A DNA stretch of 64,000 nucleotides from Pseudooceanicola batsensis HTCC2597. GTDB lineage: Bacteria; Pseudomonadota; Alphaproteobacteria; Rhodobacterales; Rhodobacteraceae. Under the pieces are notes generated by a model, which saw nothing but the letters and a program-made list of their open reading frames with translations, was not told the DNA's origin and searched no databases. Shown piece after piece: positions 1 through 64,000 of this stretch (its first letter is position 1; each line of letters opens with the position of its first letter). The stretch spans positions 124,001-188,000 of the forward strand of contig NZ_AAMO01000007.1 of NCBI RefSeq assembly GCF_000152725.1, read 5' to 3'. The position numbers and the translations under genes were made by a program.

Positions 1-78
1 GCCGAACTCGGTCCCGCCGATCTTTGGCGCGATCGGTTGCTTTGCGAACTGGCGAACGGACCAGCGGCCGCTAACTGA
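1..78 (+). CDS. C-terminal end of an unidentified protein (partial)
   Basis: An open frame enters from the left edge and ends at a TGA at 76-78, leaving 25 C-terminal residues. The following acyl-CoA dehydrogenase starts 16 bases later on the same strand, so this is probably the preceding gene of the same operon. The fragment is too short to assign to a family. Confidence 0.5.
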   Translation, partial: AELGPADLWRDRLLCELANGPAAAN

Positions 79-94
79 CAAGGACACTGAACGA

Positions 95-1321
95 ATGGAT
101 TTCAGCGATAGCCCAGAAGAAGCCGCATTCCGCGCCAAAGCGAGCGACTGGCTGGATGCCAACGCGACTCGCCGCGATGGCAGCGAAAAGGCACAGGATC
201 ATTTCATGGCCCGCGATGCCGACGAAGTTGCCCGCGCGCGCGACTGGCAAGCGCGAAAAGCCGAGGCGGGCTGGGCGGGGCTGACATGGCCCCGCGCGTT
301 CGGCGGTCGTGATGCCACCCCGATCGAGCAGGTGATCTGGAATCAGGAGGAAGGACGCTATGCCGTACCGCCCAACGTCTTTCTGATCGGGATTGGGCTG
401 GTCGGGCCTACGGTCATGATTCACGGCACCGATGACCAGAAAACCACATTCCTGCCCCGTGCCCTCACGGGCGAAGACATCTGGTGCCAGCTGTTTTCCG
501 AACCCGCCGCCGGGTCCGATCTGGCCGGTATCCGCACCCGGGCGCGCCGCGAAGGCGACGAATGGGTGATTTCCGGTCAGAAGGTGTGGACCTCGGGGGC
601 ACATTATTCCACCCACGGCATCCTGTTGGCGCGCACAGATCCACAGGTGCCCAAGCACAAGGGGATGACCATGTTCCTTGTGAACATGTCCGACCCGGCC
701 ATCGAAACCCGTCCAATTCGCCAGATTTCGGGCAGCTCCAGCTTCAACGAGGTGTTCATCGACGACCTGCGCGTGGCAGACAGCGCCCGCCTGGGCGGTG
801 AATCCGAAGGGTGGAAGGTGGCGCTGACCACACTCATGAATGAACGGTTCAGCATTTCCGTCGGCCGGGCCAGTGGCGGCGCACGGGCCGAGGAATTGAT
901 CGATCTGGCCACCCGTGTCGAACGGAACGGCCGCCCGGCCTTCGAGGACGGCGAAGTGCGCGCACGCATTGCCGATTTTATCGCACGGCAACGCGGGCTG
1001 GAATTCACCTCCTACCGGGTCATGACATCACTGTCGCGCGGCGATGCGCCGGGTGAAGAGGGCTCGATCGGAAAACTGCTGCTGGGCAAGCTGCGGCAAG
1101 AAATGGGCGCTTTCGGGATGGAACTGGCCGGAACTGCGGCCGGTATATCGGCCAAATCTGGAGATGACGTGGCGCGCTGGCGAAACGAATACCTGACCGC
1201 GCCGGGCAACCGCATTGCCGGGGGATCTGACGAGATCCAGCGCACAATCATCGGAGAACGCATTCTCGGACTGCCGCCTGAAATACGCGTGGATAAGGAT
1301 GTCGCGTTTTCAGAGCTGTGA
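95..1321 (+). CDS. Acyl-CoA dehydrogenase family protein
   Basis: This 408-residue flavoprotein should introduce an alpha,beta double bond into an acyl-CoA and pass electrons to ETF. The N-terminal helical domain is followed by the FAD/substrate motif SEPAAGSDLAG at about residues 135-145 and the middle beta domain with VWTSGA. The C-terminal helical domain ends in AGGSDEIQR. The MCAD-type Glu position before GGT/GGS is Ala-Gly here, so the base is more likely Glu250 in the LMNERF segment, as in isovaleryl- and long-chain dehydrogenases; this is inferred from motif alignment. It lies upstream of a TAXI-TRAP transporter on the same strand. The substrate is unknown. Confidence 0.9.
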   Translation: MDFSDSPEEAAFRAKASDWLDANATRRDGSEKAQDHFMARDADEVARARDWQARKAEAGWAGLTWPRAFGGRDATPIEQVIWNQEEGRYAVPPNVFLIGIGLVGPTVMIHGTDDQKTTFLPRALTGEDIWCQLFSEPAAGSDLAGIRTRARREGDEWVISGQKVWTSGAHYSTHGILLARTDPQVPKHKGMTMFLVNMSDPAIETRPIRQISGSSSFNEVFIDDLRVADSARLGGESEGWKVALTTLMNERFSISVGRASGGARAEELIDLATRVERNGRPAFEDGEVRARIADFIARQRGLEFTSYRVMTSLSRGDAPGEEGSIGKLLLGKLRQEMGAFGMELAGTAAGISAKSGDDVARWRNEYLTAPGNRIAGGSDEIQRTIIGERILGLPPEIRVDKDVAFSEL

Positions 1322-1370
1322 TCCGAAGGGGAGACGTCCGGGACCAACGACCAACAAGGAGGAGAAAACC

Positions 1371-2516
1371 ATGAAGTTCAAGATAACTGGTATCGCTGCC
1401 GCATGTCTGGCAATTGCGACCTCGGCGGGCGCACAAGACATCGATCTGCCTGACGTGATCGCGTGGTCGGCCTATGACACGGGATCGGCCGGTCATGCCC
1501 ATTCCATTGCCATCGGCAACATGATGCGCAGCAATTACGGATCGACGGTCCGCGTGCTTCCGGGACGGAACGATGTCTCGCGCATGACGCCTCTCAAGAA
1601 CGGGACGGTCGATTACTGCCTGTGCGGTATCGCCTCCTATTTCGCGGCCGAAGGGGTTTTCCTTTTTGCTGCGCCTGAATGGGGGCCGCAGCCGATCCGG
1701 GCAGTTCTTCAGGCCGTTGGCAACTACGGACTGGGTGTCGCTGTCGCCGCCGATGCGAGCATCGACACGATCGCAGATCTCAAGGGGAAACGGGTCGCTC
1801 GCGCCGTCAGCTCTCCCGCGATTGACAACAACATGGAAGGTCTTCTGGCCTTTGCCGACCTGACATGGGACGACGTGGAGGCGGTGGAATTTTCGGGCTA
1901 TGTGAACTCTCTCAAGGGCATTCTGGAAGATCGTGTCGATGCGGCCTTTGCTCTGACGACGACCACTGTGAACTACCAGATCGAGTCGAGCCCACGCGGC
2001 CTCAAATGGCTTGAAACACCTGCGGACCAAAGCGAAGCCTGGGCCCGCTACACCAGCGTGACGCCCTTTGTCACACCGCACATGGTGTCGGTGGGGCCAA
2101 CCATCGACCCCGACTCTCCCCTGCCCATGGCGCTGTACCCCTATCCGATCCTTGTCACTGAAACCGATCAGGATAGCACCGAAGTTCGCAACATCGTCGC
2201 CGCGCTTGACGAGGGGTTCGACGACTACAAGGATGCCGCCCCCGGTGCCAATGCATATGCGATTGACCGCCAGATCCTTTCCTGGGTGATGCCATGGAGC
2301 GATGGCAGCGTGGCCTACTTCAAGGGAAAGGGTCTTTGGACACCAGAGGCCCAGGCAAATCAGGACAAACTGGTGAATCGGCAAGACGTCCTCGCCCAGG
2401 CTTGGAGCGGATTTGTCGCCGACGCACCTGACGGTGAAGAAGAATTTACCGCTGCATGGATGAAAGCCCGCGCTCAGGCACTGGAAGAAGCCGGCCACGA
2501 GGTCTTTTTCCGCTGA
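1371..2516 (+). CDS. TAXI family TRAP transporter solute-binding protein
   Basis: This 381-residue periplasmic receptor belongs to the TAXI branch of TRAP transporters. I chose the ATG at 1371 because a strong AAGGAGGAG ribosome-binding site precedes it. It begins a typical signal peptide, with a hydrophobic core and a likely cleavage after Ala-Gly-Ala near residue 21. The mature part carries the family feature of a GSAGHAHSIAIGNMM ligand loop near its N terminus and ISDLKGKRV-like segments (IADLKGKRVA). The next gene encodes a fused TRAP permease, so the two form one uptake system. The ligand is probably a carboxylic acid, given the surrounding CoA genes (inference). Confidence 0.9.
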   Translation: MKFKITGIAAACLAIATSAGAQDIDLPDVIAWSAYDTGSAGHAHSIAIGNMMRSNYGSTVRVLPGRNDVSRMTPLKNGTVDYCLCGIASYFAAEGVFLFAAPEWGPQPIRAVLQAVGNYGLGVAVAADASIDTIADLKGKRVARAVSSPAIDNNMEGLLAFADLTWDDVEAVEFSGYVNSLKGILEDRVDAAFALTTTTVNYQIESSPRGLKWLETPADQSEAWARYTSVTPFVTPHMVSVGPTIDPDSPLPMALYPYPILVTETDQDSTEVRNIVAALDEGFDDYKDAAPGANAYAIDRQILSWVMPWSDGSVAYFKGKGLWTPEAQANQDKLVNRQDVLAQAWSGFVADAPDGEEEFTAAWMKARAQALEEAGHEVFFR

Positions 2517-2584
2517 TGCGACGCGGCGCGGCGTCCAGCGGGCGTCGCGCAATAAACAACGCAGCACACAACAGGAATACGGGC

Positions 2585-4555
2585 ATGTCACAAGTAACAC
2601 AGGACGCGCCGGCGCAACCGGCCGGCATGGGCACCCTGCCCGCATTTGTGCGCTGGTTGCTCGTCGCCTCAGCGGTGCTTTTGACCGCGGCCTCGGTCAA
2701 CCATCTCTTCAATCTGGGGTTCTTCATGAACATCCGGTTGCTTGAGATTCACTACCTGTACGTGATGCTCTTGCTGACGCTGCCGTTGGTGTTCCTTGTC
2801 TTCCCTTGCTCAAAGTCAGACCCCTACGGATCGACGCGGTGGTGGGATTACTTTCTGGCGCTGCTGGCTCTGATCACCTGCGCTTTCTTTGCCTACTACG
2901 GGCGCAGCGTGGTGAACAAAGGGTGGGATTTCGCCGCGCCCCTTCATGCCGTAATCGCCAGCTTCGCCTTCTGGTTCCTGCTGCTCGTCGCGGCGCGGCG
3001 CACCGGCGGCTGGATGCTCTTCGGCGTAATCCTGGTGTTTTCCATTTACCCCATGGTGGCCAGCTATGCCCCCGGACCCATCCAGGGCTTCCAGCGCACG
3101 CCCGTCGAGACGGCAATCTTCCACGCGATGAGCGGCGAAAGCGTGCTGGGAATACCGATGCGCAGCTTTGTTAATCTGGTCGTGGGGTTCATGATTTTCG
3201 GGGTCGCAATGCAACATACCGGCGCGGGTCCGTTCTTTATCGACATCGCCTTTGCCGCGCTCGGACATGTCCGCGGCGGGCCGGCCAAGGTGGGCGTTCT
3301 GACCAGCGGCCTGACAGGTTCGATGAGCGGTAGCGTCATCACCAATGTGCTGACAACCGGCTCGATTACCATTCCGGCCATGAAGAAGGTGGGGTTCAGG
3401 CCCAATTATGCGGCAGGGATCGAAGCGGCGGCCTCGACGGGGGCGGTGCTGATGCCCCCTATCATGGGCGCCACCGCCTTTGTCATGGCAACGTTCCTGG
3501 CGACGGACTACACCAACATCGTGATTGCGGCGGTTCTGCCATCGCTGTTCTACTTCTTCGGCCTGTTTGCACAGATCGACGGGTATTCAGCGCGTAACAG
3601 CCTCAAAGGCGTTCCGCGCGCGGATCTTCCCAGGATCGGCCGGGTGTTGCGCGAAGGCTGGTACTTTCTCGCGGTCTTCGGGCTTCTGATCTGGATGCTG
3701 CTCTACCTCAAGCGCGAGGCCATCGCCCCGTTCTATGCGACCGCGTTGCTACTGATCCTGAACCAGCTTCTGTCCAAGTCACGCTGGGGCCGGAAGGAGC
3801 TGATGAACTTCCTGATCGCCACGGGACGGTTGTTCGTCGAACTGGTGGCTATCCTCGCGGCGGTCGGGCTGATCGTCGGCGGACTGGCGGTAACCGGGAT
3901 GTCCGGGACGATTTCCAACGATCTGTTGTTCATCGCGGGCGGCAACACCTTTCTTCTGCTGCTTCTGGGGGCCATGACCAGTTTCATCCTTGGAATGGGT
4001 ATGACCGTGACCGCCGCCTACGTGATTCTTGCGGTTTCGCTGGCACCTGCCCTGATCGCCGGCGGGCTGGATCCCATCGGCGTCCACTTGTTCATACTTT
4101 ACTGGAGCATGTTAAGTTATATCACGCCCCCCGTTGCGCTGGCGGCTTTTGCTGCGGCGGCCATTGCCCAGGCCAAACCCTTCGCGTCAGCCTTCGAAGC
4201 GATGAAACTTGGCACAATCATCTACATCATCCCGTTCTTCTTCGTCCTCGACCCGGCGTTCACCCTGCAGGCCGGTCCGCTCGAAAGCCTGCTCACGGTC
4301 CTGCGCGCCAGTATCGGCATTCTGTTGATCTGCGCCGGTATCCAGGGGTATCTGCTGGGCGTCGGGAGGATCGGCTCCGGCTTGATGGGTACAATTGCTC
4401 GGATTTTGCTCGGCGTCTCCGGACTGGTCTTCGCCCTGCCATCGCATGCGAGTCTGGCCATTCCGATCCTTGCTGCGGTGGGGACAGGTATCGGGTTGGC
4501 GGCACTGGCAATCGCGCTGGTGATGTTCTCGAACACGCAGGAGCCCGCAAGATGA
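2585..4555 (+). CDS. TRAP transporter fused 4TM/12TM permease
   Basis: This 656-residue inner-membrane protein joins the small (DctQ-like) and large (DctM-like) TRAP subunits. About four hydrophobic segments come first, followed by a long DctM-type domain with SGLTGSMSGSVITNVLTTG and TAAYVILAVSLAPALI stretches. Fused permeases of this kind normally pair with TAXI receptors, and the receptor gene is directly upstream. The start is set at the ATG at 2585; an in-frame extension further upstream would overlap the receptor gene and has no hydrophobic content. The stop overlaps the start of the thioesterase gene in an ATGA arrangement, suggesting translational coupling. Confidence 0.92.
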   Translation: MSQVTQDAPAQPAGMGTLPAFVRWLLVASAVLLTAASVNHLFNLGFFMNIRLLEIHYLYVMLLLTLPLVFLVFPCSKSDPYGSTRWWDYFLALLALITCAFFAYYGRSVVNKGWDFAAPLHAVIASFAFWFLLLVAARRTGGWMLFGVILVFSIYPMVASYAPGPIQGFQRTPVETAIFHAMSGESVLGIPMRSFVNLVVGFMIFGVAMQHTGAGPFFIDIAFAALGHVRGGPAKVGVLTSGLTGSMSGSVITNVLTTGSITIPAMKKVGFRPNYAAGIEAAASTGAVLMPPIMGATAFVMATFLATDYTNIVIAAVLPSLFYFFGLFAQIDGYSARNSLKGVPRADLPRIGRVLREGWYFLAVFGLLIWMLLYLKREAIAPFYATALLLILNQLLSKSRWGRKELMNFLIATGRLFVELVAILAAVGLIVGGLAVTGMSGTISNDLLFIAGGNTFLLLLLGAMTSFILGMGMTVTAAYVILAVSLAPALIAGGLDPIGVHLFILYWSMLSYITPPVALAAFAAAAIAQAKPFASAFEAMKLGTIIYIIPFFFVLDPAFTLQAGPLESLLTVLRASIGILLICAGIQGYLLGVGRIGSGLMGTIARILLGVSGLVFALPSHASLAIPILAAVGTGIGLAALAIALVMFSNTQEPAR

Positions 4556-4965
4556 GTGCGCAGGACGGCAGACCAGAGATACCCGCCCCGTTCAACGCCA
4601 TGCTGGGTGTGCGCTTTGTATCGTGGTTCGACGGCAAGGCCGAACTGGAATTGCCGATCGTCCGCGATCACCTGAACGGCGCTTTTGCGGTGCATGGCGG
4701 TGTTTTCGCGACAATGCTGGACAACGCGGTCACCTTTTGCGCGGCCTACGCCGGGGAAGACCGCCCGGGCCATCGTTGCCTTACACTTTCGCTCACCACC
4801 AGTTTTGTCGGTCCGGCGGTCGAAGGCGACACGCTGACGGCCCGCGCCCGCGTGGCGGGGGGCGGCCGCAAACTGGTTTTTGCCCAAGGCGAGATCTTCA
4901 ATCAGGACGGCGTCCGCCTGGCGCATGGCGATGCGGTGATCAAGCGGCTCACCGCGCCGACGTGA
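4552..4965 (+). CDS. PaaI-type hotdog thioesterase
   Basis: This 137-residue single hotdog-fold protein carries the PaaI-family core HGGVFATMLDNAV at about residues 44-56, where the Asp is usually the catalytic or hydrogen-bonding residue. Members hydrolyse aryl- or acyl-CoA thioesters, often to rescue CoA trapped in dead-end products. It overlaps the TRAP permease by 4 bases. It precedes an SDR and a DUF35/thiolase-like pair, so it probably works on intermediates of the same pathway. The exact substrate cannot be read from the sequence. Confidence 0.85.
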   Translation: MSAQDGRPEIPAPFNAMLGVRFVSWFDGKAELELPIVRDHLNGAFAVHGGVFATMLDNAVTFCAAYAGEDRPGHRCLTLSLTTSFVGPAVEGDTLTARARVAGGGRKLVFAQGEIFNQDGVRLAHGDAVIKRLTAPT

Positions 4966-5025
4966 CATCCTGCGTCAGCCAGCTGCGAATACATAGCAAC
5001 AGATCAAAGAACTGAGGAGACAGAT

Positions 5026-5802
5026 ATGATCAACCCGATGGCATTGGAAGATCAGGTGGTTATCGTCACAGGCGCCGGACAGGGTATCGGCCGTGGCGTG
5101 GCGGCGCTGGCGGCAGAGCTGGGTGCAAAGGTCGTGGTGAACGACCTGAACGCAGACGGCGTCAAGGAAACCGCCGAACAGATCGGTGGCAACGCCCGCG
5201 CCATCGTCGGGAATGTGGCCGACCCGGACTTTCCCGAGGAACTGGTGAAATTCGCCCTCGACGAATTTGGCGACATCAATGGGCTTGTCAACAATGCGGG
5301 CATCGTCCGCGCAGCGATGATCCACAAGATGGACCGGGCCACGTGGCAGCAGGTCATCGACGTGAACCTCACCGGGGTCTTTGCCTGCCTTCAGGCTGTC
5401 GGCACCTATTACAGGGATCAGGCCGAAAAAGACTCGGAGAGCGCTGCGCGCCGCGCCATCGTGAACATCTCGTCCGATGCCGGGCGTCGCGGCACCATCG
5501 GCCAGATCAATTACGGCGCGGCAAAATCCGGGGTTCTGGGCCTGACGATGAGCGCCGCTCGTGAATGGGGCCGTTACGGGATCAACGTCAATTCGGTCTG
5601 TTTCGGAATGGTGGAGACACCGATGACCGAAACCATCCGCTCCGACAAGTTCGTCGACAAGTACATGGCGCAGATCCCGATGGGCCGGATGAGCACCCCG
5701 GGCGAGGTCGCGCAGCCCGTCTGTTTCCTGCTGTCCGAGGCAGCATCCTATATCACCGGCCAGCACCTGAGCGTGAACGGCGGGTTCCACATCGGGTTCT
5801 GA
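5026..5802 (+). CDS. SDR family oxidoreductase (3-hydroxyacyl-CoA dehydrogenase-like)
   Basis: This 258-residue classical short-chain dehydrogenase has a Rossmann nucleotide motif TGAGQGIG near residue 15, an NNAG motif near 90, a catalytic Ser in NISSDAG, and YGAAK for the Tyr-Lys pair. A TGAGGAGA ribosome-binding site lies 6-7 bases before the ATG at 5026. The context (dehydrogenase, thioesterase, thiolase-like protein) suggests oxidation of a hydroxyacyl-CoA to a ketoacyl-CoA, but this is inference; FabG-like reductases share the same motifs. It is followed one base later by the DUF35 gene. Confidence 0.88.
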   Translation: MINPMALEDQVVIVTGAGQGIGRGVAALAAELGAKVVVNDLNADGVKETAEQIGGNARAIVGNVADPDFPEELVKFALDEFGDINGLVNNAGIVRAAMIHKMDRATWQQVIDVNLTGVFACLQAVGTYYRDQAEKDSESAARRAIVNISSDAGRRGTIGQINYGAAKSGVLGLTMSAAREWGRYGINVNSVCFGMVETPMTETIRSDKFVDKYMAQIPMGRMSTPGEVAQPVCFLLSEAASYITGQHLSVNGGFHIGF

Positions 5803-5803
5803 G

Positions 5804-6199
5804 ATGCCCGGCGTTGAAAAAGGCCCCGGGCCGGATGCCGTCTTTGCCGCGAAACTGGCCGAGGGCACCTTCGAAATTCAGAAATGCGGCGGCTGCGGCA
5901 CCCATGTTTTTCATCCGCGCGTGATCTGCCCGGCTTGCGGAGGCGCAGACCTGGGATGGGTCACGCCCACCGGCAGAGGCACTGTCTATGCGCGTACAGT
6001 CGTGCGCCGCAAGCCGGAAAGAGGCGGTGACTACAATGTGGTTCTGGTGGACCTGGAGGAAGGCGTGCGCATGATGTCGCGCATCGACGGCATCGCGCAC
6101 GACAGGATCGTTGCCGGTCTGAAGGTCACCGCTTCGGTCGGCGAAGGCGCGGAGGGTGAACCCGCCGTGGTCTTCCTTCCCGAAGGAGGTGCGCAATGA
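5804..6199 (+). CDS. Zn-ribbon/OB-fold (DUF35) protein, partner of thiolase-like protein
   Basis: This 131-residue protein has an N-terminal rubredoxin-like zinc ribbon, with two cysteine pairs in CGGCG and CPACG at roughly residues 28-50. An OB fold follows, with VVRRKPERGGDYNVVLVDLEEG. DUF35 proteins bind thiolase-like partners and are needed for their activity, for example ChsH2 with Ltp2 in steroid side-chain degradation (established for those families). Its stop overlaps the start of the thiolase-like gene by 4 bases, consistent with a stoichiometric complex. A second such protein lies at 36675-37067, and the two share most of the RRKPERGGDYN segment. Confidence 0.88.
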   Translation: MPGVEKGPGPDAVFAAKLAEGTFEIQKCGGCGTHVFHPRVICPACGGADLGWVTPTGRGTVYARTVVRRKPERGGDYNVVLVDLEEGVRMMSRIDGIAHDRIVAGLKVTASVGEGAEGEPAVVFLPEGGAQ

Positions 6200-7341
6200 G
6201 TTTGCGGGGAAAAGCCGCCATTGTCGGTGCCGCCTTGGCGGGCTGTGGCGAGGCCCATGGCAAAAGCGCGATGGAGATTACAATCGAGGCCGTGCATGGC
6301 GCACTGGCCGACGCGGGGATTGCGCTTGGCGAAGTCGACGCCATCGCCACCTGCCAGCCGCTGGACATGCTGTCCGGGCTGACCCTGGCGCAGGAACTTG
6401 GGTTGAGCCCCAAGTTCACGATGAACAACCGCATCGGCGGTTCGTCGTTCCTGTCGCATACGCTATGGGCTGCGATGCTGCTCGAATTGCGGCTCGCGGA
6501 TACCGTGCTGATCTGCTACGGATCGAACCAACGCACCGCGTCCGGCAAGCTGATGACCTCGCTGGGTCTACCGACCTACGAAGCGCCTTACCGGCCGTTG
6601 TTCCCCCTTTCCTCCTATGCGCTAGCCGCGGACCGTCACATGACGCAGTTCGGCACCACGCGCGAACAGCTCGCCGACGTGGCGGTGGCGACCCGCGCCT
6701 GGGCCCAAAAGAACCCCGAAGCCTTCCTGCGCGATCCACTGAAGCGCGAAGATGTCATTGCGTCGCGGCTGGTTTCAGACCCGCTGCGGGTGCGCGACTG
6801 TTGCCTGGTCACCGATGGCGGCGGCGCCATCGTGATGCGGCGGGCCGAGACGGCCAAGGATCATCCCAATCCCCCGGTGTATCTGCTGGGCGGCGGCGAG
6901 GGCACGACGCACCGCGACATCTCCGAAATGGCAGATCTGACCGTGACCGGCGCCGTGCAATCGGGTCAAACGGCGATGGACATGGCTGGCGTCAGGCCCG
7001 CGGAGATCGACGTGGTCCAGCTCTACGACGCGTTCACCATCAACGTGATCCTGTTTCTTGAGGATCTGGGCTTTTGCAGGAAAGGCGAAGGCGGTGCGTT
7101 CGTCGCAGATGGCGGCATCGCGCCCGGCGGTCACCTGCCGGTCAATACCAACGGTGGCGGCCTGTCCTGCGTGCATCCCGGGATGTATGGCATCTTCACG
7201 CTGGTCGAAGCGGTGCGGCAATTGCGCGGCGACGCGGGAGCCCGCCAGATCGGCGGTGCCGAACTGGCCCTGGCCCACGGCAATGGCGGCGTCCTTTCCA
7301 GCCAGGTGACGAATATCCTGGGCACCGAAGCCACGCTCTGA
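6196..7341 (+). CDS. Thiolase-like protein lacking the nucleophilic Cys (possible retro-aldol lyase)
   Basis: This 381-residue protein has the thiolase fold but not the normal active-site cysteine: the nucleophile loop reads NNRIGGSSFLSH. It keeps VVQLYDAFTINV and the glycine-rich NTNGGGLSCVHPGMYGI near the C terminus. These tyrosines resemble those reported as important in Ltp2-type aldolases of steroid side-chain degradation. I therefore read it as an SCP-x/Ltp2-like enzyme, perhaps a CoA-dependent retro-aldolase, rather than a beta-ketothiolase (inference). It overlaps its DUF35 partner and is the last gene of the rightward operon before the hairpin at 7362. Confidence 0.82.
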   Translation: MSLRGKAAIVGAALAGCGEAHGKSAMEITIEAVHGALADAGIALGEVDAIATCQPLDMLSGLTLAQELGLSPKFTMNNRIGGSSFLSHTLWAAMLLELRLADTVLICYGSNQRTASGKLMTSLGLPTYEAPYRPLFPLSSYALAADRHMTQFGTTREQLADVAVATRAWAQKNPEAFLRDPLKREDVIASRLVSDPLRVRDCCLVTDGGGAIVMRRAETAKDHPNPPVYLLGGGEGTTHRDISEMADLTVTGAVQSGQTAMDMAGVRPAEIDVVQLYDAFTINVILFLEDLGFCRKGEGGAFVADGGIAPGGHLPVNTNGGGLSCVHPGMYGIFTLVEAVRQLRGDAGARQIGGAELALAHGNGGVLSSQVTNILGTEATL

Positions 7342-7361
7342 CCGGAAGATCGGAACAGAAC

Positions 7362-7391
7362 AAAGCGGCCCTTCCCGCGAAGGGCCGCTTT
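7362..7391. terminator. Bidirectional intrinsic terminator
   Basis: A perfect 12-bp inverted repeat, AAAGCGGCCCTT and its complement, encloses a 6-base CCCGCG loop. It begins with A residues and ends with T residues, so it can serve both converging genes: the thiolase-like gene ending at 7341 and the TRAP receptor gene ending at 7412. Confidence 0.85.
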
Positions 7392-7411
7392 GCGTTCAGG
7401 CCGGAAACAGA

Positions 7412-8542
7412 TCAGTCCGGGTAGGTTGCCAGGTCGATCTTGGAATAGATTTCCTGACGCAGAAGATCGGCGTAAGGCTGATGATTGTCCCGGATCGGGT
7501 GCAGCGGCCGGACCAGGCCGTTCCATTTCTCGATCAGTTCCCGGTACTTCGCAATCAGCGCCTCGGGCTCCTCGATGCCGCGTTCCTCGCGTGAAATGCG
7601 CGCGATCTCCTCAAGATCGGCGGTCCGAAAACCCATGAGATCCTGAAGAAACTCCGGCGAGGGCTCGTGGACCTCCAAACCAAGCTCGCTCGCCTCTTTC
7701 AGCACGTCCAGATCGTCGGTTTCGTAGTACACCTCGGTCTGCGCCACGGCTTCGGGGATTTTTTTGACGAATTGCTCGCGTTGCTCCGGCGAAAGCGAGG
7801 CCCAGAACTTCGGGCCGACGGCAAAGATCGAACCGGAATGATAGGTGCCCAGCGGCAGTTCCGTCAGGTGCTTTGCAACCTCGATCAGGCTATGCCCCTT
7901 GAGCGCCCCGATCGGCTGCACCGCGGCGGTCACGACACCGTGGCTCATCGTATCGTACATCTCGCTCGAAGGCACATTCACCGGCTCCGCCCCCAGGCGC
8001 GTCGCCCAGCGGTCCCAGACCGACCCGCCGGTGCGCAGCTTGACGCCCTGCATGTCTGCGATGTCGATGATCGGCTTGGTGGTCAGCAGTACATAGGGTG
8101 CCGTGCTGATCCCGCTCAGCGCCACCATGCCGTTCTTGGCGAACTCGTCCTTGCAGGGCTGACAGTGCAGCATCACGAATTCGCTGGTCGCGCCGGCCAT
8201 CGCATAGTGGTCTTCACCGAGAAGCGCGAGATCGGCAACCAGCTGCGCGTAGGGCATTTCCGACCGGAAATAGGTAAAGGCCAGCAGGCCGACATCGGCA
8301 ACACCATCGCGCAGGCCGGACAGTGTCGGCTTGGGCCCAAGCAGGGCGCCGCCAGAAAAAAGCTTGAAGTCGAAAGCGCCTGGAAACTCGCCCTCGGTCA
8401 TCTCGGCATAGGCAGCCTGGCCGCGCGATGTCGCATGATTGGGCGAGGTCCAGTTGGTTATCGTCACCCGCTTTTCGGCCAAGGCCGGTGTCGCCGCAAG
8501 AACGGCTGTCGCCAGCACGGCCAGCGTATTGGTCAGTCTCAT
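7412..8542 (-). CDS. dctP: TRAP transporter substrate-binding protein (DctP family)
   Basis: This 376-residue periplasmic receptor starts with a signal peptide (hydrophobic core, likely cut after ALA near residue 22). The mature protein shows the DctP pattern, including KLRTGGSVWDRWATRLGAEP and PSSEMYDTMSHGVV, the region that supplies the conserved Arg-to-carboxylate contact in this family. It is the last gene of a leftward operon and lies directly downstream of the DctM gene, with DctQ before that, giving a complete three-part TRAP system for a carboxylate. The ligand is unknown. Confidence 0.9.
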   Translation of the reverse strand: MRLTNTLAVLATAVLAATPALAEKRVTITNWTSPNHATSRGQAAYAEMTEGEFPGAFDFKLFSGGALLGPKPTLSGLRDGVADVGLLAFTYFRSEMPYAQLVADLALLGEDHYAMAGATSEFVMLHCQPCKDEFAKNGMVALSGISTAPYVLLTTKPIIDIADMQGVKLRTGGSVWDRWATRLGAEPVNVPSSEMYDTMSHGVVTAAVQPIGALKGHSLIEVAKHLTELPLGTYHSGSIFAVGPKFWASLSPEQREQFVKKIPEAVAQTEVYYETDDLDVLKEASELGLEVHEPSPEFLQDLMGFRTADLEEIARISREERGIEEPEALIAKYRELIEKWNGLVRPLHPIRDNHQPYADLLRQEIYSKIDLATYPD

Positions 8543-8608
8543 GTGGTCTCCTCCTCTGTTTCGAAGTCCCGCTGTGGCGCGGAACTCACCTCGGCCGGGA
8601 TGGCCGTT

Positions 8609-9916
8609 TCAATTGCCGAGCTCCGGCAAGAACATGATCATGTCGGGAAAGGCGACCATGATGATCAGGACCACCACATCCGCAGCCAGAAACCACAAGA
8701 CACCCTTGAAAATCAGTGAGATTGGAACTGAATCTCCGACGATGCCCTTGATCACAAAGACGTTCAGCCCGACCGGCGGGGTTATCAAAGCCATCTCGAC
8801 GAGCTTGGTGGCGAGCACGCCAAGCCAGATCAGGCTGATATGATTTGCTTCGTAGATCGGCAGAAGAATGGGCAGCGTCAGCAGCAGGATTCCCAAAGGG
8901 TCGAGGATCATGCCCAGCAGGCAAAAGATGACTGCCGTGCCGATGACCAGCGTCAGATAACTGGCGCCCATGTCGATCACCAGGCCCGACATCGCTTCGG
9001 GTACGCCGCTGATGGCCAGGAAACGCGAGAACAGATTGGCGCCCACCGCGATGATGAAGATCGCCGCAGTCATCTTCGCCGTGTCGAGAAGCGCGATCTT
9101 CGAGACCCTCCAGTTCAGAGTGCCGCGCGCGGCTGCTATCACGAAGGACAAGGCGGCGCCGACGGCACCGGCCTGTGTCGGGGTGAATAGTCCTGAGAAC
9201 AATCCACCGAAGACGCCCAGCACCAGCAACAACAAGGGCCACGTGTCGCGGAGCGCGTCCAGTCGCTCCGGCCAGGACGAGCGTTCGTCCAGCGGGGGCG
9301 CAACTTCGGGGTTGATCCGCACGCGAATGATGATCACTGCCGCGTAACCCAGCATCGTCAGCAGGCCCGGCACGATCGCAGCAAGAAACAGCTTGCTGAT
9401 CGCGACTTCAGCGAAAATCCCGTAAATGATTAAAAGGATGCTCGGCGGAATGAGCGACCCCATGGTCCCGGCCGCAGCCACGACGGCGGTGCTCAAACCG
9501 GGATCGTAATTCCGCTTGAGCATTTCCGGCACTGCGATCCGTCCCATGGCCGCAGCGCAGGCAAGGCTGGAGCCGGCCGCCGCCGAAAACAGCGCAGCTC
9601 CTCCGACACTGGCCACCGCCAACCCTCCGGGCAGAAACGACAGCCAGATCCGCGCGGCCTTGAATATCCCGCGCGTGATATCGGTCTGGTAGCAGACATA
9701 CCCCATCAAAAGGAACATCGGGATCGAACTCAGGGTCCAGTGTGCTGCAAAATCATAGGGCACCGCCGTCAGCAGACCGAATGCCGCCCCGCTGCCCAAC
9801 ATGGCCCAGAACCCGAAGAAGGACACGATGCCGAGTGCAACCGCGATTGGAACGCGCAGCAATACAAGCACGATCACAGTGACGATGCCGCCAAGGCCGA
9901 TCTGAAAAAAGCTCAA
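8609..9916 (-). CDS. dctM: TRAP transporter large permease (DctM family)
   Basis: This 435-residue inner-membrane protein has about twelve hydrophobic helices. Family segments include GSSLACAAAMGRIAVPEML, GTMGSLIPPSI and TPTQAGAVGAA near residue 245. It forms the sodium-coupled transport channel together with DctQ, encoded just upstream in the operon, and receives substrate from the DctP receptor encoded downstream. The operon also carries acyl-CoA dehydrogenases and crotonases, so the imported acid is probably degraded through CoA thioesters. Confidence 0.92.
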   Translation of the reverse strand: MSFFQIGLGGIVTVIVLVLLRVPIAVALGIVSFFGFWAMLGSGAAFGLLTAVPYDFAAHWTLSSIPMFLLMGYVCYQTDITRGIFKAARIWLSFLPGGLAVASVGGAALFSAAAGSSLACAAAMGRIAVPEMLKRNYDPGLSTAVVAAAGTMGSLIPPSILLIIYGIFAEVAISKLFLAAIVPGLLTMLGYAAVIIIRVRINPEVAPPLDERSSWPERLDALRDTWPLLLLVLGVFGGLFSGLFTPTQAGAVGAALSFVIAAARGTLNWRVSKIALLDTAKMTAAIFIIAVGANLFSRFLAISGVPEAMSGLVIDMGASYLTLVIGTAVIFCLLGMILDPLGILLLTLPILLPIYEANHISLIWLGVLATKLVEMALITPPVGLNVFVIKGIVGDSVPISLIFKGVLWFLAADVVVLIIMVAFPDMIMFLPELGN

Positions 9917-9926
9917 CGTCGTGCTC

Positions 9927-10448
9927 CTATTCGTACATGTCCCGTTCAGGACTGGTCATGCTCGCGTCCGTGAAAGGGCGTTGGATCAACTTTGTCACCA
10001 GAAGCAGCACGATCAGTCCCGCGCCGATTGGCAGAAAGAAGCGACCGGGCCAGACGGTCACCGCCGCCATGCCCATGGATTTTTCTCCGATTGTGTATTT
10101 CTCGACGGCGTCTATCCAGGTCTGCCAGGTCAGAAGGCCGTAGAACGCCGCTGACAGGGCCAGTGCCAGCATGTCGAGAACGGTCCTCGCCCCCGTCGGA
10201 AGCAGATCGTGGATCAGGTCGACCTTTATGTGTTCGTTGGTGTATTCGACGAAGGACAGCGGCAGGAAGACCAGCCCGACCATGTAATAATATGACACGT
10301 AGTCCACCGTGCCCGGCAGCGGTTCGGCGACGAACTGGCTGAGAACGACATCGATCGTGACGTGGACCATCATCAGCGCGGCTAGGGCCGTCGCGACATA
10401 GGTGACAATCCGCGACACCCAGCCCAGTCGTTCAATCACTGTTTCCAT
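9927..10448 (-). CDS. dctQ: TRAP transporter small permease (DctQ family)
   Basis: This 173-residue protein has four predicted hydrophobic helices and the DctQ-like segment FVEYTNEHIKVDLI. I set the start at the ATG at 10448, because an AGGGAAG sequence lies about 8 bases before it; an earlier in-frame ATG at 10481 lacks a good ribosome-binding site. It lies between the crotonase gene upstream and DctM downstream, which it almost touches. Confidence 0.85.
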   Translation of the reverse strand: METVIERLGWVSRIVTYVATALAALMMVHVTIDVVLSQFVAEPLPGTVDYVSYYYMVGLVFLPLSFVEYTNEHIKVDLIHDLLPTGARTVLDMLALALSAAFYGLLTWQTWIDAVEKYTIGEKSMGMAAVTVWPGRFFLPIGAGLIVLLLVTKLIQRPFTDASMTSPERDMYE

Positions 10449-10490
10449 CGCTATTTCTTCCCTGTCATGACAAGGGCGCACATCGATTGG

Positions 10491-11267
10491 TCATGCGCCA
10501 TGGAACACCGGTTTTCTCTTGTTCAGGAATGCGTCGATGCCTTCGGCGTGATCTGCGCTCTTGATGATTTGCCCCTGAATGACGGCTTCGGTTTCAAGAA
10601 AACTCTCGAGCGAAGGCTGCATCGCGGCGCGCATCAGCCGCTTGGCACCAGCCAGGGCAAAGGTCGGCCCGGTGGCCAGATCCGCCGCATACTCCAGGGC
10701 CGCCCTGTCGAGCGCATCATCGGGATGCACCTGGCTGGCCAATCCCAGGCTCAGGGCTTCGTCGGCCGGCACCAGCCGGGCAGAAAAGGCAAGGTCTGTC
10801 GCGCGCTGCCGCCCGATCAGGTTCTGAAGAAGAAACGCCGCTCCGCCATCCGGGGCCAGGCCGATCTTGCGAAAGACCTGACCAAGTTTTGCCGTCTCGG
10901 AAAGCAGCAGCACGTCGCAGGCCAGCGCCATGCTCAGACCGATCCCCACCGCCGGACCACGCACAGCGGCGACCACCGGCTTTTCACAGTTGAAGATGGA
11001 AAGGATCATCTGGTGTGCACGGTACAAACGAGCCCGATCGCCCCAGACATCGTCCTTGCCCATCGTCGACACATCCGCGCCCGCACAAAAGGCCCGGCCC
11101 TCGGCCCGCAGCAATACGGCCCGGACTTGCGGGTCGGTTTGAATGTCGCGAAACGTATCCATGAGTTCGACGCGCATTTCGAGGGTCAGCGCGTTCAACT
11201 TGCCGGGCCGGTTCAACGACACCACTGCCAGGCCTTCGTTGTGTTCAACAGTGATATCATTTACCAT
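10491..11267 (-). CDS. Enoyl-CoA hydratase/isomerase family protein (PaaG-like active site)
   Basis: This 258-residue crotonase-fold protein has the oxyanion-hole segment GPAVGIGLSMALACD. At the first catalytic Glu position it reads KLGQVFRKIGLAPDGG, so the usual first Glu is absent and an Asp replaces the second. That pattern is known from PaaG-type isomerases and some enoyl-CoA isomerases. The protein may therefore isomerise a double bond rather than hydrate it. The ATG at 11267 follows an AGGGAGGG ribosome-binding site. The gene sits between two acyl-CoA dehydrogenase genes and the TRAP DctQMP genes. Confidence 0.88.
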   Translation of the reverse strand: MVNDITVEHNEGLAVVSLNRPGKLNALTLEMRVELMDTFRDIQTDPQVRAVLLRAEGRAFCAGADVSTMGKDDVWGDRARLYRAHQMILSIFNCEKPVVAAVRGPAVGIGLSMALACDVLLLSETAKLGQVFRKIGLAPDGGAAFLLQNLIGRQRATDLAFSARLVPADEALSLGLASQVHPDDALDRAALEYAADLATGPTFALAGAKRLMRAAMQPSLESFLETEAVIQGQIIKSADHAEGIDAFLNKRKPVFHGA

Positions 11268-11295
11268 AACCGCCCTCCCTGTGGCGCATTTTTCG

Positions 11296-12450
11296 TCAGT
11301 CCGCGAAAAGCGACCGTGCAATCCCGTTCTTGTGTATCTGGGTGGTTCCCCCGGTGATCGTCAGCATTCGCACGTCCCGCACCATCCGTTCCAACGGCAG
11401 CGATCCGAAGTAGCCGTAGCCGCCGAACATCTGCATGGCATCATGGGTGACGCGCTGTGCCATTTCGGTGGCTTGAACCTTGGCGATCGAGGACAGCGTC
11501 GGATCGGGCTGGCCGCGGTCGATCAGCGACAGCGCAGTGTAGCACAGCGCGCGCGCGGCCTCGATCTGCACCGTCATGTCCGACATCATCCATTGCAGCC
11601 CCTGCATGTCGGACAGCGCCTTGCCGAACTGTCGGCGGGTCTTCATGTAGTCGCGTGCGAGGTCGAACGCCCCTTCGGCGACACCAAGCGCCAGAATCCC
11701 CATTCCGACGCGGGTGGCGTTGTAGACGGCCAGCGGGCGGACAAAGCCACTGGACGCGTCAGCCAGCCCTTCGGTCACAATATTGTCGGCCGGTACCCGC
11801 ACATCGTCAAAGTGGATCTCGCATTCGTTGCACCCGCGCGCACCCATCTTCTGCTCGAGGATATTCACCGTCACGCCGGGGCTGTCGCGTTCCACCAGCA
11901 CCGTGCCGATGCCCCGCGCGCCTTTGCTGTCGCAGAACCGCGCATAAACCAGAAGGTAATCGGCCCTGTCGCCGAAGGTAGTAAAGATCTTGCCGCCGTT
12001 CAGAACAAACCCATTGCCGTCCGGGCGCAGCGACGTCGTCACCGCGGTGGCGTCCGACCCGGCCTCGGGTTCAGTCCAGGAGATCGCGCATTCGATTTCG
12101 CCTGCCGCGAAGCGCGGCAGAAAGGCGCCTTTCAACGCCTCGCTGCCACAGGTGGCGATGATGCGGGGCGAGACGTTCTGATCGTGGACGATCAACGCGG
12201 TGTTGAAATCCACCTTCGCTAGTTCCTCGATCACGAGATAGCAATCGACCAGCGAAGCGCCGCCGCCGCCGTATGCCTCGGGGATGGTCATGCCCAGATA
12301 TCCAAGCGCGCCCAGGCGATGGTGGTTTTCCTCGGGGTAGATACCCTCGCGGTCCCATCGCGCGGCACGGTCGCGGAATTCCCCTTGGGCCAGCTTGCGG
12401 GCGGCATCCTTGAGCGCGATCTGCTCTGCCGTCAACAAAGAGGGATGCAT
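11296..12450 (-). CDS. Acyl-CoA dehydrogenase family protein without an evident catalytic Glu
   Basis: This 384-residue protein shows the full dehydrogenase layout, with the FAD motif WTEPEAGSDATAV near residue 130 and QMFGGYGYFGSLPLERMVRD near the C terminus. Both known positions for the catalytic base appear altered: the MCAD-type site reads TITGGTTQIHKN and the IVD-type site reads YNATRVGMG. Its neighbour at 12456 keeps Glu at the second position. The pair may therefore form a mixed complex in which only one subunit supplies the base, as described for steroid-degrading FadE heterotetramers (inference). The two genes are 5 bases apart. Confidence 0.85.
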   Translation of the reverse strand: MHPSLLTAEQIALKDAARKLAQGEFRDRAARWDREGIYPEENHHRLGALGYLGMTIPEAYGGGGASLVDCYLVIEELAKVDFNTALIVHDQNVSPRIIATCGSEALKGAFLPRFAAGEIECAISWTEPEAGSDATAVTTSLRPDGNGFVLNGGKIFTTFGDRADYLLVYARFCDSKGARGIGTVLVERDSPGVTVNILEQKMGARGCNECEIHFDDVRVPADNIVTEGLADASSGFVRPLAVYNATRVGMGILALGVAEGAFDLARDYMKTRRQFGKALSDMQGLQWMMSDMTVQIEAARALCYTALSLIDRGQPDPTLSSIAKVQATEMAQRVTHDAMQMFGGYGYFGSLPLERMVRDVRMLTITGGTTQIHKNGIARSLFAD

Positions 12451-12455
12451 CCGCC

Positions 12456-13631
12456 CTACCCCCGCCGCTGGTCGAAGCTGTGGCCATAGACCATGGCGGC
12501 GATCGTATTGCGCAGGATCTCGACCGTTCCGCCGCCAAGCGCAAAGCCGCGCGCGTCCCGCACCATGCGCTCCAGCGGATATTCGCGCGTATAGCCGTTA
12601 TGGCCGTGGATCTGGAGCGCCTCGTTCGTGACCTTCTGCGCCATTTCATTGGCGTACAGCTTGGCCATGGTCGCATCCATCGGGTCGGGAAATCCGTTCG
12701 GGGCCGGGTTGGTTGCTGCCCGATAGACCATCAGGCGCGCGGCGTGGACCTGCGTCGCCATGTCGGCAATCTTCCATTGCAGGCCCTGGAATTCCTTGAT
12801 TGGACGGCCGAACTGATGGCGTATCTCGGAATAGGCCTTGGCCGCATCGAAAGCGCCCTGCGCCAGCCCGACGCACATCGCTGCATTGCCCACCCGCTCG
12901 GGTCCGAAACTGCTCATCAACAGCGCGAAGGAGCGCGAACTTTCCGGATCGCCCTCGACCAGCACGTCCTCGGGACCGGCTTTGTAGTTTTCAAGGATGA
13001 TCTCGGCCTCGGTCAGGCCCCGGCCGCCCATTTTCAGCGAAATGTGGCCGATCCGTGCGCCGGGTTTCTTCAGGTCGACGACAAAGGCACCGATCCCCTT
13101 GGCACCGCTGGCCTTGCCGAAACGGCAGAAGACCAGCGCATAATCGGCCACATGCGCGCCGGTAGACCAGCATTTGTTGCCATTCAGAACCCAACCGTCC
13201 CCGTCCTTTGTGGCCGTGGTGCGCAAGTCGGTCACGGCCGACCCTGCTTCGGGTTCGCTGATGGCAATTGCGATGAATTTCCTGCCAGCCGCCATGTCCG
13301 GCAGGAACCGCTTTTTCTGTTCCTCGTTGCCCAGCACGCTGATCGCCCGTGAGGGGCCGTTCAGGTAAAGCTGCGAGACCAGCGCCGTGTTGAAGCAGAC
13401 CCGCGCCATTTCTTCCAGGAAGACCGTGCCCTGGATCACCGGCGCACCGGAGCCGCCGTATTCCTCGGGAATGAACATGCCCAGGTAACCGAGTTCGGCC
13501 AGCTTGTCGCGGTTCGCGGTCGGGAATTCCTCCTTGTCGTCCCAATGGGCGGCCATGGGAGCAAACTCGCGTTCGGCCAGCTTGCGTACCTCGTTGCGAA
13601 AGTCTTCCAGTTCCGGATCGAGCTTGAACAT
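12456..13631 (-). CDS. Acyl-CoA dehydrogenase family protein
   Basis: This 391-residue protein has ISEPEAGSAVTDLRTTAT near residue 127, a middle domain with NKCWSTGAH, and a C-terminal domain with IHGHNGYTREYPLERMVRD. The MCAD-type Glu is replaced by Gly in FALGGGTVEILRN, while Glu is present in SSFGPERVGN, the position used by isovaleryl-CoA and long-chain dehydrogenases. It is paired with the dehydrogenase gene just downstream and preceded by a CoA-transferase gene with a one-base gap. The substrate is unknown. Confidence 0.88.
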   Translation of the reverse strand: MFKLDPELEDFRNEVRKLAEREFAPMAAHWDDKEEFPTANRDKLAELGYLGMFIPEEYGGSGAPVIQGTVFLEEMARVCFNTALVSQLYLNGPSRAISVLGNEEQKKRFLPDMAAGRKFIAIAISEPEAGSAVTDLRTTATKDGDGWVLNGNKCWSTGAHVADYALVFCRFGKASGAKGIGAFVVDLKKPGARIGHISLKMGGRGLTEAEIILENYKAGPEDVLVEGDPESSRSFALLMSSFGPERVGNAAMCVGLAQGAFDAAKAYSEIRHQFGRPIKEFQGLQWKIADMATQVHAARLMVYRAATNPAPNGFPDPMDATMAKLYANEMAQKVTNEALQIHGHNGYTREYPLERMVRDARGFALGGGTVEILRNTIAAMVYGHSFDQRRG

Positions 13632-13632
13632 A

Positions 13633-14823
13633 TCAGTTGTTGTCCTTTGATTGAGCGGAAGGCCGGCCCCGGTTCAGGGCGGTCAGAATGCGTGCCGTAT
13701 CGGCGCCTGCGGCTGGTGCGGGTTCGGGCGCGGCCTGTGCGTGCCCGGCAAACCGAATGGGCAGCCCCGGAACGGGGACCGTGCCCAGCTCGGGATGCGG
13801 AAGATCCCGGATCATGCCGCGGGCGCGCATGTCCTCGTCGGATACCACCTCTCCGATTGTGCGCACCGGAGCGCCCGGCACATGCGCGGCGCTCAAGGCC
13901 GCAAAAATGTCGTCGCGGGTATGGCAGGAGGTCCACTCGGACACCCATCCATCGACCTCGGCCCGGCGCGCGCAGCGCGCGGGCCCCTCGGCCAATTCCG
14001 GATCATCTGCAAGATCCCTGCGACCCATGGCGCGGGTCAGTTGTTGCCAGTGGCGATCGTTCAGGCACATGATCGCCACCTGTCCATCGCGCGCCGGAAA
14101 CAGGTCGTAAGGCGCGACCTTGAGCACCGCCTGACCGTTCCCGGCCCTGTCCGTGAACCCGTCGGGCGCAAGCAGAAAACTGGAAATGTTGGACGCCAGC
14201 GCGTGATGCGCCACGTCCTGCATGGCGATCTGCACGAAATCGCCGCGCCCTGTGGTGCCGCGCACGTGCAGCGCCGCCATGATGCCGCCGAACAGATGGA
14301 TACCGCCCAAAAAATCGGTGATGGCGGCCCCGCATTTCACCGGCGGTCCGTCAGCAAACCCCGTGACCGACATCAACCCGGACAAGGCCTGAATGGGGAA
14401 ATCCATCGCTGCCGCATCACGGAAGGCTGAATCTTCCGCGTAGCCCTTTCCTGACCCCATGACCAGGCGCGGATTGCGGGCACAAAGTGTTTCCCGCCCC
14501 AGCCCCAGTTTCTCCATTGTACCGGGACGGAAATTCTCGATTAGAACATCGGCCGTATCTGCCAGCGCCAGCAGGGCGGTGCGCCCGTCCTTGGACCCCA
14601 GATCGAGCGTCACGCTCTGTTTGCTGGAATTGAGCATCATCGCTGCGGGGTTCTCGCGCCCACCCGCGATGCCGCGGATACTGTCGCCGCCGGGCGGCTC
14701 GACCTTGATGACCTCTGCCCCCATGAGCGCGAACATCAGACCGCAATAGGGCCCAAGGTAGACCTGCCCGAGGTCGATCACCCTGAGACCGGCCAGCGGG
14801 CCACTGTCAGCCGCCGCGTTCAT
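13633..14823 (-). CDS. CaiB/BaiF family III CoA-transferase
   Basis: This 396-residue enzyme would move CoA from a donor thioester to a free acid. It has the N-terminal LGQVYLGPYCGLMFALMGAE region, NFRPGTMEKLGLG near residue 105, and the Asp in AAITDFLGGIHLFGG that aligns with the catalytic aspartate of formyl-CoA transferase. It overlaps the upstream crotonase gene by 4 bases and precedes two dehydrogenase genes, so it probably activates the acid they oxidise. Confidence 0.88.
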   Translation of the reverse strand: MNAAADSGPLAGLRVIDLGQVYLGPYCGLMFALMGAEVIKVEPPGGDSIRGIAGGRENPAAMMLNSSKQSVTLDLGSKDGRTALLALADTADVLIENFRPGTMEKLGLGRETLCARNPRLVMGSGKGYAEDSAFRDAAAMDFPIQALSGLMSVTGFADGPPVKCGAAITDFLGGIHLFGGIMAALHVRGTTGRGDFVQIAMQDVAHHALASNISSFLLAPDGFTDRAGNGQAVLKVAPYDLFPARDGQVAIMCLNDRHWQQLTRAMGRRDLADDPELAEGPARCARRAEVDGWVSEWTSCHTRDDIFAALSAAHVPGAPVRTIGEVVSDEDMRARGMIRDLPHPELGTVPVPGLPIRFAGHAQAAPEPAPAAGADTARILTALNRGRPSAQSKDNN

Positions 14824-15590
14824 GATCCGACAAAGCGCGGCGGACGCTTTTCCTTGAAAGAGGCGACCGCCTCGCGGTGATCTTCAGTCTGCATGATATG
14901 GGCTTCGGCGGTTGCCTCGATCTCGAGATAGGTCGCAAAATCGCAATCCATGCCACGGTTCAGCATCGACTTGCCCAGCCCAAAGGCTCGGGTCGGCCCT
15001 TCGGCCAGACGCGCGGCCAGCGCAGCGGCCTCTGCGTCGAGCGCGTCTTCTTTGTGGATTGCGTGGACGATCCCAAGGTCGTGCGCCTCTTGGGCATCGA
15101 TCACCTGGGCCGTCAGGAACATCGCCTTCGCCCGCTGCGTCCCGACCGTCCGCGCTAGCAAGTAAAGCCCGCCACCGTCGGGTACGATCGCCACGCGCGC
15201 ATAGGCCTGGCAAAAGCGGGCCGAGGGCGCGGCCAGGATCACGTCAGCCAGAAGTGCAATGTTGAACCCCACGCCAAAGGCCGGCCCGGCAACCGCCGCG
15301 ACGACCGGCTTTTCAAGATCATATAGCATCCGGGTTATGCGGTGCTGTTGTTTCATGCGGTCCCGCATGGCCACGGGCGAAGAACCGGCGAAAGTGTTGA
15401 TGTCACCTCCGGCGCAAAACGCGCCCCCGGCGCCCGTGATCAACAGCGCGCGCACGCGGTCATCGTCGCGCACCTGGGTGACGATGCGTTCCATCTCTTT
15501 GCGTGCGTCTTGATCAAGGGCATTCTTCTTCTCGGGAAAATCGAAGGTCATCCGACCAACGCTTTCCGAGCGGCTGTAGAGCAATGGCAC
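14820..15590 (-). CDS. Enoyl-CoA hydratase/isomerase family protein (PaaG-like active site)
   Basis: This crotonase-fold protein of 256 residues starts at a GTG at 15590; I prefer it because a GGAGGAGGAAG ribosome-binding site lies just upstream. A longer in-frame ATG at 15626 would add 12 residues that carry that site. The oxyanion-hole segment is GPAFGVGFNIALLADV, and the active-site stretch is RFCQAYARVAIVPDGGG, with only an Asp at the second catalytic position, as in PaaG-type isomerases. It is the first gene of the leftward operon that ends with DctP. Confidence 0.85.
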   Translation of the reverse strand: MPLLYSRSESVGRMTFDFPEKKNALDQDARKEMERIVTQVRDDDRVRALLITGAGGAFCAGGDINTFAGSSPVAMRDRMKQQHRITRMLYDLEKPVVAAVAGPAFGVGFNIALLADVILAAPSARFCQAYARVAIVPDGGGLYLLARTVGTQRAKAMFLTAQVIDAQEAHDLGIVHAIHKEDALDAEAAALAARLAEGPTRAFGLGKSMLNRGMDCDFATYLEIEATAEAHIMQTEDHREAVASFKEKRPPRFVGS

Positions 15591-15832
15591 CGCTTCCTCC
15601 TCCCAGAATGGGCTAGCATGGAACACGATAGGAGTGGCATTGATCGACGGGCTATAGTCCGGTGCGGAATATCACACATGCATAAACTTCACCCGTTCTG
15701 TGTATTTCCTTGCGGTCTGCTGCCACGTTTGTATTGGCTTCCCTTCCCATGCGCGCCCGTCAAGCCCATGCGCGCCCGTCAAGGCTACGGGCCTCGGCAC
15801 CCCCTGTTGAAACAGCAAAGAAGAAATAGACA
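15591..15832. other. Intergenic promoter region between divergent operons
   Basis: These 242 bases separate the leftward crotonase operon from the rightward flavoprotein gene and must hold both promoters. The only repeat seen is the 19-bp tandem duplication listed separately. The CTAAC-N4-GTTAG operator found elsewhere is absent here. Confidence 0.5.
15746..15783 (+). repeat. 19-bp tandem direct repeat
   Basis: The sequence CCCATGCGCGCCCGTCAAG occurs twice without a gap, at 15746-15764 and 15765-15783, about 50 bases before the flavoprotein gene. It may be a recent slippage duplication or a doubled protein-binding site; nothing further can be said. Confidence 0.8.
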
Positions 15833-16798
15833 ATGTACTCCGACACCCCTCTCGGCCGCTTGCGCCTGCCTTTGATCTGCTCGCCCATGTTCCTGGTGTC
15901 CGGGCCGGATCTTGTCATCGCCCAGTGCAAGGCCGGCGTTATCGGCAGCTTTCCGGCGCTGAACGCACGCGAGTCCGAAGGGGAGCCGCCGCTGCTCGAC
16001 GCTTGGCTCAAGCGCATCACCGAAGAGCTTGACGCCCACAATCAGGCCAATCCCGATCGGCCCGCCGCGCCCTTCGCGGTCAACCAGATCGTCCATCGTT
16101 CGAATGATCGGATTGAGCGGGACATCGAAATATGTGCGCGCTGGAAAGTGCCGGTCTGGATTACATCAATGGGCGCACGAGAAGACGTCAATCAAGCGGC
16201 GCATGATTGCGGCGGCATTGTACTGCACGACGTGATCAACAACAAATACGCCAGGAAAGCAATCGACAAGGGCGCCGACGGCCTGATCGCGGTCTGCGCT
16301 GGCGCAGGCGGCCACGCCGGTGCCTTGTCACCTTTTGCGCTGGTTCAGGAGATCCGGGAATGGTTTTATGGTCCGCTTGCTCTGTCGGGGTCCATCGCGA
16401 CCGGGCGTGCCGTTCTGGCGGCACAGGCCATGGGCGCGGATTTTGGTTATATCGGATCGCCCTTCATTGCCATGACCGAGGCGGAGGCGTCGGAGGATTA
16501 CAAGCAGATGATCGTCGACAGCGGGGCCGATGATATTGTGTATACCAACTATTTCAGCGGCGTGAATGCCAACTATCTGAAACCGTCGGTACGGGCGGTT
16601 GGCCTTGATCCTGACAACCTAGCCGGTATCGGCAACATGCTCGATCTGGCCACCGGCGACGTTCGCCCCAAGGCCTGGCGCGACATCAGGGGCAGCGGTC
16701 AGGGGATCGGAGCGGTGAAAAAAGTGATGACGACGGCGGCGTATGTCGACCGTCTCGACCGGGAATACCACACCGCCAAAGATGCCCTCTGTCCCTGA
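15833..16798 (+). CDS. Nitronate monooxygenase-like (NPD/FMN-dependent) flavoprotein
   Basis: This 321-residue TIM-barrel flavoprotein resembles nitronate monooxygenase, formerly 2-nitropropane dioxygenase. Seen are an N-terminal PLICSPMFLVSGPDLVIAQ, the glycine-rich VCAGAGGHAGALSPFALV near residue 160, and LSGSIATGRAVLAAQAMGAD followed by GSPFIA, which form the FMN phosphate site in the family. Related proteins are sometimes annotated as enoyl reductases. Its last 180 bases lie in the 369-bp direct repeat, whose second copy at 27688 carries only this gene's 3' end. The copy here is complete and ends at TGA before a hairpin. Confidence 0.85.
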   Translation: MYSDTPLGRLRLPLICSPMFLVSGPDLVIAQCKAGVIGSFPALNARESEGEPPLLDAWLKRITEELDAHNQANPDRPAAPFAVNQIVHRSNDRIERDIEICARWKVPVWITSMGAREDVNQAAHDCGGIVLHDVINNKYARKAIDKGADGLIAVCAGAGGHAGALSPFALVQEIREWFYGPLALSGSIATGRAVLAAQAMGADFGYIGSPFIAMTEAEASEDYKQMIVDSGADDIVYTNYFSGVNANYLKPSVRAVGLDPDNLAGIGNMLDLATGDVRPKAWRDIRGSGQGIGAVKKVMTTAAYVDRLDREYHTAKDALCP

Positions 16799-16803
16799 GG
16801 AAA

Positions 16804-16831
16804 GAGGGCGGCAGGTTGCCCAGCCGCCCTT
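16804..16831. terminator. Hairpin terminator after the flavoprotein gene
   Basis: An inverted repeat GGGCGGC/GCCGCCC, extendable by an A-T pair, encloses a 10-base loop directly after the stop codon. A second copy with the same stem lies at 27873-27900 inside the right-hand direct repeat, where it would end the ligase operon arriving from the other side. Confidence 0.7.
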
Positions 16832-16869
16832 CCGTTCCTGCCGTTGTCACAGATGATCGAGAAGCAATC

Positions 16870-16987
16870 TCAGCCGTCTTTCTGGTTGATGATCAGTTCT
16901 GCATTCTCGGGTAGTTCCGAAACAATGCTCACTTCGTCGGCGCGGATTCGTGCATGCAGTTTGAAGGTTTCAACGGCGGCTGTTTCC
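16870..16987 (-). pseudogene. 3' fragment of the PaaK-like ligase gene
   Basis: These 118 bases correspond to the last ~39 codons and stop of the intact ligase at 27939-29141, lying in the left copy of the 369-bp direct repeat. Upstream coding sequence is missing, because the similarity ends at 16987 and autotransporter-like sequence follows. It marks the original convergent order of flavoprotein and ligase before the island was inserted. Confidence 0.9.
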
Positions 16988-17592
16988 AATGCCGGCCTCT
17001 ATGGCGCAAAGCGCCTGCACAACGATCTGTTTCTGGATTATTAACTTGGCGCGGCCACCGGGCGGCACGAATTCGATCTAGCTTTTGACCGCAGCATCGG
17101 CACGGTCACGGCCATCGGTGATTACCTCTACCTTGCAGGGTTTGCTGCGCGGCACTTTCTGGTGAGCTGGAATTTGGGCAAACGACACTCACACCGCGTG
17201 TCGGATTCGACTACGTCTATACCCCCGGTGCGGATGTGGACGTGCTGGCAGAACTTGGTACATTGTCAGAAGTCGGAAATCTCGAGCTCGATGCAGTCTC
17301 GGACGACACCGCCAATCTTTGGCTCAACCCGCGCATCTCCTGTCATCAGTCTTTGGGAAGTCTGGATGGCGTCTGCGGCTATGGCGGCTCCATAGGTGTC
17401 GAAGGCTCCGTCGAGGATAGCGACCCAACATATGCATTCGGATTGGATGGAGAATGGGGCGACGACTACTTCCTTGGCTCCGTGACGCTGCGCGCAAGCC
17501 GTCAAATTGGCCGCGGACTCCTCAGTGGTGATGCTGGACTGAATGCTAAAGGAGACGTTACCATGGGCGCAAGCTTCGAAATGAGCTTTTGA
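16988..17592 (+). pseudogene. Autotransporter beta-barrel domain remnant
   Basis: Read rightwards, this region encodes NAGLYGAKRLHNDLFLDY, then a TAA at 17042-17044, then LGAATGRHEFDLAFDR in the same frame. A frame change near 17150 restores TLTPRVGFDYVYTPGADVDV, and the last frame ends KGDVTMGASFEMSF at 17592. The pattern of alternating strands and the terminal Phe are typical of outer-membrane autotransporter barrels. The 5' part, including any passenger domain, is missing at the repeat boundary. With one stop and one frameshift it is not functional. Confidence 0.75.
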
Positions 17593-17673
17593 TGTCATAC
17601 GACTTATGTGCCACAATCTGAATTGAACGCAAATTGCCACGCAGCTTTTCCGCGCCGATCAAAAGAGTTTGGC

Positions 17674-18810
17674 TTATTGCTCAGCCCATGCGACACGGAA
17701 ACCGGCGTTTCCAGTCGAACTGTCCGGATCGTTTCGCGTGCGGGAATGCACATGATAGCGATCACAGTAGCTGTCGTGGCACAGGTAGGATCCCCCGCGC
17801 TGGATGCGGGCATAGCCGTCGGCCGGACCTTTCGGATCCCGCAGCGGAAATGGGCCACGAGCTGGATGCGGCGCATAGAAATCGCTGGCCCATTCCCAGA
17901 CATTGCCGCAGGTGTTGAACAGGCCGAAGCCATTCGGCGCATAGGCGGTAACCGGGGCCGTGCCGACGAAACCGTCCTCGGCCGAGTTCGTCGCCGGGAA
18001 TGCTCCTTGCCAGGTGTTCATGGCATGGTGACCGCCGGGCATCGTCGCATTTCCCCAAGGAAACCTTGCCCGCGACAGACCGCCCCGCGCGGCGAATTCC
18101 CACTGCGCCTCAGTCGGCAGGATCAGGCCCGCCCACGTGCAGTAGGCCAATGCATCGTACCACGCGACGTGCACGACAGGATGATCCGCTCTTTCGGACA
18201 GGTCGCTGTCGGGTCCTTCCGGTGCCGACCAGCAGGCCAGGTCCACCTTGCGCCACCACTCCAGCCCCGGCGGAGAAATCGGCCAAGCGGCGAGGTCCGG
18301 CAAGAGCATGTGGAACACATAAGACCAACCCTCGACCTCGGCCACGGTGCGATAGCCCGTCTCCTCCACGAAATGTGCGAAGTCCGCATTGCTGCAGGCG
18401 GTCGCCGATATCCGGAAGGGCGACACGAAGACCTTCCGGCGCGGGCTGTCGTAATCCTGCGCGAAACGCGATTGACGCGCGCCCATGTCAAAAAAACCGC
18501 CCTTGATCGATAGCAGTCGCGTGCGAAGCGCCTCGCGCGTCGCCTTTGTCGCGCGTGGCACGGCGCGCGCAACCGCGATATAGTCTTTATCGACGCTCTC
18601 GCTGCCACCTGCGCCTGGTCCGGTGCAACAACCCCTAGTCAGTTCGGTTTTCCCTCTTGGCAATGGCGTTCGTTGCAGGCTGGGACTGGGCCCCGCATGA
18701 AATGGCGTTCCGGCCGGTAGCGCCGACACCTCAGCATCGAAAGCAGTTGCATCATGCTGCAAACTCTCCGCGTTCGGCGCGCGCGGCGTCCGAGTCATGA
18801 CGGCCCTCAT
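17674..18810 (-). CDS. Formylglycine-generating enzyme (SUMF1/FGE family)
   Basis: This protein of up to 378 residues should convert the active-site Cys of the neighbouring sulfatase to formylglycine. The C-terminal catalytic stretch [19 protein letters not shown] contains both active-site cysteines (about 344 and 349), matching Cys336/Cys341 of human FGE, and continues [12 protein letters not shown]. Upstream are [14 protein letters not shown] and [10 protein letters not shown], both family hallmarks. The gene overlaps the 3' end of the sulfatase gene by 59 bases from this start; the ATG at 18798, with GAGGG before it, is an equally good start. It is the last gene of the leftward island operon. 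Confidence 0.9.
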
Positions 18811-20296
18811 CCCCGATTTCTAACATCTTCGAATCGAGTTTGGAGAGGAGTTCGGCAAAGATCGCGGAATGGGCGGGGTCATCCGCCAGATTCAGGAGTT
18901 CATTGGGGTCGGCGTCGCAGTCGAACAGTTCCCACTCCGGTGGCGCTTCGCCCTCGTTCGCTCCGATCTGCCCGAGGCCTTCGTTATACCAATAAATCAG
19001 CTTGTATCGATCCGTTCTGATTCCGTAGTGCGCATAGGCGTTGTGGATGTCGTCCATGTTCATCCAGTATCGGTGGTATGCAACATCCTGCCACGACTCG
19101 TCCGTTCGACCCTCCATCAGGGGCCGCAGGCTCACACCTTGCATATAGCTGGGCACGGGTGCGCCGGCGTAATCCAGGAAAGTCGGCGCGAAGTCGACGT
19201 TGGTGGCGATGTCTGTCGATACGGAACCGGGCGCAATAGACGCCGGATGCCGCACCAGGAACGGCATCTGCAGGGACTCCTCGTACATGAAACGTTTGTC
19301 GAACCAGCCATGTTCGCCCAGGAAGAAGCCCTGATCGGAGGTATAGATGACAATCGTGTTCTCGGTCAGGCCGTTCGTATCGAGATAGTCCAGCATCCGG
19401 CCGACGTTGTCGTCGATCGCCGCGATCGTGCGCAGATACCGTTTGATGTAGCGCTGATACTTGAACAGATCGAGGGCGCGTTTGCTGTCGAACGTAAAGT
19501 CTTCACCCGTCTTGCGATCAATAAGACGCAGCCCCTCGGGATCGTCCGGCACCTTGCGCATCGGCGATCCGGGTTGACCCAACTCGCCCACCTCGGACCC
19601 GCCTTCGGGCATGACAAGGCCCAAATCCTCGTAGGTCATGTCCTGGCGCACGCGCATCTTCGCGGCAGCCGCCGCCGCAGCGCGGTTTGCGTAGTCATCG
19701 TCGAAGGTTTCGGGCACCGGAAGATCGTCGGTGTAAAGGTCATCATAGCGCGGATGCGGCACGAAGGGGCGATGCGGCGCCTTGTGGTGGCACATCAGGA
19801 AGAAAGGGCGTTCCGGGTCGCGATCCTCCAGAAACTCAAGGCACTTGTCCGTAATGATATCCGTGGCATAGCCCGGCTCGATCACGGGGCCATCAGGACC
19901 GATCATTTCGGGGTCGAAATAGTCTCCCTGTCCCGGCAACACGGACCACGCGTCAAATCCGCTCGGCTCATGGGCTTCGCCCTCGCCCAGATGCCATTTC
20001 CCGAACATGCCCGTCTGATACCCGCTGTTGCGCAGATGTTTAGCGACATTCGGCAGGCGGCTGTCCAGATGGGTGTCCAAGGTCGTCACCAGATTCACGT
20101 GATTATGCGTCCCAGTTAGGATCGCCGCGCGGCTGGGGGTGCAGATGGAATTCGTTACATAGCACCGGTCCAGCCGCATCCCTTCGTTCGCCAGTCGGTC
20201 GATATGCGGGGTCCGGTTCAGGCCCGATCCGTAGGCTGAAATGGCGTTAGCAGCGTGATCGTCGCACATGATGAACAGGATGTTTGGACGCGGCAT
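18752..20296 (-). CDS. Cys-type sulfatase (arylsulfatase family)
   Basis: This 514-residue hydrolase should cleave a sulfate ester to release sulfate. The N-terminal [15 protein letters not shown] supplies the paired Asp metal ligands. The sulfatase signature [12 protein letters not shown] near residues 51-62 has Cys52 as the residue to be converted to formylglycine, and GKWHLGEG follows near residue 100. [17 protein letters not shown] supplies further metal and sulfate ligands. No signal peptide is seen, so it is probably cytoplasmic and would need the adjacent ABC importer. FGE is encoded immediately downstream. The ester substrate is unknown. Confidence 0.92.
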
Positions 20297-20354
20297 GTGG
20301 GACTCTCCGGTTGAATGGAAACTGGGCCCGGTCGAAACCGGACCCGTCGGGGCG

Positions 20355-21311
20355 TTAGTCGGCGTAGAACGAACCGAGGTAGAATTCCGACGCCGGCAGC
20401 GGGTCCTCGATCTTGCCGAATTGGGTGTAGAGATCGGCGAGCGTCCCGAACCAGTTCTCGACCTGACCGCCCCGGGTCAACTCTTCGTATTCCGCGCTCG
20501 AGGGAAGACGGGCCAACTGGCTTTCGGCCAGGAGCGGCGCCTCGGGCACGTTCAGGAATTCAGCGGTAATGCGCACCGCTTCCTCGGGATTCTCGCGGCG
20601 GAAATCATTTGCCGCCTTGATCACAGCGTTGACACGGCGAATGACGTCCTCGTCCTCAGCCCGTTCGTCACTGACGATGAATGACGAGGGGAACGCGATT
20701 TCGGGAAAGAAGTCTTCGTTTGACGACAACTCGTTAAGGTCTGGCACGCGCTGCTTGATGACATCGACGAAAGGATACCAGATGCCGGCCGCGTCGATCT
20801 GACCCGAAGAAAAAGCGGTGACCACGGTGGACGGATCCATAGGCACGACCTCAACGTCATCAAGGGTCATGCCCGCCTCTTCCAGCGCAAGCCGAAGCAG
20901 CATGTCACCTGAAGTCCCCTCGGGCACACCGATCTTCATGCCCGTAAGATCGGCCATGCTCTCGATACCCGGTTGGCTGATGACCCGATCCGTGTATCCC
21001 AAGGCGTTGGGCGCGATCACCTTGGCCTGTCCCGACGCGGGCAACCAGAGCGCCCCTGGTCCGATATAGGCGAAGTCGAGCGATCCCGCGTTCAGCGCCT
21101 GAACCTGGATCGGTCCGTTGGTGAAGACCTTCAGGTCCGCCTCGAGGCCGTTTTCCTCCCAGAGCCCCTGATCGGTAGCGACGGCCGCGATGGATGTGCC
21201 GAAGTAATCGGCGATGTATCCCATGCGGATTTCTTGAAGCTCCTGCGCGGCCAATTGGCCCGCAAGAGCGAATGCCGCCGTGGCGGCCAGTAGTGTTCTG
21301 CGAATGATCAT
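20355..21311 (-). CDS. ABC transporter substrate-binding protein (SsuA/TauA/NMT1-like)
   Basis: This 318-residue periplasmic protein begins at the ATG at 21311, which follows an AGGAGGAG site. It has a signal peptide ending near AGQLAAQ at about residue 22, followed by IRMGYIADYFGTSIAAVATD, typical of nitrate, sulfonate and taurine receptors. SVPEGTSGDML-like GVPEGTSGDMLLRLALEEA is also characteristic. It groups with the ATPase and permease genes upstream in the operon. The downstream sulfatase and FGE genes suggest an organosulfate ligand (inference). Confidence 0.9.
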   Translation of the reverse strand: MIIRRTLLAATAAFALAGQLAAQELQEIRMGYIADYFGTSIAAVATDQGLWEENGLEADLKVFTNGPIQVQALNAGSLDFAYIGPGALWLPASGQAKVIAPNALGYTDRVISQPGIESMADLTGMKIGVPEGTSGDMLLRLALEEAGMTLDDVEVVPMDPSTVVTAFSSGQIDAAGIWYPFVDVIKQRVPDLNELSSNEDFFPEIAFPSSFIVSDERAEDEDVIRRVNAVIKAANDFRRENPEEAVRITAEFLNVPEAPLLAESQLARLPSSAEYEELTRGGQVENWFGTLADLYTQFGKIEDPLPASEFYLGSFYAD

Positions 21312-21334
21312 GGTTTCTCCTCCTGTGATCGGTT

Positions 21335-22111
21335 TCATGCGGCCTGGGCGTCGCGGTGATAGACCGCACGCCAAACCCGGTTTCGGATTTCGGTAAATTC
21401 CGGGGACAACCGCACATCGTCGTTGCGCGGAAACGGCAAGTCGACCTCTACGATTTCCTGCAGACGCCCCGGGCGGGCAGCAAGAACGATGACGCGATGC
21501 GCGATATAGACGGCTTCATCCACGTCGTGCGTGATGAACATGACCGTGCGTTTGTCCTTGGACCAGGTGTCAAGCAGCTGGTCCTGAAGTTTGACCCGCG
21601 TCAGAGCATCTAGCGCGCCGAAGGGTTCGTCCATCAGCAGCACGCTGGGATTGACGGCGTAGGCCCGCGCGATGGCGCAGCGCTGTTTCATGCCGCCGGA
21701 CAGCGTTTTCGGATAAGCCTCGGAAAAACTGGCAAGACCGACAAGGCCAAGGTAGTGCAGCGCACGCTCCTTGCGCTTGGCCCGATCCATACCTTGCAGC
21801 TTCAATCCGAATTCGACGTTCTGGCGGACCGTGAGCCATGGAAACAATGCGTATTGCTGGAAGATGACTCCGCGGTCAGGTCCAGGGCCAAGAACCGGCT
21901 TGCCGTCCACCAAAACCTCGCCCGAAGTCACGTCCAACAGGCCCGCGACCATGTTCATCGCAGTGGATTTGCCGCAGCCCGAGGGGCCAACAACGGTCAC
22001 GATTTCCCCGTCGCGAATGTCGAGGTTCAGGTTCTTGAGTGCCGTGACTCCGCTGTCCGGCGCGCCGAAAACCTTGGTCGCGTTTCGAAAGCTGATTTTG
22101 CTCGTGGTCAT
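21335..22111 (-). CDS. ABC transporter ATP-binding protein (SsuB/TauB/NrtD-like)
   Basis: This 258-residue ATPase has the Walker A motif GPSGCGKST near residue 41, a Q loop in VIFQQYALFPW, the signature LSGGMKQR near 138, Walker B LLMDEPFGALD near 157, and a switch His in FITHDVDEAVY. It powers uptake through the permease encoded 3 bases upstream and ends 24 bases before the receptor gene. The family handles nitrate, taurine or aliphatic sulfonates. Confidence 0.93.
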   Translation of the reverse strand: MTTSKISFRNATKVFGAPDSGVTALKNLNLDIRDGEIVTVVGPSGCGKSTAMNMVAGLLDVTSGEVLVDGKPVLGPGPDRGVIFQQYALFPWLTVRQNVEFGLKLQGMDRAKRKERALHYLGLVGLASFSEAYPKTLSGGMKQRCAIARAYAVNPSVLLMDEPFGALDALTRVKLQDQLLDTWSKDKRTVMFITHDVDEAVYIAHRVIVLAARPGRLQEIVEVDLPFPRNDDVRLSPEFTEIRNRVWRAVYHRDAQAA

Positions 22112-22114
22112 GGC

Positions 22115-22909
22115 TCAGACCCTTTCCTGCCAATGGGTCAGCCACTCTTCGGCCCAAACCACGATCCGGTCCATGATAAGGCCCAGAATTCCGATCGCGA
22201 CGAGGCTGACGAAAATCGTGGGGAGGTCGTAGTAGAGCTGGGCCTGCTGCATCCGGAACCCGAGACCCGACTGCGCGGCAATCAGTTCGGCCGCCACTAC
22301 GGTAGCCCAAGCGGATCCCAATCCGATCCGGAACCCAACCAGGATGAACGGTGTGGAGGCCGGGATTATGACCTGCGTGAATATGACCCGGTCGTTCGCG
22401 CCCAAGACCCGCGCTGCGTTGATGTAGGTCTTGTCGACGCTGACGACCCCTTGGTAGGTCGAAACAACCGCCGAAAGGAAGGCCGCCAGGAAGATTACGA
22501 AGATTTTTGGCGTTTCATCAATGCCCATTGTCACGATCGCCAGCGGAATAATGGCCAACGGCGGGATCACCCGAAAGAATTGCACCCAAGGGTCGATTAC
22601 GGCCCGTGCCACCCGATACCAACCCATCAGAAATCCTGTGGGCACGGCGATGACCGATCCCAGAACGAAGCCGATCATCACCCGACGCAGCGAGGCGAAG
22701 GTGTCCTCCCAAAGCTGGCCATCAAGGGCCAATTCGATCATGCGGGTCAGCACGGCCCAAGGGCTGGGCAATTCCGACAAGCCGCCGACTGTCGCAAGCC
22801 ACCACAGTCCGATCCCACCCGCAAAGGACAAGGCCGCCCAGGTGAAGTTGTTCGGGGACCAGCGGCGCCTGGGCGCGGTGGTCACGTTAACGTCATTCGT
22901 TACGGTCAC
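22115..22909 (-). CDS. ABC transporter permease (SsuC/TauC-like)
   Basis: This 264-residue inner-membrane protein has about six hydrophobic helices and the BPD_transp_1 EAA-like loop [20 protein letters not shown] near residue 160. It forms the channel of the SsuABC/TauABC-type importer together with the ATPase encoded just downstream. The ROK regulator gene ends 26 bases upstream on the same strand, so all six island genes can be read from one promoter. Confidence 0.92.
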
Positions 22910-22935
22910 GGATCGCGTCCTCCCGTCTCCGTCGC

Positions 22936-24081
22936 TTAAGCGCGTTTCATGGCTTGAAGCCGCCCCGACCGGGCGGTGGATGCGCCGTTGTAGAAGAATT
23001 CCTCCAGGGCGATGGTGGCGGCACCTTGCACACCGACAGGCTCCGACAGACTGGACCGTTCGATTCTGAGGCGCTCGCGCTGTTGCGGCATAACGCGGGG
23101 CGCCAGATCGCGCTTGAGCGATGCGACAAAACGATCCGGCGCCGCGTTGAGGAAACCACCCAGGACAATCCGTTCAGGAGCCATCAATGTGACGGTCGTC
23201 GAAAGCGCCTGCAGGAGGTATGCGTATGTCGCCGACCAGTCAGGGCTCTGCATGGCCGCGTCGATCATCTGGGAATGGTCATCGCCCTTCTCGCCGGACA
23301 TCTTGCGCAAGGGCTCTTCGGAAAAAAAACGCTCAAGGCATCCCTGCCCGCCGCACAGGCACGGCCGTCCCCCCGGTTCGACGACAATGTGGCCGATCTC
23401 GACCGCACCGCAGCGCGCCCCTGCCCCGGTCTGGGCAAAACCCGCGCCGATCCCTTTGCCCAAAAGCAGGTAGAGGATGCTCTCGGCGTCGCGGCCAGCC
23501 CCATGAAGCGCCTCGGCCACCGCCATAGCCGTGGCATTGTGCTCGACGATGACAGGCAGCCCCAACTTTCGCTCGAAGACATCTGCAAAGGCCACGTCCT
23601 GCCAGCCCGTCAGGATGGAGCGGACGTTGACCCGGCGATTTGGATCGACGCTGCCCGGCACGCCGAGCCCCACCCCGAGAATGTCGAGCCGGTACACGCC
23701 CGATGCGTCGATGACCTCTTCCGCAAGCCTGCTGACGCGATCGACAAGGGTCTCGAGGTCCTCACTCAGGTCATAGGACAGATGACGGGGACACCGAAGC
23801 GCGAGGCCCACGTCCGACAACGCGACGCTCATGCGGCCAGCGCCCAGATGAATGCCGAGTACGAAGCGTGACTGTCGTTGGACATCCAATGTCACGGGCG
23901 GGCGACCGATGGACTTTTCTTCGACCGCCCTGGATTGCCGCAGCACCCCATCGACAATCATCTGTGCGGTCAACTTGGTAACACCCGCCGATGAAAGACC
24001 GGTGGCACGAACAAGATCGGCGCGCGACAACGGCCCTTTGTCGCGCAGTGTCTTGAGGATTTCAGCGGTTCCCAAACTCAT
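22936..24081 (-). CDS. ROK family transcriptional regulator
   Basis: This 381-residue protein has an N-terminal winged helix ([20 protein letters not shown], residues about 7-50) and a ROK sugar-kinase-like domain with the zinc motif [13 protein letters not shown] near residue 245. ROK repressors usually respond to a sugar or sugar derivative. It heads the leftward island operon of transporter, sulfatase and FGE, so it probably controls them. A palindrome-like site lies 8 bases before its ATG. No Shine-Dalgarno sequence is visible before the ATG at 24081, so leaderless translation is possible. Confidence 0.9.
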
Positions 24082-24088
24082 GGAACAT

Positions 24089-24118
24089 GGTTAGTTTACT
24101 AAGTGAGTAAAGTAAACC
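24089..24118. promoter_or_regulatory. Candidate ROK operator
   Basis: TTTACT (24095-24100) and AGTAAA (24106-24111) form an inverted repeat with a 5-base AAGTG spacer. GGTT at 24089 and AACC ending at 24118 extend the symmetry with one offset base. It lies just upstream of the ROK start codon, where autoregulation would act. Binding is inferred. Confidence 0.55.
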
Positions 24119-24433
24119 ACATACTGGTGAAGACGAAAAACACGAATATCCAAGTCTCGGCTGTTCCAAAGCCGAAAGCTTCATCGACCCTTGAGCGCGT
24201 TGGTGCCATGAATCGGTTGCCGCACCGCGGCGACGTCTATGTAGGCCTCAACGACATTTCTGTCGGCCCCGCTTACAGTTTCATGAGGACCGAAAACCCG
24301 AAGTGACCTGACACAAAAAAAATCGGCGGCGCTCATCGGCACCTCGGGTCTTGTCATGACGTGGAATGGCGATCTGGTGAAGGCCGGCCCCACGCCACCT
24401 CTTTCAATCGAAACCTGTCCGACGCCTGCAAAC
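24119..24433. other. 315-bp gap with no supported gene
   Basis: Short open frames exist on both strands, including one of 67 codons rightwards, but none has a ribosome-binding site, recognisable motif or support from its surroundings. It separates the ROK promoter from the 3' end of a broken FAH-family gene and may be decayed coding sequence. Confidence 0.4.
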
Positions 24434-24870
24434 TCAGTCGCTTTTCCTGACGGCCTGCAATTGCTCGCCCAGCCCTGCAATGCCGAATCGCATGACCTCG
24501 CACCCTTTCAGGTAAAGCTGCGGATCCAGCCCCATCCCGACCCAGGGGGGCGTTCCGATCGAGATTATATCTCCAGGTTGAAAGCTCATGAGGTTCGAGC
24601 AATAGGCAATCAAATGCGGCACCTTGTAAACCATCGTGGCCGTCGAGCCGTCCTATTGGCGCGAGCCGTCGACCTCGAGCCACATGGAAAGATTGTCGAA
24701 GTCGCCGACCTCATCCGGTATGACTAGCCACGGCCCGATCGGTCCGAAAGTGTCGCGCCCCTTGCCCTTGTCCCAGGTGCCCGCACGTTCCATCTGGAAT
24801 TCCCGCTGGGAGACGTCGTTGATCACGCAGAAGCCTGCCACATGATCCAACGCCTCCGCCTCGTCGAATG
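24434..24870 (-). pseudogene. Fumarylacetoacetate hydrolase (FAH) family, C-terminal fragment with internal stop
   Basis: Read leftwards, the frame gives EALDHVAGFCVINDVSQREF, then GKGRDTFGPIGPWLVIPDEV. After LWLEVDGSRQ comes a TAG at 24653-24655, and in the same frame TMVYKVPHLIAYCSNLMSF and GDIISIGTPPWVGMG complete the typical FAH C terminus. The TAG lies where the family has one residue before DGST, so a single base change made it. The N-terminal half is missing at 24871, where the IS3 end begins. It is non-functional as it stands. Confidence 0.85.
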
Positions 24871-25099
24871 TGAACCGCGCCGGGTTTGCGGGAGGCCTGT
24901 TGATATTATTTACGCGGCCATGGTCTGAGTTTCCAGAGACGCGTGGTAGTTTGCTTCGGCTGCGAACGCCGTAGACCCTGTAGTTCTGCTCCCAGACACG
25001 CTCGATCTCGGGCCGCAAAACCTTGTCGGGCTTGGCCCGGCCAGACAGACAGCAGGTCAGGGTTCGCCCGCTTGGCCATGTGTTCGTAGAACGTGGAAG

Positions 25100-25107
25100 G
25101 GGCAATC
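25100..25107. repeat. IS66 target-site duplication, left copy
   Basis: GGGCAATC directly precedes the IS66 terminal GTAA and is repeated at 27631-27638. Eight bases is the usual duplication for IS66 elements. Confidence 0.92.
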
Positions 25108-25131
25108 GTAACCATCCGGCGTGGGCCGCGG

Positions 25132-26757
25132 TCAGGCGGCTTTGCTGCGCTCCGACGATTGCCAGTTCCAAGGAAGCAAATCCGGCACTCGAGAGGCGGT
25201 TATCTCTGGCAAGCGAGCGAGCACATCGGCAAGCCATGCTTGGGGATCGACGTCGTTCATCTTTGCCGTGACGATCAGGGAATACATGAAGGCCGCGCGG
25301 TCGCCGCCGCGCTCAGAACCAGCGAAGAGCCATGACTTCCGACCGAGGGCGACGCCGCGCAACGCTCGTTCGGCTGCATTGTTCGTCAAGCAGATCCGGC
25401 CATCGTCGAGGAAGCGCGTGAAGGCTTCCCAGCGGTCCTTCTTGAACATGTAGGTGATCGCCTTGGCCACCGGGTTGTGCTTCGACATCGTGTCGCGTTC
25501 GCTGTGCATCCAATCGTGAAGATCATCGACCAGAGGGCGCGACCGAAGTTGTCGGACTTCGAGACGCGATCCGGCATCCAGGCCGTTGATCTCCCGTTCG
25601 ATGTCGAAGATGGCATCGATCCGCTTCACCGCTTCCAGCGCGACGGGCGAGATGTCGTGGGCCGGCTTCTTCTTGCGGGCATTCTCCTTGATGTCGGCGA
25701 GTTCGAAGAACTTCCTGCGGGCATGACTCCAGCACAGCGCGCTGCTCGCCGGACCGGGATCACGGTCGCCGCGATAGAGATCGTTGTATCCGCCATAGGC
25801 ATCGGCTTGCAGGATACCTTGCCATCCCGCGAGATGCCGGTTCGGGTGGGTCATCTCCCTGTCCCGGGAGAAGTGGAACACTGCCGCGGGCGGCGCGCCG
25901 CCCGCAAACGGCCGGTCGTCGCGGACATAGGTCCAGAGCCGCGCTGTGCGCGTACCGCCCTTCGCCAGAAGCGGTACCGTCGTGTCATCGCCGTGCAACC
26001 GCTCGGCTTGCAGGACATGGTTGCGGATCAGCGCATGGATGGGCTCAAGCGCGGCGGCACAGGCGCCCACCTGGTCGGCCAGGGTCGACAGGCTGAGATC
26101 AACACCTTCCCGGGCATAGCGCTCGGCCTGCCGGTTCAATGGCTGATGCTGCCCGAACTTCTCGAACAGGATGGTCGCCAGAAGGTTCGGCCCGGCCCAT
26201 CCGCGGGGTGTGGCGTGGAACGGCGCCGGGGGCTGGCTGATCGTCTCGCAGTGGCGGCAGGTAAACTTCTCGCGGACGGTCTGGATAACCTTCCAGCGGC
26301 GCGGAATGACTTCCAGCGTCTCGGTGACATCCTCGCCCATCTTCACGATGCGCTCGGAGCCGCAGCATGCGCAGGACGATGGCGCCTCGATCACGACCCG
26401 CTCCCGCGGCAGATGCTCCGGAAAGGGCTTGCGGACCGGGCGGCGGCGCTGGAACCCCGCGACGGAGGTGGTCTTTGCCGCCTTCTCGGCGGCGAGTTCG
26501 TCCTCGGTGGCGGCAGCCTCGAGCTCCTCGAGTTGCAATTCCATCTGGTCGATCAGGCGAGCGCGGCGCTCCGAGCTATGTCCGTATTGCTCCCGTCGCA
26601 GCTTGGCGATCTCGAGCTTGAGGTGCTTGATCATCGCCTCGGAGGTCGAGACCACCGCGCGGGCCTGTGCCAACTCGTTCTCGGCCGTCTCGGCGCGGGC
26701 CTCCGATGCCGCGAGCGCGGCACGCAATCTGGCAATCTCGGAGGTCGCATCAGGCAT
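25132..26757 (-). CDS. tnpC: IS66 family transposase TnpC
   Basis: This 541-residue DDE transposase has an N-terminal coiled-coil region (residues about 5-90), a zinc-binding section with CACCGSE and CRHCE, and the catalytic region with LHGDDTTVPLL, LQADAYGGYNDLY and TNNAAERALRGVALGRKSWL. The C-terminal region is also intact. It ends 24 bases inside the left terminus of the element. Confidence 0.95.
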   Translation of the reverse strand: MPDATSEIARLRAALAASEARAETAENELAQARAVVSTSEAMIKHLKLEIAKLRREQYGHSSERRARLIDQMELQLEELEAAATEDELAAEKAAKTTSVAGFQRRRPVRKPFPEHLPRERVVIEAPSSCACCGSERIVKMGEDVTETLEVIPRRWKVIQTVREKFTCRHCETISQPPAPFHATPRGWAGPNLLATILFEKFGQHQPLNRQAERYAREGVDLSLSTLADQVGACAAALEPIHALIRNHVLQAERLHGDDTTVPLLAKGGTRTARLWTYVRDDRPFAGGAPPAAVFHFSRDREMTHPNRHLAGWQGILQADAYGGYNDLYRGDRDPGPASSALCWSHARRKFFELADIKENARKKKPAHDISPVALEAVKRIDAIFDIEREINGLDAGSRLEVRQLRSRPLVDDLHDWMHSERDTMSKHNPVAKAITYMFKKDRWEAFTRFLDDGRICLTNNAAERALRGVALGRKSWLFAGSERGGDRAAFMYSLIVTAKMNDVDPQAWLADVLARLPEITASRVPDLLPWNWQSSERSKAA

Positions 26758-26817
26758 GGCCGAAACCTACCACGCAGCTCCCGGAAAGCCCATGAAAATA
26801 AGGGCTGCCGAGTTGTT

Positions 26818-27168
26818 TCATCCTGCTTTTGCAGGGAGTTGCGTCCAGCGCGGGTTGCGCCAGTCGATCCCCTCAAGAAGATAGCCGAGCTGCGCCGCTG
26901 AGACCTGAACAGCTTCTCCGCTACGGCTGACCGGCCAGATGAACTTCCCCGCCTCGAGCCGCTTGGTGTAGAGCGACATGCCGACCCCATCGTGCCAGAG
27001 CAATTTGACCAGGTCGCCCTTGCGCCCACGGAAACAGAAGATCTCGCCGGCGTGGGGATCGCGTCCGAGCCCCTGCTGAACCTGTAGCGCGAGGGTGTTC
27101 ATACCGCGGCGCATGTCGGTGACCCCGCCCGCGATCCAGACCCGCACCCCGGCCGGAAACGCGATCAT
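26818..27168 (-). CDS. tnpB: IS66 accessory protein TnpB
   Basis: This 116-residue protein has the conserved GVTDMRRGMNTLALQVQQ and FCFRGRKGDLVKLLWHDGVG segments of IS66 Orf2 proteins, which are required for transposition though their biochemical role is unsettled. It overlaps tnpA by 4 bases in an ATGA arrangement, indicating coupled translation. Confidence 0.95.
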   Translation of the reverse strand: MIAFPAGVRVWIAGGVTDMRRGMNTLALQVQQGLGRDPHAGEIFCFRGRKGDLVKLLWHDGVGMSLYTKRLEAGKFIWPVSRSGEAVQVSAAQLGYLLEGIDWRNPRWTQLPAKAG

Positions 27169-27569
27169 GCCCGCTCCAGGATCTGCACCAGTCGTGCAAG
27201 AGCCGACGCTTCGAGCGAGGCGTCAGCAAGCAGTCGTCGTCCGTTCTGCAAGACGATCTCGAAGCGGCCAGAGCACGCATCGCCGCGCTCGGTCTCAGCT
27301 CGCTGATCCGCGTTCGCTGTGATCGCCACCGGCGCGAAATGCATCTCGGATTCCGGCGCAGACAGCCGCCCCTGGCGTGCTTCCCGCCGCCATCGCGTCA
27401 GCAGCGAACGAGAGATGGCATGTCGCCGCGCCGTCGCCGCGGCCATCCGCGGTGCTGAATAACTCTCCTCTACGATCCGGAGCTTCTCCGCATCCGTCCA
27501 TCGACGGCGCCGACCAGTATCCGTGACCGAAAGAACTTCTACTTGGGGCATGAAGCTATGGTCTGTCAT
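27165..27569 (-). CDS. tnpA: IS66 TnpA (helix-turn-helix accessory protein)
   Basis: This 134-residue protein has a helix-turn-helix in RRWTDAEKLRIVEESYSAPR and HAISRSLLTRWRREARQG, like the first open frame of IS66 elements and the Tnp_1/IS3 OrfA fold. It is the first gene after the right-hand terminus of the element. Confidence 0.9.
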   Translation of the reverse strand: MTDHSFMPQVEVLSVTDTGRRRRWTDAEKLRIVEESYSAPRMAAATARRHAISRSLLTRWRREARQGRLSAPESEMHFAPVAITANADQRAETERGDACSGRFEIVLQNGRRLLADASLEASALARLVQILERA

Positions 27570-27630
27570 AGGTTCAGACCCTTAGCTGAAATCCAAACCC
27601 GTGTTCAGGCGGCCCTCGCCGGAGGCGTAC

Positions 27631-27638
27631 GGGCAATC
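27631..27638. repeat. IS66 target-site duplication, right copy
   Basis: GGGCAATC matches 25100-25107 exactly and follows the IS66 terminus ending at 27630. Confidence 0.92.
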
Positions 27639-27687
27639 GGCAGGTGCCTGCAGATCGGCTCGACCCCGATATCGTCACGGTATTCTT

Positions 27688-27867
27688 CTAGCCGGTATCG
27701 GCAACATGCTAGATCTGGCCACCGGCGACGTTCGCCCCAAGGCCTGGCGCGACATCTGGGGCAGCGGTCAGGGGATCGGAGCGGTGAAAAAGGTGATGAC
27801 GACGGCGGCGTATGTCGACCGTCTCGACCGGGAATACCACGCCGCCAAAGATGCCCTCTGTCCCTGA
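27688..27867 (+). pseudogene. 3' fragment of the flavoprotein gene
   Basis: The last ~59 codons of the nitronate-monooxygenase-like gene at 15833-16798 are repeated here, ending DREYHAAKDALCP and TGA. Two residues differ from the intact copy (Trp for Arg and Ala for Thr). Upstream coding sequence is replaced by the IS3 remnant, so it is not a gene. Confidence 0.92.
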
Positions 27868-27872
27868 CGTAA

Positions 27873-27900
27873 GAGGGCGGCAGGTTGCCCAGCCGCCCTT
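27873..27900. terminator. Hairpin terminator after the ligase gene (second copy)
   Basis: This is the same GGGCGGC/GCCGCCC stem as at 16804-16831, carried in the right direct repeat. Here it sits 39 bases past the ligase stop codon and can end the leftward operon that begins at 33427. Confidence 0.65.
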
Positions 27901-27938
27901 CCGTTCCTGCCGTTGTCGCAGATGATCGAGAAGCGATC

Positions 27939-29135
27939 TCAGCCGTCTTTCTGGTTGATGATCAGTTCTGCATTCTCGGGTAGTTCCGAAACAATGCTCA
28001 CTTCGTCGGCGCGGATTCGTGCATGCAGTTTGAAGGTTTCGACGGCGGCTGTTTCCGCAGCAGAAGCGTCGGCACCATCATCCAGCACAAGCGAGAGGCG
28101 GATCATGTCGCGATCGTTCTCGCGCGTTACCACGGCCTGCGCGGCCTTTGCGCCGGGCGTGCCTATGACAACTTCTTCGATCACGCGCGGGTAAACGAAT
28201 ATCTCACGCACTTTGACTGCTGCGCCGACCCGGCCCTGCAGTGTGGAAATCCGGCTGACGGTGCCATCCGCGTTGCTCTCAAGAGCAAAGGCACTGTCGC
28301 CGGTACCGAACCGGATCATCGGCCAACCTGCGTCGCGCGCGGTCACGACGACCTCGCCCGGCTCACCCTGCGGCAGCTGTTCGCCGCTGACCGGATCGCA
28401 GATCTGCACCACGCGGTTGGGATGAACCACATAGCCTTCGCCGCCATCCTCATAGGCGACAAGGCCCAGATCCGCAGTGGCATAGGCAGCCCAGGTGGAG
28501 ACGCCATAGTCGGCCTCGATTCGGCGGCGTTTGGCCATCCAGTCACCCATCTCACCGCCGAGAAACGCGGTTTTCACCTTCCAGGCGTCGCGGCCATAGG
28601 TTTCGATCACCTTATCCGCCAGTGTCAGGAAAAACGCGGTCGAGGCACAGATCGAGGTCACGCCGGTTTCGACGATGATCTGTGCCTGAAGCTCGGTATT
28701 TCCGACGCCACCGGGGATTACTGTGGCGCCCGCGGATTGCGCCGCTTCGTCGAACAAAAGCCCCGCGGGCACAAGGTGGTACATCCAGGTGTTCAGGATG
28801 ATATCCCCGGGCCCCACGCCGGCGGCCTTGAACAGCAGGTCCAGACCGTGACCGCCACCGCCCGAAAGGGCCGGTTCGAAAATCGGGCCGGGGGATACGT
28901 AGATCCGCCCGATATCCTTCAGATCCGATGCGAGGAAACCGCCGAAGGGTGGATTGTCACGCTGGATCTTCAGAAGCTCCTCCTTCTTCATCACTGGAAG
29001 ACGCGAGAGGTCCGCCACCGATGTGACGGCTGCCGGATCAAATCCGGCAGCCGTAAATCGCGATTTCAGGCCAGGAGCCATTTCGGCCGCAGCGGCATAG
29101 GCGTGCGCTATATCTTGGTAGATATCTTCAGGCAT
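27939..29135 (-). CDS. PaaK-like AMP-dependent CoA ligase with altered P-loop
   Basis: This 398-residue adenylate-forming enzyme resembles phenylacetate-CoA ligase. The A5-like YATADLGLVAYED, the A7-like MIRFGTGDSAFALE and the A8-like LQGRVGAAVKVREIFVYP are visible. The usual Ser/Thr-rich P-loop is replaced by EPALSGGGGHGLDLLFKAAG near residue 95. The C terminus ends in a Lys-containing INQKDG. The ATG at 29135 is preferred, with AGGAGG 7 bases upstream; an ATG two codons earlier is too close to that site. It would activate a carboxylic acid, perhaps an unusual one. Confidence 0.82.
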   Translation of the reverse strand: MPEDIYQDIAHAYAAAAEMAPGLKSRFTAAGFDPAAVTSVADLSRLPVMKKEELLKIQRDNPPFGGFLASDLKDIGRIYVSPGPIFEPALSGGGGHGLDLLFKAAGVGPGDIILNTWMYHLVPAGLLFDEAAQSAGATVIPGGVGNTELQAQIIVETGVTSICASTAFFLTLADKVIETYGRDAWKVKTAFLGGEMGDWMAKRRRIEADYGVSTWAAYATADLGLVAYEDGGEGYVVHPNRVVQICDPVSGEQLPQGEPGEVVVTARDAGWPMIRFGTGDSAFALESNADGTVSRISTLQGRVGAAVKVREIFVYPRVIEEVVIGTPGAKAAQAVVTRENDRDMIRLSLVLDDGADASAAETAAVETFKLHARIRADEVSIVSELPENAELIINQKDG

Positions 29136-29162
29136 TTCCATGCCTCCTCGTCCAATCAGGCG

Positions 29163-29972
29163 TTAAAGCGGGCAGTCCTTGCGGAAGTTCGGCGCGCGCT
29201 TCTCCCGGTGGGACAGAACGCCCTCCTTGACGTCTTCACTCATGAAGCCGAGCATCTCCAGCGCGGTCGACGCATCGAAGATCGGGCCAGCCTGGCGCAG
29301 CCAGTTGTTCAGCGAATACTTGGTCCAGCGGATCGCGCTTTGCGAGCCGTTGGCCAGCTCGACGGCCGTGTCCAAAGCGATCTGTTGCAATTCGTCATCT
29401 TCGACGCACATTGAGACAAGGCCGATGCGCTCGGCCTCTTCGCCCGAAACCGGCTTGCAGGTCATCAGGTAGTATTTTGCCTTGGCCATCGAGGTCAGAA
29501 GCGGCCAGATGATCGCCGCAACATCACCGGCGGCAACCCCCAGGCGCGGGTGACCATCGACGATCTTGGCCCGCTTCCCGGCAATCGAGATGTCCGCGAG
29601 GATGCCGACAACCAGACCGGCGCCGGCCGCGGGGCCGTTGATCGCGGAAATGATCGGCTTGTTGCAGTTGATGATGTTGTAGACGAGGTCCTTGGCCTCT
29701 TTCCACGTCTTCATGATCTCGTGCGAATTGCCGATCATGTTTTCGATCAGGCTGAAATCGCCGCCGGCAGAGAACGCCTTGCCCGCGCCGGTCACGATGA
29801 CGGCGTTGATGTCCGGGTCACGGTCGATGTCGATCCACATATCCGTCATCTGGGTATGGGTTTCGGCATCCACCGAGTTGAAGCTCTCGGGCCGGTCGAA
29901 CGTGATGCGCAGCACGCGATCCGCGGGATAGTCAAATTTCAGTTTGTCGTATTTTGCATAACGCTCCGACAT
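29163..29972 (-). CDS. Enoyl-CoA hydratase/isomerase family protein
   Basis: This 269-residue crotonase-fold protein has the oxyanion-hole region GPAAGAGLVVGILADISIAG and, at the active site, VDGHPRLGVAAGDVAAIIWP. The first catalytic Glu is not evident and the second position reads Asp-Val. It is neither a standard hydratase nor a clear PaaG type. It lies between the ligase gene and a pair of acyl-CoA dehydrogenase genes in the leftward operon. Confidence 0.85.
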   Translation of the reverse strand: MSERYAKYDKLKFDYPADRVLRITFDRPESFNSVDAETHTQMTDMWIDIDRDPDINAVIVTGAGKAFSAGGDFSLIENMIGNSHEIMKTWKEAKDLVYNIINCNKPIISAINGPAAGAGLVVGILADISIAGKRAKIVDGHPRLGVAAGDVAAIIWPLLTSMAKAKYYLMTCKPVSGEEAERIGLVSMCVEDDELQQIALDTAVELANGSQSAIRWTKYSLNNWLRQAGPIFDASTALEMLGFMSEDVKEGVLSHREKRAPNFRKDCPL

Positions 29973-29999
29973 GGGTCTTTTCCTCCGTAGGGTATGGGT

Positions 30000-31151
30000 T
30001 TAGCCTGGCAGTCCGAGAACGGCCTTGGACAGGATGTTTCGCTGGATTTCGTTCGATCCGCCGTAGATCGTGGTCGGCCTGGCCTTGTAGAAGCTCGCAA
30101 GGACATCGACACTTACGTTGCCGACCTGAAGCGGGCCGACGGTGCCGCCATCGGGTCCGGCGGCCTCGATCATCAATTCGGTGATGCGCTGAAAGCACTC
30201 GGTCACCCAGATCTTGAGCATCGAGACATCCGCGCCCAGCGTTTCGCCTCGCTTCAGTTGGTCGGCGAAGCGGGCGTAAAGCGCGGCGTGATCCTCTACA
30301 TCAAGCGCGGCCTGTGCAAAACGGTCACGGAATACCGGATCGTCGAAAGCGCCACGGCCCCGGGCAAAGCTCTCAAGCTGACCCAGGGCGTTCTGGGCCA
30401 GGCTGGGCGCGCCGATGAAGATGCGCTCGAAGCTCAGGAGCGCCTTGGCCATGCTCCAGCCCTTGTTCAACTCGCCCACGAGGTTTTCGCGCGGCGTGCG
30501 GGCATTGTCGAAAAAGACCTCGCAAAACTCGGTTTCCCCGGAAAGCGTGGTGATCGTGCGCACCTCGACGCCGGGCTGATCCATCGGGGCCAGGACAAAG
30601 CTGATGCCCTGCTGTTTCCTGGGCGTGTCCGGTTCGGTGCGCACCAGCATGAAGATATGCGTGGCGTCATGCGCCATCGTGGTCCAGATCTTCTGCCCGT
30701 TTATGACGAACTCGTCGCCGTCAATCTCCGCGCGGGTGCGCAGGTTGGCCAGATCGGACCCGGCACCGGGTTCGGAATAGCCCTGGCACCAGATGTCCTC
30801 GCAACTGAGAATGCGCGGCAGCCAATAGTCCTTCTGTTCCTGGGTGCCAAACTTGATGATCAGCGGGCCGACCATCTGCACACCCATATCGCGCCCGCGA
30901 TTGACACCCCAGCGTTGCTGTTCTTCGTAAAAGATCAAGAGTTTGGCGGCGTTCAGCCCCATGCCGCCATATTCCGCAGGCCAAGCCGGCGCGACCCAGC
31001 CTCTGGCGTGCAGCTTGCGGTGCCAGGGTTCGATCTCGCAAAATTTGGGTCGGTGCGGCAGGTGGCGCAGCTCCTCGGGGTACTCGGCCTCAAAAAAACC
31101 GCGCACTTCCTTGCGGAACTCCGCATCGCTCATTGCGTTCCAGTCGGTCAT
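30000..31151 (-). CDS. Acyl-CoA dehydrogenase, FAD-binding subunit of a likely heteromer
   Basis: This 383-residue protein keeps the canonical features: SEPGAGSDLANLRTRAEIDG near residue 128, QKIWTTMAHDATH, and a C-terminal TTIYGGSNEIQRNIL. Glu in LLSFERIFIG is the likely base. The adjacent gene at 31148, overlapping by 4 bases, encodes a shorter dehydrogenase without these C-terminal motifs. Such pairs are typical of alpha2beta2 dehydrogenases like ChsE1-ChsE2, so I propose a heterotetramer (inference). Confidence 0.9.
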   Translation of the reverse strand: MTDWNAMSDAEFRKEVRGFFEAEYPEELRHLPHRPKFCEIEPWHRKLHARGWVAPAWPAEYGGMGLNAAKLLIFYEEQQRWGVNRGRDMGVQMVGPLIIKFGTQEQKDYWLPRILSCEDIWCQGYSEPGAGSDLANLRTRAEIDGDEFVINGQKIWTTMAHDATHIFMLVRTEPDTPRKQQGISFVLAPMDQPGVEVRTITTLSGETEFCEVFFDNARTPRENLVGELNKGWSMAKALLSFERIFIGAPSLAQNALGQLESFARGRGAFDDPVFRDRFAQAALDVEDHAALYARFADQLKRGETLGADVSMLKIWVTECFQRITELMIEAAGPDGGTVGPLQVGNVSVDVLASFYKARPTTIYGGSNEIQRNILSKAVLGLPG

Positions 31152-32275
31152 TGTGCGGCCCCCTCTTCTTCGCGCGCGTCGAACCAGGCCCGGCGGTGAT
31201 AGGCGTCGTCGCCCAGCCAGGCCGACAGCACCAGCGCCCGGTTCATGTAAAGCCCGATATCGAACTCGTCGGAGTAGCCGACTGCCCCGTGCAGCTGGAT
31301 GGCGTCGCGGGTGACTTTCTTTGCGGCGGTGACGGCCCGCGCCTTGGCCCGGCTGGCCAGCCTTGACCGGGTATTTGCGTCTGTTTCACCGTCCATCCGC
31401 GCCAGAACTTCGCGCACTCCGGCCTGGGCGACCTCGCACATCACGTTAAGATCGACGGCACGGTGCTGGATGACCTGGAACGACCCGATCGGCTTGTCGA
31501 ACTGCTCGCGCGTCTTGATGTAGTCGAGGGTAATCTCGAAGGCGCGTTGGCACAGGCCGACAAGCTCTGCCGCGGCAAGCGCCGTGGCATCGGCCACAGC
31601 CTCGGCCAGAGCATTCCGAACCTCGGCGCCGCTGGCCAGTTCCTCGGCCGGGGTTGCCGAGAACGAAAGCTCGCCCAGGGAACTGCCGTCGGCCTGCGCC
31701 CGCGTGTTCGTGACAAGCCCGGCCGCACCGACCTCGGCCAGAACCAGGACCGGGCCATCGTCACCTTCGGCCACAACAAGGAAACCCTGCGATCCCGCCG
31801 CGCCGACCACCCAGGCCTTGCCACCTGTCAGCTTGCCCTCCGCGTATCGGCAGGTCGCTTGGGCGGGCGCGCCGCCCGGGCCACGTTCCTGCCAGGCAAC
31901 CGCCAGCGAAGCCTCGCCGCCGATGAGCTGGGCCAACTTCGGATGGTCCGGGCAAAGGCGGTGCAGAAGCCCGAGACCCAGACCGATCGTCGCCACCACC
32001 GGTTCCGGTGCGATTACGCGGCCGGCTTCCTCGGCGATGACGCCGCCGGCGGCGAGGCCCATGCCAAGCCCCCCCTGGTCTTCGGGCACCGCCACGCCGA
32101 AAACACCGGCTTCGGCCAGTTCCCGGATCATATCCGGGTCAAATTCGCCCCCGGCATCGCGGAGTTTTCGCGCCCGTCCACTTCCGCCCGCTCGGTCAAA
32201 CAGCGTGCGCGCGCTTTCACGCAGCAGGCGAAGGTCTTCTTCTTGTTCGCTGGATTGCATGTCAGTCTGTGTCAT
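31148..32275 (-). CDS. Degenerate acyl-CoA dehydrogenase subunit (partner of 30000-31151)
   Basis: This 375-residue protein has the dehydrogenase fold, with an N-terminal DLRLLRESARTLFDRAG, YIKTREQFDKPIGSFQVIQH and IQLHGAVGYSDEFDIGLYMN. It lacks the SEPxxGSD motif and the C-terminal GGTxEI motif that contact FAD. It resembles the non-catalytic subunit of heteromeric FadE complexes. The start at 32275 overlaps the MaoC gene by 14 bases; an ATG at 32260, just after the MaoC stop, is an alternative. Confidence 0.85.
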   Translation of the reverse strand: MTQTDMQSSEQEEDLRLLRESARTLFDRAGGSGRARKLRDAGGEFDPDMIRELAEAGVFGVAVPEDQGGLGMGLAAGGVIAEEAGRVIAPEPVVATIGLGLGLLHRLCPDHPKLAQLIGGEASLAVAWQERGPGGAPAQATCRYAEGKLTGGKAWVVGAAGSQGFLVVAEGDDGPVLVLAEVGAAGLVTNTRAQADGSSLGELSFSATPAEELASGAEVRNALAEAVADATALAAAELVGLCQRAFEITLDYIKTREQFDKPIGSFQVIQHRAVDLNVMCEVAQAGVREVLARMDGETDANTRSRLASRAKARAVTAAKKVTRDAIQLHGAVGYSDEFDIGLYMNRALVLSAWLGDDAYHRRAWFDAREEEGAAQ

Positions 32276-32711
32276 TTTGTTTTCGCTGGATCATCACGGG
32301 GGTATCGGTTGAAAAAACCACCTCGCCGATCGGATTCTTGGCGCTGAGCGTATAGTGCAAGACACCCCTGTCGGGCTTGCTTTTGGACGGCGTCACCGAG
32401 TTGACCGTCATCTCAACATCAAGGGGTTCATCCGGGCGCACGGGCCGCAACCAGCGCAGATTGTCAAAGCCCAGACCGCCGATATTGGCAACATCGACCA
32501 TCATCTCGGCCATGACCGGCCTGAACACCTCTAGCATCGTCTGAAACCCCGAGGCGATCAGGCTGCCATGGATGCTGGTCGCATGATCTTCGTCGATGTG
32601 CAGTCGCTGCGGGTCCCATTCCGTGGCGAATGCCTTTATTGAATCCGCGCTCAACGGGGCGGTTCGGAAGCGATAGACCTGGCCCGGTGAGAAGTCTTTC
32701 AGATACCTCAA
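32262..32711 (-). CDS. MaoC-type (R)-enoyl-CoA hydratase
   Basis: This 149-residue hotdog protein has FATEWDPQRLHIDEDHATSI near residue 28, carrying the Asp-His pair of R-specific hydratases, and continues GSLIASGFQTMLEVFRPVM. It would hydrate the enoyl-CoA made by the dehydrogenase pair encoded just downstream. It overlaps the transglutaminase-like gene by 4 bases. Confidence 0.88.
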   Translation of the reverse strand: MRYLKDFSPGQVYRFRTAPLSADSIKAFATEWDPQRLHIDEDHATSIHGSLIASGFQTMLEVFRPVMAEMMVDVANIGGLGFDNLRWLRPVRPDEPLDVEMTVNSVTPSKSKPDRGVLHYTLSAKNPIGEVVFSTDTPVMIQRKQNDTD

Positions 32712-33427
32712 GAGGAACCCTCCTTCGCGAATCCGGCATCGTACCCGTTCGCATCCCTGGAAATCCGAATGCGGTTGAACTCTTCCAGTTTCGGGTAGGT
32801 TGCGCTGAAGGCGTTCAGGAACTCCTCCATCGGCGCATCGAAATAGAGCCCCCGGTCGTTCACATATTCCATGTGGCGCTGGTCCTGTTCGTCGAATTCA
32901 TGAAACAGGGCGTCGTGATAGCCGTCAAAGACCAGAGGCTTGACCCCGAACCTTTCGCACAGATCCATGTTGAAGGCAGGCGTGACCTTGTAAGGCTCTC
33001 CATCCAGCCACAACTGAACGTAGCCGTGATAGATGAAAAGATCGGTGCCCATCAGCTCCTGCAGCTTGGGTGTGTTCAGGTGGTTGCGCACATCCGCAAA
33101 CCCCAATGCGGCGGGAATGCCGACGGCACGCAGACAGGCGGCAAGCAAGATCGCCTTGGGAACGCAAAAAGCCGCCTCTGCCCCGGCAATATGGCTTGCA
33201 CGGTAGGAGTCTTCATCCAGCGCGAATGTGTATGGATCATACCGGATGTCATCGCGGACCGCTTCGAACAGGCGGATCGCCTTGTCCCGCTTGGACGCAT
33301 CCGGCGAGAGATCGCGCAAGGCCGTTGTCACAAACCCCTGCACTTCCAGGCTGTCGCTTTCGACATAATGCGATGGCATGACATAGCGTTCGGCTTCTGT
33401 CGGCAGGTCGTCATTGGGCTTGACCAT
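32708..33427 (-). CDS. Transglutaminase-like cysteine-protease-fold protein
   Basis: This protein has 239 residues from the ATG at 33427; an earlier frame start at 33451 lies inside the operator. A transglutaminase-core pattern is visible: AAFCVPKAILLAACLRAVGI gives the putative nucleophilic Cys on a helix, ALGFADVRNHL follows, and YHGYVQLWLDGEPYKVTPAF supplies the His and an Asn/Asp candidate. Such proteins hydrolyse or transfer amide and related bonds. It is the first gene of a CoA-catabolic operon and overlaps the MaoC gene, so it may act on an amide- or peptide-linked form of the substrate (inference). Confidence 0.8.
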   Translation of the reverse strand: MVKPNDDLPTEAERYVMPSHYVESDSLEVQGFVTTALRDLSPDASKRDKAIRLFEAVRDDIRYDPYTFALDEDSYRASHIAGAEAAFCVPKAILLAACLRAVGIPAALGFADVRNHLNTPKLQELMGTDLFIYHGYVQLWLDGEPYKVTPAFNMDLCERFGVKPLVFDGYHDALFHEFDEQDQRHMEYVNDRGLYFDAPMEEFLNAFSATYPKLEEFNRIRISRDANGYDAGFAKEGSS

Positions 33428-33442
33428 CGTGCATCTCCGTTT

Positions 33443-33460
33443 TTCTAACACCTGTTAGAA
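33443..33460. promoter_or_regulatory. Palindromic operator, site 1 (CTAAC-N4-GTTAG family)
   Basis: TTCTAACA and TGTTAGAA form a perfect 8-bp inverted repeat around CC, 16 bases before the transglutaminase-like start codon. It is one of four clear copies and probably controls the leftward operon from 33427 to 27939. The architecture suits a TetR-type repressor. Confidence 0.8.
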
Positions 33461-33491
33461 TAGTGAGTCTCAACCAGCGCGTCAACCGGGT

Positions 33492-34628
33492 TTACTCTGT
33501 CTCAGGCTCGTCCAGCCCGTAACGCGCGTTGTCTTCGCCAAGGACGGCCGCACGCCCCGCCGAACTCGCCGGAGCGCGGAATGCCGGCGCGATTGGCAGC
33601 GGCAATGCGGGCGCCTCCTGTCCGGATATGTTCAGGGTCCGTCCGAATGCGCCGCGCGCGGTGAAATGCGCCTCGGTCGACGCCTCTGCGGGCGTTTTCA
33701 CGACGGAACAACAACAATCGGCCGCCGCCAGCAAAGGCCCCCAATGGGTCGAGGGTTGCTCGCCCAAAAGGCGCGCGACTTCGGCGGCGCTGGCATCGGG
33801 GTCGGACCAGTCATCGCGAAGATCCTGCGGCAGGCCAATAACATCGCAGAACGATTGCCAGAACTTTTCTTCCAACGCACCAACCGCAATCTGGCGCCCA
33901 TCCGCAGCGGTATAGAGCCGATAACGGGCCAGCCCGCCGGTCAAACGGCCAGAGGCGTTTTCGATCTCTTGCCCCGCGATCACACCTTCCGCATGCGCCC
34001 AATAAGCAAAGGCAAACGCCCCTTCGGACATGGCGATATCCAGATGCGTCCCCTTTCCGCTCTGTTGCCGCGCCATCAGCGCCAGCAGGATGTTGACGAC
34101 CGCTGGATAGGTGCCGCCCCCGATGTCGGCGATCAGACCGTATGGCATAGTCGGCTGTTCGTCCGGGCCCCGGCTCAGTGACAGGATACCCGCATCGCCC
34201 ACGTAGTTGAGGTCATGACCGGCGGCGCTGGCCTTCGGTCCGGTCTGTCCGTAACCGGTAATCGAGCAGTAGATGAGGCCCGGATTGATCTCGCGGACGG
34301 TGTCGTATCCCAGCCCGAGCCTGTCCATCACACCGGGGCGAAACTGCTCTACCAGAACATCGGCCTTTTCAAGCAAAGGACGCAGAACTTCTATTGCGCC
34401 CTTTGACTTGAGGTCGATCGCCACCGACCGCTTGCCGTGATTCAGAACGGAGAAGCCAATGCTCTCACCGTCAATTTTCGGCGCGGTCAGGCGGGCGTCC
34501 TCGCCCGTGCCCGGGCGCTCGAACTTGATCACCTCGGCCCCAGCCTCTGACAGCATGAGCGTGGCCATCGGACCGGGAAGAAGGGTGCTGAAATCCAGCA
34601 CCAGGATATCCTTGAGCGGTTGAGCCAT
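33492..34628 (-). CDS. CaiB/BaiF family III CoA-transferase
   Basis: This 378-residue protein starts at the ATG at 34628; a GTG two codons earlier is possible. It has LVLDFSTLLPGPMATLMLSE at the N terminus, EQFRPGVMDRLGLGYDTV near residue 95, the typical YCSITGYGQTGP, and the likely catalytic Asp in YGLIADIGGGTY. It ends the leftward operon that begins with the DUF35 gene at 37067, whose other members are thiolase-like and MaoC-like genes. Confidence 0.88.
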   Translation of the reverse strand: MAQPLKDILVLDFSTLLPGPMATLMLSEAGAEVIKFERPGTGEDARLTAPKIDGESIGFSVLNHGKRSVAIDLKSKGAIEVLRPLLEKADVLVEQFRPGVMDRLGLGYDTVREINPGLIYCSITGYGQTGPKASAAGHDLNYVGDAGILSLSRGPDEQPTMPYGLIADIGGGTYPAVVNILLALMARQQSGKGTHLDIAMSEGAFAFAYWAHAEGVIAGQEIENASGRLTGGLARYRLYTAADGRQIAVGALEEKFWQSFCDVIGLPQDLRDDWSDPDASAAEVARLLGEQPSTHWGPLLAAADCCCSVVKTPAEASTEAHFTARGAFGRTLNISGQEAPALPLPIAPAFRAPASSAGRAAVLGEDNARYGLDEPETE

Positions 34629-34638
34629 CTTCACTACC

Positions 34639-35496
34639 TCAGGCGAAGCGTGCCGCGCCGTTGTTCAGAACCACCACATCGCGGGTCGGGATCGACGCGC
34701 GGAACCGGGCCTCGCCGTTCTCTTCCCAAATTTCGAACCGCACGGTTTCGCCGGGATAGACCGGTGCCGAGAACCGGACATCCAGACCGACAAGCCGGGC
34801 GGCATCATAGTCGAGCAGCGTCTTGAGGATCGCCCGCGCCGCCAGCCCATAGGTCGCCAGACCATGCAGGATCGGGCGATCGAACCCGACCGAGCGGGCG
34901 ACATCCGGATCGGCATGAAGCGGGTTATAGTCACCGCTGAGACGATAAATCAGCGCCTGGCGCGGCAGGGTGTCGATGTCGCAGACATGATCGGGCGCGC
35001 GATCAGGCAGCGCCGCCGGAGCCGGGCCGGGCCTGTTGTCGCCGCCAAAGCCGCCATCGCCGCGGCAGAAGGCCGACATCGCCACGCGCGCCAACTTGTC
35101 GCCGGTGTCCGCGTCGACGATATCGCGGCTCTGGTAGATGACGGCGCCCTTGCCCTCGCCCTTGTCCGAGATGAAGTCGATCTTGCTGCGGCCGACAATC
35201 CGGCCATGGGTCGGCAGCGGCTTGTAGATATCCAGCCACTGTTCGCCGTGCAGCACTTTCTGCCAGTTCACGCCCGTCTTGGGATCGCGCAGCCAGAAGC
35301 CCGGATACCCCATGACGACAGCCATCGAGGGAACGGCCTTGAGCCCGTCCTCATAGACATAGGCCAGTTCCTTTTTGTCGGCCGGATCTTCGCCGAACCC
35401 AAGGCCGAGCGCATAAAGGATTGTATCCCGCTCGGTCAGCGTCTGTTCGACTTCCTCAAAATCCCAGTTCGATAGTGCATCGAAATCCAATGGCAT
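34639..35496 (-). CDS. Double-hotdog MaoC-type enoyl-CoA hydratase (hydratase-2-like)
   Basis: This 285-residue protein has two tandem hotdog domains. The C-terminal one carries the hydratase-2 motif YRLSGDYNPLHADPDVARSV near residue 190, with catalytic Asp and His, then GFDRPILHGLATYG. Related proteins are the hydratase domain of peroxisomal multifunctional enzyme 2 and FAS-type dehydratases. It would add water to a trans-2-enoyl-CoA to give the R-hydroxyacyl-CoA, the type of substrate that the thiolase-like lyase encoded upstream might cleave. Confidence 0.9.
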   Translation of the reverse strand: MPLDFDALSNWDFEEVEQTLTERDTILYALGLGFGEDPADKKELAYVYEDGLKAVPSMAVVMGYPGFWLRDPKTGVNWQKVLHGEQWLDIYKPLPTHGRIVGRSKIDFISDKGEGKGAVIYQSRDIVDADTGDKLARVAMSAFCRGDGGFGGDNRPGPAPAALPDRAPDHVCDIDTLPRQALIYRLSGDYNPLHADPDVARSVGFDRPILHGLATYGLAARAILKTLLDYDAARLVGLDVRFSAPVYPGETVRFEIWEENGEARFRASIPTRDVVVLNNGAARFA

Positions 35497-35519
35497 TTAC
35501 TTTCCTCCCTTAGTTGCCG

Positions 35520-36671
35520 TCAGAGCGTGTTTTGCGACCCCAGAATGGCCGTGACCTGGCTGGACAGCACACCGCCGTTGCCATGCGCCAGCGCCAGGTC
35601 GATATCGTTCAACTGAATGCCCGGCGCGTCGCCCCGAATCTGACGCGCGGCCTCGATCACGGTAAAGATGCCGTACATGCCGGGGTGCACACAGGACAGG
35701 CCCCCGCCGTTGGTGTTCACCGGCAAGGCCCCGCCCGGCGCGATACGCCCGTCCCCGACAAAGGCCCCGCCCTCGCCCTTGGCGCAAAAGCCGAGATCTT
35801 CCAGAAACAGGATCGTGTTGATGGTAAACGCATCGTAAAGCTCGACCGCCTGAATGTCCGAAGACGACACGCCCGCCGCGGCAAAGGCGCGTGCGCCGGA
35901 TTCGCGGGCGGCCGTCACGGTGAAATCCTTCATCTGCGAGATTTGCCGGTGCGAGCTTTCCGCCGCGCTGCCCAGGACGTAAACTGGCGCCTTGGGGAAG
36001 TCGCGTGCGCGCTCGGCGCGCACCATTACGATCGCCCCGCCGCCATCGGTGACCAGACAGCAATCGCGCACAGTCAGCGGATCACCCACCATGCGCGCGC
36101 CCAGCACGTCCTCGCGGCTGAGCGGGCCGCGCTCGAACGCCTCGGGGTTGGCCTGCGCCCAGGCTCGCGCGGCCACCGCCACATCGGCCAGATTTTCACG
36201 GGTGGTGCCATATTCATGCATGTGCCGTGCCGCCGCCATCGCATAGGCGGAAATCGGATAGCGCGGATTATATGGCGCCTCATAGGCGGGCGGACGCGAG
36301 GCCGTCACCAGCCTGCCCGACGCCGTGCGCTGGTTGGAGCCATAAACGATCAGCGCCACGTCACACAGACCGGCCTCCAGCGCCATGGTGGCGGAGGTCA
36401 GGTAATTCACGAAGGACGATCCGCCCGTCATGGTGCCGTCGATGAACCGGGGCTGAATACCCAGATATTCAGCCGCCATCAGCGCCGGCATGCTGTCTTC
36501 CATCATGGTGCAGAACAGACCATCCACATCTGACAGCTTCAGCCCCGCATCGCCAAGTGCCGCAAGCGCGGATTGCGCCATGACATCATAGGCGGTCAGC
36601 CCATGCGCCTCGCCAAACCCTGCGTGGCCGGTGCCCACAATGGCGGATTTTCCCCGAAGTTCAGTGGTCAT
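35520..36671 (-). CDS. Thiolase-like protein lacking the nucleophilic Cys (second copy)
   Basis: This 383-residue paralogue of the protein at 6196-7341 has the same replacement at the nucleophile loop, here IDGTMTGGSSFVNYLTSATM. It keeps AVELYDAFTINTILFLEDLG and NTNGGGLSCVHPGMYGIF. It is probably an Ltp2-like lyase or another non-Claisen thiolase-fold enzyme (inference). The DUF35 partner gene lies 3 bases upstream, and a MaoC-type hydratase gene follows, so hydration and C-C cleavage are paired. Confidence 0.82.
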   Translation of the reverse strand: MTTELRGKSAIVGTGHAGFGEAHGLTAYDVMAQSALAALGDAGLKLSDVDGLFCTMMEDSMPALMAAEYLGIQPRFIDGTMTGGSSFVNYLTSATMALEAGLCDVALIVYGSNQRTASGRLVTASRPPAYEAPYNPRYPISAYAMAAARHMHEYGTTRENLADVAVAARAWAQANPEAFERGPLSREDVLGARMVGDPLTVRDCCLVTDGGGAIVMVRAERARDFPKAPVYVLGSAAESSHRQISQMKDFTVTAARESGARAFAAAGVSSSDIQAVELYDAFTINTILFLEDLGFCAKGEGGAFVGDGRIAPGGALPVNTNGGGLSCVHPGMYGIFTVIEAARQIRGDAPGIQLNDIDLALAHGNGGVLSSQVTAILGSQNTL

Positions 36672-36674
36672 GGC

Positions 36675-37067
36675 TTATCCCTCCGACGGCTTGAAAAGTA
36701 CGGCGGGGGCGCCCTCGGCCTCGCCCACGAAAGCGGTCACGGCCATGTCGATGGTGACATCACCCGGGGCGATGCCCTCGACCCGGCTCATCATCCGGAC
36801 ACCTTCCTCCAGCTCGACCATGCAAATATTATAGTCGCCGCCGCGCTCGGGTTTGCGGCGCACGACCGTGGTGGTATGAACCCGGCCCTTGCCGCTGGCC
36901 TGCGACCACGAAATCGCGGTGCCATGGCAATGCGGGCACAGGATTCTGGGAAAGAAGTGATAGGCCCCGCAATCATCGCATCTGGGCAGCACGATCTCTC
37001 CCATTGCCAGCGCGTTCTGGAATATCTGGTCTGGTCCTGTGGCATCCGGCACCGGCGTTCTCCTCAA
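36675..37067 (-). CDS. Zn-ribbon/OB-fold (DUF35) protein (second copy)
   Basis: This 130-residue protein has zinc-ribbon cysteines in CDDCG and CPHCHG and an OB-fold segment RRKPERGGDYNICMVELEEG. It is closely similar to the protein at 5804-6199. It is the first gene of the leftward operon and starts 37 bases from operator site 2. Its likely role is to complete the active complex with the thiolase-like protein. Confidence 0.88.
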   Translation of the reverse strand: MRRTPVPDATGPDQIFQNALAMGEIVLPRCDDCGAYHFFPRILCPHCHGTAISWSQASGKGRVHTTTVVRRKPERGGDYNICMVELEEGVRMMSRVEGIAPGDVTIDMAVTAFVGEAEGAPAVLFKPSEG

Positions 37068-37103
37068 AATGTCTCAGTCGCTGGTCAAGCGTGTTGCCAA
37101 TAT

Positions 37104-37121
37104 TTCTAACATTTGTTAGAT
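37104..37121. promoter_or_regulatory. Palindromic operator, site 2, in a divergent promoter
   Basis: TTCTAACA and TGTTAGAT form an inverted repeat with one mismatch around TT. The site lies almost exactly midway between the start codons of the leftward DUF35 gene (37067) and the rightward CoA-transferase gene (37157), so one repressor could control both operons. Confidence 0.8.
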
Positions 37122-37156
37122 TTAGTCAAGCGCCCAGGATCATCTGCGAGAAACTC

Positions 37157-38302
37157 ATGTCAGGTTCAGACTTAACCCCCCTTTCCGGCAAGCTCGTCGT
37201 CACGCTCGAACAGGCGGTGGCGGCACCCTTTTGCTCTTCGCGGCTGGCCGATGCCGGCGCGCGTGTGATTAAAATCGAACGCAAGGGCACGGGGGATTTC
37301 GCGCGCGCCTACGATACCGCCGCCAATGGCGAAAGCGCCTATTTCACATGGCTGAACCGGGGAAAAGAATCGGTCGCGCTGGATATCAAGGCGGACGAGG
37401 ACCGGGAAGTCTTGCTCAGGATGCTCAAAAACGCGGATGTGTTTATTCAGAACCTGCTGCCGGGCGCGCTGGCCAAGCTCGGGCTCGACTCCGCGACCCT
37501 GCGAGAAAGGTTCCCGCGCCTGGTGACCTGCGACATCACCGGATACGGCGAAGACGGCCCGATGCGCAATGCCAAGGCCTACGACCTTCTGGTGCAATGC
37601 GAAAGCGGTCTGGCATCGGTGACGGGCACGCCAGACGGACCGGGGCGGGTTGGCGTGTCGGTCTGTGACATCGCAACCGGCATGACAGCCCATGCCGGGA
37701 TCTGCGAAGCGCTCGTCGGGCGCGACCGCACCGGCAGGGGCAGCGGCGTTTCGGTGGCCATGTTCGACGTGATGGCCGACTGGATGTCGGTTCCGCTGCT
37801 CTATCACGATTACCTTGGCAAGGAGACGCCACGTGTCGGGCTGAACCACACGGTTATCTGCCCCTACGGGGCCTACCCGTGCAAGGACGGTGAGCTGGTC
37901 GTCGTTGCCGTGCAGCACAGCGGCGAATGGCAGCGGTTTTGCGAACACATACTGGGCGACGCAACACTGGCATCGGACCCGCGATTTCATGACAACACAT
38001 CGCGCCTGAACAACAAGCCCGCGCTGGAGGCGCTGATCAAGGCGGAGTTCGCCGCGCATGAGCGTGCCGGAATGCTGAAACGGCTCGATGCTGCGGGCAT
38101 TGCCTCCGGTGCCGTGAACGACGTGGCGACCCTGTCCGCGCACCCGCAGCTTGACAGGTCCGCCATTGCCACGCCCTCTGGCGAAATCAATGTCCCGACG
38201 CCCCCGATCCGGCGCAGCGGCGGTGAGGCGACGCTTGGCCCCTGCCCTGCCTTTGATGCGGAAGGCAAAGCTCTGCGCGCCGAATTCGGGCCGCGTTCAT
38301 AA
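37157..38302 (+). CDS. CaiB/BaiF family III CoA-transferase
   Basis: This 381-residue protein from the ATG at 37157 has VVTLEQAVAAPFCSSRLADA at the N terminus, QNLLPGALAKLGLD near residue 103, CDITGYGEDGPM, and the likely catalytic Asp in GVSVCDIATGMTAHAG near residue 170. It is the first of two CoA-transferase genes read rightwards from operator site 2; the second follows 18 bases later. Two adjacent paralogues may act on different acids or as a heteromer. Confidence 0.88.
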   Translation: MSGSDLTPLSGKLVVTLEQAVAAPFCSSRLADAGARVIKIERKGTGDFARAYDTAANGESAYFTWLNRGKESVALDIKADEDREVLLRMLKNADVFIQNLLPGALAKLGLDSATLRERFPRLVTCDITGYGEDGPMRNAKAYDLLVQCESGLASVTGTPDGPGRVGVSVCDIATGMTAHAGICEALVGRDRTGRGSGVSVAMFDVMADWMSVPLLYHDYLGKETPRVGLNHTVICPYGAYPCKDGELVVVAVQHSGEWQRFCEHILGDATLASDPRFHDNTSRLNNKPALEALIKAEFAAHERAGMLKRLDAAGIASGAVNDVATLSAHPQLDRSAIATPSGEINVPTPPIRRSGGEATLGPCPAFDAEGKALRAEFGPRS

Positions 38303-38320
38303 CAAAGGTTACGGAAATTA

Positions 38321-39487
38321 ATGACCGCAGCAAAAAAGCCCGCGATCCTTGACGGCGTGAAGGTCGTCGATCTGACTTCGGTGGTCTTCGGACCTTTGGC
38401 CACGCAAATGCTGGGCGATCTGGGGGCCGATGTGATCAAGGTCGAAGGCCCTGAGGGCGATCTTCTTCGCCAGGTCCAGCCCTCCCGCAGCAAGCTGATG
38501 GGCGCGGCCTTCCTGGGCACCAACCGCAACAAGCGCAGTGTTGTGCTCGACCTGAAAACGCAAACCGGCCGCGACCGGCTGCGCAAGCTTCTCTCGGATG
38601 CCGATGTGATGATTTCAAGCATCCGGCCCGCCGCACTTGCGCGCCTTTCGCTTGATCCCGAAACCCTGCGTCACGAGAACCCAAAGCTGATCACGGTCTC
38701 GGCCACCGGCTTCGGGCAGGACGGACCCTATGCCGCCAAGCCCGCCTTTGACGATTCCGTCCAGTCGGTTTCGGGTCTGGCCGGCCTAGCAACATTGCGT
38801 GACCCCGAGGCTCCGCCCGCCTATGCCCCGACGATCCTCGCCGACAAGCTCGGCGGCGTGACAGCTGCCTACGCCGTCATGGCGGCCCTGTTCCACCGCG
38901 AGCGCACGGGCGAAGCCCAGCATGTCGAGGTTCCGATGTTCGAAACGCTGGCCTCCTTTCTGATGGTCGAGCATCTGGACGGCGCCACTTTCGAAGAAAC
39001 CCCGCGGGATTTCGGCTATGCAAGGATGCTGGTTCCGCACAGGCGCCCGGTTCAGACGGCGGACGGCTACATCACGATTCTGCCCTACACCAACGTCCAG
39101 TGGGCGCGGTTCTTCATGGCGGTCGGGCGCGACGACATGATTGACCACATCTGGGTCACCGACATGGATGCGCGCAGCCGCAACATCGGCGCGGTATACG
39201 ATATGGTGGCGCAGATTGCCCTGACCCGGACAACGGATGACTGGCTTGCCCTGATGGAGCAGGCCGACATCCCCGCCATGCCAGTGAACAACCTGTCGGA
39301 TTTGCCCAGCGACCCCCATCTTGCCGCGACCGGGTTCTTTCAGCAGATCGATCACCCGAGCGAAGGCGCCATCTGGACAACACGCCCGCCGATCCGGTTC
39401 TCGGCAACACCGGCGCGGCATGACCACCGCCCTGCCCCCGGACTGGGAGAGCACGACGAAGAGATCTTCGGACCGGGCGGGGAATAA
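38321..39487 (+). CDS. CaiB/BaiF family III CoA-transferase
   Basis: This 388-residue protein has VVDLTSVVFGPLATQMLGDL, ISSIRPAALARLSLDPETLR and VSATGFGQDGPYAAKPAFDD. The likely catalytic Asp is in APTILADKLGGVTAAYAVMA near residue 172. It shares the short operon with the preceding CoA-transferase and converges on an acyl-CoA dehydrogenase gene that ends at 39509, leaving only 21 bases between the two stop codons. Confidence 0.88.
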   Translation: MTAAKKPAILDGVKVVDLTSVVFGPLATQMLGDLGADVIKVEGPEGDLLRQVQPSRSKLMGAAFLGTNRNKRSVVLDLKTQTGRDRLRKLLSDADVMISSIRPAALARLSLDPETLRHENPKLITVSATGFGQDGPYAAKPAFDDSVQSVSGLAGLATLRDPEAPPAYAPTILADKLGGVTAAYAVMAALFHRERTGEAQHVEVPMFETLASFLMVEHLDGATFEETPRDFGYARMLVPHRRPVQTADGYITILPYTNVQWARFFMAVGRDDMIDHIWVTDMDARSRNIGAVYDMVAQIALTRTTDDWLALMEQADIPAMPVNNLSDLPSDPHLAATGFFQQIDHPSEGAIWTTRPPIRFSATPARHDHRPAPGLGEHDEEIFGPGGE

Positions 39488-39508
39488 CCCCACCCGGCAC
39501 CGGGTCGA

Positions 39509-40666
39509 TCACACATCCATCGAACGTGCGATCAGTTCCTTCATGATCTCGTTCGTGCCGCCATAGATCATCTGAACACGGCTGTCGGCATAAAGCCGCG
39601 CGATCGGATATTCCATCATGAAGCCATAGCCGCCATGCAGTTGCAGACATTCATGCATGACCTCGTTCTGCGTCTGGCTGCCCCACCACTTTGCCATCGA
39701 GGCCGTGGCCGCATCAAGCTCGCCCGCTTCCAGCCGTGCGATCCCGTCATTGACGAAACTGCGCAGCAATTCGGCCTTGGTCTTGCATTCCGCCAGCTTG
39801 AACCTTGTGTTCTGGAAATCCATGATCCGGCTGCCGAACGCCTTGCGGTCCTGCACGTATTTCACGGTTTCGGCGATGGCAAAGTCGATGAAGCCTAGCG
39901 CGGTGATGCCGATCATCAGCCGCTCCCATGGCAGTTGCTTCATCAGCTGATAAAACCCCTGCCCCTCTTCCGGGCCGAGCAGGTTCGCCGTCGGCACGCG
40001 CACGTCCTCGAAGAACAGCTCCGCCGTGTCCGACCCCTTCATGCCCAGTTTCTTCAGGTTGCGCCCCCGGCGAAAGCCCTCGGCATCTTCGGTTTCCAGA
40101 ACGATCAGCGAAACACCCTTGGCGCCGGCGCCCCGGTCGGTTTTTGCCACGACGATCACCAGATCGGCGGTGTGCCCATTGGTAATGAAGTTCTTCGACC
40201 CGTTGATCCTGTAATGGTTGCCGTCCTTCTCCGCATGGGTCTGGACGTTCTGAAGGTCAGAGCCGGTTCCCGGCTCGGTCATCGCGATGGCCGCGACACG
40301 GTCGCCGCTGACCAGCTTCGGCAGCCACTTTTTCTTCTGCTCTTCGCTGCCATAGGCGTCGATGTAATGGATCACGATGGACTGGATGCCATAGCCCCAC
40401 CCCATGTCTCCGGTACGCCCTTGTTCGTAAACGGTAATCGCATCGAACCCGATACCGCCGCCGAACCCGCCATAGTCTTCGGCGATCGAGCCCCCCATGA
40501 TGCCCTGCTGTCCGGCGGACTTCCAGAACTCGCGGTCCACGATCCCCTGCTCGGCCCATTTTTCGATATTCGGGGCCATTTCGGCATCAAAAAGCTTGCG
40601 CGTGCTATCCGCAAATATCTTGTGTTCATCCGCCGCCCAACCAGGCGAGTTCTTGATCAGAGACAT
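39509..40666 (-). CDS. Acyl-CoA dehydrogenase (long-chain/LCAD-like)
   Basis: This 385-residue protein has TEPGTGSDLQNVQTHAEKDG near residue 130, SKNFITNGHTADLVIVVAK, and a C-terminal VQMIYGGTNEIMKELIARSM that closely matches long-chain acyl-CoA dehydrogenases. As in LCAD, the base is probably Glu in KQLPWERLMIG. It is a single-gene leftward unit with a partial operator copy (site 5) 37 bases before its ATG. Confidence 0.9.
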   Translation of the reverse strand: MSLIKNSPGWAADEHKIFADSTRKLFDAEMAPNIEKWAEQGIVDREFWKSAGQQGIMGGSIAEDYGGFGGGIGFDAITVYEQGRTGDMGWGYGIQSIVIHYIDAYGSEEQKKKWLPKLVSGDRVAAIAMTEPGTGSDLQNVQTHAEKDGNHYRINGSKNFITNGHTADLVIVVAKTDRGAGAKGVSLIVLETEDAEGFRRGRNLKKLGMKGSDTAELFFEDVRVPTANLLGPEEGQGFYQLMKQLPWERLMIGITALGFIDFAIAETVKYVQDRKAFGSRIMDFQNTRFKLAECKTKAELLRSFVNDGIARLEAGELDAATASMAKWWGSQTQNEVMHECLQLHGGYGFMMEYPIARLYADSRVQMIYGGTNEIMKELIARSMDV

Positions 40667-40702
40667 GTTTCTTACCTATCGAGCCAAGCTTTCATTTGGA
40701 GG

Positions 40703-40722
40703 AATCTAACGAGCGTTCCGTT
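40703..40722. promoter_or_regulatory. Degenerate operator, site 5
   Basis: AATCTAAC is followed by GAGC and GTTCCG, so the left half-site is perfect and the right half keeps only GTT. It lies 37 bases before the LCAD-like start codon, the same spacing as site 2. It may bind the same regulator weakly; this is inference. Confidence 0.5.
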
Positions 40723-40828
40723 TCTTGACAACGATCCTGAGCAGCTGATGACGAAGCGTCACCGGCTCTTGCACCACGCGTCTCCGGGTGGTTCCGTTGG
40801 GCCCGCCTTCCACTCGCCACACGCAAAA

Positions 40829-40855
40829 AAAGGCCCGCCGGTCTGGCGGGCCTTT
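40829..40855 (-). terminator. Intrinsic terminator of the etf operon
   Basis: AAAGGCCCGCC and its exact complement form an 11-bp stem with a 5-base loop. On the minus strand the stem is followed by a run of seven T residues. It lies 24 bases past the etfA stop codon. Confidence 0.9.
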
Positions 40856-40879
40856 CCGTGAAGCACCGTGTGCCGCGCC

Positions 40880-41806
40880 TCAGAGCTTCTCGACGAACTC
40901 GGGGACGGCGGTGAAAAGATCCGCGACCAGTCCGTAGTCGGCGACCTGGAAGATCGGGGCCTCCTCGTCCTTGTTGATCGCGACGATGACCTTGCTGTCC
41001 TTCATGCCTGCCAGGTGCTGGATCGCGCCGGAGATGCCGACGGCGATGTAGAGCTCGGGCGCGACAACCTTGCCGGTCTGGCCGACCTGCCAGTCGTTCG
41101 GGGCATAGCCCGAGTCGACGGCTGCACGGGACGCGCCAACGGCGGCGCCCAGCTTGTCGGCGAGGCCCTCGATGATCGCGAAGTCGTCCTTGGAGCCGAC
41201 ACCGCGGCCACCGGAGACAACCACCTTGGCGGAGGTCAGTTCCGGGCGGTCCGACTCGGCCATCGCGTCCTCGACCCATTCCGAAAGGCCCGGATCCTCG
41301 GCCGTGGCCGCATCCGCGACAGAAGCGGAGCCGCCGTCACCGGCCGCGTCGAAGGTGGAGGTCCGGAAGGTGATAACCTTCTTTTCATCCTTCGACTTTA
41401 CAGTCTGGATGGCGTTGCCGGCGTAGATCGGGCGCTCGAAGGTATCGGCGTCGACCACTCCGGTCACGTCGGTCAGGATCATGCTGTCCAGCAGGGCAGC
41501 AACACGCGGCATGATGTTCTTCGCATCCGTCGTGGCGGGGGCCACGATGTGCGAATAATCCCTCGCGAGGGAAACGATCAGCGCCGACACAGGCTCCGCC
41601 AGGCGGTGACCGTAAAGCGCATCCTCGGCGACCAGAACCGATGCGACGCCGTCGATCTTGGCGGCAGTGTCGCCTGCGGCCTTGGCGGAGGCGCCAACGG
41701 CCAGGACGGTCACATCGCCCAGAGCCTTGGAGGCAGAGACAGCCTTGGCGGTGGCGTCCAGCGCCAGTTCGCCGTTGTTGACTTCGGCAAGCAGAAGAAC
41801 GGCCAT
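40880..41806 (-). CDS. etfA: Electron transfer flavoprotein alpha subunit
   Basis: This 308-residue protein has the ETF-alpha FAD-binding domain: [20 protein letters not shown] near residue 195, [20 protein letters not shown], and [15 protein letters not shown] followed by [18 protein letters not shown]. With EtfB it accepts electrons from the acyl-CoA dehydrogenases encoded around it and passes them to ETF-ubiquinone oxidoreductase. It overlaps etfB by one base and ends the leftward operon before the terminator at 40829. Confidence 0.97.
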
Positions 41807-42564
41807 TACATAATCCCCTTCTCTTTGAGTTTCGCCACGAGGGTATCCACATCGGGCACCATCTCACCGGCTTTGCGCGCTTCGGGCTCGGAGGTCTTCA
41901 CGATCTCCAGTCGCGGCGAAACGTCGACGCCGTAGTCGTCGGCCGATTTCTCATCCAGCGGCTTTTTCTTCGCCTTCATGATATTGGGCAGCGAGGCATA
42001 GCGCGGTTCGTTCAGACGCAGGTCGGCGGTGACGATGGCGGGCATCTTGACCTTGATGGTCTGCAGACCGCCGTCGACTTCACGCTTCACGACGGCGCTG
42101 TCGCCGTCGATGTCCAGCTCGTTGGCAAAGGTTGCCTGGGACCAGCCGAGCAGGGCCGCCAGCATCTGGCCGGTGGCGTTCATGTCGTTGTCGATCGCCT
42201 GTTTGCCCGCGATGACGAGGCCCGGGGCCTCCTCGTCGATGACACCCTTGAGGATCTTGGCGACGGCCAGCGGTTCGATGTCGGTGTGCACGTCATCGGC
42301 GGCGACAACCAGGATGGCGCGGTCTGCACCCATGGCGAGCGCGGTCCGCAGGGTTTCCTGCGCCTGCTTCACACCGATGGAGACGACGACCACCTCTTCG
42401 GCGTTCCCGGCCTCCTTCAGGCGGATGGCCTCTTCGACGGCGATTTCGTCGAACGGGTTCATCGACATCTTAACGTTAGCGAGATCGACACCGTTGCCAT
42501 CCGCCTTGACGCGGACCTTCACGTTGTAGTCGATCACGCGTTTCACAGGCACGAGTACCTTCAT
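41806..42564 (-). CDS. etfB: Electron transfer flavoprotein beta subunit
   Basis: This 252-residue protein begins [20 protein letters not shown] and has the ETF-beta signature [20 protein letters not shown], followed by [20 protein letters not shown]. It binds AMP and forms the dimer with EtfA. It follows two crotonase genes in the leftward operon. Having a dedicated ETF here fits the number of dehydrogenases in the window. Confidence 0.97.
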
Positions 42565-42606
42565 TGGCGTGGATCTCCTTGATTTTCTGGTTTGGTTTCG
42601 ACCGGT

Positions 42607-43389
42607 TCAGCGGTCTTGGAATTCCGGCTTTCGTTTTTCCGAGAACGCTTTCATGGCCTCCGGAAAGTCGTGCGCGCACAACAGGACGCTTTGGCAATCA
42701 CGCTCGATGTCCAGTGCCTCAAGATAACTGCATTCCGCGGCGGCGCGCATCACACGCTTGGCGGTCTGAACACCGAACATCGGATGCTGGGTAATCTCGC
42801 GCGCGATTTCCAGCGCGCGGGTCTCGACCTGGTCGGCCGGAACGCAGTCTTCGACGATGCGCAGTTCCTGGGCGGTCCGCCCGTCGATCTCGCGCCCGGT
42901 AAGAACAAGCATCCGCGCCACACCCGCGCCGGCACGTTGCTGCAAAAGCCAGCTCGACCCGGTGTCGGGACAGCCGCCAACGCGGGCAAAGACCTCGCAC
43001 AGCCGGGCATCTTCTGCCGCCACGACAATATCCGCCGACAGGGCCAGGCTGAGGCCCGCACCGAAGGCGACGCCGCACACGGCGGAAATCAGCGGTTTGC
43101 GAAACAGATAGGCCGCGCGCCCGCCATCGTGGACCTTGTCCACCATTTCCGATGTCGCGCGCGCGCCTTTGGCGATCTCAGTTTGAAACCCGACGAGATC
43201 GCCGCCGCTGCTGAAATGGTCGCCACCGGTCATGACAACGGCACGGATCGTATCGTCGCGTTCCGCTTTGCGCAGGTGGGTCACCAGTTCATCGACGAAG
43301 GCGATGCTGTAGGGGTTGCGCTTTGCTGGCTGAAGAAAGCGCAGGACGCCGATGGGGCCTTCCCTGTCCAATCGCATCAAGTCGCTCAT
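42607..43389 (-). CDS. Enoyl-CoA hydratase/isomerase family protein (PaaG-like active site)
   Basis: This 260-residue crotonase-fold protein has GVAFGAGLSLALSADIVVAA for the oxyanion hole. The active-site segment ARLCEVFARVGGCPDTGSSW has only an Asp at the second catalytic position, as in PaaG-type isomerases. It lies between another crotonase gene and etfB in the long leftward operon. Confidence 0.88.
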   Translation of the reverse strand: MSDLMRLDREGPIGVLRFLQPAKRNPYSIAFVDELVTHLRKAERDDTIRAVVMTGGDHFSSGGDLVGFQTEIAKGARATSEMVDKVHDGGRAAYLFRKPLISAVCGVAFGAGLSLALSADIVVAAEDARLCEVFARVGGCPDTGSSWLLQQRAGAGVARMLVLTGREIDGRTAQELRIVEDCVPADQVETRALEIAREITQHPMFGVQTAKRVMRAAAECSYLEALDIERDCQSVLLCAHDFPEAMKAFSEKRKPEFQDR

Positions 43390-43401
43390 GGTATGTCTCC
43401 T

Positions 43402-44178
43402 TCAGGTTCCGGTCCAGACCGGCCTGCGCTTTTCGGCAAAGGCCTTGGGGCCTTCAATGGCATCATTGCTGGCATAGACCACCTCGTGCAGGCGCTTGCC
43501 TTCCTCAAGGCCACCCGCACAGCCCAGATCCATGGTTGCGCGAACGCTGCCTTTCGCCGCAATCACCGAAAGCGGCGCCGCGCTGGCGATGCGTCTGGCC
43601 AGTTCGAGCGCGCGTGAGCGAACGGCATCGGGCGTCTCTTCGAGGTAGTTGGTGAACCCGTAATCGTGCAAACGTTCGATCGGCATCAGGTCGCCGGTCA
43701 GAACAATTTCCATCAAGATGGGCTGCGGCAACATCGACAGCGCCGGCGACGCCCAAGGCGATCCACGACCGATCTTCACCTCGGTGATGCCGACCTTGGT
43801 CCCCTTGAGACCGACCCGGAGATCGCAATTCAGCGTCAGCATCATGCCACCCGCCATCAGCGACCCCGTCATCGCCGCGATGATCGGCTTCTTGCAGGCG
43901 CGCATGGTCTCGTGAAACGGATCACGCATCTTGGACAGGATATCGACACCCTCGTCGCGTTTGATCTGCGTGGCTTCCTTCAGATCCAGCCCCGCGCTGA
44001 AAACCCCGCAATCGGCAGAGGTTAGAATTGCCACGCGCACGTTGTCATCCGCTTCGATCTGTTCCCAGGCATCGGTCAACCCGTTTGTCGCGGCCACGGA
44101 AAGCGCATTCTTGCGCTCGGGCCGGTTGATTGAGACGGTCGCGATACCGTCCGCGATGTTCACGTCAATGGGGCTCAT
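43402..44178 (-). CDS. Enoyl-CoA hydratase/isomerase family protein
   Basis: This 258-residue protein starts at the ATG at 44178, with GAGGCAGG upstream. It has TGSLMAGGMMLTLNCDLRVG and, at the active site, KVGITEVKIGRGSPWASPAL, so the first catalytic Glu is present but the second is not obvious. Of the five crotonases in the window it is the only one that keeps a Glu at the first site. It lies downstream of the Liv-type receptor genes. Confidence 0.87.
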   Translation of the reverse strand: MSPIDVNIADGIATVSINRPERKNALSVAATNGLTDAWEQIEADDNVRVAILTSADCGVFSAGLDLKEATQIKRDEGVDILSKMRDPFHETMRACKKPIIAAMTGSLMAGGMMLTLNCDLRVGLKGTKVGITEVKIGRGSPWASPALSMLPQPILMEIVLTGDLMPIERLHDYGFTNYLEETPDAVRSRALELARRIASAAPLSVIAAKGSVRATMDLGCAGGLEEGKRLHEVVYASNDAIEGPKAFAEKRRPVWTGT

Positions 44179-44268
44179 GATGCCTGCCTCGTATTCTTTG
44201 GATAAACTTGGGGCGAAGCTTCCCCGCGACAGGTTTGCCGCGGGGAAGTTCATGCTTGTTCGGCCGAC

Positions 44269-45522
44269 TTATTCGGTGGTGAACGTCGCCGAGCTGTGCT
44301 TGATGACTTCCCACACAACGTCGAGATAATCGGCGCTCCAGTCGGTCAGCGGAACCCAGGTTTGGCCATTCCATTGTTCGACGCGCGTCTTGCCGCCGCC
44401 ACCGTGGTCTTTGTCGGTCACTGTAACCGGAGCCATCAGGCCATTGGCGTCGAAGTTCTCGATCGATTCATAGGCCGCCTTCATGCTCTCCGGCGTGATC
44501 GGCCAGCCGTTTTCGGAAATTGCGATACGTGCAGCCTCAAAACCGGCCGAGTAAATCGCCATGCCAGTGTTGTAGTAAACGTCACGGACCAGTTCTTCGG
44601 ACCCGCTGCCCTTGCCATTGGCATAGTAGGTGTCCAGCATCGTCTTCACGATCGGAACTTCCTGGCCACCGGCCACGTTGGTTCCGCGCAGGATGCCCTT
44701 CGCCTCTTGTGCGCCGATGTTGGCGATATCCACTTCGTTCAGCCAGTTTACCGACAGATAACGGTCAATCGGGAAACGGTTGCGGCGCATTTCTTTCGAA
44801 GCGACGACATGCCCGCCCGCCAGAAGCCAGCTGATCACATAGTCTGGCTTGTCACGGCGGATTTTGCTCCAGGCACCGGCCTGATCCGACCCGGGAAGCG
44901 GTACGGGATAAAGCTCCAGCTCAAATCCTTCCTTTTCGGAAAGTGTTTTCAGGATCTCGATCGGTTCCTGACCGAAGGGGTAATCCAGATAGATAAAGCC
45001 AATCTTCGCGTTGGACAGATCACCGTCCATCTGGCCCTTGATGAAGGCAACGTCATTTGCCGCCTGCTGCCAGTACGTCGGACCGACCGGGAAAACCCAT
45101 TCGAACACTTCGCCATCCACGGCGTCGCCGCGGCCAACGAAGGATTGCATCAGAACGTTGCCGTCTTTCATGGCACGCGGCAGAACAGCGTTCGTGACCG
45201 GGGTGGACAGGAAATTGAAGATGAAGACACCGTCGCGCTTGAGTTGCTCATAACATTCAACGCCACGCTGGGGTTCGTTGCCGTGATCGCGCACGATTAT
45301 TTCCACCGGATGCCCTTCGATGCCACCGTTGTCGTTGGTGTACATCGCCAGATCCTGCGCGGCCTGGGCCACTTGTGGCGAGATGAAGGTATACGATTTA
45401 CTGAGGTCGAAGCACAGCCCGAACCGGATCGGTTCCTTGTCTTGCGCGGACGCAAGCGTCCCACCTGTTGCCAACGCTGCGGCAAGAGCCACAGTCTTGA
45501 GTTGCTTTGTAAGGTTCACCAT
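44269..45522 (-). CDS. ABC transporter substrate-binding protein (LivK-like), copy 1
   Basis: This 417-residue periplasmic receptor starts at the ATG at 45522, which follows GGGAGG; a much longer in-frame start upstream would be unsupported. The signal peptide ends near LASAQDK at about residue 26. The mature part starts IRFGLCFDLSKSYTFISPQV and continues QAAQDLAMYTNDNGGI, typical of type-I branched-chain amino-acid or aromatic-acid receptors. It is clearly paralogous to the next gene. Both serve the LivHMGF-type transporter encoded upstream in the operon. Confidence 0.9.
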   Translation of the reverse strand: MVNLTKQLKTVALAAALATGGTLASAQDKEPIRFGLCFDLSKSYTFISPQVAQAAQDLAMYTNDNGGIEGHPVEIIVRDHGNEPQRGVECYEQLKRDGVFIFNFLSTPVTNAVLPRAMKDGNVLMQSFVGRGDAVDGEVFEWVFPVGPTYWQQAANDVAFIKGQMDGDLSNAKIGFIYLDYPFGQEPIEILKTLSEKEGFELELYPVPLPGSDQAGAWSKIRRDKPDYVISWLLAGGHVVASKEMRRNRFPIDRYLSVNWLNEVDIANIGAQEAKGILRGTNVAGGQEVPIVKTMLDTYYANGKGSGSEELVRDVYYNTGMAIYSAGFEAARIAISENGWPITPESMKAAYESIENFDANGLMAPVTVTDKDHGGGGKTRVEQWNGQTWVPLTDWSADYLDVVWEVIKHSSATFTTE

Positions 45523-45614
45523 GTTTACCTCCCATGGATGATGGTCTACCGGCTTGATCCTGGTCCGGGCGCGCCGCAGCCGTTCACGGCAGTTGCCCAT
45601 CTTTCGGTCGCTTT

Positions 45615-46853
45615 TTATTGTTCGTATTTCGAAGAGCTTTTCTTCACCACTTCCCATACGACATCGGTGTATTCCGCGATCCAGTCGGTTTGCGGCACCC
45701 AGGCCTTGCCGTCCCACATTTCGATACGCGTTTTGCCGCCACCGCCATGATCGTCGGCGGTCACCGTGATCGGGGCCATCAGCCCGTTGGCGTCATAGTC
45801 TTCCAGCGTCTCCAAGGCCGCCTTGTAGGACTTGGCGGTGATCGGAAGGCCATCGGTCTCTGCCGCTCGGCGCGCCGCCTCGAACATGATCGAATACATG
45901 GCCAGTCCGGTGTTGTAGAAAACGTCCTGCGTCTTTTCCATCGGGCCGGAACCTTGTCCCTTGTCATAGAGCTCGGTCATGATTTCCTGGTACAGGGCAA
46001 CATCCTGACCACCCACGACATTGGTGCCGCGCTTGATACCGATGGCTGCTTCGTTGCCGATATTGGCAATGTCCACCTCGTTCAGCCAGTTGACCGATAT
46101 GTACTTCTCCATCGGGATGCCATTTCTCTTCATCTCTTTCGAGGCGACCACATGCGCGCCTCCCAGCATCCAGACGATCACGTGGTCAGGCTTTTCGCGG
46201 CGCACCTTGGACCACACACCGGCTTGATCGCTGCCCGGAAGCGGCACGGGATAGAGTTGAAGCTCGAAACCCTCTTTTTCGGACAAGGTTCCCAGGATCT
46301 CGATAGGCTCCTGCCCGAACGGGTAATCGAAATAGACAAAGCCCACCTTCACATCCGACATATCGCCGTCATGCAATTGCTTGATATAGGCAACGTCGTT
46401 GGCGGCCTGCCCCCAGTAAGTCGGCCCGATCGGATAGACCCAGTCAAACACCGTGCCGTCCACGGCATCTCCGCGGCCCACAAGCGACTGCATCAGAATG
46501 TTCTCATCTTCCATAGCCCGCGGCAGGACTGCCAGGGATACAGGCGTGGACAGCGTGTCAAAGACAAAGACGCCCTCGCGGCTGAGCTTGGAGTAGCACT
46601 CGATCCCGCGCTGCGGCTCGTTCCCATGATCGCGCACGATGACTTCGACCGGCTCGCCGCCAATCCCGCCCTTCATGTTGATCAGCTTCGCCAGATCCTG
46701 CGCCGCCTGGGCCACTTGTGGTGTGGCAAAGGTATAGGCCTTGCTGAGGTCGTAGCAGACGCCGACCTTGAATGGTTCGGTCTGGCCCTGCGTTCCGGCT
46801 GCCATGCCGGTCATCAGCGATATCGCGGCTAACGCCTTTGTAAGTGTCTTCAT
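45615..46853 (-). CDS. ABC transporter substrate-binding protein (LivK-like), copy 2
   Basis: This 412-residue receptor has a signal peptide ending near MAAGTQGQTE at about residue 24. Its mature sequence VGVCYDLSKAYTFATPQVAQ parallels that of copy 1, as do VEVIVRDHGNEPQRGIECYS and FVYFDYPFGQEPIEILGTLS. The tandem arrangement suggests a local duplication that widened or split ligand range. It follows the LivF gene by 32 bases. Confidence 0.9.
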   Translation of the reverse strand: MKTLTKALAAISLMTGMAAGTQGQTEPFKVGVCYDLSKAYTFATPQVAQAAQDLAKLINMKGGIGGEPVEVIVRDHGNEPQRGIECYSKLSREGVFVFDTLSTPVSLAVLPRAMEDENILMQSLVGRGDAVDGTVFDWVYPIGPTYWGQAANDVAYIKQLHDGDMSDVKVGFVYFDYPFGQEPIEILGTLSEKEGFELQLYPVPLPGSDQAGVWSKVRREKPDHVIVWMLGGAHVVASKEMKRNGIPMEKYISVNWLNEVDIANIGNEAAIGIKRGTNVVGGQDVALYQEIMTELYDKGQGSGPMEKTQDVFYNTGLAMYSIMFEAARRAAETDGLPITAKSYKAALETLEDYDANGLMAPITVTADDHGGGGKTRIEMWDGKAWVPQTDWIAEYTDVVWEVVKKSSSKYEQ

Positions 46854-46885
46854 CGTGTCCTCCCTGAACAGTCTTGGTTAAAACC

Positions 46886-47704
46886 TCAACTCAGCCAGCG
46901 TTTGCGGCGGCTGTAGTGTTTGACATTGTGAAAATCGGTGGCTTCCCCGCCGCCGAGATAAAACTCCTGAATATCTGAGTTGGATTTGAGCGCCTCGGCC
47001 GTGCCGTGCATGACAACGCGACCGTTTTCGATCAGATAGCCTTCGGAAACGATCTCCAGTGCGGCCAGGGCGTTCTGTTCCACCAGCAGGACAGACATGC
47101 CCTCCTCCTGATTGATCTTTTGCAGGATGCCAAAGATCTCTTCGACCAGGAACGGGGCAAGGCCAAGACTTGGTTCATCCAGCATCAGCAGTTTCGGTTG
47201 GGTCACCAGGGCTCTGCCGATGGCGAGCATCTGTTGCTCGCCACCCGACAAGTATCCCGCTTGCGAATTACGGCGTTCTGCAAGCCGTGGGAAATAGGCG
47301 TAGATTTTCTCCTTTTCCGCATTCAGCGCCGACCGGGACATGCCGCGTGGCGCGGCGGCGGTCAGGTTCTCGTCCGGCGTCAGATGTTCAAAGACCCGTC
47401 GCCCTTCGATGACGTGACAGATGCCCATCTCGACGCGCTTCTGGGCAAGCATCTCGGTGATGTCCGTTCCCTGGAACATCACTTCGCCCCGGCTGATACG
47501 TCCGCGCTCGGCCTTCAGTAGACCGCTGATCGCTTTCAGCGTGGTGCTTTTCCCCGCGCCGTTCGAGCCCAGCAGCGCGATCATCGCGCCCGTTGGCACC
47601 TGGACTGAAACACCTTTGATCGCCAGCATTACATTGTCATACAGCACCTCGACACTGTTCATGGACAGGATGGGCTGGGCCTCAGCTTTTTCTTGCATCG
47701 ACAT
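46886..47704 (-). CDS. livF: ABC transporter ATP-binding protein (LivF-like)
   Basis: This protein has 272 residues from the ATG at 47704; ATGs at 47713 and 47698 are possible. It shows Walker A GSNGAGKST near residue 50, signature LSGGEQQML, Walker B LLMLDEPSLGLAP and a switch His replaced by the usual VEQN pattern of LivF proteins. A C-terminal tail of about 20 residues, rich in Arg and Lys, follows the last strand. It pairs with LivG encoded further upstream. Confidence 0.92.
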   Translation of the reverse strand: MSMQEKAEAQPILSMNSVEVLYDNVMLAIKGVSVQVPTGAMIALLGSNGAGKSTTLKAISGLLKAERGRISRGEVMFQGTDITEMLAQKRVEMGICHVIEGRRVFEHLTPDENLTAAAPRGMSRSALNAEKEKIYAYFPRLAERRNSQAGYLSGGEQQMLAIGRALVTQPKLLMLDEPSLGLAPFLVEEIFGILQKINQEEGMSVLLVEQNALAALEIVSEGYLIENGRVVMHGTAEALKSNSDIQEFYLGGGEATDFHNVKHYSRRKRWLS

Positions 47705-47709
47705 TTCCC

Positions 47710-48783
47710 TCATTTCTTGAACTGATCGAAGGGCCAGACCATCAGGTAGTCCCTGATGTTGCCGTAGAGTTTCCCCAGACCAAGCGGTTCGATCAGAAGG
47801 ATAACGACGATCAGCGCGCCATAGACCGCGTTCGGGATATGGGCGAGCGTTTCGATGTTCACTTGCATGCCCAGCCCTTCGCTTATCGAAACGACAAGAC
47901 CGTTCACAAGACCGGGAACCAGCAGGATCAGGGCAACACCGAAATAGGATCCGATGATGCTGCCAAGCCCGCCAACGATCACCATCGCAAGAACCTGGAT
48001 CGAAACGGCAACCGAGAACTGCTCTGGCGCGGCAAGAAAGAAGAAGGTGGCAACAAGCAACGCACCGCTGACGCCGGCGATAAACGACGATGTCGCGAAG
48101 GCCAGGATCTTGTAGTAGAAGCTGTTCACACCCAGGATCGCGGCGGCAAAATCCTTTTCCCGCACGGCGACCAGGGCACGTCCAAGCCCGCAGCGCTTGA
48201 GGTTGAGCATGAAGATCGTGACCAACACACACCATCCAAAAGCGACATAGTAATACCCGGTATCCGACGTGATGTCCTGCCCGAGCAGCGCAAGTGTCGG
48301 CGATTGCAGCGATGCGTGCGAGCCCCCTGAGATCATTGGCGAATGGGTCAGAACCCAATCCATCACAAACTGCATCGCAAGAGTCGTGAGGGCGAGGTAG
48401 AGACCCTTGACCCGCAATGCGGCAAAGGCGAACAGGCTGCCAATCACGGATGACATCAGCCCGCCGATGATCAGGGCAAATTCCCACGGCACCCCAAATC
48501 GAGCGGCGTGGATCGCCGAGTACGCCCCGACCGCCATCACCGCGGCATAGCCCAGGTGCAGCTGCCCAGCCCAACCTGTCACCAGGTTCAGCCCGAGTGC
48601 GGCTGCCGTCCAGATCAGCCACGGGAGCATGTAACTGTTCAGGTAGAGCGAAGGTATGATGAATGGCGCAGCAAGGCCCAACAGGAGGATGAACGCGGCC
48701 AGGTTCCGGTCGGCAGGGACCTTGAAGATACGGCTGTCCGAGACATAGTTCGCGTGGTGGACACCGGAAAGTCTATAAAACAT
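47710..48783 (-). CDS. livM: ABC transporter permease (LivM-like)
   Basis: This 357-residue inner-membrane protein has about ten hydrophobic helices, the LivM segment LNLVTGWAGQLHLGYAAVMA near residue 85 and AVREKDFAAAILGVNSFYYK near 215, which contacts the ATPase. It forms the channel with LivH, encoded 3 bases upstream. Confidence 0.93.
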   Translation of the reverse strand: MFYRLSGVHHANYVSDSRIFKVPADRNLAAFILLLGLAAPFIIPSLYLNSYMLPWLIWTAAALGLNLVTGWAGQLHLGYAAVMAVGAYSAIHAARFGVPWEFALIIGGLMSSVIGSLFAFAALRVKGLYLALTTLAMQFVMDWVLTHSPMISGGSHASLQSPTLALLGQDITSDTGYYYVAFGWCVLVTIFMLNLKRCGLGRALVAVREKDFAAAILGVNSFYYKILAFATSSFIAGVSGALLVATFFFLAAPEQFSVAVSIQVLAMVIVGGLGSIIGSYFGVALILLVPGLVNGLVVSISEGLGMQVNIETLAHIPNAVYGALIVVILLIEPLGLGKLYGNIRDYLMVWPFDQFKK

Positions 48784-48786
48784 CCC

Positions 48787-49674
48787 TTACACCCTTTCGA
48801 TGTCGTGACGGCCGAACAGACCGTGCGGACGGATCATCACCGTAAGAATGAGCACGGCGGCGACGATAAGCTCGCGGCTCCCGCCTCCGACCAGCGGATC
48901 GAGGAAATCGGCGCCGACGTTTTCGACCACGCCCAGAATGATGCCCGCGACCACGGCGCCAAGGATGGAATCGAGACCGCCAAGAACGGCCACCGTCAGC
49001 CCCTTGAGCAGCAACAGCGACAGCGCCTGATCGACACCCTGGATTTCGCCCCAGATCACACCTGCCGCCACGGCCACCACAGACGCCAGCGCCCAGGATA
49101 GCCCGACACCGCGCTCGACCGAGACACCAACCGACCACGACGCCATGTAATCATCCGCGATCGCCCGCAGCTTGATCCCGGTGCGGGTCCGGAAGAACAG
49201 CATGAACGCGACGAACAGAGCCAGCGCGACGCCTGCACCGACAAGATGGATGCGGCTAACGAAGATGTCGCCCAGGAACAGCGGCTCATAGCTGACGCCC
49301 AGTTCCATCGAACGCGACGTCCCGCCCCAGATTGCAAGCGTTGTGCCCCGCAGGAAAATATCGAGGCCAAGTGTCAGCATCAGGATCATGACGACCGGGC
49401 GTCCGGCAAGACGCCGCAGCGCCACCCGCTCGATGCCAAAACCCAGGCCGAACATGATGACCGCAGCCAGCGGAATGGCCAGCCACAAAGGCAGACCCGC
49501 ATCGTACGACAGGGCAAGAACCACGTAGGCCCCCACCATCGTCAGCCCGCCCTGCGCCAGATTGGGCACCGAGGACGCCTTGTAGATCAGCACAAGTCCA
49601 ATGGCGAACAGCGAATACAACAGGCCCGTCAGGGCCCCGTTGATCGCAAGCTCGGCTAGAAATATCCAGTCCAT
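48787..49674 (-). CDS. livH: ABC transporter permease (LivH-like)
   Basis: This 295-residue inner-membrane protein has the LivH N-terminal GALTGLLYSLFAIGLVLIYK and a VLGGLDSILGAVVAGIILGV segment near residue 230. It forms a heterodimer with LivM. The gene touches the acyl-CoA synthetase gene upstream with no gap, showing that transport and activation are co-expressed. Confidence 0.93.
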   Translation of the reverse strand: MDWIFLAELAINGALTGLLYSLFAIGLVLIYKASSVPNLAQGGLTMVGAYVVLALSYDAGLPLWLAIPLAAVIMFGLGFGIERVALRRLAGRPVVMILMLTLGLDIFLRGTTLAIWGGTSRSMELGVSYEPLFLGDIFVSRIHLVGAGVALALFVAFMLFFRTRTGIKLRAIADDYMASWSVGVSVERGVGLSWALASVVAVAAGVIWGEIQGVDQALSLLLLKGLTVAVLGGLDSILGAVVAGIILGVVENVGADFLDPLVGGGSRELIVAAVLILTVMIRPHGLFGRHDIERV

Positions 49675-51594
49675 TTATACCTCCCTGACGGGAAGGATTC
49701 TTTCAACCTTCCCTACTTCCCCGGTCTCGTAAGTCACCTGCGCGCTTACATGGACCTCTTTTGAACCGTCGTAGAGTGCCGCGATCACGTCAGCGTAGCG
49801 TTCCTGAACGACCTTGCGCCGCAGTTTTCGGGTTCGCGTGATCTCGCCATCGTCGGGGTCGAACTCTTTCGGCAGACTGACAAAGCGCTTCAGGCGCAAT
49901 GGTTTGGTGACGGCCTTGTTGACCCGCTCAAACGCCTCGCCCAGCAATGCCGCGACCTCTTCGCGCTGCGACAGATCGGCATAAGACACATAAGGCACGC
50001 CATTCACCTCGGCCCAGTGCCCCACAGCCTCGAAATCCACACAGACCATCGCCGTCAATTCATCAAGGCCCGCGCCGATCACCGCCGCGTCCTTGATATA
50101 CGGGCTGAATTTCAGCCGGTTCTCGATGTAGTTTGGCACATAACGTTCACCGCCAGCCGTATGCATGACCTCGGAGACACGGCCCAGAACAACCAGGTGT
50201 CCGTCATCCTCCAGATACCCGGCATCGCCCGTATGCAGCCAGCCGTCCGCAAGGGCTTCGGCGGTCGCTTCGGGCTTGTTGAAGTAGCCTTCAAACACGC
50301 TGTCCGAACGCACCAGGATCTCGCCGTCCTCGGCGATGCTCAGCTCGACACCCGGCGCGGGTTTGCCAACGGTATGCAGCCGCACCTCGCCCGGTGCCTG
50401 GATCGCATTGATCGCGCTGTTTTCGGTCTGACCGTAGAGCTGGCGCAGCTTGATCCCCAGGGCGCGGTAGAACACAAACGTGTCTTCACCGATCGCTTCG
50501 CCGCCGGTGAAGGCGTTCTTCAGACGGCTCATGCCAAACTGGTCTTTGATCGGACCGAACACGATCGCCTCGCCCAGCAGACGCCCCAAAGGTTCCAGCG
50601 CGCCGCCGCTCTTGCCATTCAGCTTGGCCGTCTCGGCCGCAACGGCCCGGTTCATGAAGAAATGGTACAGCCATTTCTTGAGAGGGGTCGAATTTTCGAT
50701 ACCGACCTGGATTGTCGTCAGCATTTGATCCCAGCTTCTTGGCGCCGCCAGATAGAAGGTGGGTGCGATTTCACGCATGTCGCGGATCACCGTTTCCTGG
50801 CGTTCAGGCACATTCACGGTGAACCTCAGCAGCAACGCCGCCGCGACGGTAATGGCGTAATCCCCCACCCAGGCCATGGGCAGATAGGCAAGCACATCCT
50901 CGTTTTTGTCAAAGGCCCCCGCCGCATGGCCGTTGCGGGCCGCGGCAAGCACGTTTTTTTGGCTTAGAACGATCCCTTTGGGCGCGCCCGTGGTGCCGGA
51001 CGAATGCATGAAAATCGCCGGATCGCCGGGCTTTGCCCGCTGCAAAAGCGCGTCACGCAACCCCGGTGCCTCGTTCAGGTCGTGCAGACCAACCTCGATC
51101 AGGTGATCCCAGGACATCAGGCCTTCGACCTCATAGAACCCAAGACCGCGCGTTTCATCATAGATGATGTGGTCGATGCCCGTTGCGCCGGCGTCCTTCA
51201 GTTCAAGGATCTTGTCGACCTGTTCCTGATCCTCGGCAATGGCCGCGACAATCTCGACTTCGCCGAGAAAGTGCTGGAGTTCCGCAAGCGTCGCGCCCGC
51301 ATAGGCAGGCATTGCATAGGCCCCCAGCAATGCGACGGCCAGCATCCCACCATACAGACGTGCCCGGTTGTCGCCCAGAATAAGCACGGCTTTGCCTGGG
51401 CCGACGCCGATCTTCTCCAGCCCGGCGGCACAGGCAAGCACCTCTTCGGCATATTCCGCCCAGGTGGTTTCCTTCCAGATCCCGCGTTCCTTTTCACGAA
51501 GCGCGATTTCGCTTCCGTGGCGCGACGCGTTATGCGCCAGCAAGGCACCGATCGTATCGCCGTCCGAAGACTGGTTCTTCGTAAAATCAGTCAT
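49675..51594 (-). CDS. AMP-dependent long-chain-type acyl-CoA synthetase
   Basis: This 639-residue adenylate-forming ligase has the P-loop HSSGTTGAPKGIVLSQKN near residue 205, the A5 motif YGQTENSAI, the A7/A8 region GWLHTGDAGYLEDDGHLVVL followed by GR, and a C-terminal lysine in ITRTRKLRRKVV. It makes an acyl-AMP and then the acyl-CoA of the imported acid. Its gene is embedded between LivG and LivH, a common arrangement for uptake of aromatic or fatty acids coupled to activation. Its stop touches LivH and its start overlaps LivG by 8 bases. Confidence 0.92.
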   Translation of the reverse strand: MTDFTKNQSSDGDTIGALLAHNASRHGSEIALREKERGIWKETTWAEYAEEVLACAAGLEKIGVGPGKAVLILGDNRARLYGGMLAVALLGAYAMPAYAGATLAELQHFLGEVEIVAAIAEDQEQVDKILELKDAGATGIDHIIYDETRGLGFYEVEGLMSWDHLIEVGLHDLNEAPGLRDALLQRAKPGDPAIFMHSSGTTGAPKGIVLSQKNVLAAARNGHAAGAFDKNEDVLAYLPMAWVGDYAITVAAALLLRFTVNVPERQETVIRDMREIAPTFYLAAPRSWDQMLTTIQVGIENSTPLKKWLYHFFMNRAVAAETAKLNGKSGGALEPLGRLLGEAIVFGPIKDQFGMSRLKNAFTGGEAIGEDTFVFYRALGIKLRQLYGQTENSAINAIQAPGEVRLHTVGKPAPGVELSIAEDGEILVRSDSVFEGYFNKPEATAEALADGWLHTGDAGYLEDDGHLVVLGRVSEVMHTAGGERYVPNYIENRLKFSPYIKDAAVIGAGLDELTAMVCVDFEAVGHWAEVNGVPYVSYADLSQREEVAALLGEAFERVNKAVTKPLRLKRFVSLPKEFDPDDGEITRTRKLRRKVVQERYADVIAALYDGSKEVHVSAQVTYETGEVGKVERILPVREV

Positions 51595-52393
51595 GCGACC
51601 CTCCGATATATGCCTCGACGACCCGCGGGTCCTTTACGACTTCTTTCGGAATGCCGCTGGCGATCATTTCGCCATAGTTCAGGGCCAGCATCCGGTCACA
51701 AATGCCGGTAATGACATCCATATGGTGCTCGATCAACAGGACGCTGACGCCCCGTTCGGCACGGGCATCCAGAATGAAGCGGGACATATACCCCTTCTCT
51801 TCCTGGTTCATGCCTGCCATCGGCTCATCCAGAATCAGCATTTCCGGTTCTGCCACCAATGCCCGCGCCAGCTCGACCCGTTTTTTCAACCCGATCGGAA
51901 GACCATCGACCAACTCATGCCGGATGCTCTCGAGTTGTAGAAACTCGATCACCTCTTCGACGATCTTGCGGTTCTCGATCTCTTCGCGCTGTGCGGCCCA
52001 CCAATAAAGCGCGGTGCGCAAGACGCCCGGCTTCATGTGGATGTGCCGCCCGAGCAGAATGTTGTCCAGCACGCTCATCCCGTTGAACAGGGCAAGGTTC
52101 TGGAACGTCCGGGCAACCCCGAGTTTGGCAACCTTATGAGGCGCCGTGCCCGTGATGTCCTCCCCCCCCAGCCGGACAGTGCCAACATTTGGCGGGTAAA
52201 ACCCGGTGATTGCGTTGGTAAGTGTTGTCTTGCCACTGCCATTCGGGCCGACAAGACCGAAAATTTCGCCCTGGCGAATAGTAAGATCTACACCGGTGAC
52301 AGCGACAATGCCGCCAAACCGGCGTTCGATCCCTCTGCATTCCAGTATCGTCCCGTCACCGGCACCAATTGCTGTTTTGCTCTTCGTCGTCAT
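51587..52393 (-). CDS. livG: ABC transporter ATP-binding protein (LivG-like)
   Basis: This 268-residue ATPase has Walker A GPNGSGKTT near residue 52, LivG-type GVARTFQNLALFNGMSVLDN with the Q loop, and Walker B LILDEPMAGMNQEEK. The usual LSGG signature is altered: the segment reads DGLPIGLKKRVELARALVA, so Ser-Gly-Gly is replaced by Pro-Ile-Gly. This resembles the LPxGxQRR form in some LivG proteins. It pairs with LivF. Confidence 0.9.
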   Translation of the reverse strand: MTTKSKTAIGAGDGTILECRGIERRFGGIVAVTGVDLTIRQGEIFGLVGPNGSGKTTLTNAITGFYPPNVGTVRLGGEDITGTAPHKVAKLGVARTFQNLALFNGMSVLDNILLGRHIHMKPGVLRTALYWWAAQREEIENRKIVEEVIEFLQLESIRHELVDGLPIGLKKRVELARALVAEPEMLILDEPMAGMNQEEKGYMSRFILDARAERGVSVLLIEHHMDVITGICDRMLALNYGEMIASGIPKEVVKDPRVVEAYIGGSHD

Positions 52394-52431
52394 TTAAGTC
52401 CCATTGTCCCCACTTAGGTTCATGGCTTTCA

Positions 52432-53286
52432 TCAGGAAATCCGGAAGTAGTCCGGTCGCCCCGTTGGCCATGGATCCCCCCACAATTGTTGCCCGCCGTC
52501 GATGTTAAGAACTTCGCCGGTTACAAATTTTCCTGAGTTGGCCGCCATATAGACAACGCCTTCGGCGACATCCCATTCATCTCCGGCATGCCGCATCGGA
52601 TTGGAGTCCTGAAAGGTCGCAGAGCCCTCGGCTGGGTAGTTCCCGAAACCGTTGCTTTCGCAGCACCCCGGCGCCACGCAGTTCACGCGGATATCATGCG
52701 GTGCCCATTCCACCGCCACCGACTTGGACAGGTAAATCACCCCTGCGCGGGCCGCACAGGTATGCGCGATCCCGGGCATGCCGCGCCAGATATCGGCCAC
52801 GATGTTCACGATGGAGCCCGGCTGCTTGTTCTCGACCCAGTAGCGCGCCATGGCTTGCATCATCCACCAGGTGCCGTTGAGGTTGGTGTCAATGACCGCG
52901 TTCCAGCCGTTCGGGCTGAAGTCCAGCGCCGCCTGGGGGAACTGCCCCCCGGCATTGTTCACCAGCACGTCGATCGAGCCGAATTCCTGATTTGTCCCGG
53001 CGATAAACTCCCCAACCTGTTCGGGGTCGCGGATGGTCATGGGCATCGCGAAGACCTTCGCGCCCAAGCTTTCGAGGAACGCCTTGGCCGAAGCCAGCTT
53101 TTCCTCGTTGCGTCCATTGATCGCCAAGTTGGCACCCAGTTTGGCGAACAGGGCCGCAATTGCCAGCCCCAAACCGCCACCTGCGCCGGTGACAACGACG
53201 GTTTTGCCTGCGAACAGGTCGCCAGCATATACAGTCGAGCGTGTTGCGAGGTCTTCTTTCGAAGACCCGAACTGCGTCTCACTCAT
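52432..53286 (-). CDS. SDR family enoyl-CoA reductase-like protein (PECR/DECR type)
   Basis: This 284-residue protein starts at the ATG at 53286 after GGAGGAGG. It has the Rossmann motif TGAGGGLG near residue 34 and NNAG near 110, but not the classical Ser-Tyr-Lys set. The active-site stretch reads IAHTCAARAGVIYLSKSVAV, with Thr and Arg at the Tyr and Lys positions. From memory this resembles peroxisomal trans-2-enoyl-CoA reductase, which has HSGAARAGV there. It may reduce an enoyl- or dienoyl-CoA. It is the first gene of the long leftward operon. Confidence 0.82.
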   Translation of the reverse strand: MSETQFGSSKEDLATRSTVYAGDLFAGKTVVVTGAGGGLGLAIAALFAKLGANLAINGRNEEKLASAKAFLESLGAKVFAMPMTIRDPEQVGEFIAGTNQEFGSIDVLVNNAGGQFPQAALDFSPNGWNAVIDTNLNGTWWMMQAMARYWVENKQPGSIVNIVADIWRGMPGIAHTCAARAGVIYLSKSVAVEWAPHDIRVNCVAPGCCESNGFGNYPAEGSATFQDSNPMRHAGDEWDVAEGVVYMAANSGKFVTGEVLNIDGGQQLWGDPWPTGRPDYFRIS

Positions 53287-53327
53287 GACGCCTCCTCCCA
53301 TTCCCCATTCAGGGCAGTTGATGCAAA

Positions 53328-53343
53328 TCTAACGCGTGTTAGA
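53328..53343. promoter_or_regulatory. Palindromic operator, site 3
   Basis: TCTAAC and GTTAGA flank GCGT, 42 bases before the SDR start codon. It probably controls the 12-gene leftward operon that runs from the SDR gene to etfA. Confidence 0.78.
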
Positions 53344-53392
53344 AAAAATATCAAGAAAACATTTCGCAGGTGTTCCCGCCCGTCCCCTCCGT

Positions 53393-54547
53393 TCAGTAAG
53401 ACTTTGGAAGCCCAAGAGCTTTTTCTGCTATGAACGACAAAAGCATCTGTGGCGTCACCGGTACGATTCGGAACAGCAGCGCCTCGCGCACCAGCCGCTC
53501 CACATGATATTCCTTGGCGTATCCGAATCCGCCAAACGTCATCTGCGCGACTTCGGTCGCCTCGACCGCGGCGTCTGCCGCCAATAACTTGGCCGCGTTC
53601 GCCTCGACGCCGCAGGGCTCTCCGGCGTCGTAAAGGGCGGCGGCGTGCATCACCATGAGGTTCGCGGCCTCCACCTGCGCCCACGCCTTGGCCAGCGGAT
53701 GCTGAACGCCCTGATTCTGGCCGATTGGCCGGTCGAAAACCACCCGTTCCCTGGCATATTGCACCGCGCGCGCCAGAGCGTTTCGGGCGATGCCGATGCA
53801 CTCGCCGGCCACAAGGATGCGCTCCGGGTTCAGCCCGTGCAGAATCTGCCGAAAGCCCTTGCCCTCTTCTCCGATCAGGTCTTCAGCAGGTATCGGCAGC
53901 CCGTCGATGAAGACCTCGTTCGAATCGACCGCCTTGCGCCCCATCTTCTCGATCTCTCGCACATCAACGAAATCGCGGTTGAGATCGGTATAGAACAGGC
54001 TCAGACCATCGGTCGGGCTGGACACATCCTCAAGACGTGTTGTTCTCGCCAGAAGCAGCATCTTGTCCGCCACCTGCGCTGTTGAAATCCAGACCTTCTG
54101 CCCATGCACGACATACCTGTCCCCCTGCTGCACCGCCATCGTCTTCAACTTGGTGGTGTCCAGCCCGGTTGTTGGCTCGGTCACGGCGAAACAGGCCTTT
54201 TCATCACCGGCGATCAGGGGGGTCAGCATCCGCGCGCGCTGTTCATCGGTCCCGAACTTCACCACAGGATTTAGGCCGAATATGTTCATGTGGATGGCCG
54301 AAGCCCCGCTGGCACCAGCCCCCGATTCGGCAATCGCCTGCATCATGATGGTCGCTTCGGTGATCCCCAGACCAGCACCGCCGACCTCTTGGGACATGGC
54401 GATACCAAGCCAGCCGCCATCGGCCATCGCCCGGTGCAGATCATGCGGAAAACCGCCCTTGCGATCGCGCTCCAGCCAGTAGTCGTCATCGAATTGCGCA
54501 CATATGCGCAGGATATGGTCGCGGATTTCCTGTTGTTCATCGGTCAT
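53393..54547 (-). CDS. Acyl-CoA dehydrogenase family protein
   Basis: This 384-residue protein from the ATG at 54547 has the FAD motif VTEPTTGLDTTKLKTMAVQQ near residue 125, QKVWISTAQ, and QMTFGGFGYAKEYHVERLVR near the C terminus. The final motif reads RIVPVTPQMLLSFI rather than the usual GGTxEI. Glu in HGLNPERILVAGE is the likely base. It follows a CoA-transferase gene by 8 bases and shares its promoter at operator site 4. Confidence 0.87.
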   Translation of the reverse strand: MTDEQQEIRDHILRICAQFDDDYWLERDRKGGFPHDLHRAMADGGWLGIAMSQEVGGAGLGITEATIMMQAIAESGAGASGASAIHMNIFGLNPVVKFGTDEQRARMLTPLIAGDEKACFAVTEPTTGLDTTKLKTMAVQQGDRYVVHGQKVWISTAQVADKMLLLARTTRLEDVSSPTDGLSLFYTDLNRDFVDVREIEKMGRKAVDSNEVFIDGLPIPAEDLIGEEGKGFRQILHGLNPERILVAGECIGIARNALARAVQYARERVVFDRPIGQNQGVQHPLAKAWAQVEAANLMVMHAAALYDAGEPCGVEANAAKLLAADAAVEATEVAQMTFGGFGYAKEYHVERLVREALLFRIVPVTPQMLLSFIAEKALGLPKSY

Positions 54548-54555
54548 TCGCAATG

Positions 54556-55767
54556 TCAATTCGCCTCGCTCCCATCCAGACCAACAAACCCCGCCTCGCA
54601 TAGGGCCGTGATCCGGTCATCGTCATATCCGAGATCGCGCAGAATGCTTCGGCTGTCCGCACCCGGCGGTCGCCCCAGCCAGCGAAACGCGCCAGGCGTG
54701 ACGCTGAGATGCGGGACCGGCCCGATCACCTGCGTTTGCTCGCCTTCGACCGACACGATGTCGCCGCGATGGCGTATCTGCTCATTCGTCGCGATCTCTT
54801 CGACGCTCAGAACACGCGAGGCAACCGCGTCATGGCGGGCGAACTCGGCCTCGACCTCGGCGAGTGTGCGTTGCGCGACGAAATCGTTCATGGCGTCGAA
54901 AACCACTGTCATATGCTGCGACATCTCGGCAAGGGTCGCGAATCGCGGGTCATCGGCCAACGCATCGCCGCCCACCGCCCGCAACAGGCGTTGCGCCGTT
55001 TCCGCGCCGCCTGCCGAAACGGTCAGCCAGACCCCGTCAGCGGTGCGAAACATGCCCCCCGGCGCAAAATCCATCGGCTGGCGCAGCCCGTTGCGCTGCG
55101 GCGACAGATTCGCGCCCGTCAATGCGGGCACGGGATACTCCATCAGCCGCAGCAGCGTCTCGAACACCGCAAGATCGACGACCTGACCGCGCGCAATCCC
55201 CTTCTCGCGGGCAAAAACCGCGATCATGATCCCCAAGGCACCCATCAGCCCTGTCGTACTGTCGGCCGCCGGAAATCCGGGGTGCATCGGCGGCCCGTCG
55301 GGATAGCCGGTCAGATGGGCCAGACCGCTCATCGCCTCTGCCGCGCGCCCAAAAGCGGGCACGTCCCGCATCGGACCGTCCTGACCGTAACCCGAGACCC
55401 GAAGGATGATCAGATCCGGGTTCCACTCATGCAGGGCGTCCGGCCCGACCCCCGCCCGCTCAAGCACGCCCGGCCGGAAGTTTTCGACCAGCAAGTCAGC
55501 GCCTTCCACCAGCTTGCGCAGAATGTCCCGCCCTTTCCCGGACTTCCAGTTCAGACTCAGGGTTTTCTTGTTGCGGCCCAGTGTCTTCCACCAGACCCCT
55601 GTCCCGTCATCGGCCTTGGGTCCGAGTTCTCGCATCATGTCCGTGCGGTTGGGCGCTTCGATCTTGATGACATCCGCCCCGAAATCAGAGAGCAGAGCCG
55701 CCGACAGAGGCCCGGCGATAACGTGACCGAGCTCGATGATCTTCAAGTGATGAAGTGGGGTTGTCAT
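54556..55767 (-). CDS. CaiB/BaiF family III CoA-transferase
   Basis: This 403-residue protein has IIELGHVIAGPLSAALLSDF, VENFRPGVLERAGVGPDALH near residue 95, LRVSGYGQDGPM, and the likely catalytic Asp in GFPAADSTTGLMGALG near residue 170. It heads a two-gene leftward operon with the dehydrogenase at 53393. Its promoter region was disrupted by the IS427-type element 35 bases upstream of its start, so its present expression may differ from the ancestral state. Confidence 0.88.
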   Translation of the reverse strand: MTTPLHHLKIIELGHVIAGPLSAALLSDFGADVIKIEAPNRTDMMRELGPKADDGTGVWWKTLGRNKKTLSLNWKSGKGRDILRKLVEGADLLVENFRPGVLERAGVGPDALHEWNPDLIILRVSGYGQDGPMRDVPAFGRAAEAMSGLAHLTGYPDGPPMHPGFPAADSTTGLMGALGIMIAVFAREKGIARGQVVDLAVFETLLRLMEYPVPALTGANLSPQRNGLRQPMDFAPGGMFRTADGVWLTVSAGGAETAQRLLRAVGGDALADDPRFATLAEMSQHMTVVFDAMNDFVAQRTLAEVEAEFARHDAVASRVLSVEEIATNEQIRHRGDIVSVEGEQTQVIGPVPHLSVTPGAFRWLGRPPGADSRSILRDLGYDDDRITALCEAGFVGLDGSEAN

Positions 55768-55785
55768 CTGCTATCCAAGCCAAAG

Positions 55786-55802
55786 AATCTAACGTGTGTT
55801 AG
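55786..55802. promoter_or_regulatory. Palindromic operator, site 4, cut by an insertion sequence
   Basis: AATCTAAC, GTGT and GTTA are followed directly by the insertion sequence, and GATT continues after it at 56645. Removing the element and one TA copy restores AATCTAACGTGTGTTAGATT, a palindrome with perfect 8-bp arms. Because the element begins with G, the core CTAAC-N4-GTTAG survives at the left junction. Confidence 0.8.
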
Positions 55803-56642
55803 GCTCAGGACCCATTGATTTCGGGCAGTTGTCATGATTCAGCCTCCGTAAGGAGACGTTGAACATGAGTAACCTTTTCTGGCTTACCGAAGAGCAGTTG
55901 GAGCGCCTGAGACCTTTCTTCCCGAAGAGCCACGGCAGGCCGCGCGTCGATGATCGGCGCGTCCTGAGTGGCATTATCTTCATCAACCGCAATGGCTTGC
56001 GGTGGTGCGACGCGCCGGCAGCCTATGGTCCGCACAAGACGCTCTACAATCGCTGGAAGCGGTGGAGCGAGATGGGTGTGTTTGCTCGAATGTTCGAGGG
56101 GCTCGCGGCGGAGACATCCGAAACGACGACGATCATGATCGACGCCACCTATCTCAAAGCCCACCGCACGGCGTCGAGCCTGCGGGTGAAAAAGGGGGGC
56201 GCGGTCGCCTGATCGGACGGACCAAGGGTGGCATGAACACCAAGCTGCACGCCATCGCCGATGCCGAGGGGCGGCCGTTGCGGCTGTTCATGACCGCGGG
56301 CCAGGTCAGCGACTACACCGGCGCAAGGGCCCTGCTGAACAGCCTGCCAAAAGCACAATGGCTCCTTGGCGACCGTGGCTATGATGCAGACTGGTTCAGA
56401 GAAGGGCTGAAAGACAAGGGATTGAAGGTTTGCATCCCGGGCCGGAAAGGTCGAAAGACCACGGTTCGATATGATCGCCGTCGCTACAAGCGGCGCAACC
56501 GCATCGAGATCATGTTCGGCAGGCTCAAGGACTGGCGCCGCGTCGCAACCCGCTACGACCGATGCCCGAAGGTCTTCCTCTCAGCCATTGCCCTAGCCGC
56601 AACCGTCATCTTCTGGCTCTGAAAGTCAATGAGTCTGGAGCC
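55802..56642 (+). mobile_element. IS5-family (IS427 group) insertion sequence, 841 bp
   Basis: The ends are imperfect inverted repeats: GGCTCAGGACCCATTGATTT on the left and, on the complementary strand, GGCTCCAGACTCATTGACTT on the right (16 of 20 match). Both ends are flanked by TA, the usual duplication for this group (TAG is also consistent). It carries one transposase gene in two overlapping frames. It inserted into operator site 4, upstream of a CoA-transferase gene transcribed away from it. Confidence 0.88.
55865..56622 (+). CDS. IS427-group transposase, expressed by -1 frameshifting
   Basis: The first frame (55865-56212) encodes the DUF4096-type N-terminal part, with MSNLFWLTEEQLERLRPFFP and GLRWCDAPAAYGPHKTLYNR, and the first catalytic Asp in TIMIDATYLKAHRTA. 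The second, in the -1 frame and ending at 56622, encodes RLIGRTKGGMNTKLHAIADA, LLGDRGYDADWFREGL with the second Asp, and RNRIEIMFGRLKDWRRVATR with the Glu. An AAAAAGGGGGG run near 56190 is the likely slippery site. Both frames are intact, so the element may be active. Confidence 0.88.
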
Positions 56643-56710
56643 TAGATTCTTAACTTGAAAAAAGTAAAAACTCAAGCCACGTGATCATGAGATCTCGAAT
56701 GCTGCTCTGG

Positions 56711-59700
56711 TCAAGCAGACGCCAATTCGCCTCGCGGCCCGGTCGGCCCCTTTTCCCGCTTCGGCGGACGGATCCGGAAGAAGAGCGCATAGAGCACCGG
56801 TACCGCAACAAGCGTCAGCACCGATGCAAATGCCAGACCACCCATTATCGTCACTGCCATCGACGCAAAGAACGCGTCCGGCAAAAGAGGGACCATCCCG
56901 AAGATCGTCGTTCCGGCCGCAAGCACGACCGGGCGCAGACGGCTGACCGATCCGTCCACCACGGCCTTGTAATCCGGCACACCCTCAGCGCGCTGCAAAT
57001 CGATCTCTTCGACCAGAACGATGGCGTTTTTCATCAACATGCCCGAAAGTGACAGGAAGCCAAGCAACGCCGTGAAAGTAAAGGGCAATCCGGTGAACAG
57101 CAGCCCCAGCACCATGCCGGTGACGGACATCGGCACGACCAGCCACAGGATGAGTGGCTGGCGGACCTTGTTGAACATCAGGATCGAAATCGTCAGCATG
57201 ACCAGAAAGCCTAGGGGGAGCTGCTTGCCCAGGCTTGCCTGCGCATCCCCCGCGCTTTCAAACTCGCCGCCCCATTCCATGGTATAGCCTTCAGGAAGCC
57301 AGATCGCCTCGATCCCGGGCCGGACACTTCGGAAGGCCTCATCCGCAGTCAGGTCGCTGCGCGCTCCGCCCAGGGCGGTGATCGTCCGTTCCCGGTTGCG
57401 CCGGTGGATGAGCGCCTCGACGAGGCGTGGCTCGAACCGCTCGACAAGGTTGGACATCGGAACGTATGACCCGGCCCCATCGGACCAAACCGACAAATCA
57501 AGAAGACGGTCAACACCGTCACGGTCACGCTCGGGAAGACGGAGATGGATCGGGATGATCGTGTCATCTTCGCGCAGCTCGCCAACACGCAGACCGGACG
57601 TTCCATAGCGGACGGTATCCGCGATCGCGCTGCGTGTCGCGCCGGCAATGCGCATGCGTGACTCGTCGACAATGGGTTCAATCAGGATCTCTCGCTGCCG
57701 CCAATCGGTGCGCGGATTGGTGATTGTACCTGCTTCCTCGTAAATCTTCATCACATCATCCGCGAGTTGGCGCAAAATGGCCGGATCGGGTCCCGCAAAA
57801 CGGACAGCCACATCGGCGCCGGCGGGCGGACCGAATACGAGCTCTTCGACGCGGACCAGCGCGTGTGGGAATTCGGCTGGCAGATCCCGGTTGAGCCGCC
57901 CCGCGATTGACGGGATCGCCTCGGCGTCGGCAACCCGGACGATAAGCTGCCCATAGCTGGGATCCGCCTGTTCTGGACTGTATGTCAGCATGAAACGGCT
58001 CGCCCCGCGCCCGACGAGAGCGGTTAGCCCGGTTACGGCATCCTCATCCATGAGAATCCGCTCGAGCCGCCGCATCTCACCGTCGGTGACGTTGATGTCG
58101 GTTCCCTGCGGCATTTGGAACTCGACATAGAAAATCGGTGTGTTCGAAGCGGGAAAGAAGGCCTGCTTGACCTGCCCGAAGGCCATGACGGACCAGACGG
58201 TCACCCCCACAATCGTCAGGACGACAAGCACACGGGTTCGCAGCGCCAGCCACAGAAACGCGCGGTAGAGCCCGTAGAATGCGCCCTTGTAAGGATCGGC
58301 CGACGTGTCCTTCGGCGCTCGGAGCAGCAGCTTGCCGAGGTAGGGCGTAACCGTAACGGCAAGCGCCCAACTCATCAGCAGCGAGATCGCAATCACCGCA
58401 AAGAGCGAGAACAGAAACTCGCCCGTCGCATCCGGCGACAGGCCGATTCCGGAAAAGGCCATGATCCCGATCACGGTCGCACCAAGCAGCGGGATCGACG
58501 TAGCGCTTTCCGTTTCTGCCGCGGCGTCCTCGGCAGATTTGCCGCGCGCCATGCCGATCACCATGCCCTCGGCAATCACGATGGCGTTGTCAACGAGCAT
58601 CCCCATCGCGATAATCAGTGCACCGAGGCTGATCCGTTCCATAGCGATCCCGAAGACCGACATGAAGAACAGTGTCGAGAATACGGTCAGGCCGAGGGTC
58701 GCGCCAACCACGAGCCCTGCGCGCCAGCCCATGGTCAGCATCAGCGCCCCGATGACGATGGTGACCGATTGTCCGAGGCTGACGAGAAAGCTTGAAACCG
58801 CTTCATCCACGACGACGTGCTGTTCGTAGATCGGAATGATCTCTGCGCCTTCCGGAAGCTCCGCCTCAAGGCGCTCCAGCCGTGCCGACACCGCCTTGCC
58901 GACCTCGACCACGTTTCGGTCCGCCAACGCCGAAACGCCGAGGGTGAAGGCTGGGGCGCCGTTTTGCCGGATGATCTGGCTGGGCTGTTCGGCCGCCTCG
59001 CGGGTCACGCGGGCGATGTCTTGGACCGCGACCTGGCCGACGTTTCCGGCCGTGCCCAGCCGCAGCGCCTCTATACCTTCGGGACTTACATAGCCTGGCG
59101 GAACCGATAGGTTGATCCGGGCGGGGCCCTCGGTGATCTCGCCGTTCAAGAACACCTGGTTCTCGTCCGCCAGAATACCCAGGATTTGGTTCGGCGGAAG
59201 ACCCAGTTTGGTGAGCCGTGCGGACGGGATCGAGATGTTGATCACCTCTTCGGCAAGGCCCTGAACCTCGACTTTCGCGACGCCATCGACAGTGACCAAC
59301 CCGAGCCGCAGGGTCTTGGCCAGGTCGCGCTGTTCCTTCGGGCTCAAACCTTCCGTCGTCACCGCATAGAACATGCCATAGACGTCGCCGAAATCGTCGT
59401 TGATGATCGGCGGGCGCGCACCTGCCGGAAGATCCCCCTCCACGTCGCGTATGCGGCGGCGCATCTCGTCCCAGACCTGCGGAATTTCGTCCGGCCCATA
59501 GGTCATCTCGATCTCGACAGTGATCTGGGCCATGCCCGGCATGGACTTCGATTCCACCCGGTCGAGTTGCTTCATCTGCTGCAACGCGTTTTCGACGACG
59601 TCGGCGACCTCCTCTTCGACCTCCACAGCCGTCGCGCCGGGATAGGCCACGAAGACAAGCGCCGTCTTGAGGGTGAAGCTGGGGTCTTCGAGGCGGCCGA

Positions 59701-59800
59701 CCGTATTGAGGCCCCAATAGCCGCCAACGAGGCAGAAGATGATGGCGAGCCAGACCGCCACCGGCCGCCGGATGCTTGCGCGTGAAATACTGATTGCCAT
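56711..59800 (-). CDS. RND family efflux transporter, inner-membrane permease
   Basis: This 1029-residue protein has the RND layout of twelve helices and two large periplasmic loops. The N terminus has RRPVAVWLAIIFCLVGGYWG, and the central helices include ALIIAMGMLVDNAIVIAEGM with the proton-relay Asp in GMLVDNAIV. It resembles the HAE-1/AcrB superfamily, though the pairs of periplasmic motifs suggest a heavy-metal or small-molecule exporter rather than AcrB itself. It is the last gene of the TetR-adaptor-RND unit. An outer-membrane channel gene is not present nearby. Confidence 0.93.
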   Translation of the reverse strand: MAISISRASIRRPVAVWLAIIFCLVGGYWGLNTVGRLEDPSFTLKTALVFVAYPGATAVEVEEEVADVVENALQQMKQLDRVESKSMPGMAQITVEIEMTYGPDEIPQVWDEMRRRIRDVEGDLPAGARPPIINDDFGDVYGMFYAVTTEGLSPKEQRDLAKTLRLGLVTVDGVAKVEVQGLAEEVINISIPSARLTKLGLPPNQILGILADENQVFLNGEITEGPARINLSVPPGYVSPEGIEALRLGTAGNVGQVAVQDIARVTREAAEQPSQIIRQNGAPAFTLGVSALADRNVVEVGKAVSARLERLEAELPEGAEIIPIYEQHVVVDEAVSSFLVSLGQSVTIVIGALMLTMGWRAGLVVGATLGLTVFSTLFFMSVFGIAMERISLGALIIAMGMLVDNAIVIAEGMVIGMARGKSAEDAAAETESATSIPLLGATVIGIMAFSGIGLSPDATGEFLFSLFAVIAISLLMSWALAVTVTPYLGKLLLRAPKDTSADPYKGAFYGLYRAFLWLALRTRVLVVLTIVGVTVWSVMAFGQVKQAFFPASNTPIFYVEFQMPQGTDINVTDGEMRRLERILMDEDAVTGLTALVGRGASRFMLTYSPEQADPSYGQLIVRVADAEAIPSIAGRLNRDLPAEFPHALVRVEELVFGPPAGADVAVRFAGPDPAILRQLADDVMKIYEEAGTITNPRTDWRQREILIEPIVDESRMRIAGATRSAIADTVRYGTSGLRVGELREDDTIIPIHLRLPERDRDGVDRLLDLSVWSDGAGSYVPMSNLVERFEPRLVEALIHRRNRERTITALGGARSDLTADEAFRSVRPGIEAIWLPEGYTMEWGGEFESAGDAQASLGKQLPLGFLVMLTISILMFNKVRQPLILWLVVPMSVTGMVLGLLFTGLPFTFTALLGFLSLSGMLMKNAIVLVEEIDLQRAEGVPDYKAVVDGSVSRLRPVVLAAGTTIFGMVPLLPDAFFASMAVTIMGGLAFASVLTLVAVPVLYALFFRIRPPKREKGPTGPRGELASA

Positions 59801-59832
59801 TGATCTGCTTCTGCCTATCCCGGGAACAAGGG

Positions 59833-60975
59833 TTAGAGCCCTTTGGCCGTCACTTTCTGGTTGTCGCTAAGCCGCCACCAGCCGCCGGAGACGACCAGTT
59901 CGTCGCCGTCCAGGCCTTCCGGAATGGCAATCTCGTCATTCACCGGAAGGCCCAGGCTAACAGTTCTTCGGGTGACCTGGCCCGAGGACGGGTCATAGAT
60001 CCAAATAGACGGCTCGGTCCGGCTCGTCGTGTCCACCGCCGATACCGGAACGATGACGGAGTGCGGGCGATCTTCCTCCGCCGCGATCGAGATGCGCACA
60101 TCCGCTGTCATTCCCGGAAGCAGGCGTGGGTCGATCTTGCCAGTGATTGCGAATTCCACGTCGTAGGTCTGCGCCATGCGATCCACATCCGTGGCGAAGG
60201 ACCGCAGCACCAGCGGCGCCGTGTAGCCCGGCACCGCCGGGAAGGTCGCAACAACGTCGAAGGCGTCGGGGGACGCCCGCGCGATGGCGGCCAGTTCCTC
60301 GGGCAGCGAGCTCACGATCCGCATCTCGCTGATATCCTGCAGCCGCACGACCGGCGCAGCCGAGGTAACGTTGACATACTCTTCGATGAAGGTGCGCGCG
60401 ACGATCGCATAGAAGGGCGCGACGAGCTCGGTTTGTTCGAAGCGCCGCTCGGCCTCGCGAAGCGCAACGTCTGCCTGTGCCAATTGAGCGCGTGCAGTGT
60501 CGAGACGGGCGTCGGCCGCGACTCCCCGTTCGGCGAGACTCGACGCGCGTTCGAATTCGGACTCCGCAAGCTCGAAGGACGCCTGAGTCCGAGCGACCGC
60601 GAGTTCGAAATCGACCTGATCGAGCTTGGCGATCACCTCGCCCTCGCGTATCCTGTCGCCCGGTTCGACATGGAGTTGAATAATCTGTCCCGGCACCTGA
60701 AACGCAATATCCACCGTGCGTGCGGGCTCGACGCGGCCGGCAACAGTGCGGGACCGATTGACAGCCCGGGTGAGTGCTCGGGTTACCTCTACCACGACCG
60801 GTTGGTCGAGTTCGGGCGCGACCGCCGCTTCGGCCGTTTCTTTGGTATCTTTCCTCGCTTGGGCCAACACATCGCTCAGAGGCGCCGGAAGGAACGGAAT
60901 GGCCAGAGCCACCGCGACTGCGGCCGCAAGCACGGAAGCGACCCGTTTCCAACTTCGCTTTCTATTCGAGTTCAT
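59833..60975 (-). CDS. RND efflux periplasmic adaptor (membrane fusion protein)
   Basis: This 380-residue protein has an N-terminal membrane or signal segment (VLAAAVAVALAIPFLPAPL). The lipoyl half-motifs IQLHVEPGDRIREGEVIAKL follow near residue 88, then a long alpha-helical hairpin (about 105-180) with repeated Ala, Glu and Arg, and a beta-barrel domain. It links the RND pump to an outer-membrane channel. Its start overlaps the 3' end of the upstream TetR gene by 14 bases. Confidence 0.9.
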   Translation of the reverse strand: MNSNRKRSWKRVASVLAAAVAVALAIPFLPAPLSDVLAQARKDTKETAEAAVAPELDQPVVVEVTRALTRAVNRSRTVAGRVEPARTVDIAFQVPGQIIQLHVEPGDRIREGEVIAKLDQVDFELAVARTQASFELAESEFERASSLAERGVAADARLDTARAQLAQADVALREAERRFEQTELVAPFYAIVARTFIEEYVNVTSAAPVVRLQDISEMRIVSSLPEELAAIARASPDAFDVVATFPAVPGYTAPLVLRSFATDVDRMAQTYDVEFAITGKIDPRLLPGMTADVRISIAAEEDRPHSVIVPVSAVDTTSRTEPSIWIYDPSSGQVTRRTVSLGLPVNDEIAIPEGLDGDELVVSGGWWRLSDNQKVTAKGL

Positions 60976-61504
60976 CGATCATGGTTCTCAAGCGTTCGAT
61001 GGCGCGTTCTCTGAGAACTGCGCCGCCGTCGGGAAGATTCAGGAGTTTCTGGAACCGCAGTCCCTGGATTGCCAGGACAGCGACCATAGCACCCGGAGCG
61101 TCCTGCGTCTCGGACACGATACACTCAATGTCACCGGCCAGTTCAACTCGCAGCGGATCCAGCAACGTCGGGTCCAATGCGCTGGCCGCGAGAACCGCCA
61201 TCGACAGGTCATCGTCTTCGTCTTTTGACCGCAGAACCGTTTCCAGGTGACCACGTAAAGTGCGTGACGGGTGCCGCTCCGGCACACTCCCCAGCAGTTC
61301 CCGATGTTCGGCCAACATCTGATCCAACAGCCCGGAAAGCAGGGCCTTCTTCGTCGGGAAATTATAAAGCAAGCCGCCCTTGCTGAGGCCCGACTCTTTT
61401 GCGACCGCGTCGATCGTGATCCTGCCCGCTCCCTCACGCGCGGCTACCGCACGCGCCGCAGAAAGTATCCTGCGGGACGAATTCCTGGATTTTGCAAGAG
61501 GCAT
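60962..61504 (-). CDS. TetR/AcrR family regulator of the RND operon
   Basis: This 180-residue protein has the TetR helix-turn-helix in ILSAARAVAAREGAGRITID, then AVAKESGLSKGGLLYNFPTK near residues 30-52. The C-terminal ligand domain is of the TetR_C type. It is the first gene of the leftward unit and overlaps the adaptor gene, so it is co-transcribed with the pump and probably represses it until an effector is bound (inference). Confidence 0.9.
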   Translation of the reverse strand: MPLAKSRNSSRRILSAARAVAAREGAGRITIDAVAKESGLSKGGLLYNFPTKKALLSGLLDQMLAEHRELLGSVPERHPSRTLRGHLETVLRSKDEDDDLSMAVLAASALDPTLLDPLRVELAGDIECIVSETQDAPGAMVAVLAIQGLRFQKLLNLPDGGAVLRERAIERLRTMIDELE

Positions 61505-61660
61505 GTGCTCACTCCAAACTGTACCGTCCGGTCGGTTCAGGTCGGCTCTCGGGTAATCTGGAATTCCATCAAGGTCAAGCTTTCGATTAAATCCAACCTG
61601 GATCGGCTCACCCTGACGCCCGCAGAACCATGAGAAGGCAAACGGCTGAGCGCCCCCGCT

Positions 61661-62257
61661 CTACAAGTCATTTCGTCCGGCATAGACCCTCAGAAACGCG
61701 TCAACCGCCCTCTTCGAGTGCTCGGATGCATCGACGGGCTCGTCGACGGCCAGCAAGCGCGGAATGACAACGCCGGAGATGGCCAGATGAATAAACTGAC
61801 TGGCGGCGCTTTGAACGTCCTGCACGTTCAGCGATTTGGCCTTGTGCAAGCGTTCGAGTATTTGTGCGACGATCCTGGTGGCGCGTCTTGGGCCAGCGTC
61901 CATGTATATTTCGCCTGCCTCCGGCAGAACCGAGGCCGCGCCGAGGCAAATACGCAGGAGGCGAATGTAGTCATCATCCATGACTAGCCCGATCATCCGC
62001 CGAGAGAGTTCTTCCAGGACGGCTCGTGCATCGTCCCGGCTTGAGAGCGGTTGGCAGATTTCCTCTGAAAGCCTGTCACATTCAGCCTCTATCACGCTTA
62101 AGAAGAGTTTGGCCTTGCTTGGGGAATGCACATAGAGCGTTGCCTTCGACACTCTGGCCTCTTCGGCAATCGCATCGACGCTGGCGCCATCATAGCCGAA
62201 CTTCAAGAAGACGTCTTTGGCGCCTCTCAGCACATCGACCGCTTTGTTTTCCCTCAT
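61661..62257 (-). CDS. TetR/AcrR family transcriptional regulator
   Basis: This 198-residue protein from the ATG at 62257 has the HTH region VLRGAKDVFLKFGYDGASVD, then AIAEEARVSKATLYVHSPSK at residues about 8-50. The C-terminal domain is typical of TetR_C families. A longer in-frame start at 62389 would add 44 residues without hydrophobic or HTH content. It stands alone between the RND unit and the HxlR gene; its target is unknown. It is one of two TetR genes in the window, but nothing ties it to the CTAAC-N4-GTTAG sites. Confidence 0.85.
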   Translation of the reverse strand: MRENKAVDVLRGAKDVFLKFGYDGASVDAIAEEARVSKATLYVHSPSKAKLFLSVIEAECDRLSEEICQPLSSRDDARAVLEELSRRMIGLVMDDDYIRLLRICLGAASVLPEAGEIYMDAGPRRATRIVAQILERLHKAKSLNVQDVQSAASQFIHLAISGVVIPRLLAVDEPVDASEHSKRAVDAFLRVYAGRNDL

Positions 62258-62449
62258 GTCGATCACCTGATTCCTGAACGTGATATCGAACGCATAGCTC
62301 GACGTATCTGCCCGCGCTAAATGGCATCCGGCGGTCCCATCACCTGTATTCCGCAAGAACCGAGCTTTCGCTGTGTAACTCATACACACAACCGAGGCGC
62401 CCCGACCTCGCTGAAAGCTCTCACCCGGAAATTCTTTGCGCTGGCGCAG

Positions 62450-62821
62450 TCAGGCCGCGCCCACGTCATCGTCATCAAAGACCCCGTCAGCCTTCCATCT
62501 TTCCGCGATATCTCCCAGTGCGTCCAGAACGTTCCGCAGGTCGTCACCTCGCGGCGTCAGGCCATAGGTCACTGCGGGCGGGATCGTCTCGGCCTGCTCG
62601 CGCCAGATGACCCCGGCACCTTGCAGCATTCGCAGGCGTTCTGTCAGCATTCGGGTCGATATTCCCGGTACGGCGCGCTTCAGCGCCCCGAACCTCTGCG
62701 GCCCCTGATCGCTGAGGACCCAGATGATATAGGTCGTCCACGGCCCCATGAGCAGACGCAAAATCGAGTCCATCGGGCATTGTGGCGGCGTTCTGACCAT
62801 TGCCGGGTGCTCCCTTTCCAT
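62450..62821 (-). CDS. HxlR family transcriptional regulator
   Basis: This 123-residue winged-helix protein has CPMDSILRLLMGPWTTYIIW, beginning the HxlR domain, and RFGALKRAVPGISTRMLTER, followed by LRMLQGAGVI. HxlR proteins often sense redox or electrophile stress through the N-terminal Cys, which is present at about residue 15. It is transcribed divergently from a DoxX-like gene, with 94 bases between the start codons, and probably controls it. Confidence 0.9.
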   Translation of the reverse strand: MEREHPAMVRTPPQCPMDSILRLLMGPWTTYIIWVLSDQGPQRFGALKRAVPGISTRMLTERLRMLQGAGVIWREQAETIPPAVTYGLTPRGDDLRNVLDALGDIAERWKADGVFDDDDVGAA

Positions 62822-62915
62822 ACAGTTACTTTTCCGTGCCTACTTTAGTTTACGCTATAACTCAACTATTCAATACAAAACCGACAACATTCATTGCAGG
62901 CCAGGAGAAGATGAC

Positions 62916-63323
62916 ATGAGCGACAAGGCGGTACGTATCATTTATTGGATTGCAACCGGGTTCGTTGCCCTTGTCTATCTGGGAGGGGCGATCTTCTACA
63001 TTTCGGCAAATGAGATGGTGACGGGGATGTACGAGACCGTGCTCCACTACCCAACATACCTGATCTGGCCGCTTGCCGGCGTGAAGATCATAGGCGCGAT
63101 CGTGATACTCTGGCGTCCTTCGGCTTTTCTGACTGACTTCGCTTATGCCGCGATGTTCTGGCACCTTCTTCTAGCGATATCCGCGCATTTGAACGCGGGC
63201 GATCCTGGCTGGCCGCCCGCTCTTCTGGCTCTGGTCGCGCTGGCGGTTTCCTTCCTGACACAAAACCGCGTCCGCGCGGTCAAATCGCCGCATGGCAATG
63301 TGAGGAGCGGACAGCAGGCCTGA
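62916..63323 (+). CDS. DoxX-like membrane protein
   Basis: This 135-residue protein has four hydrophobic helices, with the DoxX-type segments GFVALVYLGGAIFYISANEM and PTYLIWPLAGVKIIGAIVIL, and a basic C terminus. The family is linked to quinone- or thiosulfate-related functions, and many DoxX-like proteins are controlled by HxlR regulators; its role here is unknown. The ATG at 62916 follows CAGGAGAAG. Confidence 0.85.
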   Translation: MSDKAVRIIYWIATGFVALVYLGGAIFYISANEMVTGMYETVLHYPTYLIWPLAGVKIIGAIVILWRPSAFLTDFAYAAMFWHLLLAISAHLNAGDPGWPPALLALVALAVSFLTQNRVRAVKSPHGNVRSGQQA

Positions 63324-63395
63324 CGGGCGCTCCGACCGCGCAGTCTTGAACCTCAAATTTCAGCATTTCGATCAGGTCGGAGAGGCCAATCGGAT

Positions 63396-64000
63396 ATGAC
63401 TCGCATGCCAACAGTGTTCATCCCCCACGGGGGCGGCCCATGCTTCTTCATGGACTGGAACCCACCGGATGAATGGGACCGGCACCGCCAGTTTCTGGCA
63501 GATCTGCCGGGCACCTTCCCGCGCGGCCAAAGGCAATTCTGGTGATCTCGGGTCACTGGGAAGAACCCGCCTTCACCGTACAGACCAACCCCGCGCCGCC
63601 GCTTCTGTTCGACTATGGCGGATTTCCGCCGCATACCTATGAACTGACCTGGCCCGCCCCCGGCGATCCGGCGCTGGCCAGGCGCGTCCATGACCTGATC
63701 CGCGCCATCGGCCTTCCGGCTGCGAAGGATGACGCGCGCGGCTTTGACCACGGCACATTCGTGCCGCTCAAGATCGCCTTTCCCGAGGCCGACATTCCCT
63801 GCGTTCAGCTGTCTCTTGCCAGTGATCTCGACCCCGCGCGTCATATCGCGCTGGCCAGGCGCTCGCGCCGCTGCGGGACGAAGGTGTGCTGATCATCGGC
63901 AGCGGCAACACCTACCACAACATGGGTGTGATGATGCAGAGCCTGCGCGGCGGGCCGCGCGGCGACACCGTGGGTGGTGAATTCGACACCTGGCTGACCG
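63396..64000 (+). pseudogene. LigB-type (4,5-DOPA-like) extradiol dioxygenase gene with two frameshifts, partial
   Basis: The sequence encodes VFIPHGGGPCFFMDWNPPDE, then shifts frame near 63523 into RPKAILVISGHWEEPAF and DHGTFVPLKIAFPEADIPC. It shifts again near 63862 into LAPLRDEGVLIIGSGNTYHN and runs off the window. The His-rich metal-site motifs of the LigB/YgiD family (HGGGP, SGHWE, DHGTFVPL) are preserved. Each break is mended by adding one G in a GC-rich run, so either two mutations or two base-calling errors explain it. Confidence 0.75.

Follow-up and report, generated by a model that had tools for sequence, protein, structure and literature searches.

A composite island of 10.7 kb (16988-27687), made of a six-gene sulfatase operon, decayed flanking pieces and an IS66 element, lies in the junction of two convergent genes in the window, i.e. 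the whole 64,000-nucleotide stretch analysed here, between direct repeats that each copy this junction. The best account of the arrangement, to which we give an even chance, is an illegitimate insertion into plasmid-like DNA, recombinase-free and with a long target duplication. The case is a clear example of an already known and rarely documented type of insertion.

As the original prediction had stated, the direct repeats (16619-16987 and 27688-28056) are 369 bp long each and differ by 9 mismatches (97.6% identity). Their edges are exact and similarity breaks off sharply at both sides of each copy. The gene content given in the original prediction is confirmed as well: in the left copy the flavoprotein gene ends intact beside a 3' fragment of the ligase gene, and the right copy shows the converse.

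15833..16798, + strand: intact nitronate monooxygenase-like flavoprotein gene, 321 aa (Pfam NMO, E 5.6e-19)
16619..16987, no strand: left repeat, 369 bp, with flavoprotein 3' end, intergenic hairpin and ligase 3' fragment
16870..16987, - strand: orphan ligase 3' fragment (repeat alignment)
27688..27867, + strand: orphan flavoprotein 3' fragment (repeat alignment)
27688..28056, no strand: right repeat, 369 bp, with flavoprotein 3' fragment, intergenic hairpin and ligase 3' end
27939..29141, - strand: intact phenylacetate--CoA ligase-like gene, 400 aa (named so in related plasmids)

The flavoprotein gene stops at 16798 and its final 180 bp are inside the left repeat. The ligase gene (27939..29141) matched no Pfam family at E 0.001 and its NCBIfam matches were under their cut-offs; its counterpart in related plasmids is annotated as a member of the phenylacetate--CoA ligase family. 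The hairpin common to both repeats folds in each copy, and a consensus terminator scan made no terminator call on it. Changes private to the window are nonsynonymous and synonymous in a proportion of 8:6 in the flavoprotein gene versus 9:23 in the ligase gene, a weak test of selection; for the adjoining enoyl-CoA hydratase gene the comparison is limited to one sequence and carries no information. If the contig ends and a multi-copy sequence of 1,272 bp at 100% are set aside, no other direct repeat on the 285-kb contig C7 reaches 100 bp and 85% identity, and the pair is therefore not due to chance. Contigs G014 C4 and G008 C5, which represent one plasmid, contain no repeat of at least 100 bp at 85% identity or more.

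That the island splits an ancestral convergent pair, as originally proposed, agrees with the state of the junction in relatives. An uninterrupted single copy, contiguous with both genes, is found in 10 of the 11 related sources, and in the eleventh, G206, the flavoprotein side is absent. The same-genus G008, G014 and G020 are 99.98-99.99% identical over the compared parts, practically one plasmid, and for that reason count as one empty site. This sequence comparison shows that the insertion of the island into the convergent junction is real.

Within the island, a surface-protein fragment on the left is followed by the conserved sulfatase operon proper (17674-24081) and, on the right, by an IS3-family remnant.

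16988..17592, + strand: left edge of the island, C-terminal portion of a large surface protein, decayed and truncated at 16988
17674..18810, - strand: formylglycine-generating (sulfatase-modifying) enzyme (Pfam FGE-sulfatase, E 6.9e-70)
18752..20296, - strand: sulfatase with C-T-P-S-R motif (Pfam Sulfatase, E 1.3e-53; SGSH_C, E 1.8e-48)
20355..21374, - strand: SsuA-family ABC transporter substrate-binding protein (TIGR01728, 212.9 bits, cut-off 163.5)
21335..22111, - strand: ABC transporter ATP-binding protein (ORF profile scan)
22115..22909, - strand: ABC transporter permease (ORF profile scan)
22936..24081, - strand: ROK-family regulator (ORF profile scan)
24462..24870, - strand: fragment of the fumarylacetoacetate hydrolase family, truncated by the IS3-family end (Pfam FAA_hydrolase, E 3.5e-19)
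24871..25107, - strand: IS3-family remnant, terminal and internal piece, with an internal deletion at 24960/24961
25100..25107, no strand: 8-bp target duplication of IS66, left copy, GGGCAATC
25108..27630, - strand: IS66-family element, 2,523 bp (NF033517, 471.8 bits)
27631..27638, no strand: 8-bp target duplication of IS66, right copy
27639..27687, - strand: IS3-family remnant, continuation, cut at 27687 where the right repeat starts next (alignment to L161)

The island had been described as a 10.7 kb sulfatase island. The length holds but the single block does not, since 2,523 bp belong to the later IS66 and the edges are decayed. The role of the C-T-P-S-R motif, visible in the translation of the sulfatase, is assumed from general knowledge. 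The six operon genes are those of a Rhodobacterales sulfatase/sulfonate-type ABC transporter/FGE/ROK operon, present in the same order in L080 (a Vannielia MAG), L081 (Salipiger aestuarii) and L082 (Pontibrevibacter nitratireducens). In contrast to the island, the DNA examined from these three has no hit to the flavoprotein or the ligase at E 1e-8. Part of it also occurs in a Martelella plasmid and in G127, and the fumarylacetoacetate hydrolase fragment is matched at the DNA level in G021 and G017. The scan of eight island ORFs gave no integrase (Pfam) and no restriction or methylase family.

Both edges of the island interrupt genes. The fragment at the left edge is interrupted by a stop codon, is frameshifted and has an internal gap. 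It shows 55-57% amino acid identity to the last stretch of a 1375-aa G210 ORF that contains adhesin-repeat, Ig-like and OmpA domains; the piece 17236-17592 of the fragment has no Pfam match of its own. At the DNA level, neither the plasmid collection nor the 21 further genomes of the genus match the left edge, and the 394 family genomes yielded only three weak matches outside the repeat, short ones of 28-47 bases with E between about 3e-4 and 6e-4. By protein, the left edge is found in three of these 394 genomes besides its own, clearly only in G210. The right edge is located inside the IS3-family remnant and not at its end: the remnant aligns to its homologue L161 up to 27687, L161 continues differently thereafter, and 1 bp is shared at the joint. 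No known mobile-element end is present at the island edges, IS66 being internal and the IS3 remnant internally cut, and the layout is not that of a composite transposon, with a surface-protein gene fragment at the left edge and IS66 inside. IS66 arrived later than the IS3-family remnant that holds it. A second copy, 99.96% identical, is found on contig C2 of the same genome; both copies have their own matching 8-bp duplications, and a misassembly at IS66 is rejected on this ground.

The 9 substitutions had been taken to suggest a diverged homologue carried by the incoming molecule, and the evidence does not support this. At repeat positions 20, 103 and 215 both copies carry a change that is missing from every outgroup sequence with a letter at that position (10, 11 and 11 sequences, respectively), which suggests that the 9 differences postdate the separation of the copies in this lineage. 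The phylogenetic tree groups the left and right copies (93.3% SH-aLRT, 97% UFBoot). Two alternative trees are rejected by the AU test (p about 0.02, with fewer replicates than the program advises) and are not rejected by the KH and SH tests (p 0.075). By the alignment and the tree, the two copies are each other's closest relatives, and the shared changes and the tree lead us to reject a diverged foreign homologue as a necessary source of the differences. Over the 369 positions, the right copy differs from G399 at 8 and the left copy at 13. The copies are 2.4% different from each other, near their distance from G399, so that either the duplication is nearly as old as the split from G399 or the copies were already slightly different. 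Of the nine changes the left copy carries seven (p 0.18 in a two-sided binomial test), a share that equal drift neither predicts nor excludes, and one of these seven, position 354, is variable among the outgroups. A G399-like haplotype extends through both flanks of the junction, from about 14500 to about 28256.

An insertion with long target duplication would have captured a segment of about 8.2 kb with arbitrary ends, comprising the sulfatase operon and its decayed neighbours, between two plasmid ends overlapping by 369 bp, one of which would reach into the ligase gene while the other would start within the flavoprotein gene. Such ends could be joined if sister copies broken at different points were linked via filler, if a staggered break were filled in, or if a replication fork changed template and came back 369 bp upstream. 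Each gene would retain an intact end and the hairpin because the overlap covers both stop codons of the convergent pair. The repeat copies would initially be identical and drift afterwards, and IS66 would later enter the IS3-family remnant. We infer the joining mechanism as well as the origin of both joints in one event. Long overlapping ends are uncommon in simple end joining, which counts against the insertion, as do the 2.4% divergence of the copies, the uneven share of changes on the left copy and the outcome of the KH and SH tests. The empty junction in relatives, the edges that cut genes, the duplication within the own lineage (shared changes, tree and G399-like flanks), the lack of an integrase in the scanned ORFs and the internal IS66 with its own duplication speak in its favour. 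Excerpts of two papers, both of which credit it to Nobusato et al. 2000, report insertion with long target duplication in Helicobacter pylori (PMC1643837) and in connection with restriction-modification systems (PMC3874152). The present case resembles these in the insert lying between long direct target repeats and in the relatives without insert. In the excerpts, however, the published cases concern restriction-modification genes, a frequent but not strictly defining cargo, with duplications in the order of 100 bp, whereas a duplication of 369 bp surrounds a sulfatase operon here, on plasmid-like DNA and with the convergent pair left intact.

A serious though tentative alternative is single-crossover (Campbell-type) integration. 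Here a circular molecule with the sulfatase segment and 369 bp left over from the junction would recombine at the resident junction; it could derive, for instance, from a related conjugative plasmid that was cut in the recipient, trimmed and closed again into a circle. The six related plasmids examined that carry the junction locus are all typed conjugative and the window's contig contains DNA similar to type IV secretion genes. In excerpts of a study of Escherichia coli conjugation (PMC3240628), 56 of 60 clones gave a PCR product of the homologous-segment duplication, and the 14 sequenced duplications, of 109-950 bp, received this same explanation. There too a gene end is partly duplicated around inserted DNA, but the homologous segment had been cloned in the donor, whereas no donor circle or joint is found here. 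A crossover near the stop codon would divide the 9 differences 4 to 5; any point fits, with splits from 1:8 to 7:2 (left-flank-linked : incoming). The scenario requires two illegitimate joints in the donor ahead of the crossover, and a donor junction sharing its lineage with the resident one. None of 72,556 plasmid records reaches 80% coverage of the 120-bp query for either joint, and viral contigs contain no exact 20-base joint match, an absence that is no proof against a donor circle. The Campbell-type integration originally suggested is possible, and the joint searches lend it no support. Excerpts of PMC3784515, PMC4978471, PMC3154945 and PMC3031569 contain no point that decides between the insertion models.

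The original prediction also offered a tandem duplication followed by replacement, which could have happened at the price of more steps. A large tandem duplication or a plasmid cointegrate formed via long homology, with two later deletions leaving a 369-bp overlap by chance, would account for the genes cut at both island edges, and the mosaic flanks indicate that related plasmids have recombined here. At least three events are needed, though, and neither a longer leftover of either duplicated gene beside the island nor a longer repeat of the locus in the 285-kb contig exists, which makes this origin improbable. That IS66, IS3 or an integrase within or close to the island inserted it by transposition or site-specific integration is very improbable, even though its right end has IS66 and IS3-family sequences. 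Target duplications of insertion sequences and integrases are usually far shorter than 369 bp. IS66 stops 49 bp inside the repeat edge with its own 8-bp duplication, the IS3 remnant is internally cut at the edge, and the scanned ORFs include no integrase. Transposition of IS66 or IS3 as the cause is rejected, as edges and target duplications do not fit.

This locus is a well-resolved natural case of cargo entry into plasmid-like DNA with no visible integrase or transposon, at a junction whose empty sites span several genera. Tail-to-tail junctions would be safe for insertion, since a duplication over both stop codons keeps both neighbours whole, and the repeats left behind would permit clean excision. 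It is a far-fetched idea that the 369-bp junction works as an attachment site by virtue of its homology, with RecA recombining the two repeats to free a circle that can enter the same convergent junction on any related conjugative plasmid; if true, cargo with no recombinase gene of its own would move among marine genera via a shared plasmid junction. The locus is a useful test case for one-step illegitimate insertion versus trimmed-plasmid crossover.

A 369-bp piece spanning the junction between the convergent 3' ends of a flavoprotein gene and a CoA-ligase-like gene is present on both sides of the sulfatase island (16988-27687). The features concerned are the following:

16619-16987, left direct repeat, 369 bp (pairwise comparison with the right copy)
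27688-28056, right direct repeat, 369 bp (pairwise comparison with the left copy)
15833-16798, + strand, nitronate monooxygenase-like (flavoprotein) gene, final 180 bp inside the left repeat
27939-29141, - strand, CoA-ligase-like gene, 3' end inside the right repeat
16988-17592, C-terminal part of a large protein at the left island edge (protein comparison with genome G210)
25108-27630, IS66 element inserted in an IS3-family remnant

The two repeats differ at nine positions with no gaps and similarity is lost abruptly at both sides of each. The left repeat contains the last 180 bp of the flavoprotein gene, a short spacer between the genes and the 3'-terminal 118 bp of the ligase gene; the right repeat contains the same pieces, but connected to the remainder of the ligase gene. 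With cut-offs of 100 bp and 85% identity, the 285-kb contig to which the window belongs has no other direct repeat, the contig termini and a multi-copy sequence of 1,272 bp (100%) excepted. Elsewhere in the window, two adjoining stretches about 71-72% alike (44656-46679, spacing 1343 bp) suggest an old tandem gene duplication, and inverted stretches at 5967-6849 and 36012-36898 (71% complementary, about 29-31 kb apart) are probably paralogous genes on opposite strands.

Since the duplicated piece includes both stop codons of the tail-to-tail pair, the flavoprotein and ligase genes are both still complete, as would be expected if insertions breaking either gene were lost. A G+C-rich hairpin between the two stop codons folds on either strand of each repeat (z -2.1 to -2.5); it was not listed by a simple terminator scan. 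Eight nonsynonymous and six synonymous changes in the flavoprotein gene (15833-16798) are private to the window; they include W286R and D179Y, both at residues invariant in the 10 sequences compared, and the gene may be under relaxed selection.

The original prediction that the island split an ancestral convergent pair was borne out in relatives. A single junction copy contiguous with both genes was found in 10 of 11 related sources compared, i.e. genomes G014 (same genus), G399, G198 and G089 and plasmids of Paracoccus sp. SCSIO 75233, Sagittula sp. P11, Sulfitobacter alexandrii, Marinovum algicola, Sagittula sp. MA-2 and Roseovarius indicus, the eleventh (genome G206) being without the flavoprotein side. 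Outside these 11, the junction is likewise uninterrupted in G008 and G020, two genomes of the genus whose plasmid is practically that of G014 (99.98-99.99% over the parts compared). Because the repeat sequences are identical or nearly so in several of the 10 sources (tree branches near zero), the empty haplotypes that are independent come to about five or six. On either side of the island the window is collinear with G014 (1-16987 and 27688-55771), the island being the sole large interruption. Judged by these comparisons, the insertion between the two genes is real.

The island core is a six-gene operon coding for a ROK regulator, a permease, an ATPase, an SsuA-family binding protein, a sulfatase with a CTPSR motif and a formylglycine-generating enzyme. 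All six genes occur in the same order in three of the 34 loci compared, taken from 80 returned (Vannielia MAG, Salipiger aestuarii and Pontibrevibacter nitratireducens), and partially in a Martelella plasmid and in genome G127. Decayed pieces surround this operon. The nearest relative found for the left fragment (16988-17592) is a 1375-aa ORF of G210 with adhesin-repeat, Ig-like and OmpA domains (55-57% aa identity); the fragment has both a stop codon and a frameshift, besides an internal gap, its part 17236-17592 alone matched no Pfam family, and the left edge at 16988 interrupts a coding region as well. On the right side of the operon, a hydrolase fragment is truncated by the IS3-family remnant, which lacks about 650 bp of the interior that its homologue has. 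The IS66 element within this remnant is flanked on both sides by GGGCAATC, and a 99.96% identical copy on another contig of the genome (C2) has its own duplication, GGCTCATC. IS66 therefore arrived later than the IS3-family remnant, an assembly chimera at this element is unlikely, and IS66, bounded by its own duplication, was rejected as the cause of the 369-bp repeats. At the right edge (27687), the IS3 homologue goes on as CGATGAAGG and the window as repeat CTAGCCGG, with one base in common. No integrase was found among the eight island ORFs scanned.

The nine substitutions between the repeats had been taken to suggest a diverged incoming homologue of the junction, which is not required. The two copies share changes at repeat positions 20, 103 and 215 that no outgroup with letters there shows (10, 11 and 11 of 11, G206 being without letters at the first of these); a shared change at position 315 is ambiguous. 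A maximum-likelihood tree groups the two copies (support 93.3/97). The AU test, run with a replicate number below that advised by the program, rejected the two alternative trees (p about 0.02); the KH and SH tests did not reject them (p 0.075). The shared changes and the tree thus indicate that the junction was duplicated within the window's own lineage, or derived from a very close relative.

The left flank from about 14500 to 16618 shows 0-5 differences per 100 bp from G399, except for 23 in 15700-15799, a stretch about equally different from G014, G198 and the Paracoccus, Sagittula P11, S. alexandrii and Marinovum plasmids. The right flank shows 1 and 3 differences per 100 bp over 28057-28256, and 1 to 12 beyond, up to 29656. 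Given the few differences in the adjoining flanks, a G399-like haplotype borders the junction at both island sides. Relative to the right copy and G399, seven changes are specific to the left copy (70, 105, 154, 181, 231, 248 and 354, the last at a position variable among outgroups), and two are specific to the right (24 and 183). Of 369 positions, nine differ between the copies, eight between the right copy and G399 and 13 between the left copy and G399; measured against the split from G399, the insertion is therefore not recent.

A sharp mosaic boundary lies near 14500: identity to G399 is 82-91% across 9800-14599 and mostly 98-99.5% across 14500-16618 (93% in one 400-bp stretch). Over 14500-16618, six other sources reach 91-98% and G089 only about 83%. 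The boundary is a sign of recombination between related plasmids. In a second mosaic tract (29657-31256), identity is about 93-97% with the Paracoccus sp. SCSIO 75233 plasmid and about 84-92% with the other sources.

Any account of the insertion needs two nonhomologous joints, one per island edge. In the simplest account a single event would make both: two plasmid ends that share a 369-bp overlap would be connected via a captured segment, possibly through end joining of sister copies broken at different points, fill-in of a staggered break or template switching. The main rival places the joints in a donor circle, pre-formed before a homologous crossover into the resident junction. Such a crossover has experimental precedent in E. 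coli conjugation: 56 of 60 clones obtained with a non-replicating plasmid gave the PCR product of a partial duplication of the homologous segment, with duplications of 109-950 bp in 14 sequenced clones, which its authors explained by single crossover of a circle missing part of the segment, lost most likely via partial degradation and recircularisation (PMC3240628). However, the changes common to both repeats restrict the donor to the same lineage, a search of 72,556 plasmid records yielded neither island joint, and no exact 20-mer of either joint occurs in viral contigs. The present data do not decisively separate insertion in one event from the donor-circle crossover.

The 285-kb contig is plasmid-like, judging from its similarity to type IV secretion gene clusters of plasmids (197 records matching, with 76-81% DNA identity in the eight listed), its ends falling in repeated sequence, which limits any claim of circularity. 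The six named plasmids with an uninterrupted junction were typed as conjugative. Near-identical plasmid-like sequence (loci L017-L030) in G008, G014 and G020 (G014 versus G008, 99.99% over 106.7 kb; versus G020, 99.98% over the 40 kb compared) points to recent transfer. Insertion with long target duplication is a pattern known from Helicobacter pylori (PMC1643837) and from restriction-modification systems, where duplications are on the scale of 100 bp (PMC3874152). The island matches the structural features described there, but differs in its cargo, in the greater length of the duplication and in lying on plasmid-like DNA.
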